Shown: positions 1 through 64,000 of the stretch, in pieces
How positions within the stretch are numbered: position 1 is the first letter of the stretch
How the letters are laid out: every line of letters begins with the position of its first letter
Translations under genes and position numbers: made by a program
Assembly (NCBI GenBank): GCA_947561715.1
Contig: OX387205.1
Coordinates: forward strand, 9,677,001-9,741,000
Origin: Ascidia mentula
Taxonomy: Eukaryota; Chordata; Ascidiacea; Phlebobranchia; Ascidiidae
Direction: 5' to 3'
Length of the DNA: 64,000 nucleotides
Notes under the pieces: model-generated
What the model saw: only the letters and a program-made list of their open reading frames with translations
What the model was told of the DNA's origin: nothing
Databases searched by the model: none

Positions 1-306
1 GGTTTGCAATGAAATGCGAATAACTTCCTGCTGCCGAGCCGGGAATCCAAATTCGTTTTAAATCAGCCGACTTAACGATGATTTTGTTTACGTGCATTGG
101 CCATAGGCTGATTCCAACACAGTTGGTCATGTACTGGTTCAACAGTCGCAACCTTCTTACAGTATATAATTTAACATAATTTGATGTATTGAACACTAGC
201 TGGTCTGATATCAGATAAAACAGGGTAATAATTCGATGTGTTATTCCACAACTACCGCTTTAATGAATCCTAACCACGACATAAATTCTTTCATTTTCTT
301 TTCCAG

Positions 307-3300
307 GGTTTCTTTCGTCGCAGCGTGCAGAAAAATATGCAGTACACGTGTCACCGCACTAAGAACTGCGAGATCAACAAGTCGACGCGCAGTCGTTGCC
401 AGTACTGTCGCTTCCAGAAGTGCCTGAATGCTGGGATGTTGAGGGAATGTAAGTCCTTAAAAGCAAAAGTTTGTGTGACCTTAAAAGCAAAGTTTGAATG
501 ATGCTGCGTATTGAACCGGACACTGAAAAAAAAAACTTTCAAACACCACTGCACAAAGGCTTATATACCATCCAATAATGTGCACAGTATTTAACTAAAC
601 GATAACCCGGATCTACAATAGTCAAAATAACTGGCCCGGAACGCTCCTTTATGTAACGTATAATCAATTTTCACGTCAGGGTGTTTGACGTCAGAAATTT
701 GGCACGTGACGGTCAAGCATCACTACCCGCGCCGTGGTCTGAGAACGGCGGAAATAATTGCGCCTGCTTTAAGACCGACAGGAAACGGCCGGCAACTTTG
801 AACTGCAAGCGAATCTATTGCTGGCTATTTTGTATGGCAGTGATGGCCTTTGCGTTATCATCTGTATCCGTACCAGGGCCATAAGGCGAACTATTGACTT
901 TATAACGATTGGCACGGCTTTGAACTCGTATGCAACATGTTAAAATATAAGAAATTTTCATTGTGCAAGTTTGAACAAGCTTTAACTCTGCACGCAACTA
1001 ATAGGCGCATGGCATTCTTGTTTTGGAAATAATAAACGTTCAACAGTGCGCAACGTGTTTTTTATCGGCTGGAAAACGACCTACCTTAATATCATTCTCT
1101 TTTGCGCTCTCCAGCGGTAAGAAACGACCGGAACAAGAAGCGTGGAAAGGAAAAGGAGCAGCGAAATCACTCGACTGAGAATGGAAACCCGACGTCACCG
1201 GAGGAAGTGCTATGTCCTCCTGAGATTGAAAATCTAGTGGCGGCCGTCGCCAAATCACACGTCGAAACCTTTCCAAATACCAGCACGCTGAACCAGTACA
1301 AAGTGGTAATTATCCTTGGTCTATTCTTACGTTGTTGGTATAACTAGATACTTTTGCATTGACCGAACTGATGGTTGTTGAACATCACATTTCCAACGCC
1401 AAAAATTGTGCGTTGATTAATGAAAAACGGCCATTTTACGTGTAGTGTATTTGGTCTGTGAACAAAGGGTATGATTTAAGTGAGTCAAGGTCTAGAAAAT
1501 TCGCCTCTTTGCTATAAAACGTGATTGAAAAAACCTTCCCTGGACTGCAAAGTGTTTGGGTATCACCCAAATACAAAGCCAATAACTAATGCTGTTATTT
1601 AAAACAGCTTATGCTTGGTCACACGAGCTAATACATAAAGCCCTCTTAGCTCGTCTTGTAACTCGAATGTGCTCGAATTAACCACACAATTAACCAATCC
1701 CGTGGGCAGAAATGTGTGTACACACAAACCCTTTACTTATACGATTGTCTGTTTTAACAAATTGTTTCAGTTCCGTATAAGTATTAACGCTAACCACGGT
1801 TTTTCTTTTTTCGCTTTCTGTTGTTTCTCCCCGCGCATGATACCGACCTGGCCTCAAATAATTAAATGCTTGGCAAAATATGACTGGCCTAAATTTGCAG
1901 AAACGCAAAATGGTATGTTTAGTGTGTGTGCATGCGGCTTAATTGCCATTTAATTTGCTGCTTCATAAGTGAAAACGTACTAATAGTTGCAAAATACCAG
2001 CAGTAAACCAGCTTTGTAATTTTTACAGACTGTCTGCAGTCACCATAGTCGTATTACACGAAATACAGTGAGCTTAATTGCTTTTGACAAGCCCTGGTTT
2101 TGGGGGGTAATTCACTAATCTATTCACATGTAATTCACTTTGTGTTCCTCAATTCAATAACCTCAAGAATGTTTTCCATTCGTTATATGGTGCTTGTAAA
2201 CAGGCACTACCCCTATGGGTTGATTAATGCAGAAGTGGCGAAACCAACGTTCGCGTTGTCCACAGTAAATAGTGTTGTGCTTTAATTGCTTTTACACGCA
2301 ATCGATTGCACTAGCTTATAATTTTTGTATTTATTTTCTTCCCTTGTAAACCGCTTGTCGACCAATTGCACCCTACCGCCTACACCCCATTGACCCAACA
2401 AAACCGACCCCGCTACAGAACCAACCGCCGTCGGTTGAAGCTATGCAGGCCAAGAGGACTGACGGACGCCTGTGGGAGAAGTTTGCTGAACTTTCGACCA
2501 AGTCCATTGTGAAAATTGTTGAGTTCGCGAAAGGGATTCCCGGCTTCCAAGACTTCACCATTGCAGATCAGATCACTTTGCTTAAATGCGCATGTCTCGA
2601 AGTTCTGGTTAGTATAAAGTGTATAATTGGTTGCACAATTTCATACCTACTTTTTTTCCAATATAGCACCAGTAATATGCGCATTAATTGTTAGTTTACT
2701 GTCATACTTATCGTGGGTTTGGGCTGGTTTAATCCAAACGAGGCGTATTCTCTATGTTCGCCAATTGGCGCGATTTGCCGGGGTTTAACTTCATCTGTCA
2801 AAGACTGCTAATTTCCGGATCCCGTTCATTTTGCGCCTTTCATGCGGATAGACGGACCACATGCAACCCCGCCATATGCGACTTCGGAGCCAAACGGCGG
2901 TCATTTGGTGCTGGGGCATTGTTTTTCGGCCTTCACCCGAGCAGCATTTGCGTTTCATTTACATTCACGAGTCACTTGGGAAGTTCTTTTCCGAATATGC
3001 CGGGGTTCAAATTTTCGTAATTTTCTGTCACTTTTTTGTCCTTTTGTTGACGTTTCCTTCGAAATTCTTCCGTGTGAAACTGCACGTTCCCAGGTCTTGA
3101 CCTGACTGTAACATTGTTCCTTTGTCACAGTTTTTGCGTATATGTTCTCGTTTTTCACCGGAACAAGACTCGATGACCTTCTCGGACGGTTTGACCCTCA
3201 CCAGGAACCAACTGAAGTTCGCAGCTTTCGGACCAATCACCGACCAGGTACGCAATCACGTGATCCATCGTATGATATCGCAAAAAAGATGCTATTGCAT

Positions 3301-5661
3301 GCTATATTGTGTACACACTCTTTTCGTTTTGTGGCACGTGGCAACAGGGTGCTGTCAATTGTTGCCGTGTGACATGTGTCACCTAAGTGATTTTCACTTT
3401 GTACATTGATTTGAAGTTTCATTTTCGCAGGTCTTTTCATTCGCACAGTCGCTGAACCCGCTCGAATCTGATCCAACAGAGATCGGACTTCTCAGCGCCA
3501 TTTGTCTTATCTGCCCGGGTAAGTGTGGTTTATTGTTATTACACAGTAAATTAGTTGGATATGGTTTGAATTTGGAATGTCAACAAATGTGCGCTACTGC
3601 AGAAGTGCACCAGTCGTAATTCACACGGAATTAAAAACACGACGTGCGTTCATCTTCAGTAGAAGAACTCATTTAATTGACTTGGTATTTTTGCTGTGAA
3701 AAATCCCCGTACTTGCTCTGATTACGTACATGCGAACTTCCAGACTTTGCAGCAACAACAAGCGGAATCCCCCAGTATTGCTCGTAAAGCAGAGTAGGGT
3801 ATTGCGACCAATTTGCCCACTGTTTTGCGATCGGCATCTCGGCGGTTCGCCTGGAAAACAGATAACACGCGTAAAACGTTCTATCTTACCCGTAATCGTC
3901 GCCGATCTAAAACAAATCGCTCACGCAATCAGTAGAGGCCACAGCTGGGAGAGTAATGTGTTTAGGGTTCAGGGTTGTTGATTTGATTTGGCCATAATGA
4001 TAAAGTTTAATATTCTTTGCAATATTGACCCATGATTTGCGGTTCAAAAACGTTGTCTTTTGTAAAACTTGTCCAACTTCTATTGAAACCTTTATAACCA
4101 ATTAAGTTGTAAATGAAACCCATCGCGTTAAACGAAATGAAAGTTTGTATACTTAGAATCTCCTGTTATCTTCATGCCCAACAAGGACTCAGTAACAGAT
4201 TTTATAACAATTCCTTCAAGTAATCCTAAGTCGTTTGTTTAACGTTGTTCATGATAAATATATAATTTGCCTGTATTTACAGGCATCATTGGTATCGCTA
4301 AAAACACAAACAACGCCGTTTAAAAACCAACATAAAAAAGAATATGAATGCAAAATAACCCACAAACTGTCGCATTAAAACATAGTTAAACATTTCGTTG
4401 CTCTTTAGATCGTCCCGACCTCGAAGAACCGGATAAAGTGGAGTTGCTGCAGGAAACTTTGCTTGAAGGGCTGAAGTTTTACACCCGGAAACGCCGCCCA
4501 GATTCACCGCAGCTCTTTCCAAAGCTCATCATGAAAATTTCAGACTTGCGTAGCATTAGCATGAGAGGTGAGATATGGGGCGTAGTAATTTCATTGTAGA
4601 TTGTCATTCTGTGATTTGCGTTACCGAAAGGTTGGTTAGTTAACATGAAAGCCACGACAGTCTATTTATGGCTGTCCTTTCGGTAGTAGGTTTTTGCAAA
4701 TTCCTGTCGCAAATTTCGACTGACATTTTCTCGTTCAATTAAGCAAGTTTATTTAAAGGGCGTTCGTCTGCACAGTTGCTAACTGGCGGCAAACTATCGT
4801 CATTATAAACGTTATGACTGTGCCGCTGAACAAATAATGTGTTTGAAGTAGCAATTTTGGTATTTGATAAAGCGTGCAATATATTTACGTACCTCAAGGT
4901 CAGCGTTTGGCTCCACACAAGGCCTTTGTTTGTCAGTGCTGACAACCAACACGACAGCACACCAAACCACGCGACTCTTTATACCAAAATCCGGCCAAAG
5001 CCGATAATCCCCTCGGCATTTCCCCCCAATACTCAACCCCGTGCCCCCGACTCTCACCTTTAAATGACCTGTAGATGGTATATGAACCGCATGCCGAAAA
5101 CTTTGCATTGCTCGGGGATAACTTACAGCTCTAAGCCCGCCCGTGGTCGCGATGTAATCGGAATATCGATTGTCGCTATCACAGCGCGTATCTCAATCTG
5201 TGGATTCCACTACACCGGAAGGTCAAGTCTGCAACTCTGTACAATACTCGCATAAGGCAGTGTAGTGGCGTTGACGAAGAACTTCCGCTAATTTATAAAC
5301 ACCACTGTGTGCGTTTTTATGTGATTTTTCACCTGTGGTCAGATTTAATGTTGTCAGATCATGATAACAAGACAGGTGTTGGGTAGAATTGTGAACTCAG
5401 TTATAGCTCCAATACATATTGAAGCGCGCAATTTCAAGCGAACGTCTGAAAATGAAACCGATTAAAAATGTCGATGTTATTGGGAATTTATTCATACATA
5501 ATTTATTTATATATATATTCGTTAGTAACCTGTGGGTTTCACTCATCTCTGTACTTAAAATTTCAGGTGCCGATCGAGTTGTATCAGTAAAAGCTGAGGT
5601 AGCACCAGGCGCTATGCCACCACTCATCACTGAAATGCTAGAGAATGAGGACGACGAGTGA
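307..5661 (+). CDS. RAR: Retinoic acid receptor (nuclear receptor), 3' part; 5' exons lie outside the window
   Basis: Ligand-activated nuclear transcription factor that binds DNA as a heterodimer with RXR. Exons read: 307-448, 1115-1302 (or 1305), about 2419-2607, 3131-3247, 3431-3518, 4409-4567 and 5567-5661, with continuous phase. The first exon starts at [11 protein letters not shown] and gives the end of the first zinc finger and the second finger ([15 protein letters not shown], then FQKC). Next come the T/A-box and hinge ([15 protein letters not shown]) and a ligand-binding domain with [37 protein letters not shown] and DLRSIS. It ends in the AF-2 helix [10 protein letters not shown] and the stop at 5659-5661, with almost no F domain. 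The order and wording of these blocks follow vertebrate RARs closely. The exon encoding the P-box and the N-terminus are upstream of the window. The start of the third exon is uncertain: a second in-frame acceptor lies just before 2449. Confidence 0.95.
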
Positions 5662-8349
5662 CGCAATAGCCACCGCTCTGTGACGTCGTAATCGAGCTGG
5701 CCCAGCATGGACAGTGCAATTTTTGGTCATTCGAAACTCTTGCTGTCGGAGATTTTGTCCCGCTTGTATTTCTCGCCGTTTCGTTTATCCTGCTTCTTGC
5801 CACTATCTCCTTTCCGTCGCGTGAGCTCCACCACGCGGATGTTGAAAGGAACTGAGACCGCCGCACGAGGGAGCCGCGGCGTCAGTAGTGCGTCGATTTC
5901 CATTTGAACGCGCGAATTGTGTTTAAAGTTCACCGAACGAAAGGTTTTCTGTACTTTGATAAGTGAAACGCTTTCAATTGTTTGTTTACGTTTAAATGAT
6001 CCGCCGGACAAAGCTGCTCATAGATTATTCTGTATGTAGAAATTATTAAGTGGCTTTCCTCAAATCGCCTAGAGCGGAAATGAATTGCGTAATGTGGATG
6101 CGATACCCGTGGCCTCGTGAGTGCCTTGCGAAGTCTTGTTACATATTGTTATCCTCTGCAACCGATGCGTTGTTCATGCGCTTTGACTCCGCATTGTTTT
6201 TTTCCTTGGGGCTCCTCGCGAATCAGATTCCTCTTAAAGCTGAACTCGTCTGTATGCGTGCGTTGTTTTTTCCGTTCTTTTTCTTTTATTTTGCGTGAAT
6301 GTTCTTAACGTGGGTAATGTTGAGCTGCCCCCATTTCAACCCCATCCTTGCCGAGATCCGTTATTCTGAAGAAAAAACAGCAATTAGTGAAGGAGCAGAT
6401 GCAAAGTGTGGGAAATGGTATCTAATCCAACCCTTGGAACGACGATAACCGTTTAACAAATTTCCTTTCTTTACGAACGATCAAATCGTCTTTTTCAACG
6501 TCGGCATTAATAATGAAATAATCCTTGCGTTTTTCGACGAGTAAATGAATACCAGCAGCTTTTCGAAGGTAATTTTCCTGTACTTTCACAACTCTGATAT
6601 CCCTTGATCTGCTGTGGCGCGTGCCCCACAACCTCCCAGTATGTGCGGAGCGGTTAAATACGAACTGTGCGTTATTTTTTTATTCACCAATGCGTGGTTG
6701 TTATAAGGTATAAACGATGAAGTATCAAAACGTGTCCCGTGTGTTTTGGAGTACTTATAGGCAGTGATACTAAGTCTTTTATCAAATGATGTACTTTGGG
6801 ACTATAGGACGCATATTGGTATTTCTATGAAAATTAGTTTTGGTGCTGGGAAATGCCCACCGTGTAGACCTGTGTCACAATGGAAATTCATGCATCACCA
6901 AGCAAAGCAGTGACGCAATTAAGTTAAATTTACGGTTGAATGAGCGCACATGTGCGTGTTGTTGTCATGGCGAATTTTGGGGTGTTTGGGGCAGTTTTAG
7001 TGAGGTTTTGGGCTATTCCAGTTAGGTGGTAACTTGCTGGTGGGTGCTGCTGAAAATTATGTTGAAAATGGAGCAAAAAAATCAGGCTGTATTTGTGGAA
7101 AAATGAATCGTTTAAGTGTCCAATCATTTGTGATTTTGTGAAAGATCCATTTCATATCTATAAAGTTTGATCGAAATTAGTCTCCGAAAAAATGGTTTAG
7201 CCACCCCCTAGGGCCATTTGCCACCCTGGTTACTCAGTATTTTGGTTAAAAGAGCAACAAAAAATGGAACTGGATTTTGCAGAAAAATGAATCGTTCAAC
7301 TACCCACTCATTTGCATTTTTTTGTAAGTTCCAACTCTTCTCTATGCGATGGCATCAAATTTAGTTGCTGAAAAAGTGTCAAAGCCCTCCCCCAAGGGCT
7401 GGGTATACCCCCCTGTTGGTCATATGATCTTCCAGGAGGCCCAACAAGTCCTTGCTCTGTACAGTCTCATCCAGGAGCAATTTTTTTTTTCAACTTTGTA
7501 GAATTTTAGGTCCCTATGTAAGTCACAAGACCCATCAACGGTCATTGGGAAACAAGCGGAACAGTCGCTAGATGCATTACAACCGAGGGCCTTGAACACA
7601 GGATTTCTCCAATCTAATACCCATATAGGTCCTATAGGTTGATATTTAGTTTGGATTTATCAACATATAATTTAAATATCGGTGTTCAGACTACGCTATT
7701 AAATGCCCAATCTCACAATTAAGTTCCAAAATTGTGTTTTGGAGGTCATCTGCCTTCATACACCTGGCGGGAGTTTCGCTTGTTTGCCAAAAACAATTGT
7801 TGGAAGGAGGGCTACTATTACTCAATACAAAAACGTTGACCAGGGCGTTTCCCGCCAAAAACCTTTTTCCATAGAAGTACAGAGGGTAAGTCCTAAAGTA
7901 CCAACTGTAGCTGTGACACCAATCAGTCGAACAACGATATTCCCCACGTTCAACTCGACGGACACTTGGACACAAACAACAAAGTAAAAGTATGGGAATT
8001 TTACTGGAAAGTACCTTAACCTGATTTAATTTTCTGTGACAACGAAAGGTGATGAGTATATGTCAACGCAGTGTTTTCGAACGACCAAACAAGAGGCTTG
8101 GGATACCAACCACAAGGATGTTGTTTGTCGTGCCATCAAGTTTATGACCTATACGTCATGCGTCGCTGTGGATATCGACGCCCTTTCTGGCCATAATTTT
8201 GCTATAATTAGAAACGCAGGAGAGCGACATTACTTTCACTTACGGTCGCTCGTATTACCGTTAGTGTTTTCGGGTTAGTAACAACAGCAGAACAACTGCA
8301 CCCAGGAGGCCTTTAGTCGGGTTTTTATTCAAGTTGCGATCGTTTCACA
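5662..8349. other. Intergenic region
   Basis: No convincing exon was seen on either strand; the open frames here are short and lack flanking splice sites or recognisable motifs. The part from about 7040 contains diverged units of a dispersed repeat (separate entry). The last few hundred bases should contain the promoter of the gene starting at 8350. Confidence 0.6.
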
Positions 8350-8965
8350 ATGAATAAATTTGCGATTGGAGTCTATTTTATGCTTTTGACAGCATGTAAG
8401 TTTTTTGTTGTCTGGATGTAATTTCCCACATGTATTTAATTGGATTCGACCTTTTCGCAGCGCTTTCATTGTCACAAGATGGTGAGGGATCTGGTGACGT
8501 TTGTCTCGGTGGATTCAAAGGAGAAGCATGTGACATACGTGAGTTGCAGTTCTATTTAGAAAGATACAAGTAGTCGTTTTATGCAGGCCGTGCATCTGTG
8601 TTTCGATAAAGCAGGTTGACCTGCGAGAAATGCCAAATTTGCATATGATTTTTTTCAATGATACAGTTAAATGCGTATAGATGCTTATGGCCAGTTTGTT
8701 GAGCTTGTTTCGGGCAGCTTTAATGTAGTTTTATAGTGGTCGGCAAGTAAATTGTTGCTGGTTGTTGTTTCAAATTTGTCCAAAAAAAACAGCAACAAAT
8801 TGAGGCGCTATTTGCAGCAAAATGATTCGGTAAATTGTACTCTCATAGTTATATGTTAGGTCCGTCTGTCATTTGAACAATGTAAAAACTTCCTATAGTT
8901 GGACAATATTTTGTGTGGCTGGATTTTGTAGAAAAATACTTTGTTAAGTTCAAACTTGTTTGCTA
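7040..8965 (+). repeat. Four diverged units of a short dispersed repeat
   Basis: Near 7070-7140, 7260-7325, 8800-8860 and 8915-8965 the sequence repeats a module of roughly 50-70 bases. It runs: a G/T-rich lead, 'ggattttg.agaaaaatga', then 'atcgtt.aa', then a stretch with 'cattt.'. The first two units share the most. The second pair lies in the second intron of the gene at 8350, so the element sits in both intergenic and intronic DNA. No coding capacity or terminal repeats were found. This is pattern recognition by eye and the family is unknown. Confidence 0.4.
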
Positions 8966-11900
8966 TATTTTACTTATCTTTTGTACATTGGCAAACAATT
9001 AGTTCCTGGTTAATTGAGACACCAGAAGGTTGCAATAAACTTTTGTATTCGAGAGGTGTGATAATACAGATGACCTCAATGAATTTTAAGGATTATAATT
9101 GCAACACGGGGGCAATATAGGACCAAATCACAAATTATTGAAACCCTAAGATAATGCATATGAAAAGTGATAACTCTAAATAATTTAATTTATATTCAGC
9201 TTACTGCATCGCGAACTCCACATCGGTATGGTCAAACCACAATTGCAGTGATGGAATGTTTTGTAAGTTCAAAGACCGGCAGTTATATTTTTCAACAAAA
9301 CTAAAGTGTTAACTGTATTAAACTGCGCGCTTAAACGTTTAGCGTTCGGCTGAATAAATGATAGCTGGTATAAATAATACTTTGTTCTAGTGACTGGGTT
9401 TTCCGCATCTGATATAGGAGTTGTGGTTGGAGGTGACTTGACATGTGATCAAAATTGTTCTTCTCCATACGGTGGGTCTTTATGTGTTCATGTAACATTG
9501 CCAACTCAGACCAAACTATTTACGTTTTATGCGTCAAACTTTTCCTACGTAAACATTACTTAAAGTTCTTGTGGGTGAACGTGTTACATTTTTAAAAATA
9601 GGCAGGTTAAGGTAGAGAAGATCTATAAACAAAATATACGGAAATGTTAAAGACTGATTTTGTTCCGAAGCCCTCTGGAACTGTATCTCGGTCCCCTTGG
9701 GGCAATGAAAATCCCCAGATTGGGAACCATTGCGTTAATTTTTTTGGGGAGTTTTACGGCAAGAATCTGGTGGTCATGATTCTAAATAAAGTAAATTTTG
9801 TGTTATTTTTCGTCTGTTGCTGTTTACAGGATCACTGCCAACTGCAACAAGAGCTTGTATTCTGGACAACGGGACCGCATATTGGCAAGATCCTGTTGCT
9901 ATTAACTGCACTATAGGCAACTTAAGCTTAATAAGCGACGAGTTAGAAAGAGCTGAATTTATGGTGGCTCTTACATCCAGTGCATCGGTAACTACAACCG
10001 TCATCAACGAAGTGATCACCGAACTGGGGAAGTTTGTTGTTGCGGATAACTCGCAGGTGAACGAAAGCATGTGCACAATTTATCGTGAATATGCAAACAA
10101 ATAAGGTAACATAAAATACGCAAATATGTTTACTTGAAGTAACATATTTTCTTTGGATCCGCTTATCTCTGCTTTACTCATTAATACGCAGTTGGCAAAA
10201 TAGTATGAAAACGCTAAAAAACGTTACGTCAAAGTTTAATCACGTACTTTTCCATTTTAATCGCCTTTAACCCATTTATGTGTGTAGATTGCCGTCACGC
10301 TTCTTCAAACTATCAACAACCTTATCGTACTTGCTGGCAGCAATAACAACGATCTTGCCACCACAATTACTTCACGTTCAGAAGAGTGGGTATTACCATA
10401 GATCCTTATTATTAAACGCTTGGCTGTTGCCTTTATTTGTTTAAAGAACAAGTTTGATATGTTTTAAATTACTTTTTCAGCTTATTTTGTGTAAGGCTTT
10501 TACCAACGTACATGTTGAAGATGTGTTACTTTAGGTTAACGGACGTGGTTGACAGCAAAGTGCTCCTTAATTCAAACTTCACAAGTTACAGCGAAATGTT
10601 GAGCAATGTGGCCATTGCGAACTTTATATCAGGTAATCTGTGCATGTTCCTGTTCCCTTCATTACTTTTATCATGAAGCCCACAGAAATTATTCCTAGTT
10701 GATTCAAATAGCTCATTTACGTCTTTCGAAATGCGAAACGTTTGGAACCTGTGTTTTTTTCTGATATCGCAAGATCAGAAAATAACCGTTTGTACTGTTC
10801 AGACCATTTTTTTAAGATTTTTTCACCCTATTTTAAAAAAGTATTTCATTTTGTCGTATTGACAGCTACAGGAAAATCATGATTAATAATCCAATGTAGG
10901 TACAAACAGTGTTTCATTTGGAACTGACAGGACTGATTCAATGGCTTGGTTCGAAACAGGAACATCGAATAATTCTTGGTTAAACTCTGCTCACATAACA
11001 GCGAGTGAGTAAACAAATGTTTGTTTGTGATGTATTGTGTTATGTTACTTAACCCTTTCCAAACCAAATACCTCCTCGGGGGTGGGTGCGCAGTGTTTTT
11101 GAGTGCCAAGTCCTCCTTCAGGGTGTATAGCGCTGATTTCTGTGTAACAGTCGCTTAATATCGATTTCACGCTTTATCAATTACTTTTCATGCGGAAAAA
11201 GAGCAGAGCTAAATAATGATGAAAATTTTGTGTTGTAAAAATTGGGGTCCCTCCAACTAAAGCTGTTTTCAAATACGGGGTTACAGGTTAAAAAATAATA
11301 TGCTTAATAACCATTTTAATCTTTAATTTTGATAAAGGATGAATCAAACTATTTTTGATAGTTTTTTCCTAAAATGAAAACATTTCTTTGGCTCAGCATC
11401 ACGCGCTGTTGGAGATTTTGGCTTCAAAGCTTATTCCAACTGCCTACTCCATGGAAACCAGTGCGACAGAACTGGCATCACATCCAGCAGTATTGAACCA
11501 TTTTTTAACAGCATCATTATCGGTGCGTTGATACCTCCGAACACCCAACTGGACCTCACATTCGAGTTATTTCTGGTACGTGCATTGGGATTACGTAACT
11601 CTTCCTATTCTCCTACAGGACCAACGGATGTCCATTAAACCATGGGTTTATGACTGTGTGTTTTCCTGTTAACGTTTAATTGGTGGCGGGATCGTTGGTG
11701 GTGATTTAAGGGCGAAGATTGTACACAACGTAAGACCTGTGTTTACCCGGGAACTCAAGCTTACGACTTATTGGAAAACTAGATATCATAGTCACGGGTG
11801 TTTGGCGTAAAAACAGTTTTGTCGTCCAGTGTTAAACGCTGTTCCTCGTCGTACGATAAAATCAGAACTTTTAACACTTCCACATGTTGCTGGATGCCTT

Positions 11901-13111
11901 TTTTTAGAATTTTTATTGTAAGTAACGAAACTAATACGGCACATTTCGTGTTTATTGTAAGTAAACAACTGTAGGTATTTTGACCAAAAAAATATATTTG
12001 AAAACCTTCAGCTATGCCATTACCAACCCTTAAACTTGATTTGATTTAATTGCAGTCGTAAACATTGTTCAAACATTTAATATTAAAGTGAATCATAAAC
12101 AAATCAGACTCTAGTAACGCCGCACCGGATGGGGTTTGAACTATCAAACCTTCGCATTTATGGTCCGTGGCCTATTAATTAAGTAAAACAAGCTTTTCAA
12201 TTCTGTATATATTCGACGTTAACAACTGTTCACTTTATCAGAACGAGGCAGAATTTCAGGATGTCGCGTGCATGATATGGGATGGAACGCAATGGAAAGT
12301 TTCAGGATGTCACATAACAAACAGCGATCTAGCGTCAATAAAAAGCTCAGTCACATTTCAATGCACAGGGAGTGGAGATTACATCGTGCAAACCGTAAGC
12401 AAAGACTCCATCTTTACACATTCCAATACAGTTTTCGACATACTTCTTAACAAACCGCAATTTATTACACTAAAATCGCAGAGTTGAGTTTCAAAACTTA
12501 AATATGAGATGAAAAACTTGACAAAATTTGGGCCCAAAATTGCAATAATATAAATTCATCTGATTTTGTCTTGTGTACAGAAATATCTTCAAGAGGTTGT
12601 CGTTTTACCTGGCCTAACTGATGCTGAGATCGCTGGGATTGCGGTTGGAGCAGCCGCTGGTGTTGCACTTATCGCTGGAGGAGGTTACTATGGTTATTCG
12701 CAATCCAAAAAGAAAAAGAAGAACAAAGTTAAGGTAAACGAGAAAAGCAGAGCGTTTCGTAAAGTGCGCGGTCCTTGTTAATTTATCTGGACTTCTTGTC
12801 ACGTCCAGTTTACCTGGAAGTTGTGCATTATCTTTGAATAAAATATGTGACTTGTGACATAACAAACAGCAAAAATTTGGAAATAGTTTTTTTTTATTCA
12901 AATGAAAACCATTGCACTGTTTAATAAAATTACTCGAATGGGGTGAAAAAAAAGTATTTTAACTTGAATGCAAGTTCAGTTAGAGGCAAATCAGTTTGGA
13001 GTCACAACTACGTACATGTCCGATGTGAATTAACTATACAGACACTTTCAATATTTTTTGCAGACTATTGAACCAATAGAGGGGACGCATGAAATGACTC
13101 CGGTGGACTAG
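8350..13111 (+). CDS. Single-pass membrane protein with HormR/GAIN/GPS-like ectodomain (adhesion-GPCR-like, no 7TM)
   Basis: Exons 8350-8395, 8461-8538, 9200-9262, 9391-9471, 9830-10056, 10288-10385, 10535-10632, 11397-11575, 12242-12394, 12581-12733 and 13064-13111 join in continuous phase to about 407 residues. The order is: signal peptide (MNKFAIGVYFMLLTA); a partial EGF-like piece (CLGGFKGEACDI); a HormR-like Cys/Trp block (ACILDNGTAYWQDP); a GAIN-like helical region; the strand GALIPPNTQLDLTFELFL; and a GPS-like stretch CMIWDGTQWKVSGC. Where a GPS has two cysteines and the HL-T cleavage triad, this protein has one cysteine and CTGSGD. One hydrophobic segment (IAGIAVGAAAGVALIAGGG) is followed by a lysine-rich tail ending THEMTPVD. 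The next gene is its paralogue. No GPCR helices follow before that gene starts. An alternative 3' end is listed separately. Function unknown; cell-surface adhesion or sensing is inference. Confidence 0.78.
12105..12185 (-). repeat. Possible tRNA-derived SINE fragment
   Basis: On the minus strand a B-box-like GTTCAAACC lies in GGTTTGATAGTTCAAACCCC, followed by a G/C-rich segment. The upstream part carries GGCC and GACC blocks. A proper T-arm does not fold, so it is not a functional tRNA. A decayed tRNA-derived SINE in this intron is the simplest reading, at low confidence. Confidence 0.25.
12734..12842 (+). promoter_or_regulatory. Possible alternative 3' end by intronic polyadenylation
   Basis: If the donor after 12733 is not used, the frame runs on through KSRAFRKVRGPC to a stop at 12779-12781. 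A canonical AATAAA lies at 12837-12842, all inside the last intron. Splicing to 13064 instead gives a tail ending THEMTPVD, which resembles the paralogue's TIDSTEMT. The sequence therefore supports two possible cytoplasmic tails; which is used cannot be told from DNA. Confidence 0.4.
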
Positions 13112-14942
13112 TTGACTACGCTAGCTAAGAACAATTCCACCCACTCCACCCACGCAACACCTATTACTTTGCACGTAAAATACAATTTAGTAAACCAAGT
13201 CCTAATTTGAAACCAAACCGCCGTAGCGCGTCGTTTGCGCGTACCAACAGTTACTATCGCCGCTTCCATGGCAACGGACAAACACAACGCAGGGGGCATC
13301 TGTCGTGTGATGTGTGCTGTGGATGTCTGTTTGATGAGGCTCCTATACCAGTGCTGTTTTCTTCGAGGCAAATGTTGTCGCCAAACATCGCCAATGAACT
13401 GCCTTATGCAAACCGCAGGATTAAAGTACAAACATTGCCTTTGAGACATAACGGCAGCACAGGCAGCAGTCCTATATAACTAAATTGTAAGTATTTCCCC
13501 TAATATATGGTGTTTGATCTGTTTCCATGCTTTCACCTTCCGTTTTTGCACTTGCGCCTTTCGCAACAAATTAAAAGCTCCCATATAAGGGAAATACTTT
13601 TTTGCTGCTTTTGGCATTTTTTTCTTTCCAGTTATGTAGATATAGCCGACCTAAGCTGTTCGACAATGGAGAGCACAAGATGTTCACTTGCATGATAAAT
13701 GCATAGTTTTCTTAATGTATAGAAAAAGTACACAAAAAATTGCTCGATATAAAATCTACATGTTGTTAAATTTACTTTCGAAAGTGGTTCCCGTGATTTG
13801 TTGGGCAATGTTTATGTCGCAATGTTGGCAAGAACAAACCCATTGTCGCGTAAACTCGTTCAAAAAGAATGGTAGTTGTTCATACTTACGGTCGTACCAA
13901 TGCGTATGTATTAGTTCAAAAGTACAGAAAAAACACTTCCAAACACTGGCTATTTCGGCGCAGCGGGATCAAATGGACGCTTTGAGGTGTCGCATCACTG
14001 TAAATTGCTGCAATGAGCTCATATAGTGTAAACAGTCGAAGCGGACCGACGTTTAAACACACATGTAAGGCTTTCGTTTTTTCGAGTAATATTACCTGTT
14101 TATACCTATTTTATTTTTGAAATATTTCAAGGGTATCGATCGTCGTACGTTGGACAAACAAAGAACACCTTTTGGTAAGGTTTCATTAGTTGGGTCGTAC
14201 AGTTGCCGCAGTGGTTTGATCTTCAAATTTTGAACATAACAGGTGTTGAACCGTATCTGATAGGGGTACGGACCTGGAATGATTAAAAACAAGTCAAAAT
14301 TTAGCGTATATATATATAGCTTTACCAATGTAACACAAGAATTCGTAAACCATAAGCGTGAATTTTCTCTCGTTTTGCTATTTGATACTCTTGTCAACTC
14401 TATTTAACGTGTACGGAAGTGAGTTGTATCAAGTTAATGTTTCACCTTACCCGATTAGCTCACAACGGCGCAATGAGGCCTTACAGAAAACTGTCTTATC
14501 ATATGTAAACTTCGTTGCCATAGGCAGCAAGGGACGCATTTTCAGTCGTACTGTTTGTTGTGCAGTGTTGCCATGGAACAACAGTTTCGCACTGTTGTCT
14601 TGAAGCTGCACAACTATTGAGATTTTAATTGAACTTAAATATGTTTTTTATTCCGCGCATTTGATTTGTACGGAATACGTCACAATGACAAGTGACGTAG
14701 CTTGAGTCAGATATTTTCCCCCCGGCGTATTTGCAATTTATGGAAGAAGCAATATTACAGAAAATTGTTAGTTTGACGTTTTTTAGTTGTTTTCATTCAA
14801 GGTTTACTGAGTTGGAAAGGTTTTTTAACCGTATTGTTTTGAAATACTCCAGACACATTTTACAGTAAAATACATATTTCGGAGACTATTTTGGATTAGA
14901 ATATTGCCGCATAGAATTTTCGTGTCATTGAAGTCCTCAAGC
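13112..14942. other. Intergenic region
   Basis: Apart from a possible lone minus-strand exon at 14096-14273 (separate entry) nothing recognisable was seen. Several open frames of 60-113 codons exist, but they lack signal peptides, known motifs or a consistent exon chain. Confidence 0.5.
14096..14273 (-). CDS. Possible orphan internal exon, unrecognised product
   Basis: On the minus strand an acceptor (ATTCCAG) at 14274-14280 and a donor (GTAAT) just below 14096 flank an open frame of 178 bases. It includes PYPYQIRFNTCYV and QLYDPTNETLPKGV. The composition looks protein-like, but no family was recognised and no neighbouring exon could be joined. It may be a real exon of a small gene between the two GAIN-like genes, a relic, or chance. 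Confidence 0.25.
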
Positions 14943-17900
14943 ATGAACGCTTTCCTAAAGTTACTTTTTATTATCACCTTCATTGGGACCGGAGTTTCTG
15001 GTCAAGGTAAGATGAAAATTTGAATAAAACGTAACGGCTGATTTATAGAAACACAAAAAGCTAGAGCAATTTTTAATCTGTAACTTTACAAAACAATATA
15101 GGGTCTGTGAAAAAAACATGTTAACGCACAACGGATTAGTTTTAAACTATGCGTTTGCGATCAACACAGGGCGTAGTCTTTAGATAACATATATACACAC
15201 ATTCTTTACACAGATATGGTGCGTCGCTTGAACGAGCTTATGGAAGGTGAAAGTAGTGGGGAAAGTAAGTTTTATTTTATCTCTTTGCTGCAGTTTCTAA
15301 GTTAGACTTGTATTGTACATCATTCTTGGGAATGTGGCTTTTATATCACCATTACCTGAAAATACGATAAAAAAATACAAATATTCGCTTGAAGTAAGCC
15401 ACGAATTGCATACATATAAAGACCCTATTCACAGTAACTTAATGAATATATGCCAACAGACCCATGTCAGAGCGATCCTTGTCCTAAACATTCCGACTGC
15501 AATCCGAACGGCGAAACCCAGCTGTGCGCGTGTCACGAAAATTACATTGGCCCATCTTGTATTCTAGGTGAGAATATATCATATACTTGTGCATGCTATT
15601 GTGACTTATATGCTCTTACAGACGATATATTACCTTGTTAACTTGGTGTTTAATACAAGAACAATTAGTTACTTTTGAAGAGCGTTAATGTGATGATCTT
15701 TCGAATTGTTTTTTTTTTGGAAGTCTATTCTCTCAAAAAAACATAGACATGTAACTGTTATTGTAAACCTTATTGAATGCCCACATAGTGTATTGTTTCA
15801 ATTTTAAACCGCCCTAAAAAATAACTGTTAATGATTCTTATGTATTTAGACCCTTGTTTTGAAGCTGGCGTCTGTGAACAGGGTAATTGCGTTGGAACTT
15901 GTACAGGTCAAGAGTGTTTTGCCAACTGTACCTGCAACGAAATGTGGTTCGGGGAAACGTGCGCTCTGCGTAAGTCATTAAAACCTGTTATTTCAAAAAA
16001 ATGTGAGCAAAATTTTTCATGACCATTCCCTTTCTGGTTTTGCAAAAAGTTACAAATTTGGGAGTTTTGGGACGATAGGCTGTCAATAGTGCATTTAAAT
16101 ACAAAACTATTTGATAGCAAACAACACGTAATGTTGCCGAAATACAATTGAATATTAAACCTTTAATAAGTTAGCTACATGCTTATAGCCACTACATTAA
16201 TGCCAGTTAAAATATGGCCTTTTCCTTACGTACCACATAAGACCAGTACCACAAACGGTTAATTTCAAATAAGTGATGTTTTAGAGGAATATTGCCATAC
16301 AAACGAGCCATGTCATGGAGGCAAATGCACGATGGGAGCAACCTCTCACGAATTCAAATGTATTTGCAACGAAACGTGGACTGGAGTCATGTGTGATATA
16401 CGTAAGTGGAAAAGATGGATAGCAAATAAATATGTTTAAAACTTTTTTTATAATTTTTTTTCTTGGCTTGTCATTTTAACGAATCTGAGATAAAGAATGT
16501 CTTGTTTGTTTTACGCACACACCGCGTCGTTCGAAAATTCAAACCGTTTTGTCGAGTGGATTGTACCGTAATGAGATTGTAGCTCATTAACGCTCTCATG
16601 TGACAATTTTGATTTTAACACAAGCTTGGATTATTTGGGTTAAAATAAGGAAAAAATCTTATTTAAACCAAATTTTGCATGCAGCTGTTTGCCCAGCAGA
16701 AGGTGGTTACCCTGCTACTCCTGGTGGTCAAAGCGCGCCATCTAACGACACTTGCACAGAAGGTTTATACGGTAAGCTAAAACAACTGAAAACTGTGTGG
16801 AAATATTAGAAAACGGAAGGCTTTTGTAATAAATCAGCATGATATGCACAAAAAACACAACGAGGCTTTTAACCTCATTAAAAGCAAGTTTGTACCCGAA
16901 AAAGAAACTTCCACATTGTGTTTAAATTACCTTTCAATACCTTTGCTGTAACAAAAGTTAAAAATACAAACTATAATAATATTTGACGTTGGTGTAATCT
17001 ATTTAAACATATTTGAAATGTATGTACCTAATTCTTAATTTGCTTTTATAGACACTGATGATGCTTTTAACGAAGCGAAATATATATGTCTAATTAAAGA
17101 AGACTGAAAGATTTTAACCTGAAACGAAAGTTTCTTAGACAGTTGTTATTTGAAATGTAGTTCGCCTTTTATTTGTTCATCGCAGCTGGGAAACCTACCA
17201 GTTCTAGAGATTGCGAATTGCTGATTATCGATAGTGCGAAATGGAAGAATGAAACGACTTTAAATTGTTCGGTGGGACTCGAAAACATTACCGACCCCAA
17301 CCAAAAGGCTTCTACTTTGGAAGTTTTGACGTCCAATCCCAACGCAGTGACCACCGAAGAAGTTCAAACTTATACTAAAATCCTTGTAGACATTTCCGGT
17401 ACCTCCAACTTGACGTCGAAGGTATATATGTATATCGAGTACATCAGTCATTTTCTTGTGAAAATATTCATTGGCTTGTGAAATTTTAATTAGTTGGAAA
17501 ACCGAACAAATTCTTGTTTGTTTATTGTGTCTGTATATATTAAATTTTAATTTAATGCAAAGGTTTGACAGTAAACAATAAGTAACCCAGTAACAAAAAG
17601 TAACACACTAACAAAAAGTAATACAGACACAATAAACAAACAAGTATTTGTTCGGTTTTGTCGGAATTTGGTTAAAGTACAGTATATAAAGTCTATTTGA
17701 CATTACGTTAACAGTGCACTTTACCGATATTTCAGACAGCTGACTCTTTGATATCTACAACGAACAATCTAATGGCCGCTGGTAGCTCTGCATCCAGTGC
17801 AGATCTGTAAGTTTTTGTCAACAAAAATATACGCCACAAAACATATATACTATAACACAATATTTGGATTTTTCAAAATTTGGTAACTTTTAATTGATAT

Positions 17901-19764
17901 TTCACTTTAGAATCTTTATGTCACTCGCAAACATTGGCTCCAACTTGCAGTTACAAGATTCCCCAGGTCGAATAAGCGGTGATATGTACTTCAGCCAAGT
18001 CGAGTCTTCGCTTGGCGTGCTTATATTGAAAGGTAATTCCGTTTTAATAAAATGACACTCGTACAAGTTGTAAAACTTACTGATTGTAAGTTAAAATAAT
18101 CATCAGATGCGAAAACCAATAATCCCAAATCACTTTAAGATGAGAGATATGAGGGAGCATTAAGTACTACCGAATCTACGTGTACAATGGCAAATCCCTT
18201 GCTATCGGTATATTTCAGAAACTGGTGCAACTCTCAGGGCTGTGAATGGGTGGACAATGAACATCGACAAACTTCTAGCGAGAGAAGATCAGTTTGCTGG
18301 CGTTAGAATAACATATGGAACAAATTCTTCGTCACCGGTTGGCAAAAACTATATCTCAACTACAAACGGTAAAAAAAGTTTAGAAAACATACTTTCAGCA
18401 GAAAAGTTTCTATTCACGTCTTATTGTTATTATTATTATTGTCGTTAGTGTTCAAAAAGTGCCATTGCGGAAGGGACGTTTAGAATTTTTTGGCTAGTAG
18501 TGTATTTTATTGGTGTACTAATTTGACATTTTATTGAACAAACTGTGGTTTAAATCTACAGGCCAGAAAGTTTTATTTGTGATGTATGCAAGTGATGTCC
18601 TGTTTGCTACCGAGCCAAGAGAAACAATTAACAGTATTCTATTCTCCGTTGATACCATAGGGAAGATCACGCTCAAATTCCAACTTTTAGAGGTGATGGT
18701 AACAGAAACTAACTATACACAATCTAACGATTTATTTGATATTGTTTTTCAAATTTCTGTGCATAACTGATTTCTTTGATTCGGTCCACGAAAAGTAAAT
18801 TTACAATTACAGTGGTACGACATCAACATGGACGGTTACCATGACAACGGTACGCACGTGATTACCCCTGAGTGCGTTCAGTGGACGAACAACAGTGAGT
18901 GGAAAGCTGGAAACTGTAATGAAACTCTTACCTTCGAAGAATCCAACATTTTCTTCAATTGTACGTGTGACAACACAAACGGAACGTTTGCCGTTAGAAT
19001 GGTGGGTACACATTTATTCCAAGTGACATAAACCGCCCATTGTCAACAACAGGTCATATAAACATAAAGATACTAATTCGCCGGGTCGTAACGTTTGCCC
19101 ACAGATATTCAATAAGTAATCAACTAATTGTTTTTAGTCCAACTTGGTGGCAAACAAACATTCACAAGTTTTAACGAGAAAACTATAACCATGTGTTCTT
19201 TGACAAACATTTGGCGACACGTCGTCATTTCCAAATAAGTTTAACCCAACTTTATCTGCGTGTAGACAGAAACAGTTAAGCCAATTACAACCGCTGCAAC
19301 ACCATTGTCTTCCGGGACAGAGGGAGGTGGTAGTGGGGGATTGGAGGACTGGGTGATTGCTGTAATTGCCGTCGGTGGAGTGGCTGTTATCGTAGTGGTG
19401 GCGATTATCGTATATTGCTGTTGTTGCAAAAACAAAAACAAAGGCAAAGTCGAGACTATTGACAGTACAGAGATGACGGTGAGTTATACAAAAGTTGTAC
19501 AGGTTGCAATTCATTGTTGGTTCAAAGTAGCAGCAGCAAGACATACAATCTACCTACTGAAATTACACGAAAACACGCTGTTACAACATAAGTGGAAAAA
19601 TAGTCAAAAAGTTTAAAAAAAAACAACAAGAAAGTTTGTCTGATAAGGCCAATAAATTTTAAGGAAGGCTATCCTAGACTCAATTCATGTTGGCTTTGCA
19701 GGAGCAAGCGGAGGTTAAAGAAAAAAAGGACGAGGAAAGGCCGGCGTCAAAAGAAGCTTGGTAA
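14943..19764 (+). CDS. Single-pass membrane protein with EGF repeats and GAIN/GPS-like ectodomain (adhesion-GPCR-like, no 7TM)
   Basis: Fourteen exons: 14943-15006, 15214-15264, 15460-15567, 15850-15969, 16285-16401, 16685-16771, 17186-17421, 17736-17806, 17911-18032, 18219-18368, 18562-18692, 18813-19001, 19266-19478, 19702-19764. They join in phase to 573 residues. The order is: signal peptide (MNAFLKLLFIITFIG); acidic MEGESSGE as in the upstream paralogue; three EGF-like domains, one exon each (cores CACHENYIGPSC, CTCNEMWFGETC, CICNETWTGVMC); a Pro/Gly linker; a HormR-like block; a GAIN-like region; and a GPS-like unit with CVQW, WKAGNC and CTCDNTNGTFAV. The two GPS cysteines are present, but NTN replaces the HLT cleavage triad, so self-cleavage is not expected. 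A Gly-rich stalk, a membrane segment (WVIAVIAVGGVAVIVVVAII), CCCC and a charged tail ending ASKEAW follow. Its penultimate exon has been copied to 26.9 kb. Confidence 0.82.
17055..17090 (+). ncRNA. Hammerhead-like core motif (weak)
   Basis: CTGATGA, a GCTT/AAGC hairpin, GAAA, then a U/A-rich hairpin ending in GTC follow the order of a hammerhead catalytic core. There is an unpaired T before stem II, and stem I pairs poorly. It lies in an intron of the gene at 14943. A degenerate relative lies at 45079-45104. Probably a decayed repeat-borne ribozyme; activity is doubtful. Confidence 0.3.
17498..17659. mobile_element. Short palindromic element with about 38-bp inverted repeats (MITE-like)
   Basis: The left arm 17498-17535 (aaaaccgaacaaattcttgt...) is the reverse complement of the right arm 17622-17659 (...acaagtatttgttcggtttt), with about one mismatch across 38 bases. 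The 86-base interior is AT-rich and includes short direct repeats of 'aaaaagtaa'. No target-site duplication was clear. The element sits in the intron between 17421 and 17736. A non-autonomous foldback element is the likely explanation. Confidence 0.65.
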
Positions 19765-21892
19765 GACGGTGAAGCTAAACCTGAAGCAAGTTAGATGGGT
19801 TCACCCATCATTTACCCTTACGGCAATTATGTGGCCCGTTTGTTAAGTTTGTTTTAATCTTCGATTTACCTGATGAACTCGCACTGTTTTGTATGCTTCT
19901 ATTTTGTTTAAGAAGTGCCGGTTCACAACTGTCAAATCAGGTACAATTTAAAAAGGCTGGAAAAACTTTGGTCGCAAACTAAATTTTGACTAATTTGTTA
20001 CGTGATACGTCCTCTAAATAGTGTTTTTTCCTGTGATTTTGTTGTTTGCTGTAAAAAGTTAGAAATTTTAGGCTTTTCGGTTTCGCTTTACGTAAAGCTT
20101 GCTTGTTTCTTGTTTGTGTTTATCATCCGCCCTAATTTATAAGCAATGAATATTTTTATTTGTGATTTTTTACAAGCGTTTCCATTAATAACCTTTTCAG
20201 TTCACAATTCTCACACATGTGTGTAGATATTTTTACATTGTTTGAGGACTTTTCTCCATATAAACTCAAACCAGATGATATTGGACAACCAGAGAAAAAC
20301 AATCTTAACACGGAAAGGACATGGGTACCACCTATGCTTCTTAACCCAATCCTGACCACCACACATATTTTCGGATTTCAGTGGAAGGCTAAGGTTCCGC
20401 AACGTAATTGACTGGAAATCATATCACTGTGACCTTGCTACCACAAAAGGTGTCAGGCCTCTAAACTGCGCCGTGCCTCTGCTGTCCATGGATGACTTTG
20501 TAAGCAGACAAATGTAAAGTGCATGTGTAACGTTTATCTTTCTCAAGACTCGTAAGACGTACTTCAAACCAGTAGGGTATATATGTCTTCATTAAAAAAA
20601 CAAGCGATCAGAAAGAAAGCTCTGTACACAACGAGTCCTTTGCGTTACTGCCACACATACATACTCTCAGGTAAACGCACCAAAAGCAGTCATAGAAAAC
20701 ATATTGTCGGTCGCTAGAGGCGTTAAAAGAGATGACGATAAAAACATGTAACACAGGTTCCAAAATTCACCATCAACTAACGTCAAACAAGTATGTAACT
20801 GACAAGAACCCCATAGTGAAAAAATGAACATAGCGCATAACCTGAACATAAGCATAAAGGATGATTACTAATTTTTAAGAGAGCGTGCGTTCGTTACAAT
20901 GAGACAACAAGAATATAACGTGAGTGATGAAAAGGGATTACGAAAGCGTTTTTATAACGAAGTGTCAGAAAAATTTTAAATTGTCTAACCGGATGACAGA
21001 TGGCTGTGGGAGTTCTGCAGGAAAACCTAACTCCGTCTGCATTCTTCGTTTCGTCAGGTCATGAACATACGTGGTGTTCAGGATTAGGTCCAGAAACATG
21101 TGTGGTGATATATTAAATAAATATTAAACCCTGGTGACGCATTTTATCATGAAGTTACATGACGTTGTAATAGAAACTTCCAAAAACTAATTTATTGTAA
21201 AACCAATTTACCTCTGCAGTGAACAATAAAAAAGCGATTTGTTATTGCTTATTTTGTTCTTTTCGGTTGGGTAAAGACTCAAAGAATAATTAGTTAAACT
21301 GAGGTTAGTTGGCCGACTCAGGTAAAGTGGACCCATGAAACATTTTGTTAATTTAATAAATATATAGCGCCACCTTAAACCTGAAATTTTGTCACGTTGT
21401 TTACATGGTTCCGCTACGCTGGCCTCACTCCAAAACATTCGTTTTTTGGATTGTAGCCGACGATATACGGTTTTAATGTTTACGAACACACGCGTTCTAG
21501 CACCCAAAAACTTCGTATTATTATGTTATGGCGAATTTAATTTAGTACATTAAAATTTTGTTTCGGTTAACCAAATGAATTTCGCATTTGCGTTGTCTTT
21601 TATGAGATTACGTCGTGTAGTATTAAGAAGCCAAGTGCGGAATCGTACGTCAAACAAAATGTTTGTAGTTACAAATTGGCATTTTGTCCCAATTTAATTT
21701 TCTAGGATCCTATCACTTAACTTAAAGATGCAACCATATTTCTTATTACAAAATTTGTCTTGTCATTTTACAGGACAGCAAGCTTACTATCAATATATGA
21801 CAACACTTAATGTGAAAGGTTGATATCCGGACATAGTCACAATACCCAACACCAAGCAACCTCTAGCTGGATTCCCTGGCAATTGTTTTACT
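19765..21892. other. Intergenic region
   Basis: The first ~450 bases (to about 20215) are the 3' flank of the gene at 14943 and are partly repeated at 27100-27490. The rest shows no recognisable exon on either strand. The promoter of the ErbB-like gene should lie just before 21893. Confidence 0.55.
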
Positions 21893-24800
21893 ATGGAGGT
21901 AGCAATTCTTACTTTGTGGGTTCTTGCCATTTGTCAAGTTTGCACTTCACCAGGTAACCATGCTGTATATTATATTCATTTGTTTTACAAATAATAAATT
22001 AATTGGGTCAAAAATAGTTTTGGGACAATAAATTAAATTGATGTTGGTTCTCAATACTAAATTGATGTTGGTATTTTCGTGTGGTGATCCATACTTGGTT
22101 TTGCTTTGATTTTAAAATAAATAACTAACAGTTTGTTTTGTTAACAGAAAAAATGTTGTATGCATTATTAATGCATAAATATTTAACCTTTGATGGCAAT
22201 TTACTTTCCAAAGAATAATGCTTTTTAAACAAGATGCTTTGTCACAATGGCTATTTTGAATGGGTAGTTCATGCATGCAAGCGATATTATCATCTTAAAA
22301 TAGGTCTGAGGGTCGAAGAAGTAATATCGTCATGAAAAAATTTACTCATTCTTCATGTGTTGCCAGCAGCTAGCTTCCTGTGGTGAAGCCTCCAGTATGG
22401 AATTTCTTTGTGAATACATGTTATGTTTCAGCCACTCTCCAACGTCATGGATTTGGTTGCATTTAAACCATTCAGCCACATTATAAAACTGGCCTTTTTA
22501 ATGCTAACCACCAACTTACTGTTTTTTTATCGCCAATTATATACAATTTTTGAAGTTACTTTTTCACAATAAATATGCATGCTGTTATGTTCCGATTGCA
22601 AACAGTTACAACAATAAAAAATATCCAACCTTAATATGGCAGAAACATTTTGTTTTATATTCAATTTTTTTTAAACTATTATTGTTCTTAAACTACAGCG
22701 AAATTATGTATTGTTTCTAATTTTCTTTACAAGATTATTATGTACACGCATATCTAAGTTTTGTATTATTATTATAACATTACACCATAACATTTCATTT
22801 TTTATATACCTAAAAACATGAATATACTCATGATAATTAAATTTACATTATTTATATTTTTAAAATCAAAGTTTGTTTCATTAAATTTAGATCCCATTAA
22901 ATTTAGAAGATATGCCCACCAACTTTAGAATGTACCTTTCCAAAAACACCAATTCTTTTGCACCAGCCAGATCAGTGTTGTCCAAAGACTGTTTGTGGTA
23001 AGTGCTTTGTCACATTTGCAGTAGATATAGTTGCCACATGTTTAAGAGCTCAAAAGCAACTTCAACAGGATTCACCATTGACAAGTTTATACATAGTTAT
23101 TCTTGTTCAGTGCAAATATGCTCTGTTATCAAAACAATGGCTCTCAATAGCTCATTTTACATGTATCGTAGCAATAAATAGTATATATGTGTGTTAAGAA
23201 ATAGAAACAGACAGTACCACAATATGACCTGATTAAAAATTGTATGAAGTATTTCAAAACTGATTTCCATGAAATCGACCCACAAAGCTGTGCAACATGC
23301 ACAAATTTTCGCATAGTTTACATTGTACATTTTTTTGACATATTGGGTTGGAAGCAAATCCTTTTTTACAAGTATGATTGCTTAATGTTTTAAACTAAAA
23401 TAAAAAAAGAAATTACTTTTTGACCAAAAGTAGACAAATTAAATCCTGCTTCAAAACAAAATGGCATAAAATGCATGCTGTGGTCATGCCATTAATTTAG
23501 TTTTTCCGTTAAGTTTGCAAAGGAACGAACACAAGGACTTCACGGACGCCTGTGAGTTCAGACAGTCACTACAGGGATTTGGAACAACGTTATACGAATT
23601 GCACACTCGTTGATGGAAATCTCGAACTTGTGTTGATTACTCCAAATCCTAACAGCAATGTTGTCAAACCTATAGAGTTTACAAAGGTGCAATATTTTAA
23701 AATGTTAAACTCTGTTTAATTGTATATAATTCTTTTCAGTGGGATAATGATGAATCAAATAATTTTGCTATGTTTATATTATGTCTATGTTTGATGTAAT
23801 GGTATACCTTAAGTAGCAGCAAATTATGTTTGTGCTTTTAATCTAAATAATTTAATCAATTTTGACAAAAACAGTATTTATTCATTTATTTAATGCTCCC
23901 ACATTTCAAAAACTCCAAGTAAATAACAAAAGTTGGTATTGTTTGCTTCTTAATAATTCTTTTTCTCTGGTTAGCTTCTCATGTGAAACATGTATATACA
24001 TACAATAAAATGTCTTTATATATTTACATAAATTTTAACCATATATACTCATAATTTACTTAAATCACAATACTACGCTGTTGTTGATCAATGATCTTTT
24101 TTTTGTAAAACACATAGAGCAAGTGACGGGATACATCTTGATTTCACGAGTTTTTGTGGACTACATTGACCTCTCATCATTGCGTCTTATTCGTGGCACT
24201 GAAAAGTACACTGATAGCAGTAACGCAAACACACGCTGCCCTGTGACAAACAACCAATTCGTGGGTGCCACAAGGCAGACAATATGCACTCTTTGTGAAG
24301 CATTGTGATGACAAAAAACAGAATTACCTACGTGAATTACACATGCAGAACTTAACAGGTTTGTATGTTGTAGGATTATTCTCTGTCCTTAATGCACAGT
24401 GTATCAAAACTGTTATGAGGGATGAAATTCCGCTTTGTACAATTTGTACATGTCTGTGTTGAAGCAATATTTTATTATAAATGATCAAACAGGTTTTGAG
24501 CTTTGTAAATGATTCTGGCAATCATTCTCCTTTTTATGTTACAATAGCCACAACGATTCATATTTATAATAATTTATGTCACATGTTTTCAAGTCATAAG
24601 TAAAAAGCTGACTGATTTTAGACCACAGAAATAATTTCCATGCTTCTTGTGTTTGCAACATTTTGAACTAATACCTCAATATATGTCCAATAAAACTCTT
24701 TTTATGCAGAAATATTGGATGGGGATGTTGGGTTTGTCAACAACAGCCTCTGTAACATGAACAATATCATCTGGGAAGGGGAAATATTTAAACTTGGATC

Positions 24801-27085
24801 AACGCAAAAGTTGATCGACAACAATTTTAAGAACTTCAGGCAATGTAAGTGAAAACAATATTTTGTCGGTTTTACTTAAAACCATTCTTATTTAGGTGGG
24901 GAATCAAATAAACAACTTATAAAATAAACAAAAAATAATATTCACATCAGCTTAAGTTACTGCATAAAATAAAGTAGGATGCAAAACTGCATTTGTTTTT
25001 CAATCAGGTCCGACATGCAATTTTTGTTCTCCTGTTTCTGTCAAAGGCATTGCTCGTACTGACTACTGCTGGGGAAACTCAACAAGCCTCTGTCAAAGAA
25101 GTGAGTTAAGAATTTTAATATGACATGTTTTGACATGAAACTATGTTTAGATTTATCAATAGTTTACTGGCATCTTATGAAATGGTAATACTAATACAAC
25201 AAACAATGTCCAACAGTATGTTGAAAAATTATGACACCGGCTTAGCTGGCGTATGTTAGAGAAAACAGTTTGCTTGTTTATTGAACCAAACATTTGGTTT
25301 TTGTTAACATAGCTGTAATACTGTAGTAAACAAGTATATACCATGTAAAAAAAATTTCATCAATTGCAAATAGTTTTGAACATTTGTTGTAGTGTTACCT
25401 AATAGGTATATATACATTTTCCTTTAGTTACCAGAAGTGTGTGTCCAAACTGCAGAGGTCCATGCAACCGCAAAGGGGTTTGTTGCAGTGATTCATGTGC
25501 TGGAGGGAGTCTTGACACCATGCCTGCAATCATCGCAACAAATGAAAAAGCAAAGTATTGTGTGGTATGAATAAGACATTTTAGGTTATCCAACAACAGC
25601 TAAATGTTTTGCATTTTGTTTATTTGATATTTTTGTGTGCATGTCATCTGTGTAATATGGAATATTTTTTTGTATTTGAAAAAACATCCTAGCATTGTGA
25701 GATATGGGTTTTGTCTGGAGGTTTTTGAACCTGACAGGTTGTGGTTTACACATGAAACTATCACAGACTTTGATATCTCTGGTATGTGTAAACATTCTTT
25801 CAACATCAATTCCCTTTATACTGAATATAATAATTATTTCAACGTGTTTATGTTTTGCTTCCAAGTTTCATGCCATGAGAATTGCGACCAAGGTTGTTGG
25901 GGAAAATTAAAAACACAGTGCAGAAAATGTAAATATTTTACCGATGGAACAAATGCTTTTGGACAATTCACAAGCAAGTGGATACTAGACCCACAAACTG
26001 GATATGTTATGCCTGGGCGTAATGTAACTACTTGTGTCAAGGAATGTGATTTTGGAAAAGGGTAATCTATGCATTGTTTACTTAAGTGTTTACCTATTTT
26101 TTCCAAATGGAATTCAGCATTTTACACATTATTTTAACTGTAAAATATCTACTACAATCAAAATAGAGTATGCAGTTTAATTTTTTTCAATGTTGTTGTG
26201 TAACACTGGCATCTCTAGAAACTGTGGCTACCAATTTTTGAAATTATACTGTTGTTTTTGTTTAAAATACAGCCTACTGTTCACAATAGTTTTCTTGCAA
26301 GACTCCTGCAAAAGTTTTTCAAACCCCTGTTTTCAGTGAATTTTGGGACAAGAAACTCCCTGAATGTGTCATCTCACTTAAGAAACTTAAACACAGATGT
26401 TTTTTTGCATATACTAATTGTTTGCGCAACATATTATTTTCCTTTACATTTATGTTGGTCTTTATGCCAAAGTTATTTTTATTTAATGTTCACATTTGGA
26501 TCCCACCTTTTAAATATTTTGTATCACAAAAAAGTTCTAATTTTTCCCTTAATTTGCTTCCAACACTTTATTTTTGCAAAAGTAATTATTGTCCATCATT
26601 CTGCTCTTGTAATCTTTGTAATAACCTTAAATATACAATGCTTCTATCTTTCACTTAAACAGGGTCTATCCATCTGATAACAAGGAATGTATTCCCTGCC
26701 ATAAAGAATGCAAGACAACATGTCATGGATCTTCATCTTACAACTGCACTAAGTAAGATCGGTTTCTGAAATCAAGAGTTTTTCTTTGAAGGAAATTTCA
26801 CCACTTGTAGACATATCACATGCAACTTAGTCACAGTCAAACATGCACAATTTTTAAAGAGAAATATAGCAATGTGTTTTTTGACAAACATTTTGTAACA
26901 CATCGTCACCAAATAAGTTTAATCCAACTTTATCTGCGTGTAGACACAAAACAATCAGGCCAAATAGTGGTGGTGGACTGGAGGACTGGGCGATCCCTGT
27001 GATAGTCGTCGGTGGAGTGGCTGTTATCATAGAGGTGGCGATCATCGTGTATTGCTGCTTTTGCCAAAATAAAGACACTGTGTAA
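21893..27085 (+). CDS. Chimeric ErbB/EGFR-ectodomain protein with captured transmembrane exon; no kinase
   Basis: Exons 21893-21953, 22971-22997, 23523-23686, 24120-24219, 24275-24358, 24710-24844, 25008-25100, 25428 to about 25559, about 25866-26061, 26663-26752 and 26944-27085 give about 405 residues. After a signal peptide (MEVAILTLWVLAICQVC), the protein follows ErbB receptors through the first L domain (TNCTLVDGNLEL, VTGYILISRVFVDYI, LRLIRG, ELHMQNLTEIL, NNIIWEG). It continues through the cysteine-rich domain II (CDQGCWG, a dimerisation-arm-like stretch, VTTCVKECDFGKG, CIPCHKEC). The ErbB part stops there: the second L domain, domain IV and the kinase are absent. The last exon encodes GGGLEDWAIPVIVVGG, a hydrophobic segment with one Glu, CCFC, and ends NKDTV. 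Its phase fits exactly (AA joined to A). The 25559/25866 junction is uncertain; 25564/25880 also works. A 55-base intron is assumed at 24220-24274. Confidence 0.72.
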
Positions 27086-27490
27086 ATTATTTTTTTCGTT
27101 TGTCATGTTTGTTTTACTGTTTGATTCACGCAATGCACTCACAGTGTTTTTGTATGTTTCTTTTTTTGTTAAGAAGTGCTGGTTCAAAACCAACAAAACA
27201 GGTACAATTTAAAAAGATATGGTTTGGAATTTCGCATGCATACTTGGTAACTTGTTAAAACTTTCACTTATATTGTTGCGTTATACATTGTCTAAAATAG
27301 TGTTTTTTTGTGATTTTGCTTGTCTGTTTCAAAAGTCAAAAAGTTTAGGCTTTTTGGTTTTGCTTTACTCATCAAACAAGTTCTAGTGTTTTTGTGTGTA
27401 TTCGCCTTAAATTGTATAAGCAATGAATATTTCACATTTAATTTTTGACGATCAGTTCCATTAAACATTCAACTACGAATCACAGCACGA
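26820..27490 (+). repeat. Partial duplicate of the 3' end of the gene at 14943-19764
   Basis: This segment matches about 19139-20215. It includes the intron just before the transmembrane exon (shared 'ccaactttatctgcgtgtag' at the acceptor), the transmembrane exon itself, and about 350 bases of 3' flank (shared 'aggtacaatttaaaaag' and 'ataagcaatgaatat'). The copy lacks the last intron and last exon of the source, about 330 bases. Within the copied exon there is a deletion of about 45 bases and a 1-base insertion. The copied exon is read here as the last exon of the ErbB-like gene. Confidence 0.8.
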
Positions 27491-28603
27491 CCTGACACGC
27501 GATGGCAGTAATGTGCAATTTTGGACAGTCAAATAGCCTTGGCGTTGGAACAGTAGAATACGTACCTATTCAATGAAAAAGGCATTTAAAAATTATTGAT
27601 TCGAGTGATCTTGATCCACTTTACAGAATATTAGCAAGATATTAACGCATGTTTGTTCGGTCGACCGCAAGACAGACGCCGTCAAGCGTTTTAGCTACAA
27701 GTTTGTACAGGTGTACATGCTGTTACCACATTGCCCGAAGCGGTTTGTTATAGCTGAAATAAATGCTTTCCACAACAACTTATTGTGAAATACAAATCTC
27801 ATTTTCGCTTGATTTATGCGCAATTGACCAATCCCTTTCGTGTCTCGTATACTTGCACTTTCTAAATGCCTCGGGACATAAAACTTTTGCCGTCGGCGCA
27901 ACTGTCTAGCAATGGACAAAAAACGCAACAGCTCACGAGGCGTTTATCAAACCGACAATAAAGATTTTATTGGGTTCTGAATGTACCTGTACTTTGGCAA
28001 AACAGTGTAATGTCAGTAGTTAATTATAATACTAGCCACCGATAGTGTATCGAAAAACTGGCAACCACAGGCTTCCAAAAGGGGGTACGAATGTGGCATT
28101 AACTGCTGGTGGTCGATGCAGCCGTCAACAAGCTACTAGTTCTTCCTGTTACGTCACAATGCATGCACTCATAGTGGTAAGCATGGTTAACGATTGTATG
28201 GGAGAAACGTGTGTTGTTGATTAGGTGACATTTACAGTGGTTACAGCACAGAAACCGCAACAATTGAGCTAAAACCATATCTAGCTGGTGTTAAAATGAA
28301 ATTGAATCAAAATGTTGTTCAGAAAGTCCGACAATTTTAAGCAGCACAGCTAGGCGGAAGTTGTACAGCAGCAACATGCATTTTTGAAACAGTTTTGTGT
28401 ATTGCTATGGGCAGTGTTGTTTGTCTTGGTAAATGATAAAGTTTAATAATTATATACGAGCTTTTGTGTTTCGGGTGATGTCGGGATGGCGTTTGCTTAA
28501 CAAGCACCCCTTCAAACTAATATTTGTCAAGTCTTTCCTATAACCACAATATATGTTCGTTAAACAACGTTTAATGTCTTTGACCCATGAAGGTTAAGCG
28601 ACA
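27491..28603. other. Intergenic region
   Basis: No exon was recognised on either strand. It should contain the promoter of the gene starting at 28604. Confidence 0.5.
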
Positions 28604-31004
28604 ATGAGTTTGAAACGATTGCTTACGATACTGGTGGTCGTTTCCACACGCTGCTGTTGCCTTGCTGATCCAAATAATACTGAAGATGAACTGAAATGCG
28701 AAACCGGCAATTCCTGTCAAAAAGCCGCTGACACCGGGTCTTGGAGATCGTTTAAATTCGATGGTGCAGCCAAATGGGTGGAGACTGCAGTTCTGTTGAA
28801 GAAATACGCTAAATGGCACAATAAAACACTTTACGACGCCACTGTTCCTTGCGAAGAAAAGCGCGCGGTCGTTTTTAAGCCAAATGCAGGACTAGGCGAT
28901 TCCATAGGAGCCATTTCCGCCGCTTTTATTGAGGCAGTAAAAACCGGTCGGTAAGTAGTATATATACACTTTTTTTATTCTGAACAAAACATCGAAAAAA
29001 GGATTCAAGAACTGATTAATAAGTAGACTTGTACCTTGCTTCGGTTTTTGAAATAGTTTGGTTGTGTTTGACAGTTTAACAACTGTTTATGGGATTATAT
29101 TATGCAACCAAAGGGCCTGTTCTCAGATAACGTATGTACGCTTGCTATTTATAAAGGAGGCTTTGCCTAAAAACACAAAAGCAGAAGTTTACAAACCGAG
29201 GTCTATAACAAACACGCTCCCGCTCAAAGATCATTGAACTAATGAGCCTGAACTTTCACGTGGCATTTCGCGGCCAGTGTAAACGTTGACTGACGGAGCG
29301 TAATGGCCCGTTCTCCACACAAGCATAGGGTCTATTTCATCGCCAAGGATTAGCGTTGGCAGTATGAGTAGAAGGGCGGAGTACATCTAATGTTGTGTTT
29401 ATCTTAGGGTTGAGCGAAGAGGTCTTGAGACCTTGACTTGAATACTTCAACTCAATTTTTGTGGAAACAACAATGGTCTCAGTTGCGCCAAATTACTACT
29501 AGAAATGTAAAATATTTCCGGAATTATAAGTATTCCCCTTTTCCTTAATGCCCACTACATCTGATACTTTATAATTAGTTAACTCTGTCCCAATAAGTTT
29601 CAACTTCCTTTGCAGGCTTTTTTTCATTCTATGGCAGCCATATCCTTGGTCGATAGGCCTCAAACCTTTGCCATTCGTGTACGAATACAATAAGGCCAAA
29701 AACCTGAAAGATCCTGAGACGGGGAAGTCTTTACTATGTGTCGAGCGATCAGAAGTGCCGGATTCAAGAATTGAAGGGCACTTGACTCAGCAACACCCGT
29801 TGCTTGCTGAAGATAACGTGAACGATGTGGTGGGTGTATTAATCGTAAACGTTATCAATTTGTTAGTTTGTTGTGTAACAAGTTGAGTAACTATTAATAT
29901 TATTTAGTTTGGTTAGTATAATAAGATCGTAATTACATTAACATTTTCTACCTAAAATTTTCCAACGCCTTTTCTTTGCAAAAGACTGCGTTTGACACGA
30001 GGATATTTATATTGCAAAGATCGTAATGAGCTCCTTTAGCAAGGCTCTGATCAGATAAATGAAAAATCTGGATGTATAATTAGCATGTATTTAAATATAC
30101 GTTTATCTGCATGATCGAAGCTAATTAGGAGTCCTTGGTACAACCAAAATACCTTGTTTACATTACTTGCGATTTGGGAATCGTGAGATTGTCAAGTGTA
30201 GCCTTTGGTGCGTTAGGATACCTGGCGCCGAAACTTGATTGCTCACTTTCTAAAGTACACAAGCACAAATCACTACTTCAACATTATCAAAAGACGGATA
30301 AAGTATGGGGCACTCTGGTTGTTCTGAGGTTGATTCCTTTTTTCAATACTGTAGCGGTTGTGACATGCTGTAATTTTTCGCAGATGTTTCCCTACGACGA
30401 TTTGATTCAAACTTTGATTCAACCTTCAGATAAGGTACAGCAAATAATCGACAGCACCCTCTCGCGTGATGCTCTCGCAGATTCTAATATCCGCTTGGTG
30501 TCTCTCGTGATGCGCACAGGGCGCGGGGAATACAACCAATTTTTATCGGAAGGGGACGAAAAAAACTTTGTTAAGTGCCTCCGGGCTTATGTAAAATCAG
30601 AAAATACGAAACAAAAACTTCGATTTCGCGTGTTTGTGACGTCAGACGTTGATGACGTCAAGCAGAGTGTGGTAAGGGAGATACAAAAAGACAAGAATAT
30701 AGAGGTGGTAACTTTGAAAGACTCCAACGTACACGTAATGCATCTGACCAAGGAGGAATTAAAGACGCAGGAAATACGAAACAAACTGAGGAAAACCTAC
30801 GCCGAATTTTTTCTCATTGCTCGATGCCAAGTACATTTTCTAACGCACGGCAGTCTGTTTGGACGCACAGCCGCCGAACACGGCACCGCCCAGGAAAACA
30901 ACATCCATTTTATCAGTGATAGCCACTGTGATGGTCATCGTGAAAAGTACTCTTATTTACAATGCCATAAACCCAAGTACCCGAAAGTTTGCAATTTGGT
31001 ATAA
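28604..31004 (+). CDS. Fucosyltransferase-like protein resembling the GT37 (xyloglucan fucosyltransferase) family
   Basis: Exons 28604-28950, 29616-29829, 30129-30302 and 30384-31004 give about 451 residues. The N-terminus is hydrophobic (LLTILVVVSTRCCCLA), fitting a secretory or Golgi protein. The block AGLGDSIGAISAAFIEAVKTGR resembles the GLGNR...L...F.YAL.T.R nucleotide-sugar-binding start of GT37 enzymes. MFPYDDLIQTLIQPSDKV resembles their LFP....FHHLGRYL.HP.N.VW. LVSLVMRTG and HFLTHGSLFGRTAAEHG take the places of their IGIQVR and STFG motifs. The 81-base stretch 30303-30383 is also open in frame. It is read as an intron because it starts with GTATGG, ends with TTTTTCGCAG and interrupts the GT37-like alignment. 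An AATAAA lies at 31311-31316. GDP-fucose as donor is inferred from the family; the acceptor is unknown. Confidence 0.6.
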
Positions 31005-31285
31005 GTTTAGGCGAGAGATTGGCCTGGCTATTTGTATGTCCACTGTGTTTACGTCACCTATTGCAGACCGACATAAAACTACAGGCAGAATAGATATTTA
31101 TTTGTGAAAATACTGAAAAAATTCCTAACACTATGCATGCGAATGAGCTGTTGTAAGTGGTGATATGATGTTACTGTTTTTTTGCAAATCGTCTGGTAAA
31201 ACATGGAGAGAATTTTGCTATGACTTTCTTGGAAACTGAATTCACATCGCATTGTACGCTTCGAACGAACATAGTTATATTTTAT

Positions 31286-31316
31286 TAAACCATGTATAAG
31301 ACATGCAGTAAATAAA
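31286..31316. promoter_or_regulatory. Convergent polyadenylation signals
   Basis: AATAAA at 31311-31316 serves the plus-strand gene ending at 31004. TTTATT at about 31281-31286 is an AATAAA on the minus strand, about 360 bases past the adenylate kinase stop. If both are used, the two transcripts overlap tail to tail. Confidence 0.4.
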
Positions 31317-31645
31317 ATCTTGCAACAAACAAACGATGATTAAAATACTGCAATGATACGGGAAGCAGTATTGGATGACATGCAGTGTCATAAAAATACA
31401 GTATTATGTTACCTTCAAGAGGAACACAGTTAAGTACAGACGGTTTTCACAGCATAAATTCTAGGCACCAATTGCATACAGACATAAAACTAAAAACAAT
31501 TACAGCGACATTTTTTTTTGAAGAAACGCAGATTTTGAAACAAAACATTAAACATTTTGTAGAATCCGGTGAATTTTTCTGTTCATCTATCAATGGTTAT
31601 TCTTGCATGCTATGGCTTAAAAACTTTGGGTGGTAAGAGTTTTAT

Positions 31646-33800
31646 CTACAATACGTATTTGTCGAATATAGCCTGGACCTCTCCGAACACAGTGTCAACG
31701 TCCTGTTCGGAGTTCACCTTTAAATAAAGTAACTTTTTGAAGAAGTCTCGCCGGATCGATGTTAACGTTGATTGTAATAAAAATCTCGTAACCACAAGCA
31801 AGAAGAACAGTTCTTTTAACATACGATGCCATACAGCAAGAATACCACTATTAAGTAACTTGTTTGAGCAAGGTTTTCGACACTGTAGAACAGACTACAT
31901 CAACGATCTATTTGTACACACAGCAAATGAATAAACTAGCTTGTGTGCCGACATTTTAAACAAGCCGAGTTAAGTTCGGGTTTAAACAACATTGTTACCC
32001 GCTCTATTTTCCCCTGCTGTTTGTAGTGGTCGATAACGGGTTCTGTGGCTTCGACAAAGGTTTTTAGGCGCAATTTGATCGTCTCTTCGTTGTCGTCAGC
32101 ACGGCCGCTGGTTTCTGCTCGCTTGAGCAACCTCTTCACCATGGTGTCTTGTGAGGCGTCAACCCACAACACGAATGTACACGGAGCAATCTATAACGAC
32201 ACTCATAAAGTTTGCTTAAGTGTCAAGCTGATACAGCGTTCAACATTGTGGAACTGTTGGTGAGCATGTTTAGCAAGGGTGGGCCAAAGCATACGCTATG
32301 AAGTTCCTTTGGATAAGAAATATTCACTAAATATATTCTTAAAAGCGCAACAGGTATCCTTACGTTAACCTTTTCGCAAAAGTGCACCTACCATACTTTC
32401 AAACTCTTTGCCTTGTTGCACTTCACGCGGATATCCGTCTATAAGAAATCCCTTGCTGTCTTTGTGCTTTTCCATATTGCTTTGGATAAGCTTTAACACT
32501 GTCGTCTGTATTTTCACAAAAAATACGCATTTGAAACACATTAAAAATGCCACTGTCCACATACAGAACTACAGTAAGTCATTTATAACTTAAATGCCCT
32601 TGTTAAATTTACAGTAATAACATATACACACATGTACGAGCAGAAAATTAAAGTTTGAACATGCCATAAAACCATCGGAATATACTCTCTGTACACGTAC
32701 TTGCCATTGCACAGAGTTCAATTTGGTGTGACCTCATGATTTATTTATGACGAAAGGCAAACACACAGTCTCGTAACGTAACTGTACACTGATTTCACAG
32801 TGCGTTGTACAAAATTCCAATTACTAACCAATGGAACCAATTCTCCTCTATCCATGATCGCCTTGAGCTCGGCCCCTTTTTCGCTACCAGATGCTACCTC
32901 AGCTCTGAGAAGATCACCCGATGAAAAATGGGTGAAGCCGTATCTTGCTACGATACGTTCGCACTGTGTACCCTTCCCAGACCCGGGACCGCCTGAAAAC
33001 ATTTTCCCGTTCATTAAACGTATTAACATTCCCCCAACATTAAATACGGGTTGCAATTAATAGTAGAATTGAAACAAAACAGGACAAACAAACATGGTTA
33101 GTCGCGGGTAGAAAAAACTGTATACACCGATTGTTCATAGAATGTTGTTTCGTCGACTACATGCAGCGTTAGCTGTTAAACAATAATGAAACGAAAAAGT
33201 TGAATTTATTCACAGAACACGTAGCTTGACACTACGCCGTTGTAAGGTGATTAACAATATGAGGTAGACTACAGTTCGTATATAAAGATTTTGAAAAGAT
33301 TTCAATAAATTGTGCGAAAATATAGAAAGCTTTTAGGCGTGTATAATAACTTGTTTTATAGTTGGTCATATATATTTTTTGCTACGGATGACAAGATACA
33401 TGTGCAAAATGAACTCGCTAGGTCAAACTAGACACCTTTTAAACAAGGTAATTTAATCACGAAATGCCGGTTCTATATTAGCCCATCGACCTCACATCTG
33501 TCATCCCAAGGGTAAAGGGCAAGATAACACGCGCTCGTGGCAGAGCAAGGTCGTTGCTACTGAAACATACTTTATTGCCTACCGCCTCTGTGTGTTTATC
33601 GTTTGTCAACATTTAACTCGTAAAAGTCACAAAGTGACAAATTTTAGTGAAGTTGGCCTCTGCACAATAGGTTTTGTACATTGCCTAAAGTTTTGTATGA
33701 GTTTAATACTTAAGGGTTTAAAACCTAAACCTAACATCAGTCGGATATATTTAGTTAATCCGCACTTACCGACAACAAATACAATCTTTTTGGACTCCAT
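31646..33800 (-). CDS. AK1: Adenylate kinase, cytosolic AK1 type
   Basis: Catalyses ATP + AMP = 2 ADP. Exons on the minus strand: 33800-33770, 32992-32829, 32505-32392, 32190-31999 and 31717-31646, all in phase, 190 residues (vertebrate AK1 is 194). Residues 1-10 are [10 protein letters not shown]. The P-loop [11 protein letters not shown] follows across the first junction. Next are [14 protein letters not shown] (AMP-binding), [36 protein letters not shown] (LID arginines) and [15 protein letters not shown], and the end is IFDKYVL. There is no long LID insert, so it is a short-type kinase. No N-terminal targeting sequence is seen. The small AK5-N-terminus-like gene lies 1.1 kb upstream on the same strand. 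All catalytic motifs look intact. Confidence 0.95.
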
Positions 33801-34907
33801 GATTTCTGCACATAGCAAAACGGGATTAAAGATAACAAATACCAACGCGTAAAGGTAAATAACATACCTTTACTAGCTTTGGACATAGGTTGAACTGGTC
33901 CTGACTCACGGCGTCTTGCCTGCAGTAACACAACAGTCTAAATTGTTACCCGAAATGAACACACTGGAGCAACCCTAGCAAGTAGTAAATCCGTGACCCC
34001 AGCTAACTTCCCCAGTGCAATGTGCAGACCACTATGACGAGGCTACGCCTGAAGAGCAACGCCGAGAAAAAGGAAACAAAACAGAGCGCAGCACTTTTTC
34101 ACAACGCGAACAATGACATAGAACGCTTCTTCCCCTTAGTTTATTCAAAACCGTACTATACAATATTTTACAGCCAGTCCTGACTTGTTTTAGCGGCGTT
34201 GTTGTAAACTATTCAACCTTTTACAGAAACAGAAGCATTGTCCTGCTAGCAAACGCTACAACAGTGTCAAAAACAGCAGTCACCGACATTGTGCTGTTAA
34301 TGACAGCTGTTGGAAATGGGTGGTGATAATATAAACGGGCGGAAAATGTGACGTAAACTATGCTGCTGTGATGTTATCCTGTCTGTGAACATTGGTATCA
34401 TATTGCAACCTTTGGAGCACCTTTGCTGTGTAAAAATCATTTTCTGAGCGAAACGTTTTTGGAAGAAATCATCCCTTACTGTCTATTCTATTGTAACTAT
34501 TGTCATGTTAAATAAAACATATGAAGTCACATGGACATCAATGCAGAACAACTAAAATTATGTTTATAAACTTTAAATTGTTTTCACAATTTTATTTTAT
34601 CCTCAAACATTATATGAAGTCCATTAATATGTGCAACCCCAGCAGCAAACATGGACAAACAAAGCAAGTGTTATTAGGTTTACACACTAAATAGTATTAT
34701 AACTTGAAGCTTAATTACTTGTTTGTATAAAAATAAATAGTTTATGGACTAACATTTGAAGAAGCATCATTATTTTCTCTGTGAATGGAAGGTAACCTTA
34801 TTGGAGAATTGCTTCTTCGAGGTGGGTCATGGTATGTTTGTTGCCTCTGAGCTGGTAGTTCTAGATTTTAAAAATTTAACTACATTTCTATTCTTTGATG
34901 AAGTAAT
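33801..34907. other. Spacer between adenylate kinase and the AK5-N-like gene
   Basis: Upstream region of the adenylate kinase gene on the minus strand. No exon was recognised. A plus-strand open frame of about 50 codons from 34034 has no features of a real gene. The spacing is much longer than that of typical tunicate operons. Confidence 0.5.
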
Positions 34908-35288
34908 TCACAATGTACCCGTTTGAAAGACCTTTTTTGTTGCTTGCGGTTTGTGTTGAATTGGTGGCAGTCGGGTAGGTTTGGAAATAAACGTGTCCCA
35001 ACTAACACATTTTGAATTTCTGTGTTCCTGTGTGGTCTTTATGCACTTTTCAATAAATTCCAAAGGATCTTCTGGCCTAGAGTGCAATAGACCCACCAAA
35101 ATTCCCTATAAAATCATGTAAAAATGTGCCAACATCAATGTATACAAAGCAATCAATAGTCATATAAAATAATGAAATTCACTATAAATTTATAGATTGG
35201 TCAAATTAAACTCTGAAAACACCTCAATGAGTTGTGGAATCTTGTGTTTTTCTAGGTAATCTTGTCCTTGCCTGGGGGTCAGTGACAT
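34908..35288 (-). CDS. Small protein matching only the N-terminal (RIIa/DPY30-like) part of adenylate kinase 5
   Basis: Two exons on the minus strand, 35288-35223 and 35105-34908, phase 0, 87 residues. The sequence runs QDYLEKHKIPQLIEGILVGL, HSRPEDPLEFIEKCI, VSWDTFISK and LPPI. This matches the N-terminal region of vertebrate AK5 (IPQLFESLL.GL...PEDP.EYLE.C and WDTFVSQ...LPP), the part before the kinase domains, which resembles dimerisation/docking helices. The frame then ends after KVFQTGTL with no kinase domain. The start is the first ATG after the last upstream stop and before the conserved part. Either it is a stand-alone docking protein, or its exons are alternatively spliced into the adenylate kinase gene downstream on the same strand; nothing seen decides this. 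Confidence 0.65.
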
Positions 35289-35765
35289 TTTTCAGAGCAA
35301 GATTGTCCTTATTTTTATAATACTTTTCATCAAATAAACACAGTAATATGAAAATTTCAGTGATCTTGGCTTGATTGAGTTAGTAAAGAGTTACCAAAAG
35401 GAACGAGCAGTTTAATTTAAGCACATTTTTCATACAATTTATATTATATTTACTATTTATCGCGTCACTAGTTTCTGTAGAAATAAAATCCGATGAGGGA
35501 ATTTTTAATGTTTATTTTTTTAAATTTTATGTTTCAGCATTAAATTTACGATATCGTATAAATAAACCATTAGGACGTTTTAGTTATATATACACATTGT
35601 ACGTGACTGGTCTTTATTACAACAAGAAAATGTAACTTTTGCGTAATATATATTTACATATGTTGTAGTCAAAGAATTAACCTGCGTTTATTGGCATCAC
35701 AACAACAATACTGAGAGGAAAACCAAGCATTTTATTGTAGTAAATATATGACTGCACCACATGAG
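35289..35765. other. Intergenic region
   Basis: AT-rich, with no exon seen. TTTATT near 35731 is a possible minus-strand polyadenylation signal for the gene ending at 35766. Confidence 0.5.
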
Positions 35766-38700
35766 CTACAAATTGAACCACTCATGATCATGAAGCACGT
35801 GATTGCAGAGGTTATCGCATAAGTGGGAAAAAGTATCGTTGAAAATTTTTTCCGCAGCAGCGGCTGCATCCCCTTCGTAGTAAAAAACATGTTCAGGATT
35901 CTGAGTTAGTTCGAGCATCTTCTCGTAACGGGGAAAATTCCCTTCTGGGTCAGGAAAGACTAATGCATAAATCTGTAAAGTTTATCAATAAGCAAATTAA
36001 AACTTATTCACAATAATGTATAGTCCAGTACTTACAATTGCGCCTCGATCCAACCAAGCACGTACACCATCTGTGACGTCATCATCTGATTCAGAGTCTG
36101 TCCCAAGAAGTATTACGTCACGAACGCGTGGTCGCTCGCCATTTTCTTCACCCATCATGTTTTCCAAGGTCCACGTGAGTGCATGACCGATATTAACTTT
36201 TCCGTCCGCTATGAACAATTAACTTTGTTTTCACTGAACAAACTTCAAAATAAACTGGTATATTGTGTTATTTATATATTTTTATAGTTTTATTTTTTTT
36301 TGCGCAAAATACAGTCACGCAACTGAACGACAACCTTTGTAGTTTTATCGGTTCCCATGCCATTTTATTTCTTTTGTGTCCCGCGTAGTTGCTTTTATCC
36401 ACAATCCCCCAAAAGTACTATATCATAAACTCAAAATCCTATCCGCCGGTATAAACAAAATAAAAACCAAATGACGGTTAACACAAGGACTTTCAAATCA
36501 CAATTGTACCCACGTGTATTGATGTATGGTTCTGGGTTGAAGTTCGCGTTGAGTGCATCCAAAAACGAAATTCGCCTAGTTTCGTGAACATCTCCACTGA
36601 AATCGACGTGTGCATACATTGTCCCATTGGTAGGTGACACTACGAGGTTTCTAAACACACAAGTTAAAAGAAATTTTATTACAATTTTTTCTAGCTAAAG
36701 CATCTTAATTTTTAAATGAATTTCAAGCAATCACCAGTTCAAACGAACTGAAGTACAGGTTTTTTACCCACAGCTCTTAATTTACCGACGAATATGCATA
36801 TTGATAAGACTTGCACCTATACATATAACATATAAGCTTTACATAAATGTTGTTACAGCCTAAACAATTTATAAACAGATTTTTCTTACATAAAATAAAC
36901 CGCAGTAATTGCTTGGTTTTCGCCTAATAGATGTGTAGTTTACCTAAATCCAAGTCTACCGACTTGCTGTATTTTTCGGAATGTTTCATTAGTTTGGCTG
37001 TGAACCACCGCGATCGTATCGAAAAGCACATGGGGAGGGCAGGGCACTGAGAACAAAACACAAAAAAATACTTTGTATATTATATACGCAAAAGAGCCAA
37101 AATAATCAATGAGAGCTGCAGACAGGGACCGAAAGGTACCACAAAGTGGAAATCTGTGTGCCTGCTAGTCTACCAGCTACCACAGTGCCACATCAACAGC
37201 TGCACTGATGAGACCTTACAGGTCGAAACAGTGCGTGTATACACCCTGTCTGCAGCTCACTTTATATATTATTTTGTAACATTTATATAATATAGCAACT
37301 ACCACGGTCGACAAAGCAAAGTGACTTAAAACTCTTAAATTAAAATCCACTAAACGTTATTAAAATTATCATATTTCAATCCTTATTGATTATTTGGATT
37401 GCAACGTGCAAGTCTGAAACACAAACATACATGCACAGCAAGGCCTGGGTTTGTCCCAGGATCCTGACTGAAGGCATTCAACTCGGCTGTTTTGGACGGG
37501 GTGAACATTGTAACCACGTTCTGTGCATTCAAACTCACAGACTGAACCCACTGAAGCATTGTTTGAGTTCGTGCACTCAACCCGACCGTGAGGAAAGTAA
37601 TTAGATAAGACTGGACACACTGAAAACAAAATACAATACCTTTGTAAGTTATTTGCATTACAGTAAATGGCGATTCCAAATTCAAGATAAAAAATAGTGA
37701 GTGTGTTACGTCTACTATAGTTGAATATACCTTTATTGAGATGTAGCGAGTTTTTGTTAGGTTTTGTTTAAAAGCGCTATCGGCGTTCTCATAAAAGTTT
37801 GTAGAAGTTACGTGCGGGAAAATATGATAAGTGGTATGTTGACAAATATCATACTTCCGCTTTCGCATGATTGTTCGCCTATATTACAGGAGTCACTGTT
37901 ACAGCAACAAGTACATCTGGAAGGGTCGGAATAATTGTTGCACGTGCGTATGTTCTGCTTGAGAAAACAAAATTTATGAGTAAATATTGTGAAAAATACA
38001 ACATTGACTAATAACCTCGCCCATGTGATTAAAACATGCTTGTTGTTGTTTGCAGTTTTTGAAGATTCGAGTCATCCCGTTCTCCCTTTGTACAACCGAC
38101 TCGCAGACGTCCTGATATTATACAAAATATTCAGTAACAATATTTCAAACTTGATGCTACAGAAAAACTTAAAACAAAACAGTACACAAGTCTTCGCATA
38201 GGTTTGTGAGCAAAAACATAAACTTACCGTTTCTGAGGGACATGTTTGTAATTGCCCGTCTTCGACGCAATCAGCTTCGCTCATGGCATTTTCACACCTC
38301 CAGCAGTTGAGTGCTTAAAAATATATCTCTACTATTTACTTTCAAAAACTTTTTTAACACAAACAGTCATAACTTTTAGTAAAACATTTTCCATGCAAAA
38401 TACTGTCAGATTACCGAGGCCGAAAATTAAGAATACGGGAAACAGTGAGTACACATTTTATTTTTGCATTTCTTTAGAATAGTTCGTTGCTAACGCTACT
38501 AGGCATAATATTCGATAAATTCAAAACTCTTCTGGCAAAACTTATTTAGTCGGTCGACGTTTATAAGTCGTTAATAAGCAACCGACCTTCACCAGGACAA
38601 TTATGTAAAACGCAAAAACGATGATAAATATACTAAAGCGTGAAAAGGCTAAAAAGAGGGGGTGGCGGCAAAGAGAAGACAAAAAAACTAAAAATGCGCA

Positions 38701-38992
38701 CCAACAAAGAACGTGATATCGATGTGTAAAGCGCAATGCCTGTAGCTAAACTGGGCAATCAGGTTTACTCAGGGGCGTGTCGCGCAGATTGTGGACCAAA
38801 TGCCGATACACCGGTGAAAAAATGGTTTCCTTCTTATCGTTTAACGCGAATTCGAGTCCGTTTATGCTGTACATAGACTCGATGGGCCTTTAAAACGGTG
38901 TTCACGACATGTAATCCAAACTAACAAAAGTCGTACTTACCTTGGATGGAAGATACCAATGCCAAAAGCAAAAGTAATGTCAGTCTCGCCAT
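35766..38992 (-). CDS. Secreted Ly6/uPAR-like + sushi + VWA protein, array copy 1
   Basis: Nine exons on the minus strand (38992-38941, 38313-38228, 38111-38016, 37954-37855, 37619-37431, 37046-36944, 36650-36514, 36208-36036, 35972-35766), 380 residues. A signal peptide (MARLTLLLLLALVSSIQ) is followed by a three-finger Ly6/uPAR-like domain at about 20-110, with LNCWRC at its start and CTCCCNSDSCN at its end. A sushi/CCP domain spans about 112-175 (CPVLSNYFPHGRVEC, CEFECTERGY, SGSWDKPRPC). A von Willebrand A domain spans about 178-370 (VLFDTIAVVHSQTNETF, VDFSGD, VILLGTDSESDDD, VFYYEGD). The MIDAS DxSxS is not present; the aligned bases encode HSQTN. No GPI or membrane segment is seen at the end. 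A stop present in copies 2 and 3 reads as Trp here, adding WFNL. An intron carries a hammerhead ribozyme on the other strand. Confidence 0.82.
37198..37257 (+). ncRNA. Type I hammerhead ribozyme
   Basis: All parts of the fold are present in order. Stem I is AGCTGCA (37198-37204), pairing perfectly over 7 bp with TGCAGCT (37251-37257). The core CTGATGA is at 37205-37211. Stem II is GACC/GGTC with loop TTACA (37212-37224). GAAA is at 37225-37228. Stem III is ACAG/CTGT (37228-37231 and 37246-37249), enclosing a further GTG/CAC hairpin. The cleavage base is C37250 in a GUC triplet. The first base pair of stem II is G-C, as in active hammerheads. It lies in the intron between 37046 and 37431 of array copy 1, on the opposite strand. 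A longer inverted repeat (gagctgcagacaggg near 37112 and its complement near 37244-37258) surrounds it, suggesting a mobile carrier. Confidence 0.85.
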
Positions 38993-40535
38993 TTTACAAA
39001 TCGTTATCTGGAACAAAAAAAGATGTCTTCGCCCTAGTCAATATGTTTATGATGCACATGCAGCAACGTTAGTAGCAAATAATCTTTCACATAAAATTGC
39101 GTCATTTTCCGACATACAAGGTCAAAAACGATAGTTCACTATTGCATGTAGAATCTTTTTTGCAATGGCATTATTTGTAACACGTTTTTCTTAAACCAGC
39201 CCAGAACTAACAAAGCGATCAAAGTTTAAACGACCTTGCCCGCCTCCGACACAGACATAACGTTTAAGGACAGTTTTATTGTTGTTAGCGATATCAAGTT
39301 TCAAATGTTTACAGTGCAGGCAACTCTGTTTGATTTAGGGCTTTTTCCAAAGTGAAATCACACTCTCCTGCGTATTAATCAACAGGAAGATAAGTCTTAC
39401 GTGTTATAAACGTTTATACAACTACGAACAACAGTTAAAACTCACCATGTACGTTTAAATAACATTATAGCATGTCTTTGTATGACTACAAATTGCAAAC
39501 AAAGACAACAAAACAATACTTTGCATCAACCTATCTTAGAACAATACAAAATACTTTGCCAAAAATAGTTACACAAAAAATAATTACTGCGTTAGTTTTG
39601 TAGCGAATTAAATGGCCAATGATAAACACTCCAACGAGATGTAAAAACCATATTTTTCAAAATAATTTTGTGTTTTTATACATCTATTTCAACATTGAAA
39701 TACTCACACGAAAACTTGACAATTTCGGTAAGCCAGATCAAGGTAATTCGGGTGATGCGTATTGCAATAGAGTACAGAATACAGAAGGTCATTGATACAA
39801 TTCATAAACTACCTGGCCCATCGGCCGAAGTGGTTGATATGTAGACTCAATTAAGGGCGTGTTGACCGGGAAAAAATGCCATACAGCTACCGTACATAAA
39901 ATAAAATCTCATGCCTAAATTGAGCAGAAAATTTCGGTCTTGAAAGATTAATATCTGTAACGTGCGAGAGTTGCGCTTATCGGCTTATATCTCACAAACA
40001 TCATAACAAGGCGAATTTCAAAATGACGTGCGTTAATGAAAGAATGTTGGTTAACACAGTTAGAACGTTAAAAGTACATTGAAAAAAATGCACAATATAC
40101 CCTAACAGGGGTAAAATGTCATGGGCACCGATAAAACCTTAGAGGTTATCGATATAGACGACCGTAAAGATAATTTCACCCCACAGAAGGTGGCCACCCT
40201 ACACAATCCTGTCTGCGACAATTTTAACAGCAAATTTGCTTTGTTTCCATTTTTTCTTATCTACATAAACATCTTTGTTTCGTAAAACTTTTTGACTTTC
40301 GTGAAAATAAACGTTGCGTTTGACTACGTGTGGCTGGTCATTGGCAAGGTCAATGTAATGTTGTTTTTAGTATAATTTATTCATTGCGATTCGAATAAAA
40401 TAAAGTATTGGTGCTTTTAGGCAAAAAATGGAACTTCTATGTTTAAGGTAACATAAAAATATGTTCCAGCATTGTCACAGAAACCAAAATCATCATTTCA
40501 CCAAATGCAAGAACTCAACACACAACTATTAGCCT
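38993..40535. other. Spacer between VWA array copies 1 and 2
   Basis: No gene seen. It includes the promoter region of copy 1 and the 3' flank of copy 2. Parts resemble the next spacer (for example 'atgtcatgggcacc' at about 40118 and again near 44035), showing that the duplicated unit included flanking DNA. TTTATT near 40376 is a possible polyadenylation signal for copy 2. Confidence 0.55.
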
Positions 40536-43359
40536 CTACTCATGATCATGAAGCACGTGATTACAGATGTTATCACACAAGTGGGAAAATGTATCGTTGA
40601 AAATTTTTTCCGCAGCAGCGTCTGCGTCCCCTTCGTAGTAAATCACGTGCTCAGGATTCTGAGTTAGTTCCAGCATCTTCTCGTAACGGGGAAAATTCCC
40701 TTCTTGGTCAGGAAAGACCAATGCATAAATCTGGAAAGTTCACGAAGCGAATTAAAAAGTGTTTACCACAGTATAGGTGACCGCTTACAATTGCGCCTCG
40801 ATCCAACCAAGCACGTACGGCATCTGTGACGTCATCATCTGATTCAGAGTCTGTTCCAAGAAGTATTACGTCACGAACGCGTGGTCGCTCGCCATTTTCT
40901 TCACCCATCATATTCTCCAAGGTCCACGTGAGTGCTTGACCGATATTAACCTTGCCGTCCGCTGTAAACAACAACTTTGTTTTCACTGAACAAACTTCAA
41001 CATAAACTGGTATAATGTGCTAAATTTAAAATCCTAACCGGTGGTAAAAAATTAAAAACAACATAGCGGTTAACACATTGATAAAGATTACCGAGGATGA
41101 GTGTTTCAAATCACAATTGTACCCACGTGTATTGATGTATGGTTCTGGGTTGAAATTCGCGTTGAGTGCATCCAAAAACGAAATTATTCTAGTTTCGTGA
41201 ACATCTCCGCTGAAATCGACGTGTGCATACATTGTCCCATTGGTAGGTGACACTACGAGGTTCCTAAAGACACCAGTAAAGAAATTTTATTACTGGTTCA
41301 TTAGCGAAAGCATGTTAATTTACTGACGAATGTGCATAGTGGTGAGATTCATTTTGTTGACACTTGCACCTTGACAAAAGGGTTTACGTAAGTGTTTTAT
41401 AGCCTAAACAACTATAAATAGTCTTTCTAACGAAAGGTAAGTCACAGTAACTACCTGGTTCAAGCGTAAAATTAATAAATAATATATATACTGTATACGT
41501 TTTACGTAGTTTACCTAAATCCAAGTCTGCCGACTTCTTGTATTTTTTGAAATGTTTCATTTGTTTCGGCGTGAACCATCGCAATCGTATCAAAAAGCAC
41601 ATGGGGAGGGCACGGCACTGCAAAAACAATGCGTAAATTTGAAAGAAGGTCTGTTGTTTTGCCACATCGCGTTAAAGATAGCCATAAAGTTCTGAAAAGT
41701 CAGTTATCCTTCAAATTTTGCTTACTATAAACTTTGTGTTGCGTCATAAGATTATTCCACATATAAGTTATTGGCAGACATTGCAAACACAACATACATG
41801 CACAGCAAGGCCTGGGTTTGTCCCAGGCGCCAAACTGAAGGCATTCAACTCGGCTGTTTTGGGCGGGATGAACATTGTAACCACGTTCTGTGCATTCAAA
41901 CTCACAGACTGAGCCCACTGAAGCATTGTTTGTGTTCGTGCACTCAACACGACCGTGAGGAAACGAGTTGGCGACGGTAGGACACACTGAAAACAAAATA
42001 CAATACCTTGGTGATTTGTAAGTAATTAATATGACAATAGTTGGCGATTTTCTAATTAAACGTAAGGAATCTTGTGTTGCGTCTACTCTTTGTGCAAAAA
42101 GTTTTACAAGCATGTGCCACGTTTTAATTCGGTCCGACCGGCACCTCAGAAAGAGCATGTGTAGAAAGAATATTGAATGTCGTATGCTACAAAACGAAGT
42201 TTTGGCTTCGTGTCGCAGAAAGTATAAACAGGAAAATAACATAACTTTGTGTTAAATAAATTGTTACTGACGCTGCCAGGCATATTTTATTGCTAAATAC
42301 TGCTCTTCTGACAAACTTTATTTTATCGACGTTTTTCGACGTTTCGGCTGTTATGCAGCAGCCTTCATCAGGAGGTATGAAACGTAAATCAAGCAATGTG
42401 GACAATGTGCCTCAACAGTATTCAGCAATATAACTTTAAGTTGCAAAAGGTTTGGGTTTCAAATAACTCCACAAAAACGAAAAAATAAAGTGATTACAGA
42501 ATGAAAAAACTGGAACAATTTAAACCGAAGGCCCACTGTCAGGCTGTCGATCGCCCATAGCATTGATATTTTTTTCTTCTAATAAAACATCCACTATATG
42601 AGCTGTCTGCGGATCGCTTTGCTAATTTTAACATAACTAAAAAAATGGAGTTCATCTTACTTCCACTTTCGCATGATTGTTCGCCCATATTACAGGAATC
42701 AGTGCTACAGCAGCAGGTACATCTGGATGGGGCCAAATGAGGGTTGCACTTGCGTTTGTTCTGTTTGAGAAATATTCAGCATTTATCAGTAAATAGTTTG
42801 GAAAATACAGCATTGACTAATAACCTCGGCCATGTGGTTAAAACATGCTTGTTGTTGTTTGCAGTTTTTGAAGATCTGAGTCAACCCGTTCTCCCTTCGC
42901 ATAACTGACTCGCAGACGTCCTAAAATATTGGATGACAAAACTTCAAACTTACAGTTTTTACCGAAGCTTATAAGCAAAACGGTTGAACAGATTACATAG
43001 AAAAACTTAACACAAGTTTTTCAACTAGCTTTAAAAGCTTAAAACATAAACTTACCGTTTCTGAGGTGCATGTTTGTAATTGCCCGTTTTTGACGCAATC
43101 GGCTTCACTTCGGGCGTTTTCGCACCTCCAACAATTCAGTGCTGAAAAAACGTTCACCTTTTATTAGCCTTTTGTTTAGGCAATATAGTCTTAGACTTTT
43201 GATAAAGCAATGTCTATGCAACTGGTAAGCTATTATATAACAGGCCAAAAACGTGAATACGGTTTTAAAGGCATACATACCCCAAGGTTAAAGTAAAGCG
43301 TACTTACCTTGGATGGAAGATGCCAGTGCCAAAACCAAAAGAAATGTCAGTCTCGCCAT
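40536..43359 (-). CDS. Secreted Ly6/uPAR-like + sushi + VWA protein, array copy 2
   Basis: Same nine-exon plan and phases as copy 1: 43359-43308, 43141-43056, 42920-42825, 42760-42661, 41986-41798, 41617-41515, 41263-41127, 40961-40789, 40730-40536; 376 residues. The signal peptide is MARLTFLLVLALASSIQ. The Ly6-like domain runs from ALNCWRCENARSEADC to CTCCCSTDSCN. The sushi domain starts CPTVANSFPHGRVEC. The VWA domain starts VLFDTIAMVHAETNETF, so the MIDAS serines are again missing (HAETN), and ends CNHVLHDHE followed by the stop. It is very similar to copy 1 in the sushi and VWA exons, including several identical stretches of intron, which indicates recent duplication or gene conversion. 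No membrane anchor is visible. The ligand is unknown. Confidence 0.82.
42338..42371 (-). ncRNA. Hammerhead-like motif of the retroelement type
   Basis: On the minus strand: CTGATGA, A, a GGCTG/CAGCC hairpin, GAAA, then CGTC, so stem III is minimal. Stem I pairs over only about two bases. The spacing resembles the short hammerhead motifs known from Penelope-like retroelements. No reverse transcriptase is nearby. It lies in an intron of array copy 2, in the same orientation as that gene. Confidence 0.4.
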
Positions 43360-45552
43360 TTTACGAATCGGTTATACTTAAAACAAAATAATTTTATTAC
43401 CAAAGTCAATACTTATATGATGAACAGATAGTAAAATTAGCAGGAAAAACCTTCTGCATGAAGTTGCGTTAACGCTAAACTTCTCCACTGCATCTAAAAC
43501 ATTCTTGCAATGCCATCATATGCACCAAGTTTTGGTCAAACCAGCCCAGAACTACCCACGCAACTAAGGTTAAAACAACTTTGCCGCAAGCCCGGACATA
43601 ACGTTTATGGATGTTATATTCGGGTGTGCGTTGTCAAGTGTCAACTGTTTACAGTTCTGACAACTATCTTTGATTTATGGCTTTCTCCAAAGGTGAAATC
43701 ACACTCCCTTGCGTTTTTATCGACAGAAAGATAGGTCTTACGTGTTAGGTTTTGCACCTACGAACAGTATTTAAAAACTCACGAAATGGGTTTAAAATAA
43801 ATATATGTTGTGCGGTTTTCTTGGCAGGAAAATGGCAAGAAACGAAAACATTAGCAATGTTTAAACTGTGCATTGTCTTAGTACCATATAAACTACTCCT
43901 CGAAAAAATAGTAAAACAAAAAATAATGTGCTGAAGTTGAGTCTATTTTTAGTTAATCTTGTCTTTGCTTAGAAATTATTTGCTTGCGCTAATACTTGCT
44001 ACATGAATCGACAATATATCCTAACAGTTGTAAAATGTCATGGGCACCAATAAAACCATAGCGCTTACCGATACAGTGCCCATTTGAAGATAATTTAATA
44101 TCACAGATTCAAATCATTGCACTTGGAGGTGTGGTTGCAACTGATCGCACTGGACGTTGAACTGCCCCCCGGCATAATATCCGCGATATTTTTAGGAGCA
44201 AATTTACTTTGTTTCCCCCACAAACAATGAAAACTCGGTACAGGTAAAAACGATGAATCTAACAGATTAAATAGTGACGAGGGGCCGGAAAAATCGCATT
44301 TGGTCATATGAAACCGACCCTACCAATGCCAATATTAAATAAAAACAGGTTTAGTCGCACAGCCGCCTAGCAACGACGACTATTTATCGCAACCAAAACG
44401 CAAAACTAACACATAATAATTGGCAGAAACTGATACGTGATCTCAGTCCTTTCAGTTGCAAACGGGGCAAAGAAAAAGAATGTATGCATTTCAAGTCCTC
44501 CCGAACTAGACAAAATCTAATCATTGAATAATTTAAAAAAGAACTTTTGGCCATAACTTTACGATATCATGTTTTTGACTAAAATTTTTTCATTTTTTTT
44601 CAAATTTGGCCCTTCTCCACCATTATACGTCCACTAAAGGTATAATGCATTAGTGCCCATATATGGACTTCTGCTTTTCTGTTACATTTGTTCAACAACC
44701 GACGGTTTAGTCCTCTTAATTTATTGATGCCAAATCACACAAGCATCCGTAAACATAAAGATGATATAAATTTGACTTTATTGTTTATTTATCATTTCCA
44801 TTTCCAAATATTGTCGCATATATCTGTTCCGTAGATACATGTTCTTGCTTCAGGAGTTTCCAGTTGCGTGTGAGCGTGCATTTTTTCTTATCTCCCCCAC
44901 CATTTACAACCTCTGTAACCACGTTGCAATTTAAAGTTTCCAGGCAGTGTTTGTTACCACAACTGCAGTCTCGATATTGTCATCGAACGATTGGCTTCTA
45001 GTTTTCAATTCAATTTTATCACCTTAAGTGTAGCTTTTTTGTGTGTATTGTTAGTTTTATTATTTATATTCGCAGGAACTGATGATGCTTATGTAAGCGA
45101 AGTAGAATTTTTTAATTTTTTTTTTCTGCTGACATAAACTAGAAGCCTGTTGCTTCACAGACACACCAATTGAAGTAATTTCTGTCCCAGTGAAAAGGCA
45201 ATGCCTATGAGGGGGGCAGATTCGCCTGCAGTCAATGATCAAGTGTGTTGTGTGAATTAATAATATGCGCTTGTTTTTATTTATTGTCATAACATGCAAA
45301 AATTAGGTCTACATGAAACTTTTTTGTTTGATAGAAACGTTTTAACTTTGGTAGAGATAAACACTGCGTGTAACTGCCCTTTTTGGATTCGTTTATTCAG
45401 TTGGATTCGAACAAAAGAAAATTTTGGCGCTAGTAGACAATCAAAGTAACTCCAATGTTTACAGTAACATCAAACTTTGTTCGAAGCATTGTCACGAAAA
45501 CCATGAATGTCATTTCACCAAATGCAAGAATTCAACACATAACTAGTAGCCT
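43360..45552. other. Spacer between VWA array copies 2 and 3
   Basis: No gene seen. The part next to copy 2 resembles the upstream region of copy 1; the part next to copy 3 resembles the 3' flank of copy 2. Positions 44100-45300 look unique, apart from a degenerate hammerhead-like string at 45079-45104 (CTGATGA, then a GCTT/AAGC hairpin, then GAAG). Confidence 0.5.
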
Positions 45553-48294
45553 CTACTCATGGTCATGAAGCACGTGATTACAGATGTTATCGCATAAGTG
45601 CGAAAAAGTATCGTTGAAAATTTTTTCCGCAGCAGCGGCTGCGTCTCCTTCGTAGTAAAAAACATGTTCAGGATTCTGAGTTAGTTCGAGCATCTTCTCG
45701 TAACGGGGAAAATTCCCTTCTGGGTCAGGAAAGACCATTGCATAAATCTGGAAAGTTTATCAATAAGCAAATTAAAACTTATTCACAACTATGTATAGTT
45801 CAGTGCTTACAATTGCGCCTCGATCCAACCAAGCACGTACACCATCTGTGACGTCATCATCTGATTCGGAGTCTGTCCCAAGAAGTATTACGTCACGAAC
45901 GCGTGGTCGCTCGCCATTTTCTTCACCCATCATATTCTCCAAGGTCCACGTGAGTGCATGACCGATATTAACCTTGCCGTCAGCTGTAAATAGAGTAAAT
46001 AAACGTGTTTTAAGTTAATTTAGTCTGGCGTCCATGGAAACGGCAACCATTGTTATATGAAATATCCCACAGAATTATAAGGAAACTTAGGGTGTACACA
46101 TTTAATGCTCCAGCAGCCGAAACGTTTCAATTACATTATTTTTGCCCGAAAAGTTGTCTTACAGTGACAAGTATTGCCTGGCAGCATCAGTAGTTAACTA
46201 TTTAAAATAATATTGTTTACGTGTGTTGATGTATGGGCTAGGCTTGAAGGTTCTGTGGAGCGTATCTAAAAAGGAAATTCGTCTCGACTCGTGGACGTCT
46301 CCGCTGAAATCCACTTTGGCATACATTGTTCCGTTGGTTGGCGACACTACGAGGTTCCTTGAAAACGCCAAAGCAAAATGAATTTCAATGGAATTTAACT
46401 AAGCTTTTTCTACTGGCAATATTACAAGTTTGCAGGCAGTAAAAACGTTGTTACACTATAGCTTGAATAAAATTGTTGGATTTGCAGGGATAACAAAAGG
46501 TATGCCACCGCGTTTTTACAGCCACGTTCGACAATAATGTTGGCATAGCTTGAAATTACCTGAATCCAAGCCTTCCCACTTCTTCTATGTTCTTGTATGT
46601 TTCATTAGTTTGGCCATGAGCGAGCGCAATCGTATCGAAAAGCACATGGGGAGGGCAGGGCACTGCAAAAACAATGCGTAAATTGGTATTGGAGGTCTGC
46701 ATATTGTTTTGCAACATCGCATTGAAGATTGTCACAAAGTTCCAAAAATAAAGTTATCCTTCACATTTTGCTTGCTAACCACTTCTGTTAATACTATCTG
46801 CGCGAAACTTACACAACTTTCATATTGCGTCATAAGATTGTATCACATATAAGTGTTACGTTGCAAATACAAACATACTTGCACAGCAAGGCTTGGGTTT
46901 GTCCCAGGATCCTGACTGAAGGCATTCAACTCGGCTGTTTTGGGCGGGATGAACATTGTAGCCACGTTCTGTGCATTCAAACTCACAGACTGAGCCCACT
47001 GAAGCATTGTTTGTGTTCGTGCACTCAACCCGACCGTGAGGAAAAGAGTTGGGGACGGCGGGGCACACTGAAAACAAAATAATATAAGATTTCTATGCAA
47101 ATTTAAGAAACAATTTGCTTGCGAGAACAATAACGTAAACTTCATGTTGCCAAAGCTTGGTTTTGTTTCAATAACTCCATGACACTAAACAATCTTACTT
47201 CCGCTTTCGCATGATTGTTCGCCCATATTACAGGAGTCAGTGCCACAGCAGCAAGTACATCTGGAAGGGGCCGAATGAGGGTTGCACTTGCGTTTGTTCT
47301 GTTCAAGAAAACAATTCAAAATTTATGAGAAGCCCAAAAATGCTGCATAAATACAGCATTGACTAATAACCTCGGACATGTGATTAAAACATGCTTGTTG
47401 CTGTTTGCAGTTTTTGAAAATTCGAGTCAATCCGTTCTCCCTTCGCACAACCGACTCGCAGGCGTCCTATTGAAAGTAAAAACATTTGGTAACAAAATTG
47501 TAAACTTGTGAATTGTTAAAAGCTTGAAATTTATTCCAATTATTGTTGAGTTACAATGCAGCGAAAGACTTAAGCAAGATCACAAAAAGGTGAAAGGAAA
47601 GGAAAACTTACTGTTTCCGAGGCGCATGTCTGCAGTTCTCCGTTTTGGACACAATCAGCTTCACTCCTGGCATTTTCGCATCTCCAGCATTCCAGCCCTG
47701 AAATATATGTTTCTACGTTAAACAGACAGACGACTCAGGATTATTTATAATATTTTGTGCTAATCCGTTACTGAGTCTCCTTTAGCCATAGAAACAATAG
47801 GCGATTCAAAGAAATCAAGCTCTCATTCTTCCAGTTATCTTGCAAGATTCGTTTTATCAAATAAAGTAGCTTGAACAAAACTTTTTAAATGTAACAAATA
47901 CGTCATAAACAAGGCAGAATAATTCGAATACAAATAACAGCAAAAACGTTTTTTTAAATTTTTTTTTAAATTTTTTTAAAGTTTAGTTGCGTCTTTCACG
48001 TACAGAACACATCTGATAGCTGTTAATTTTATGTTTGCAATGGATTAACCGGCCAAGCGAGACAACACTCACTATAATGTTGCATTTTTGCAACCGCGGA
48101 AAACAGACGCTGTGACACCTGACCTGCACATTTATTAAAAACCATATTTAAATTATTTTGGGTGAAGAACGATTAAAGGTCTATGTATCACTGCCTGTGG
48201 ATTTTTGTAAATAAACCCAAGACAAACTCAAATCGTACTTACCATGGATGGAAGATACCAGTGCCAAAATCAAAGTTAATGAAAGTCTCGCCAT
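45553..48294 (-). CDS. Secreted Ly6/uPAR-like + sushi + VWA protein, array copy 3
   Basis: Nine exons in the same phases: 48294-48243, 47697-47612, 47466-47371, 47298-47199, 47067-46879, 46662-46560, 46357-46221, 45983-45811, 45747-45553; 376 residues. The signal peptide is MARLSLTLILALVSSIH. The Ly6-like domain begins GLECWRCENARSEADC. The sushi domain keeps CEFECTERGY and SGSWDKPKPC. The VWA start is VLFDTIALAHGQTNETY, so the metal-site serines are lost as in the other copies. The middle VWA exon (46357-46221) is the most diverged part of the three genes, while the last two exons are nearly identical to those of copies 1 and 2. This patchwork suggests gene conversion at the 3' end. Function unknown; a secreted binding protein is the safest description. 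Confidence 0.82.
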
Positions 48295-49128
48295 TCTACA
48301 AAATGTTAACTAGAAAACAGGATACTAAAGTCAGAGATTGTAGAGTTCACGTTATATAAAAAAAAAATCTGTAGAACAGGTTAAGCAACAACATCCACTG
48401 GCTTCTTCTTGTAATGCTATTATGTACTAACTACCCTGCCCTGTCATAAACTGACTGCATAAAACACAAGGAATTGACCTTGCCTCTGGCGCCAAATAAA
48501 AGGTTATTTACATTTATTGTTCTGGGATGTCAAGTGTCAATTGTTTATAGTACGGACAACTCTGTTTAGTTTAGGGCGTTCTACGATAATGAAATACATC
48601 ACACTTCCCTGCGTTCTAATCGACGCAAAACATAAAACCTAACGTGCAATGAAGGTATTTATTTACCGCAATAAATACACGTTAAAATGTCCCCCGGTCA
48701 CAACAACAACAACAACACCATGAACTACCATTTAAAACCTGACAACCACACGCCAAAAATATTTTTTCCGAAACAATCGTAGATTCCAGACATAGGGGTA
48801 TTTTGCAAATGAGAGTCAAGGTGCACGAAAAAAACTTTCCAAACGGATACACTACATATAACGATTTAATCAATAAGAACAGAAACTTTTCAGTTTTTGA
48901 TCATGCCATCTGCAACTTATATTTTCTGTCTCTGCATGTCGATAATTGCCCGTTTTTAGTTTTAAATGATGCTCTAAAACTGACAGTAATCCGCCCATAA
49001 TGTAACAAAGCATTTCAGTTTTGGTAATAACATATTTTAATATCATGAAGACAAAAAATTGCAATGATACAACACTAAAATTTATACACTGGTTAAATCC
49101 TGCAAATTGATATTTATAATACGTTCAA
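48295..49128. other. Spacer between the VWA array and the phosphatase array
   Basis: No exon recognised. It contains the upstream region of VWA copy 3, an A-rich tract and a short CAA microsatellite at about 48697-48717, then the 3' flank of the first phosphatase-like gene. Confidence 0.5.
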
Positions 49129-52100
49129 CTAATATTCGCCGCATATCTGTATTTGATCGCACTCCGTGGTCGATCCAGCAACAAACTCGGGATAAATCTC
49201 CAGGATCCGATCCAAACTACACAAAGAAGTAGACGACTCTGGGCATCCAGGTATGGCGACCACACGTTCGTTCCAGAACACTTGCATCTTGTAGTCGTCG
49301 TCTGAACAACGGTAGAGAACAAATGCCAAGTGGCCTCCGGTTGGGATCATTTTGCTGAAGTCAAATTTACGATTCTTCATCGTTGCGTAGTTGTGTTCAG
49401 TCAACGGCTTGTTATCCTAAAGACAAAAACTACAGTGAGAAATCAAAATGTATAATATTGCCTAAGGAAGTTTTAAATAAACAATCATATTCTATTGAAT
49501 ACATCCGGACTTGTTAATCATTTGTAAATACTTTACAGTTTTTTTATTTTTTCCTGAGTTGGACAATCATGCAATATAACACGGGGAACGACTATAGAGA
49601 AAAATGACTACAGCTTTGCTTTTGATCAACAGAAATTTTAAAGTTTTCAATGTCATACCCCAAGCAATCGGAAATACAACGCCAGAGTTGCGATGTTGGC
49701 AGTGTGGAGGCTTCTAAACTTCGCAGCAGGGCGTTCACCCCCTCTTCTGTCCTCGTCTCTTGTTGACGTCATCAAACTTATGACGTCCTTCGCGGCGACG
49801 CAATTTTTTTCCAGTGCGAGAGGCAGCGAAGGTCCATTAAATTCGTAGTCCTTCAGATCTCGCCAGAATTGCAAAACTGGGATAGATATGTGTTTAAAGT
49901 GTATACAGTCTAGGTTATAGGATCCAGGAGGGGAAAATGGAGGCAAACGCCATTTTCTTTTTCCACACTTACATGCCTTTTTCTGGCGCATGTCTATATC
50001 CACGTCTACCCTCGATATCACTATACTAATGCGTCACAAAGAGTTAGACGGTAAATAAAGCTTGTTTGGTACAAAAATAGATAAACTAAAAAAATATTAA
50101 AACTAATTTGGGTTTGCTACTGTTTTTGTTTTTGCTCTCTGAAGAAGCCTAGTCGTTCGTAAAGGCGAAACGTCAGAAACTGCAAGCTTTTTAAACAAAA
50201 GGTGTGTATTTGCTGTTTTTCACCAGAAGAACGTCAAATATTAATTCATCATTATACCCAGTGGTCAAATCCTATTTTCAGCTCTCAAAATTACTTAAGT
50301 GTCGGGACACATGTTACACAAATACAAAGCGGAGTCACATTTTTGATGTTAGAGCATTGGTAGCACTGCATTGTTTACCTTTCAGTTCCTTTTTAGTAAA
50401 CAAACTGCACCAAGGACCGTTGAATGCGTCGACCTGTTGTTCAAATCGACAGCCGTCGTTGTACATCGACCACAGAACGTCGGAATTGACGGAAGAGCGC
50501 GGGATAGCCAACCTTTTTGCAACTTTTCTGATGATTCTCTGAATTAGAGGCCCTGTATAATAAGAATGGAATTTTGTGTTTAAATTTGACGTTCATGAAA
50601 CGTTTTTTTTCCAAATATTACCAAAACACGAATAGGCATGGACACTATTTCAATCTGTTATAAGTGATCTAAATGGGCAAAGCTAAGTAAATCAGGGTGA
50701 TTTTTATTTCTACAGATAGCTTGTATAGGGGCCTTTGTTTTGTTTTATGCACTATTAGATTATATGTGTTTTTACCATTAAACGTGGCAAAACTAATTGT
50801 GCCTGTTTGTTACAGGTGGTCAATTACAAACGCTCACGAACCCGCATTTTGTGGTAGGGTATAGCACCGCAATCACACTTTTCCCACAATACACAAGCAG
50901 GCATACTAGTTTTTGGAATAAAAGGAACCCAACGTTTTTATTACATTATGAAATGGGTACGTTCCAAGTTGCGTGGTACCAATTGTACGTTGATGCCACG
51001 GAAAAGCTGATGTTAACAATACAATTATCAAACTATTGTACCTTGGGCAAATGCGTTGTAACGAGGTGTGAATGCGCTTGTGTTCGTCAAGTATGGAATG
51101 TAGTTCTTGCAACTGTCCTCATAAAACTGGTCAGTATTCGTTGGCGGAATTTGAATGCTGGCTTCATTGATTCTGGTTTGTGATTCTGCTTCGTCGTCTG
51201 GGTTCTTAAGCATTTCTTCGACAAATGATGTCAATGATGCTCTTGTTTGTGGTCTGTCTGTACTGAAGAACCTGTCGGACATGGTGAATAATTAACAGCG
51301 GAAGCTTGAATATGCACTGTGCAGTCTCTTTGCAAAGTCTTGTATTGTCTAGTTGATTATTTTTGATGCCACGAACCACATGGACTTCAAAAAAGAGTGT
51401 TTCATTTAAAATAAGGTATCTGTTGTTTTATTGAGGTTGGAATGTTGGTAGAAACGAGTAAAGATAGGTTTACCCAAAACTATATTAGCCTACATGTTCA
51501 GCCGAAAGCAAATATAATTGGCCAGACGTATTACGAATTGAAGCATCCCAATTCAAGAAATCAAGAATCTTCGATTAAAACTATAAAGTTTACATGTCAT
51601 GGATTCCATCATACTGCATGAGGATGTTAAAGTGTATGGTCTACAGTGCCACACCAAAAAGAAAAAACAGAACTTCAAAAATTATTGCGAATATGTCACC
51701 TTTTATTTTATCTGGTGCGACAACAGACAAACTTTAAAAAAAAACAGCACACTAAAAAACCCTGGCGTCCACTGGCCCTCAGAGAGGAAAAAAATCGCGA
51801 AATTGATAAGTCAACCTAGCTAATTCCAATTCGCTTTAATTTATTATGTACAAGGGCTTGATCTTACTGAAAATTATCCACGCGGACGGAGGGTGCCAAT
51901 AACTCTGGAAACAATGCTTTGTAACGTGAAGCCACTCCTGTCACTTCGTTGGCTCCGTACGCCGTTTGGTTGCGTTGATCGTATTGATCAGTATAAATTT
52001 CCCAGTTACGAATTGCCTGCACAAGTATAACTCAATTATTTTTGATTTCGTTTCTCGTTCTCGCCATAATGCAACGTAAATGAGTTTGCAACCGTTGAAA

Positions 52101-52809
52101 AATTAGATCTTTTAACACGTATTCAAATTAGTTGCTCTTTTTGAAATAGGATAGTTTATTTAGCTAGTCATAAGTTTCAGCTTTCCATGACCCATAACAT
52201 TAAAACTGTTTAAATGCATTTGGTTAAACAACCGTGTACAAATACATTATTAACGCTCGAAGAGATTCCATACGCATTTTACTGCATCAATTCTGTAAAC
52301 ATTTGTATTTGCATCAAGTACCTGCAAGTCTTTTTTACACAATGTTGGATGTTGGTGGGTTTGGCCAATATTTTCCGAGATCTTCTTCAACTTTTCAAGT
52401 TTGGGAAGAATGGATGCTCCAGGATATCGTGCTCCGTGACGAACTGACATGTATATCTGTATTGGCTCACAACCTGAAAACATTTAAAACAACTGTACGT
52501 AACTTTTCTGCCAACACTTTGCCGCTAAATTTTATCCAAAATCTTTAACAGATTTCCGGATCTGTTGCACAGTTTATGACCAAAATGACCCAAATTCATT
52601 TTCAATACTCGTCGAGAAATTTTGGGTTTACCTTGTGGTGCACGATCCGATATCGGCGGCAGAGTCCCTCCGACGTGTTCGTAGAGTGTTCTGTCTCCAA
52701 ACATGTGATATTGGTCGCTATTGGTCGAGCAAGCCTCGGTCGGGTGGGAACTTACAAGGTCCACAGCACATATCAGTGCTAAGAACGCAGCAAAGACACC
52801 AAACTCCAT
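49129..52809 (-). CDS. MINPP1-like secreted histidine phosphatase family protein, copy 1; catalytic acid missing
   Basis: Seven exons on the minus strand: 52809-52632, 52473-52322, 52016-51868, 51271-51042, 50552-50379, 49876-49659, 49416-49129; 462 residues (human MINPP1 is 487). The start is MEFGVFAAFLALICAVD, a signal peptide shared by all three copies; an in-frame ATG 23 codons earlier is not supported by copy 3. The RHG signature is CEPIQIYMSVRHGARYP (His72). The second arginine motif is FFSTDRPQTRAS. GPLIQ...LAIP and GPWCSLF match MINPP1, as do NKPLTEHNY and LAFVLYRC. The MINPP1 motif HAET aligns without gaps to HTAN (352-355), so the proton-donor Glu is Ala354. It ends ICGEY with no KDEL-like signal, so it is probably secreted. 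Inositol polyphosphate binding is plausible; dephosphorylation is doubtful. Confidence 0.85.
50136..50177 (+). ncRNA. Hammerhead-like motif of the retroelement type
   Basis: CTCTGAAGA, a GCC/GGC hairpin with a long loop, GAAA and CGTC follow each other as in the short hammerheads of Penelope-like elements. The core variant CTGAAGA fits CTGANGA. Stem I pairs over three bases (TCT with AGA). It lies in an intron of phosphatase copy 1, antisense to it. No retroelement coding sequence is nearby. Confidence 0.35.
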
Positions 52810-54954
52810 AAGGCTGTATACAGTACGTCCTCTAACGCAACCAATAACTTCTAGATCAACGTCTGGTAACAAAGCCACGCTTGACTGTCGTGGAACGAGT
52901 GGAAAACAGGAACGGAGTGACGACGATCCAGGATATTGTAGAACTCAATTTTTATAGTAAGAAAGTCAATCGATCGGTGCTCTGAAATTAAACAATAGCC
53001 GGCTCATTGCTTCCTGTTCACTGACGCTGAAATTTGAGAAAAACCGCACTACATTAAAAACAATCCTGACCCACATAATTGGAGGACTTTTTTTACTGTG
53101 TAGTACCGCTGATACGCAGATACTGAAACTACTCAGAAAAGGTTCACGCAGTTGTTGCAGATGCCAAAACATGTTTTTAAATCAGCTGCTGTTTTCAGGC
53201 AGTAAAAATGCGCACAGAATACGTGAGACCTGGAAGCGTTTAGTACAACATAAAACTGATATAAATTTCCAATATAGCGCAAAGCTATAAATCAAATACC
53301 ATTCTTTTCATAAAAAATCCATTAGATAAACCTTTTTCCTGCTTTCTGCTGACAATGTTAATTTTAGGGGCGCATATTGTTTAACACGGTAGGACTACCT
53401 TGGCCACAAACGGGGGGCAGGTACACGATCCTAAGTTGACCACCAGTGGGCGACCGGGAGTGGCGAGCTCGCGAAGAATTGTTTCTGTTTTTGTTTTCCG
53501 TCGATTAATCTCACATTGGGGGCATCTTCGTGGACTTTAGTTTGAAATTGAATGAGGTTTTGTTCAAAGTGAGCCACAAGCGCTGTAAACTGGGCAAAAA
53601 TTTCTAAATCCACTTACAAACATACATGATAGATAACAACCAGGACACGTAAGAATGCAGCGCTGTAGTAACGTTCGACCAATTTAAGAATGACAGGAAT
53701 GCACGAAGCAATTTACAAGGTAAATACCGTTAGCAGTCACGTAGAAAAGTGTCGTATCCAATAAGAGGGATTAAATTTTGCCGTCAACCACTTGATGTTC
53801 ATCGGAGCAAAAATAAACGCAGCGGCGTCCGCTGTACACAATGCTGCCACCAGCATTTCAGACATGGTGGGCTATTGCTTGAGCAATGCTTCGACCTGTG
53901 CGAACTAACCAGGCTTTCCGCACATAACAGTGTAAAGAAAGCAACAAGTATACAGAATCTCATTCTGTCATATGCAAATTCTGAAATAGTCGTTTCGAAT
54001 ATAACCTGTACGAATGAGCAACGTCTGCTATAAGTTCAGCCAACTTTGAATGTCGCTAAGCGTGTTGACTAGTGGGAATCTGCGCGTTTCCAAAAACTGT
54101 GATGTGTAAGACTGTTACACAAGCCTATACAAGTACGTTTGTTTCCGCGACCTGAGTAAAAATAGCAATTGGCTTTAATCATTACCAGTGTAACCGAAGC
54201 GTTTTAATTTTAAGCTGTGGTGGTGTTGCTGAATTGCCGCTGTCTCTATACTCGTACGTACACTTTCCCACTTATTATAAGTTTGGAACGGTCAAGCTTG
54301 TAAACGTAAGATTTTCGACAGTAGGGACTTAACGTAGCAACATAAAACATTCGCTTTGAAACGTGTACTATTATTAGGCGCAGACAAATTAAGCCACGCG
54401 AATAATCAAGCCTACAAGCGGCAGTTAATTGGTTGCGTTCAAGACACAAAACTTAGGCGATTACAACCAACATGCATTATTCAGTATAAAACAGAAATGA
54501 CGACATTGCTGATGTATTTTCCAAGTAATTAGCGGAAAGAATAAATGTAATCAACGGAGCACGTTTTTGCGAAATCCCCAAGGACATCTCGTTAAACCTG
54601 TTTACCCACGACCTAATTACCACAAGTTAAAATTGACATGTTCGAAATTTTTCTTCGTTATATCAAACCTCGGACTTTACGCTCATTGCATGAAGTTTGC
54701 GCGTGCAGATGTTTTCTATTATTACTACAGCTTGAAATTAATAACTGGAAGTTTAGCTACGTTTGGACTGATGGGCTTTCTGCATTTTAAATAGTGAAGC
54801 TCTCTGAGGTTGGGGAAGCTTCTCTTTGAGATGACGTGCAATAATTTACAACGATTGCTTAAATGTTTATTGAAAAGTGAAAAGAACTTGCCTAAAGCAA
54901 AATCGTGTTAAGAAAATTATATTGGTTGCAAGAAGCCTGCAGCATTCAGTTTTA
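52810..54954. other. Spacer between phosphatase copies 1 and 2, with a relic first exon
   Basis: Contains the upstream region of copy 1, a relic first exon (53799-53963, separate entry) and the 3' flank of copy 2 with TTTATT at 54866-54871 as a minus-strand polyadenylation signal. A 60-codon minus-strand frame at 53431-53613 was not recognised. Confidence 0.5.
53799..53963 (-). pseudogene. Relic first exon of a MINPP1-like gene
   Basis: On the minus strand a frame of 54 codons begins MRFCILVAFFTLLCAESLVS and continues SSHRSKHCSSNS. This matches the signal peptide and mature start of the phosphatase genes (ICAVDLVSSH..., CSTNS). After about 30 residues the similarity ends, no donor at the expected place is seen, and no second exon follows. 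It could still be a small secreted peptide gene, but a decayed exon from a lost tandem copy is simpler, because a clearer relic lies in the next spacer. Confidence 0.55.
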
Positions 54955-57900
54955 TTAATATTCGCCGCATATCTGTATTTGATCGCACTCGGTGGCCGAT
55001 CCAGCAACAAACTCGGGATAAATCTCCAGGATCCGATCCAAACTACACAAAGAAGTAGACGACTCTGGGCATCCGGGTATGGCGACCACACGTTCGTTCC
55101 AGAACACTTGCATCTTGTACTCGTCGTCTGAACAACGGTAAAGAACAAATGCCAAGTGGCCTCCGGTTGGGATCATTTTGCTGAAGTCAAATTTACGATT
55201 CTTCATCGTTGCGTAGTTGTGTTCAGTCAACGGCTTGATATCCTAAAGACAAAAATCTGCAGTTAGAAATCAAAAGGTATAATAAAGCCTTAGGAAGTTT
55301 TAAATAAACAATCATATTCTATTGAATACATCCGGACTTTATAACCATTGGTATATATTTTTCAGTTTTTTTTTTATATATTTTTAAGGTTTACAAACAA
55401 AACAGCTAAAAATCAACCTTACTCAGCTTTGCAACTGAAATTCAATAATGTAAAAAACGTGTTTGTTAACTCAAATGCTTAACCGCACGGATAGTTAAAA
55501 GATTTATCCTCATCACATACACAAAACTAATAAAAAACTGTTACTAATAAAAAAAAAAAAATTTAAAGTCACACCCCCAGCAATCGAAAATACAACGCCA
55601 AAGTTGCGATATTGACGGTGTGGAGGCTCCTAAACTTCGCAGCAGGGCGTTCACCCCCTCTTCTGTCCTTATTTCTTGTTGACTTCATCAAGCTGATGAT
55701 GTCCTTCGCGGCGACGCAGTTTTTTTCCAGAGCCAGAGGCAACGCAGGTCCCGTAAACTTGTAGTCTTTCAGATCCCGCCAAAATTGCAACACTAAGATA
55801 GATATGTGGTTGAGTGCGGCGAACACATATTACATTTTTAAGAACTCCGAAATGTTTCAAAAGAAATAGATAAAAATATTCTAATTGTTTATTATTTTAA
55901 AATACGAAATCATATTAGCGGAAGTTAATCGACGCTATCTAAAATTATGACTCGTTCCATTGATACCACAAAAAAGTGGTTTGTTATCCTCCACCTCGGA
56001 TCAACTTTCCGCAATTGCCAAAACATTTTTTTCCACAGATTGAAGAATGTTTACCAGCCATAAAAAGGAAAAGAAATTTAAATTGGCGAATAAACGCCCC
56101 AACAAATGCATAACTATTAAGCTTTAAATTGCCAAAAAATATGTATAGTTTACCGCATTAACGGGTGTTAATTAATTCCAAATTGCACAACGAATGCTTT
56201 CATGGTTAGCAGATATATATTCGTCACGTTGCATTGCATACCTTTCAGCTCCTCTTCGGTAAACAGCTTACACCAAGGCCCGTTTGAGGCGTCGACCTGT
56301 TGTTCAAATCGACAGCCGTCGTTGTACATCGACCATAGAACAGAGTAATTCACAGAAGAGCGCGGGATAGCCAACCTTCTGGCAATGTTGTCGCAGATTG
56401 CTTGGATAAGTGATCCTGAAATTTGTATGGTTTTTAAAATGGAAGAAAATGGGTCTGAAGTCTTGATTTTGCAAAATCTATCAGAAGAAACATTGCCGTA
56501 AAAGGTGTTGGTTATATGTATCACAACTGGGGATGGGCCAGACCACATATCGATGATCGGATTCTTCCGATACATCAAAATTTTACAAACCTAAACGAAT
56601 TTAATGAATAACGATTACAATTATATCGCTGCAGCGAAAATAAAAACGATCCATGTGATTGTTAGTAAACAATAGATCAATTTATGGCGTCATTAAATAT
56701 TTTCTGCCAAATCTAGAACAATGGTTATATGTCATCTTTAAGTTTTGTTTGATTGTTTATGAGTTTTCTAACAAATAGCTTAAATTTGGCACAAGATTAT
56801 GTGTATTTTGAACTTGGCACATGAAAAAACCCTTTTAGCTACAGAACTATACTTCTATTCAACAGCAATTCTTACAATAAAATGTCAATATCTTTTGAAT
56901 AAAAAAACTAGTAAATCTTAATTCAGGTGATTTTCTTTGCAAAGTTAAGCTTCTACATTTGCTAGAAGGGCAATCCCAAATTCGTTTAGGTGGTATGCTA
57001 TTATACTGCCAACTTTTAATAACCTAACATACCTTGACCGAACGCGGTGTAACGAGGAGTGTATGCACTTGTGTTTTTTATATATGGCAAATAATTTTTG
57101 CAAGAGCCTGAATAAAACTGATCAGTCTCCAAAGGCGGAATTTCAATGTTTGCTTCATTGATTCTGGTTTGTGATCCTGCTTCGTCGTCTGGGTTCTTAA
57201 GCATTTCTTCGACAAATGATGTCAATGATGCTCTTGTTTGTGATCTGTCTGTACTGAAGAACCTGTCATGCAAAAATGCTGCACAGTAAATTTCCTACAG
57301 TTAAAGCGAATAAATGGGATACAAAAGGACGCAGTGTTGCATATCCAAACATTTGTAGACTCTAATTGTGACGTGAGCGCCGTCGTTTTCCAGGATCGAT
57401 GCATTCAGTATAAAAACATCGGAGTAACTTTAAAGAACGGTTATAGTTTGTAATCCTTAATGTACTTTCAAGTTGTCGGTAACATGATAAATAAACCCGC
57501 GAAAAAGCAATAGTTCTCACACAAAGATGTGTACCATTACGTTCGAGTTGTAATGGTGCAAGTTCTGTATTAAAGTTACAGAAAGTGCGCAAGATGTACA
57601 AATTCTTACTGGAAATTTTCCACAGGAACAGAGGGTGCCAATAACTCAGGAAACAATGCTTTGTATCGCCTTGCAACTCCTTTCACCTCATTGGCTCCGT
57701 AAACCGTTTGGTTGAGTTGGTCATATTGGTCAGTGTAAATTTTCCAGTTACGAATTGCCTGCATTTGACAAGAGAATTAAGTGAGAGTTGATTTGCATTC
57801 AATCGTTGTTTTTTATCAAAGAAAATTAAATTCTTAACCCATGTTCGGACCAATAAAATTTTACTGTGATATTGTGATATTAATGTTTATTGAATGTTTA

Positions 57901-58842
57901 CTTTATATGAGTGTATAATTCTCAATTTTCAAATCCATTCTGCTGCAATATATTGGGACAAATTAAATTTATGCATTCATTTCACTTTTTCAAAGCGCAC
58001 TTTTCTAACATTTGCATCATAAAAGGAGACTCTTACGATATTAGTTTTGATACATGAGCTTTCGCGAGTTTCCCTCGCTTTGCTGAAGCGGTTATATTAT
58101 AATTATATTTCTATTTTCAACTTGGTACTTTTAAATTTTTCTTGCACAATGTTGGGTGTTGGTGGTTTTGTCCAACATTTTCCGAGATGTTCTTTAACTT
58201 TTCGAGTTTCGGAAGAATGGATGCTCCAGGATATCGTGCTCCGTGACGAACCAACATGTATATCTGTATTGGCTCACAACCTAGACGTAAAAAAGCTGTG
58301 TTTTAGAAATATAGAAATAAAACTATTTGTGACCACCGTGAAATATTTTTGTTCGCTTATTGTCATGTTTAGTTAATTAGTTTTGTTGTTTTGTCTTAAA
58401 TTGGGTCATAGTAAACACTAAACTCGGAGCAAACTCAATGAATATTTTATGTTTTCGAAGCATACATTTCTACATAGTATACCAGTAAGTTTGAAAATAA
58501 CTGTTCGTTTTTTTAGCTTAGTCAACAAACATTTTCAGCCTTGGTGTGCGTCAGGGAAACCGACGTAACTTAATGTTCGACTATAAGTCATCCGATAGGT
58601 CTCATAAATTAAAGCAAACTATTAGAATTCATTGATGGTATTTTCGTATAAATTACATGTTTACCTTCTGGTGCACGATCCGACATGGACGGCAGAGTCC
58701 CCCCGACGTGTTCGTAGAGTGTTCTGTCTCCAAACATATGATATTGGTCGCTTTTGGTCGAGCAAGCCTCGGTCGGGTGCGAACCTACGAGGTCTACAGC
58801 ACATATCAGTGCTAAGAACGCAGCAAAGACACCAAACTCCAT
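54955..58842 (-). CDS. MINPP1-like secreted histidine phosphatase family protein, copy 2; catalytic acid missing
   Basis: Seven exons: 58842-58665, 58280-58129, 57758-57610, 57262-57033, 56415-56242, 55792-55575, 55242-54955; 462 residues, phases as in copy 1. The signal peptide MEFGVFAAFLALICAVDLVG is almost unchanged. The RHG motif reads YMLVRHGARYP. The second motif is FFSTDRSQTRAS. HAET is replaced by HTVN, so the catalytic Glu position holds Val. The final exon is nearly identical to those of copies 1 and 3 (TGGHLAFVLYRC, ILEIYPEFVAG), while exons 3-5 differ more. It lacks an ER-retention tail. The polyadenylation signal TTTATT (minus strand) lies about 85 bases past the stop, within a block shared with copy 3. 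Confidence 0.85.
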
Positions 58843-59942
58843 AAGGCTGTATACAGTACGTCCTGTAACGCAACCAATAACTTCTAGATCAATGTCTGGT
58901 AACAAAGCCACGCTTCACTCTCGTGGAACGAGTGAAAAACAGGAACGGAGTGACGACGATATCCAGGATATTGTAGAACTCAATGTTTATAGTAAGAAAG
59001 TTAATCGATCGGTGCACTGAAATTAAACAATAGCCGGCTTATTGCTTCCTGTTCGCTGACGCTGCAATATGAGGAAAAACAACTCTACATTAAAAAATAA
59101 TCTGGTCCAAACAGGTAAAGACACACTTTACGATCATTTGACACAAATTCATTTATAAAACTTGTAAAGAAACTCTGGGTTTATCTTGTGGTGCACGATC
59201 CGATATTAGCGGTACAGTCCATATGACGTGTACGTAGAGTGTTCTGAATTCATGTGGAATCGGTCGCCACTGTTCGAGCAAGGCTTCATCAGGTGCGAAC
59301 TCACGAGGCTTTCCGCACATAACAGTGTTTAGAACGCAACAATTACACTGGATCTCATTCTGCTTTTAAATGAAACTTCTGAATCGTTTATGTCTCTAAG
59401 TCTGGGAACAAGTTGGAAACTGCGCTATTTTAAAAACTATGCGTATGACAGTTTTACAAGCCGGCCAAAGTACACTGGTGCGCTAGCGCACAAATTGCGG
59501 CCAAGGTACACTGGTGCGCAAGCGCACAAATTGCCAGGCCACCATCACATATACAATCACAGCCAATCATGCGATTGCATAAAGCATTACTAATACCAGC
59601 ATGTCATTTCAGTATTGAACGAAAATGACAACATTGCCGATGTGTGATTCAAGCAATTATTGCTCGTTGTATGAAATTTGCGCGTGCAGAGGTTTTTAAT
59701 TATTACAACAGCTGTAATGCAGCAATACGATGTTTAGCTGCGTTTGGACTGATACACATAATATTTTAAATAGCGATGCTCTCTGAAGTTGGGAGAAGCT
59801 TCTCTTTGAGATGACGTGCAATAATTTACAACGATTGCTTAAATGTTTATTGAAAAGTGAAAAGTTCTGAGCAAATGCTGTTACAAAATCGTATTAATGA
59901 CGTATTAAATTGGGTGAAGGAAGCCTCCTCAATTTTATTCAA
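58843..59942. other. Spacer between phosphatase copies 2 and 3, with a relic first exon
   Basis: Holds the upstream region of copy 2, the relic exon at 59185-59358, a short direct repeat near 59467-59528 (two 'gtacactggtgcgc' units followed by 'agcgcacaaattg'), and the 3' flank of copy 3 with TTTATT at 59846-59851. Confidence 0.55.
59185..59358 (-). pseudogene. Relic first exon of a MINPP1-like gene, with stops and a dead splice donor
   Basis: On the minus strand the frame starts MRSSVIVAF, meets a stop, then continues TLLCAESLVSSH. Further on it matches the first exon of the intact genes (CSNSGDRFHM for CSTNSDQYHM), with another stop. At the end the sequence CACCACAAG is followed by ATAAAC where the live genes have the donor GTAAAC. 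At least two in-frame stops and a lost donor make it non-functional. It resembles the relic at 53799-53963 (shared LLCAESLVSSH) more than the live first exons, so both descend from one older tandem copy. Confidence 0.8.
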
Positions 59943-62900
59943 CTAATATTCGCCGCATATCTGGATTTGATCGCACTCGGTGGTCGATCCAGCAACAAAC
60001 TCGGGATAAATCTCTAGGATCCGATCCAAACTACACAAAGAAGTAGATGACTCTGGGCATCCGGGTATGGCGACCACACGTTCGTTCCAGAACACTTGCA
60101 TCTTGTAGTCGTCGTCTGAACAACGGTAGAGAACAAATGCCAAGTGGCCTCCGGTTGGAATCATTTTGCTGAAGTCAAATTTACGATTCTTCATCGTTGC
60201 GTAGTTGTGTTCAGTCAATGGCTTGATATCCTAAAGACAAAAATCTGCAGTGAGAAATCAATATGTAGATTAATGCCCTAGGAAATTTCGAGTACAAAAT
60301 CATGTTTCATTCCGAATAGATCCATACTTTATATTTATTATCATTTTAGAATTTATACGTATAAGACAACTGAAATGAACTTTACAACTGAAGTTCAATA
60401 ATGTAAAAAAACTCGTTTCTTATCCTAAATGCTCAGTCGCACCGATACTTGAACGATGTTGCCTCATCGCACACAAAAATGTTACATGTTACTGATAAAA
60501 CAAAAAGGAAAATCATTTTAAAGCCACACCCCCAGCAATCGAAAATACACCGCCAGAGTTGCAATGTTTGAAGTGTGGAGACTACTAAACTTCGCAGCAG
60601 GAAGTTCACCCCCTCTTCTGTCTTCGTCTCTTGTTGACGTCATCAAACTTATGACGTCCTTCGCGGCGACGCAGTTTTTTTCCTGTGCGAGAGGCAGCGA
60701 AGGTCCTTTGTACTCGTAATCCTTCAGATCCCGCCAGAATTGCAATACTGAAGTGGATGAATGGTTAAGTGCGGTGAATAGATGTAAGATATTTATACGA
60801 ACTTTGCTATTTAATGAGAACTGATTAATTAGTATGTCTAGCAGCAAAATAGCTGTATGAACTTTCCTATGTTTCATAAGCAAAACCAAAAATGTGAAAG
60901 CCAAATAATTCTGAAATTTATGACTCGTACGGTTGATACCACAAAAAAGTGGTTTGGTAACAAGTTTTCCACAAGAGAAAAGTATTTTCCAGATAGGAAA
61001 AGGAAAATAAACCTAAATTGGTTGATAGTTATAAACGCCCCAAAGAAAATAAAAAAAATCTTTAGCATATCAAATTTGCAAAAAAATAAGTCCAAATTGC
61101 ACAACGAATGCATGACTGGTTAGCAGATATATATTCGTCACGTTGCATTGCGTACCTTTCAGCTCTTCTTCGGTAAACAGCTTACACCAAGGCCCGTTTG
61201 ACGCGTCGACCTGTTGCTCATATCGACAGCCGTCGTTGTACATCGACCATAGAACAGCGTAATTCACAGAAGAGCGCGGGATAGCCAACCTTCTGGCAAT
61301 GTTGTCGGCGATTGTTTGGATTAGTGGTCCTGAAAGTTGTTTTTTGTTGAACAGTAAGAGAAAAAGAGCCTGAACTCTTTAACACCTTGTTTTTGCAAGC
61401 TGTATTGGAAGAAAAATTAGCGAACAAAGGGTTGTTATATGTATTACAACTTGGGATGCGCCAGACCGTATTTCCGAATATTCGACCGATATATTGATAT
61501 TCCACAAACCTTGGCGAATTTAGCGATTAATGATTAGAATTATATCGCTGCAGCAAAAATACAAACGATTAATGTGATTGCTTACAACCAATATCTAAAA
61601 TTATGACGTCATTTAGTCTTTTTTAGATTCGTTTCGCGTTCCGTCAAATATTGCCTACAAGTTCTCTGATTCTGTCGAATCCAGTGCAATGTTTATATAT
61701 GCCATCTCCTAGTTTGGTTTGGTTTGGAATTGTTTGTAAGTTTTGTTGCAAATAGCTGAAACGCGGCACAACATTATGTATATTTTAAACTTGGCACATA
61801 GAAACACGCTTTGCTATATACTAGCTACAGAACTATACAACAGCATTTCTTACATTAAAATGTCAATTTCTTCTGAAAAGAAGTAATTCGTAAATCTTTC
61901 GTTTTGATTTTCTTTGCAAAGTTAAGCTTCTACATTTGCTTAAAGGGCCAATACGTTTAGTCAGTTTTCTGGTATATTGTCAACATTTAATAACGTAACT
62001 TACCTTGACCGAACGCGGTGTAACGAGGGGTGAATGCGCTTGTACGCCTTTTATATGGCAAATAATTTTTGCAAGCGTCTGCACTAAATTGATCGGTCTC
62101 CAATGGCGGAATTTCGATGCTGGCTTCATTGATTCTGGTTTGTGATTCTGCTTTGTCGTCTGGGTTTTTCAGTATTTCTTCGACAAATGATGTCAGTGAT
62201 GCTCTTGTTTGTGGCCAGTCTGTACTGAAGAACCTGTTATGTAAAATACTGCATAGTGAATTTCGTACAGTTAAGCACGAATAAATAGAATATGAAAGAA
62301 AGTACTGTTGCTTATCTACATTTAACATAAAAATATTAAAGTAACTTTTTAGACATGGACCAGGCTTAATTATAATTTGTAAAATTGTAATCACCTACAT
62401 ATATGTTCAGTTATAATTTGTAACCCTTAAATTACTTTCGAGTTGTCCGCATTATGATAAAATACACGCGAAAAGCCAGCTCTTCTCACACAAAGATATA
62501 TACCGTTGTGTTTGAGTTGTGTTGGTGAAAGTTCTGTATTATAGAGTTAAAGAAAGTGCGCTCGAAGTACACATTCTTACTGGAACTTGTCCACAGGAAC
62601 AGAGGGTGCCAATAACTCAGGAAACAATGCTTTGTATCGCCTTGCAACTCCTTTCACCTCGTTGGCTCCGTAAACCGTTTGGTTGAGTTGGTCATATTGG
62701 TCCGTGTAAATTTTCCAGTTACGAATTGCCTACATTAGATAAAGAGTTGATTTGCATTCAATCGTTGTTTTTAATAAACAAAATTTAATTCCCAAACCAT
62801 GGTCAGATTAAAAAAATTTACTGTAATATTGTGGTTTTGTGTTTAAGAGTGCATGATCACAAATTTTTAAAACCGTTCGGCACCACTATAATGTGCTTTG

Positions 62901-63664
62901 TTGTTAATTCATTTTACTTTGTTGTCAAAGCGTACTTTTCCGATATAGGCATCATCAAAAACAGACTCACATAGTATTTGTTTATGAAACATGAGCTTCC
63001 GCTTTGTCAGCGCAGTTATGTTACATTTTATTTGTATTTTTAACTTGGTACTTTTAAATTTTTTTTGCACAATGTTGGGTGTTGGTGGTTTTGTCCAACA
63101 TTTTCCGAGATGTTCTTTAACTTTTCTAGTTTGGGAAGAATGGATGCTCCAGGATATCGTGCTCCGTGACGAACCAACATGTATATCTGTATTGGCTCGC
63201 AACCAAGAAGTAAAAAAGCTGTGTTTTTGCAAATATAAAAATATAACCATTTGTGACCATCGTAAAATTTTTATGTTCGCTAATTGTCATGTGCAATTGT
63301 TGTTTTGTCTTAAAATTTTGTCTTAAACAAGTTTTAAAATAACATTTCCGGCGTTGGTGTGCGCCAGTGTAAAAGAGGTAATTTAATGTTCGAATATAAG
63401 TCATAGGACATTCCGATGGGTCTCAAAAATTAAAGCAAATTATTAGGATTACATTAATGCAATTTACCTATAAACTACATGTTTACCTTCTGGTGCACGA
63501 TCCGACAAGGATGGCAGAGTCCCCCCGACGTGTTCGTAGAGTGTTCTGTCTCCAAACATGTGATATTGGTCGCTATTGGTCGAGCAAGCCTCGGTCGGGT
63601 GGGAACTTACAAAGTCCACAGCACATATCAGTGCTAAGAACGCAAAAAGGACACCAAAATCCAT
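59943..63664 (-). CDS. MINPP1-like secreted histidine phosphatase family protein, copy 3; catalytic acid missing, altered second exon
   Basis: Exons 63664-63487, 63218-63052, 62729-62581, 62233-62004, 61329-61156, 60747-60530 and 60230-59943 give 467 residues. The signal peptide is MDFGVLFAFLALICAVD; sequence upstream of this ATG is unlike the other copies, which supports this start. The acceptor used by copies 1 and 2 before GCEP has changed from AG to TG here. An AG 15 bases upstream keeps the frame and would add five residues (AFLLL before GCEP). The core RHGARYP is intact, and the second motif reads FFSTDWPQTRAS. HAET is replaced by HTSN, with Ser at the catalytic Glu. The C-terminus ends ICGEY. 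If the new acceptor is not used the gene would be broken. Confidence 0.8.
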
Positions 63665-64000
63665 GAGTACGACCTGCAACACTTGCAACCAATAAGTTCT
63701 AGATCAACGTCTGGTAACAAAGCCACATTTAACTGTCAAGGAACGAGTGGAGACAGGAACCAAGTAACAACGATTCAGGATATTATAGAATTCTTTTTAC
63801 CTTTGTAACAGGAAAGTCAATCGATCGGTGCACTTGAGATCAAACAATAACCGGCTTATTGCTTCCTGATCGCTGCTGACGTTGCAACTTGAGAAAAGAC
63901 AGCACGCATCGAAAACAATTCAGATTAACAAAGGTCAAGGTACATAACTCACTTTGCTGTCATTTGACACAAATTCATTTTTAAAACTTGTCCAGAAATT
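63665..64000. other. Upstream region of phosphatase copy 3
   Basis: Matches the regions upstream of copies 1 and 2 (shared 'aagtcaatcgatcggtgc' and 'catttgacacaaattcattt'). By comparison with the spacer after copy 2, the window ends just before the position where another relic first exon would be expected. Confidence 0.55.

Follow-up and report, generated by a model that had tools for sequence, protein, structure and literature searches.

A partial ErbB duplicate that ends in a copy of a neighbour's transmembrane exon: past constraint and present frame breaks in the ascidian Ascidia mentula

Does a set of ErbB exons that runs into a copy of the transmembrane exon of a neighbouring gene make a kinase-less, membrane-held receptor, or did it make one in the past? 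The question is raised by a window of 64,000 nucleotides of the Ascidia mentula genome (positions below are those of this window unless a chromosome position is given), in which the original prediction placed a chimeric gene of this kind. The features of the locus are as follows.

19140..20188, plus strand: source segment in the neighbouring gene (part of an intron, the transmembrane exon 19266-19478, the last exon and the 3' flank)
21893..21953, plus strand: ErbB-copy exon 1, start codon and signal peptide, exit phase 1 (aligned to intact exon 1)
22907..22997, plus strand: ErbB-copy exon 2, Cys-rich, VWC-like by spacing, start rearranged, lesion 1 (alignment)
23523..23686, plus strand: ErbB-copy exon 3, start of L1 (alignment)
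24120..24358, plus strand: ErbB-copy exon 4, L1, one extra base near 24264, lesion 2 (alignment)
24710..24844, plus strand: ErbB-copy exon 5, end of L1 (alignment)
25008..25100, plus strand: ErbB-copy exon 6, start of domain II (alignment)
25428..25564, plus strand: ErbB-copy exon 7, domain II, exit phase 0 (alignment)
25620..25626, no strand: junction of a 6872-base deletion, lesion 3 (comparison with the intact gene)
25866..26061, plus strand: ErbB-copy counterpart of exon 14, domain IV, entry phase 1 (Pfam and alignment)
26663..26752, plus strand: ErbB-copy counterpart of exon 15, domain IV, exit phase 2, ending in AA (Pfam and alignment)
26801..26822, no strand: boundary at which ErbB similarity gives way to the copied neighbour segment (alignments)
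26823..27464, plus strand: copy of the neighbour segment 19140-20188 (alignment and genome-wide search)
26944..27085, plus strand: copied transmembrane exon, ending in TAA and in phase with 26752

The full-length ErbB gene that had been supposed to lie elsewhere was found by genome search, complete with its kinase, at C73:1.27-1.29 Mb, on the same chromosome as the window copy. Alignment to this intact gene revealed that the ErbB exons of the window are a colinear copy of its exons 1-7 and 14-15, introns and 5' flank included, and that the exon borders of both have one set of introns and phases in common; extending the comparison upstream of about 21500 gave only chance-level matches. The proposed signal-peptide exon (21893-21953) was confirmed and aligns to exon 1 of the intact gene. 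The ErbB L1 exons were borne out by Pfam, which found Receptor L domain 1 (PF01030, E 8.4e-16) in a hand-joined model of the copy, and by EGFR chains in the PDB, which match the L1 exons with E about 1e-30. On the N-terminal part of the copy, PF00757 was not reported by Pfam. In exon 2, the residues agree with the intact gene at 30 of 30 positions and six changes are silent; the exon's Cys-rich stretch looks like half a VWC domain, judged by spacing alone, and for the protein containing this exon Pfam gave PF01030 alone at E up to 1. Searches of the window found neither a tRNA nor an Rfam match at gathering score.

Between positions 25619 and 25627, the copy lacks 6872 bases present in the intact gene, corresponding to exons 8-13, which encode late domain II and all of domain III. 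The two final ErbB exons encode domain IV rather than domain II, since about 6.9 kb is missing upstream of them, and the earlier claim that domain II runs to 26752 was therefore wrong. In fact, 25866-26061 and 26663-26752 align to intact exons 14-15, which come after domain III in that gene, and together they match PF14843 above the cut-off (E 9.2e-8) and PF00757 below it (E 0.0021). Domain IV is present in part (PF14843 model positions 2-81 of 132) and is out of frame with exon 7 by ordinary splicing. A complete Cys-rich domain II with its dimerisation arm is absent from the copy (exons 6-7 remain, intact-gene exons 8-9 are deleted), and so is L domain 2, that is, domain III (intact-gene exons 10-13 are deleted). 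An open stretch at 25702-25781, with a donor score of 7.4, was rejected as an exon; it is intronic in the intact gene and a 10-base gap shifts its frame. Regarding the product originally predicted, a membrane-bound L1 and domain II without kinase, the kinase-less part stood, as none of the 61 kinase matches listed for the genome falls in the window (132 of 333 candidates scored) and the ErbB gene with kinase lies elsewhere, whereas the domain assignment and the readability by ordinary splice sites did not.

The exon that ends at 26752 leaves two bases, AA, and the next open exon (26944-27085) supplies the base that completes the codon, as predicted; the single-base insertion near the copied acceptor was also seen in the alignment. 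This transmembrane exon was rightly recognized as a copy of the neighbour's exon with its flanks: 26823-27077 and 27097-27464 match 19140-19440 and 19837-20188 with 71-72% identity, and a genome-wide search with 26800-27480 returned three matches: its own position and the two pieces of the source. Positions 19441-19836, which hold the end of the source exon, the next intron and the last coding exon, have no counterpart in the copy, and 27441-28600 did not match 20151-21600. The copied exon has a 42-nt in-frame deletion in the stalk, and its membrane segment carries Pro and Glu where the source has Ala and Val; its Ka/Ks of 0.24 has an interval of 0.06-0.96, compatible with a wide range of selection. 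The source is a single-pass membrane-protein gene unrelated to ErbB.

The ErbB exons of the copy have been under constraint. Over 386 codons, Ka/Ks between copy and intact gene was 0.218 (0.147-0.303); for the 93 codons of domain IV it was 0.191 (0.078-0.465), and it was low in every exon group tested. Gap events are about ninefold rarer in exons (3 in 1216 exon bases versus 75 in 3413 other bases; P about 0.0008 under neutrality of the copy at all times). Broad gene conversion as the source of the exon similarity was rejected because the ErbB Ks (0.359) is close to the neutral distance of the ErbB introns (0.374). The transmembrane-exon copy is old as well, its 3' flank (0.356) being as diverged as the ErbB introns. 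Such equal ages are compatible with a single event and are no proof of one; the neutral measures partly disagree, with 0.145 (0.078-0.219) for the 5' intron part of the transmembrane copy, 0.227 for the ErbB 5' flank and 0.22 to 0.52 for single introns.

Compared with its intact paralogue, the copy carries three frame-breaking lesions, namely the rearranged start of exon 2, the additional base in exon 4 and a phase clash between exon 7 and the exon-14 counterpart caused by the 6872-base deletion, such that ordinary joining loses the frame at three points: between exons 1 and 2, inside exon 4, and where exon 7 meets the ErbB exon that follows. A conserved short intron splitting exon 4 was considered and discarded: in the intact gene this exon is open and undivided, which makes the window's split a lesion. 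The single extra base could be an assembly error. Lesions of this sort are a mark of pseudogenes; a lack of purifying selection since duplication, another such mark, does not agree with the Ka/Ks of the copy or with its gap depletion. Constraint and lesions together point to a late loss, if the gene is lost.

We lean, by a little, towards one ancient event that gave rise to an ErbB without kinase but with a borrowed anchor, which was maintained through the greater part of its existence and broke recently. At the DNA level, a stretch of the ErbB gene at C73:1.28 Mb, from its 5' flank through exons 1-15, would have been copied to C73:9.70 Mb, where its end would have come to lie against a duplicated 3' end of the neighbouring membrane-protein gene. 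The kinase would have been absent from the copy since that event, and the neighbour's phase-compatible transmembrane exon may have served as anchor. Purifying selection would have acted for most of the time thereafter, most likely on a membrane-held ErbB ectodomain that may have sequestered ligand or formed unproductive pairs with the full-length receptor, and the 6.9-kb deletion and two further lesions would have come later. As the deletion and these lesions break the frame, the copy is most likely a recent pseudogene in this assembly; a kinase-less anchored ErbB may well have been its product in the past.

Alternatively, the copy may have been born full-length, as a second receptor tyrosine kinase whose 3' half was lost recently, the transmembrane copy lying adjacent to it and never acting as an anchor. 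Such a history would account for the exon constraint without any kinase-less function, and one genome cannot give the order of events; we consider it unlikely, in view of the age of the transmembrane copy's 3' flank, the lack of a kinase remnant in the window among the matches listed and the transmembrane exon being in phase, for which the chance is one in three.

That the gene is alive, encoding some 430 residues that comprise L1, portions of domains II and IV, and the borrowed anchor, appears improbable. Among nine splice models, five stop after 32-171 residues and two after 272-306, so that seven end before the transmembrane exon and give no continuous frame to a secreted or anchored product; the remaining two reach the transmembrane stop (429 and 432 residues), with several cryptic sites. 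Three bypasses are required: an exon 1 donor 11 bases downstream or the skipping of exon 2; the splicing out of a 55-nt segment of exon 4 (24220-24274), the sole bypass of the extra base; and entry into exon 9 of the copy 14 bases downstream or exit from exon 7 five bases early. With a matrix trained on the intact gene's own 23 donors and 22 acceptors, the bypass donors (1.4 and 1.9) and acceptors (-0.1 and 0.2) score below every intact-gene site (lowest 3.0 and 1.0, respectively), the early exit from exon 7 being outside the scored set; however, the copy's homologous exon 4 acceptor itself scores just 0.1, which tempers this argument. The low Ka/Ks across exon groups, the unchanged residues of exon 2 and the lower divergence of the transmembrane copy's 5' intron relative to its 3' flank speak for a living gene, and the loss of a conserved cysteine in exon 7 (Ser at a position that is Cys in 5 of 5 outgroup rows) speaks against it. 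It likewise seems quite unlikely that ErbB ectodomains without kinase have more than one origin in this genome, here with a borrowed anchor and as tandem ectodomain units at C73:1.94-1.97 Mb, and that the one in the window is still made as a membrane-held decoy through new splice sites that bypass the frame breaks. A truncated copy that never functioned, its in-phase last exon accidental, would fit the deletion and frame breaks but is very improbable because of the Ka/Ks (0.22, upper bound 0.30, against at least 0.5 expected), the depletion of exon gaps and a Ks that leaves the low Ka unexplained by broad gene conversion.

The locus offers a datable example of a receptor fragment and a membrane anchor that came from unrelated genes, both sources being still on the same chromosome. 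Judging by the measured constraint, an ErbB without kinase may have been of use to this animal, and the locus is also a warning that an in-phase last exon is no proof of an intact chimeric gene. In the open-licence literature on ascidian ErbB/EGF receptors, EGFR exons, exon shuffling and kinase-less ErbB, no prior description of the locus was found among titles and the beginnings of abstracts.

Like the ErbB/EGFR receptor tyrosine kinases, the copy has the signal peptide, L1, the start of domain II, part of domain IV, and the introns and phases; unlike them, it has no late domain II, domain III, transmembrane exon of its own or kinase, and its frame is broken in three places. A duplicated pseudogene with exon capture is the general kind that it resembles, with introns kept, a partial duplicate, a deletion, frameshifts and a foreign 3' exon, yet purifying selection acted on the exons of the copy during most of the period after the duplication. 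In Caenorhabditis elegans, the IRLD proteins, which are receptor L-domain proteins (PMC9262388), and DAF-2B, a truncated receptor without signalling domain (PMC10358897), are described in passages of these sources as reported or proposed modifiers of insulin/EGF signalling; they belong to another lineage and are not derived from this ErbB gene, and a neighbour-borrowed anchor is not met in those passages. Herstatin is a HER2 variant that retains intron 8, a secreted splice product of the receptor's own gene that binds the receptor via its novel tail (PMC7679030). As in Herstatin, a kinase-less piece of ErbB ectodomain is followed in the copy by a C-terminus that is not ErbB; unlike Herstatin, the copy is a separate locus, its membrane segment comes from another gene and its product is putative.

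We searched the genome (195.8 Mb in 79 contigs; the window is C73:9677001-9741000) with the protein of the L1 and domain II exons of the window, and 16 matches were obtained. Twelve of them were strong (E 1.7e-8 or better), each located either in the window or at C73:1287316-1289581; the remaining four, all weak (E 0.13-0.38), map to a second ErbB locus (C73:1.93-1.97 Mb). Judged by its sequence, the C73:1.28 Mb locus is a full ErbB gene, such as the original prediction had proposed to look for elsewhere in the genome. We traced 23 exon pieces in it, three being versions of one exon, with borders chosen by frame and EGFR comparison, not from RNA. Whichever of these versions is used, the joined model stays open for 897-898 residues, covering L1, domain II, L2 and domain IV, then a membrane segment and the kinase start; more kinase exons follow downstream. 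The triplicated exon is the last of domain III (C73:1280523-1282764, reverse strand, 120-123 bases each); all versions are open with a common entry and exit phase (phase 1), such that they could be mutually exclusive exons of the ligand-binding domain.

By blastn, nine of the 11 pieces shared by window 21507-26800 and this intact gene are colinear, introns and 5' flank included, and the other two are short and off-diagonal. The window copy retains exons 1-7 and 14-15; the 6872 bases absent between window 25619 and 25627 contain exons 8-13 of the intact gene, and therefore the last two ErbB exons, up to 26752, belong to domain IV and not to domain II as originally predicted. Pfam assigns them to PF14843 (E 9.2e-8), with PF00757 under the cut-off (E 0.0021), and PDB sequences gave weak matches only, the best to fly EGFR (E 0.00038). 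In both copies, exon 2 (window 22907-22997; C73:1290127-1290231) encodes a Cys-rich stretch preceding L1, resembling by its spacing half a VWC domain, a domain that Pfam did not report there.

The transmembrane exon that follows (26944-27085) was predicted to be a copy from the neighbouring gene, and this proved to be so: window 26823-27077 aligns with 19140-19440 and 27097-27464 with 19837-20188, and a genome-wide DNA search with the copied segment found three matches, namely itself and the two source pieces. The alignment also contains the predicted one-base insertion near the copied acceptor, as well as a 42-base deletion in the stalk, and the exon suits the AA phase of 26752, a fit expected one time in three by chance. 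Over 34 codons, it differs from its source by 8 silent and 8 replacement changes, with a Ka/Ks of 0.24 whose interval (0.06-0.96) is too wide to decide on selection. In hydropathy, the best 19-residue stretch of the copy reaches 2.85, compared with 3.29 for the source, and the copied membrane segment contains a Pro and a Glu. From its sequence, the source gene seems to encode a single-pass, GAIN/GPS-like membrane protein; in Pfam, one of three pieces gave PF22259 (GAIN subdomain A) under the cut-off (E 0.0017), the second found nothing, and the membrane piece gave weak matches only, all under the cut-off. The neighbour gene or genes occupy window 9700-19760 (forward strand), with GAIN/GPS-like pieces and the single membrane segment that was copied; the open frames at 9790-10104 and 17161-17481 look alike by eye.

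The exons were also predicted to join into one product. We translated nine joined splice models of the window copy, and seven stop before the transmembrane exon:

Intact-gene splice sites: stop after 32 residues
New exon-2 acceptor: stop after 80 residues
Without exon 2: stop after 137 residues
Without exons 2 and 4: stop after 91 residues
Alternative exon-1 donor: stop after 171 residues
Exon 4 split by a 55-nt intron: stop after 272 or 306 residues
Reaching the transmembrane stop (only two of nine): 429 and 432 residues

The early stops are due to three lesions. At the exon-2 start, eleven bases that repeat the acceptor stand in place of nine; exon 4, which is fully open in the intact gene, carries one additional base in the copy; and exon 7 exits in phase 0, whereas the ErbB exon left after it must be entered in phase 1, the deletion having fused two introns of different phase. 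A splice matrix trained on the intact gene (23 donors, own scores from 3.0; 22 acceptors, from 1.0), small and biased toward its own training set, gives the donors that bypass the lesions 1.4 and 1.9 and the acceptors -0.1 and 0.2 (leaving out the early exon-7 exit of one model). Among other acceptors of the copy, the homologous one of exon 4 scores only 0.1, while the new one of exon 2 reaches 1.7 and that of the transmembrane exon 2.8.

The window ErbB copy was nevertheless maintained in the past. Over 386 ungapped codons, with split codons and those near the exon-3 gap and the exon-4 shift left out, we obtained a Ks of 0.359 and a Ka of 0.078, a ratio of 0.218 (bootstrap 0.147-0.303) where a copy neutral since birth is expected to show at least 0.5. 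The ratio is 0.226 (0.138-0.349) in exons 1-7, 0.191 (0.078-0.465) in the two domain IV exons and 0.81 in exon 1 alone. There are three gap events in 1216 aligned exon bases versus 75 in 3413 non-exon bases; half the non-exon rate predicts 13.4 (P ~ 0.0008). Neutral evolution would account for about 4-26% of the life of the copy if the intact-gene ratio is 0.10-0.20 (at most 26-45% at the upper Ka/Ks bound), or 35% if it is 0.05 (53% at the upper bound). When differences were polarised with distant outgroups (unit 3 of the second ErbB locus left out, outgroup rows incomplete, gap columns dropped), 41 of 56 could not be assigned, nine fell on the copy and six on the intact gene; one of those on the copy removes a cysteine that all five outgroup rows have.

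The neutral distance of the ErbB introns, aligned singly, is 0.374 (0.349-0.406; single introns 0.22-0.52; raw mismatch 29.5%), and the transmembrane copy gives 0.356 (0.286-0.439) in its 3' flank, both near the ErbB Ks. Smaller distances came from the transmembrane copy in its 5' intron part (0.145, 0.078-0.219) and from the 5' flank of ErbB (0.227, 0.161-0.306), and a raw mismatch of 24.3% was measured outside exons in one long alignment. The similar ages fit, and do not prove, one event that brought exons 1-15 beside the duplicated end of the neighbour gene; if so, the constraint acted on a kinase-less gene.

Other exon pieces lie in the window:

2350-2694, forward strand: nuclear hormone receptor ligand-binding domain (E 1.2e-7)
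32745-33056, reverse strand: adenylate kinase (E 5.6e-22)
41700-42251, reverse strand: Sushi-repeat protein (E 4.7e-6)

Across the genome, ATTCTATTTGAATAAG, which we take to be the Ciona spliced leader, is followed by GTA at 1684 sites (846 forward, 838 reverse), and the places listed form arrays with a spacing of about 720 bases; the same count with the pattern read backwards gave 0 occurrences. The genome was taken to be from a Ciona-like ascidian.

In the 76 kb analysed, the second ErbB locus (C73:1.91-1.98 Mb) contains a single kinase but four L1 units in tandem:

C73:1906001-1982000, reverse strand: second ErbB locus
About C73:1973758, 1969832, 1956959 and 1939437, reverse strand: L1 units
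About C73:1910637-1916414, reverse strand: kinase

The same signal-peptide exon precedes two of the four units. In units 2 and 3, the exit phase of the domain IV exons, read by eye, seems to differ from that of the kinase-adjacent unit. Between units, Ka/Ks over 146 codons is lowest for units 2 and 3 (0.19, 0.07-0.44) and highest for units 1 and 2 (0.78, 0.30-2.22). These units are possibly kinase-less ErbB genes or alternative ectodomains, and therefore kinase-less ErbB ectodomains may not be rare in this genome. Another receptor locus, perhaps insulin-receptor-like, has four L-domain and three Furin-like matches at C70:16743678-16783717 (forward strand), with kinase matches nearby.

A kinase-less, membrane-bound ErbB product, as originally predicted, may well have existed in the past of the copy, and we think that its function is lost in the present assembly. 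While maintained, it would most likely have acted as a membrane-held ErbB ectodomain, by ligand capture or unproductive pairing. Such action is reported for two known proteins: herstatin blocks HER2 dimer formation (PMC7679030), and DAF-2B sequesters insulin-like peptides (PMC10358897).
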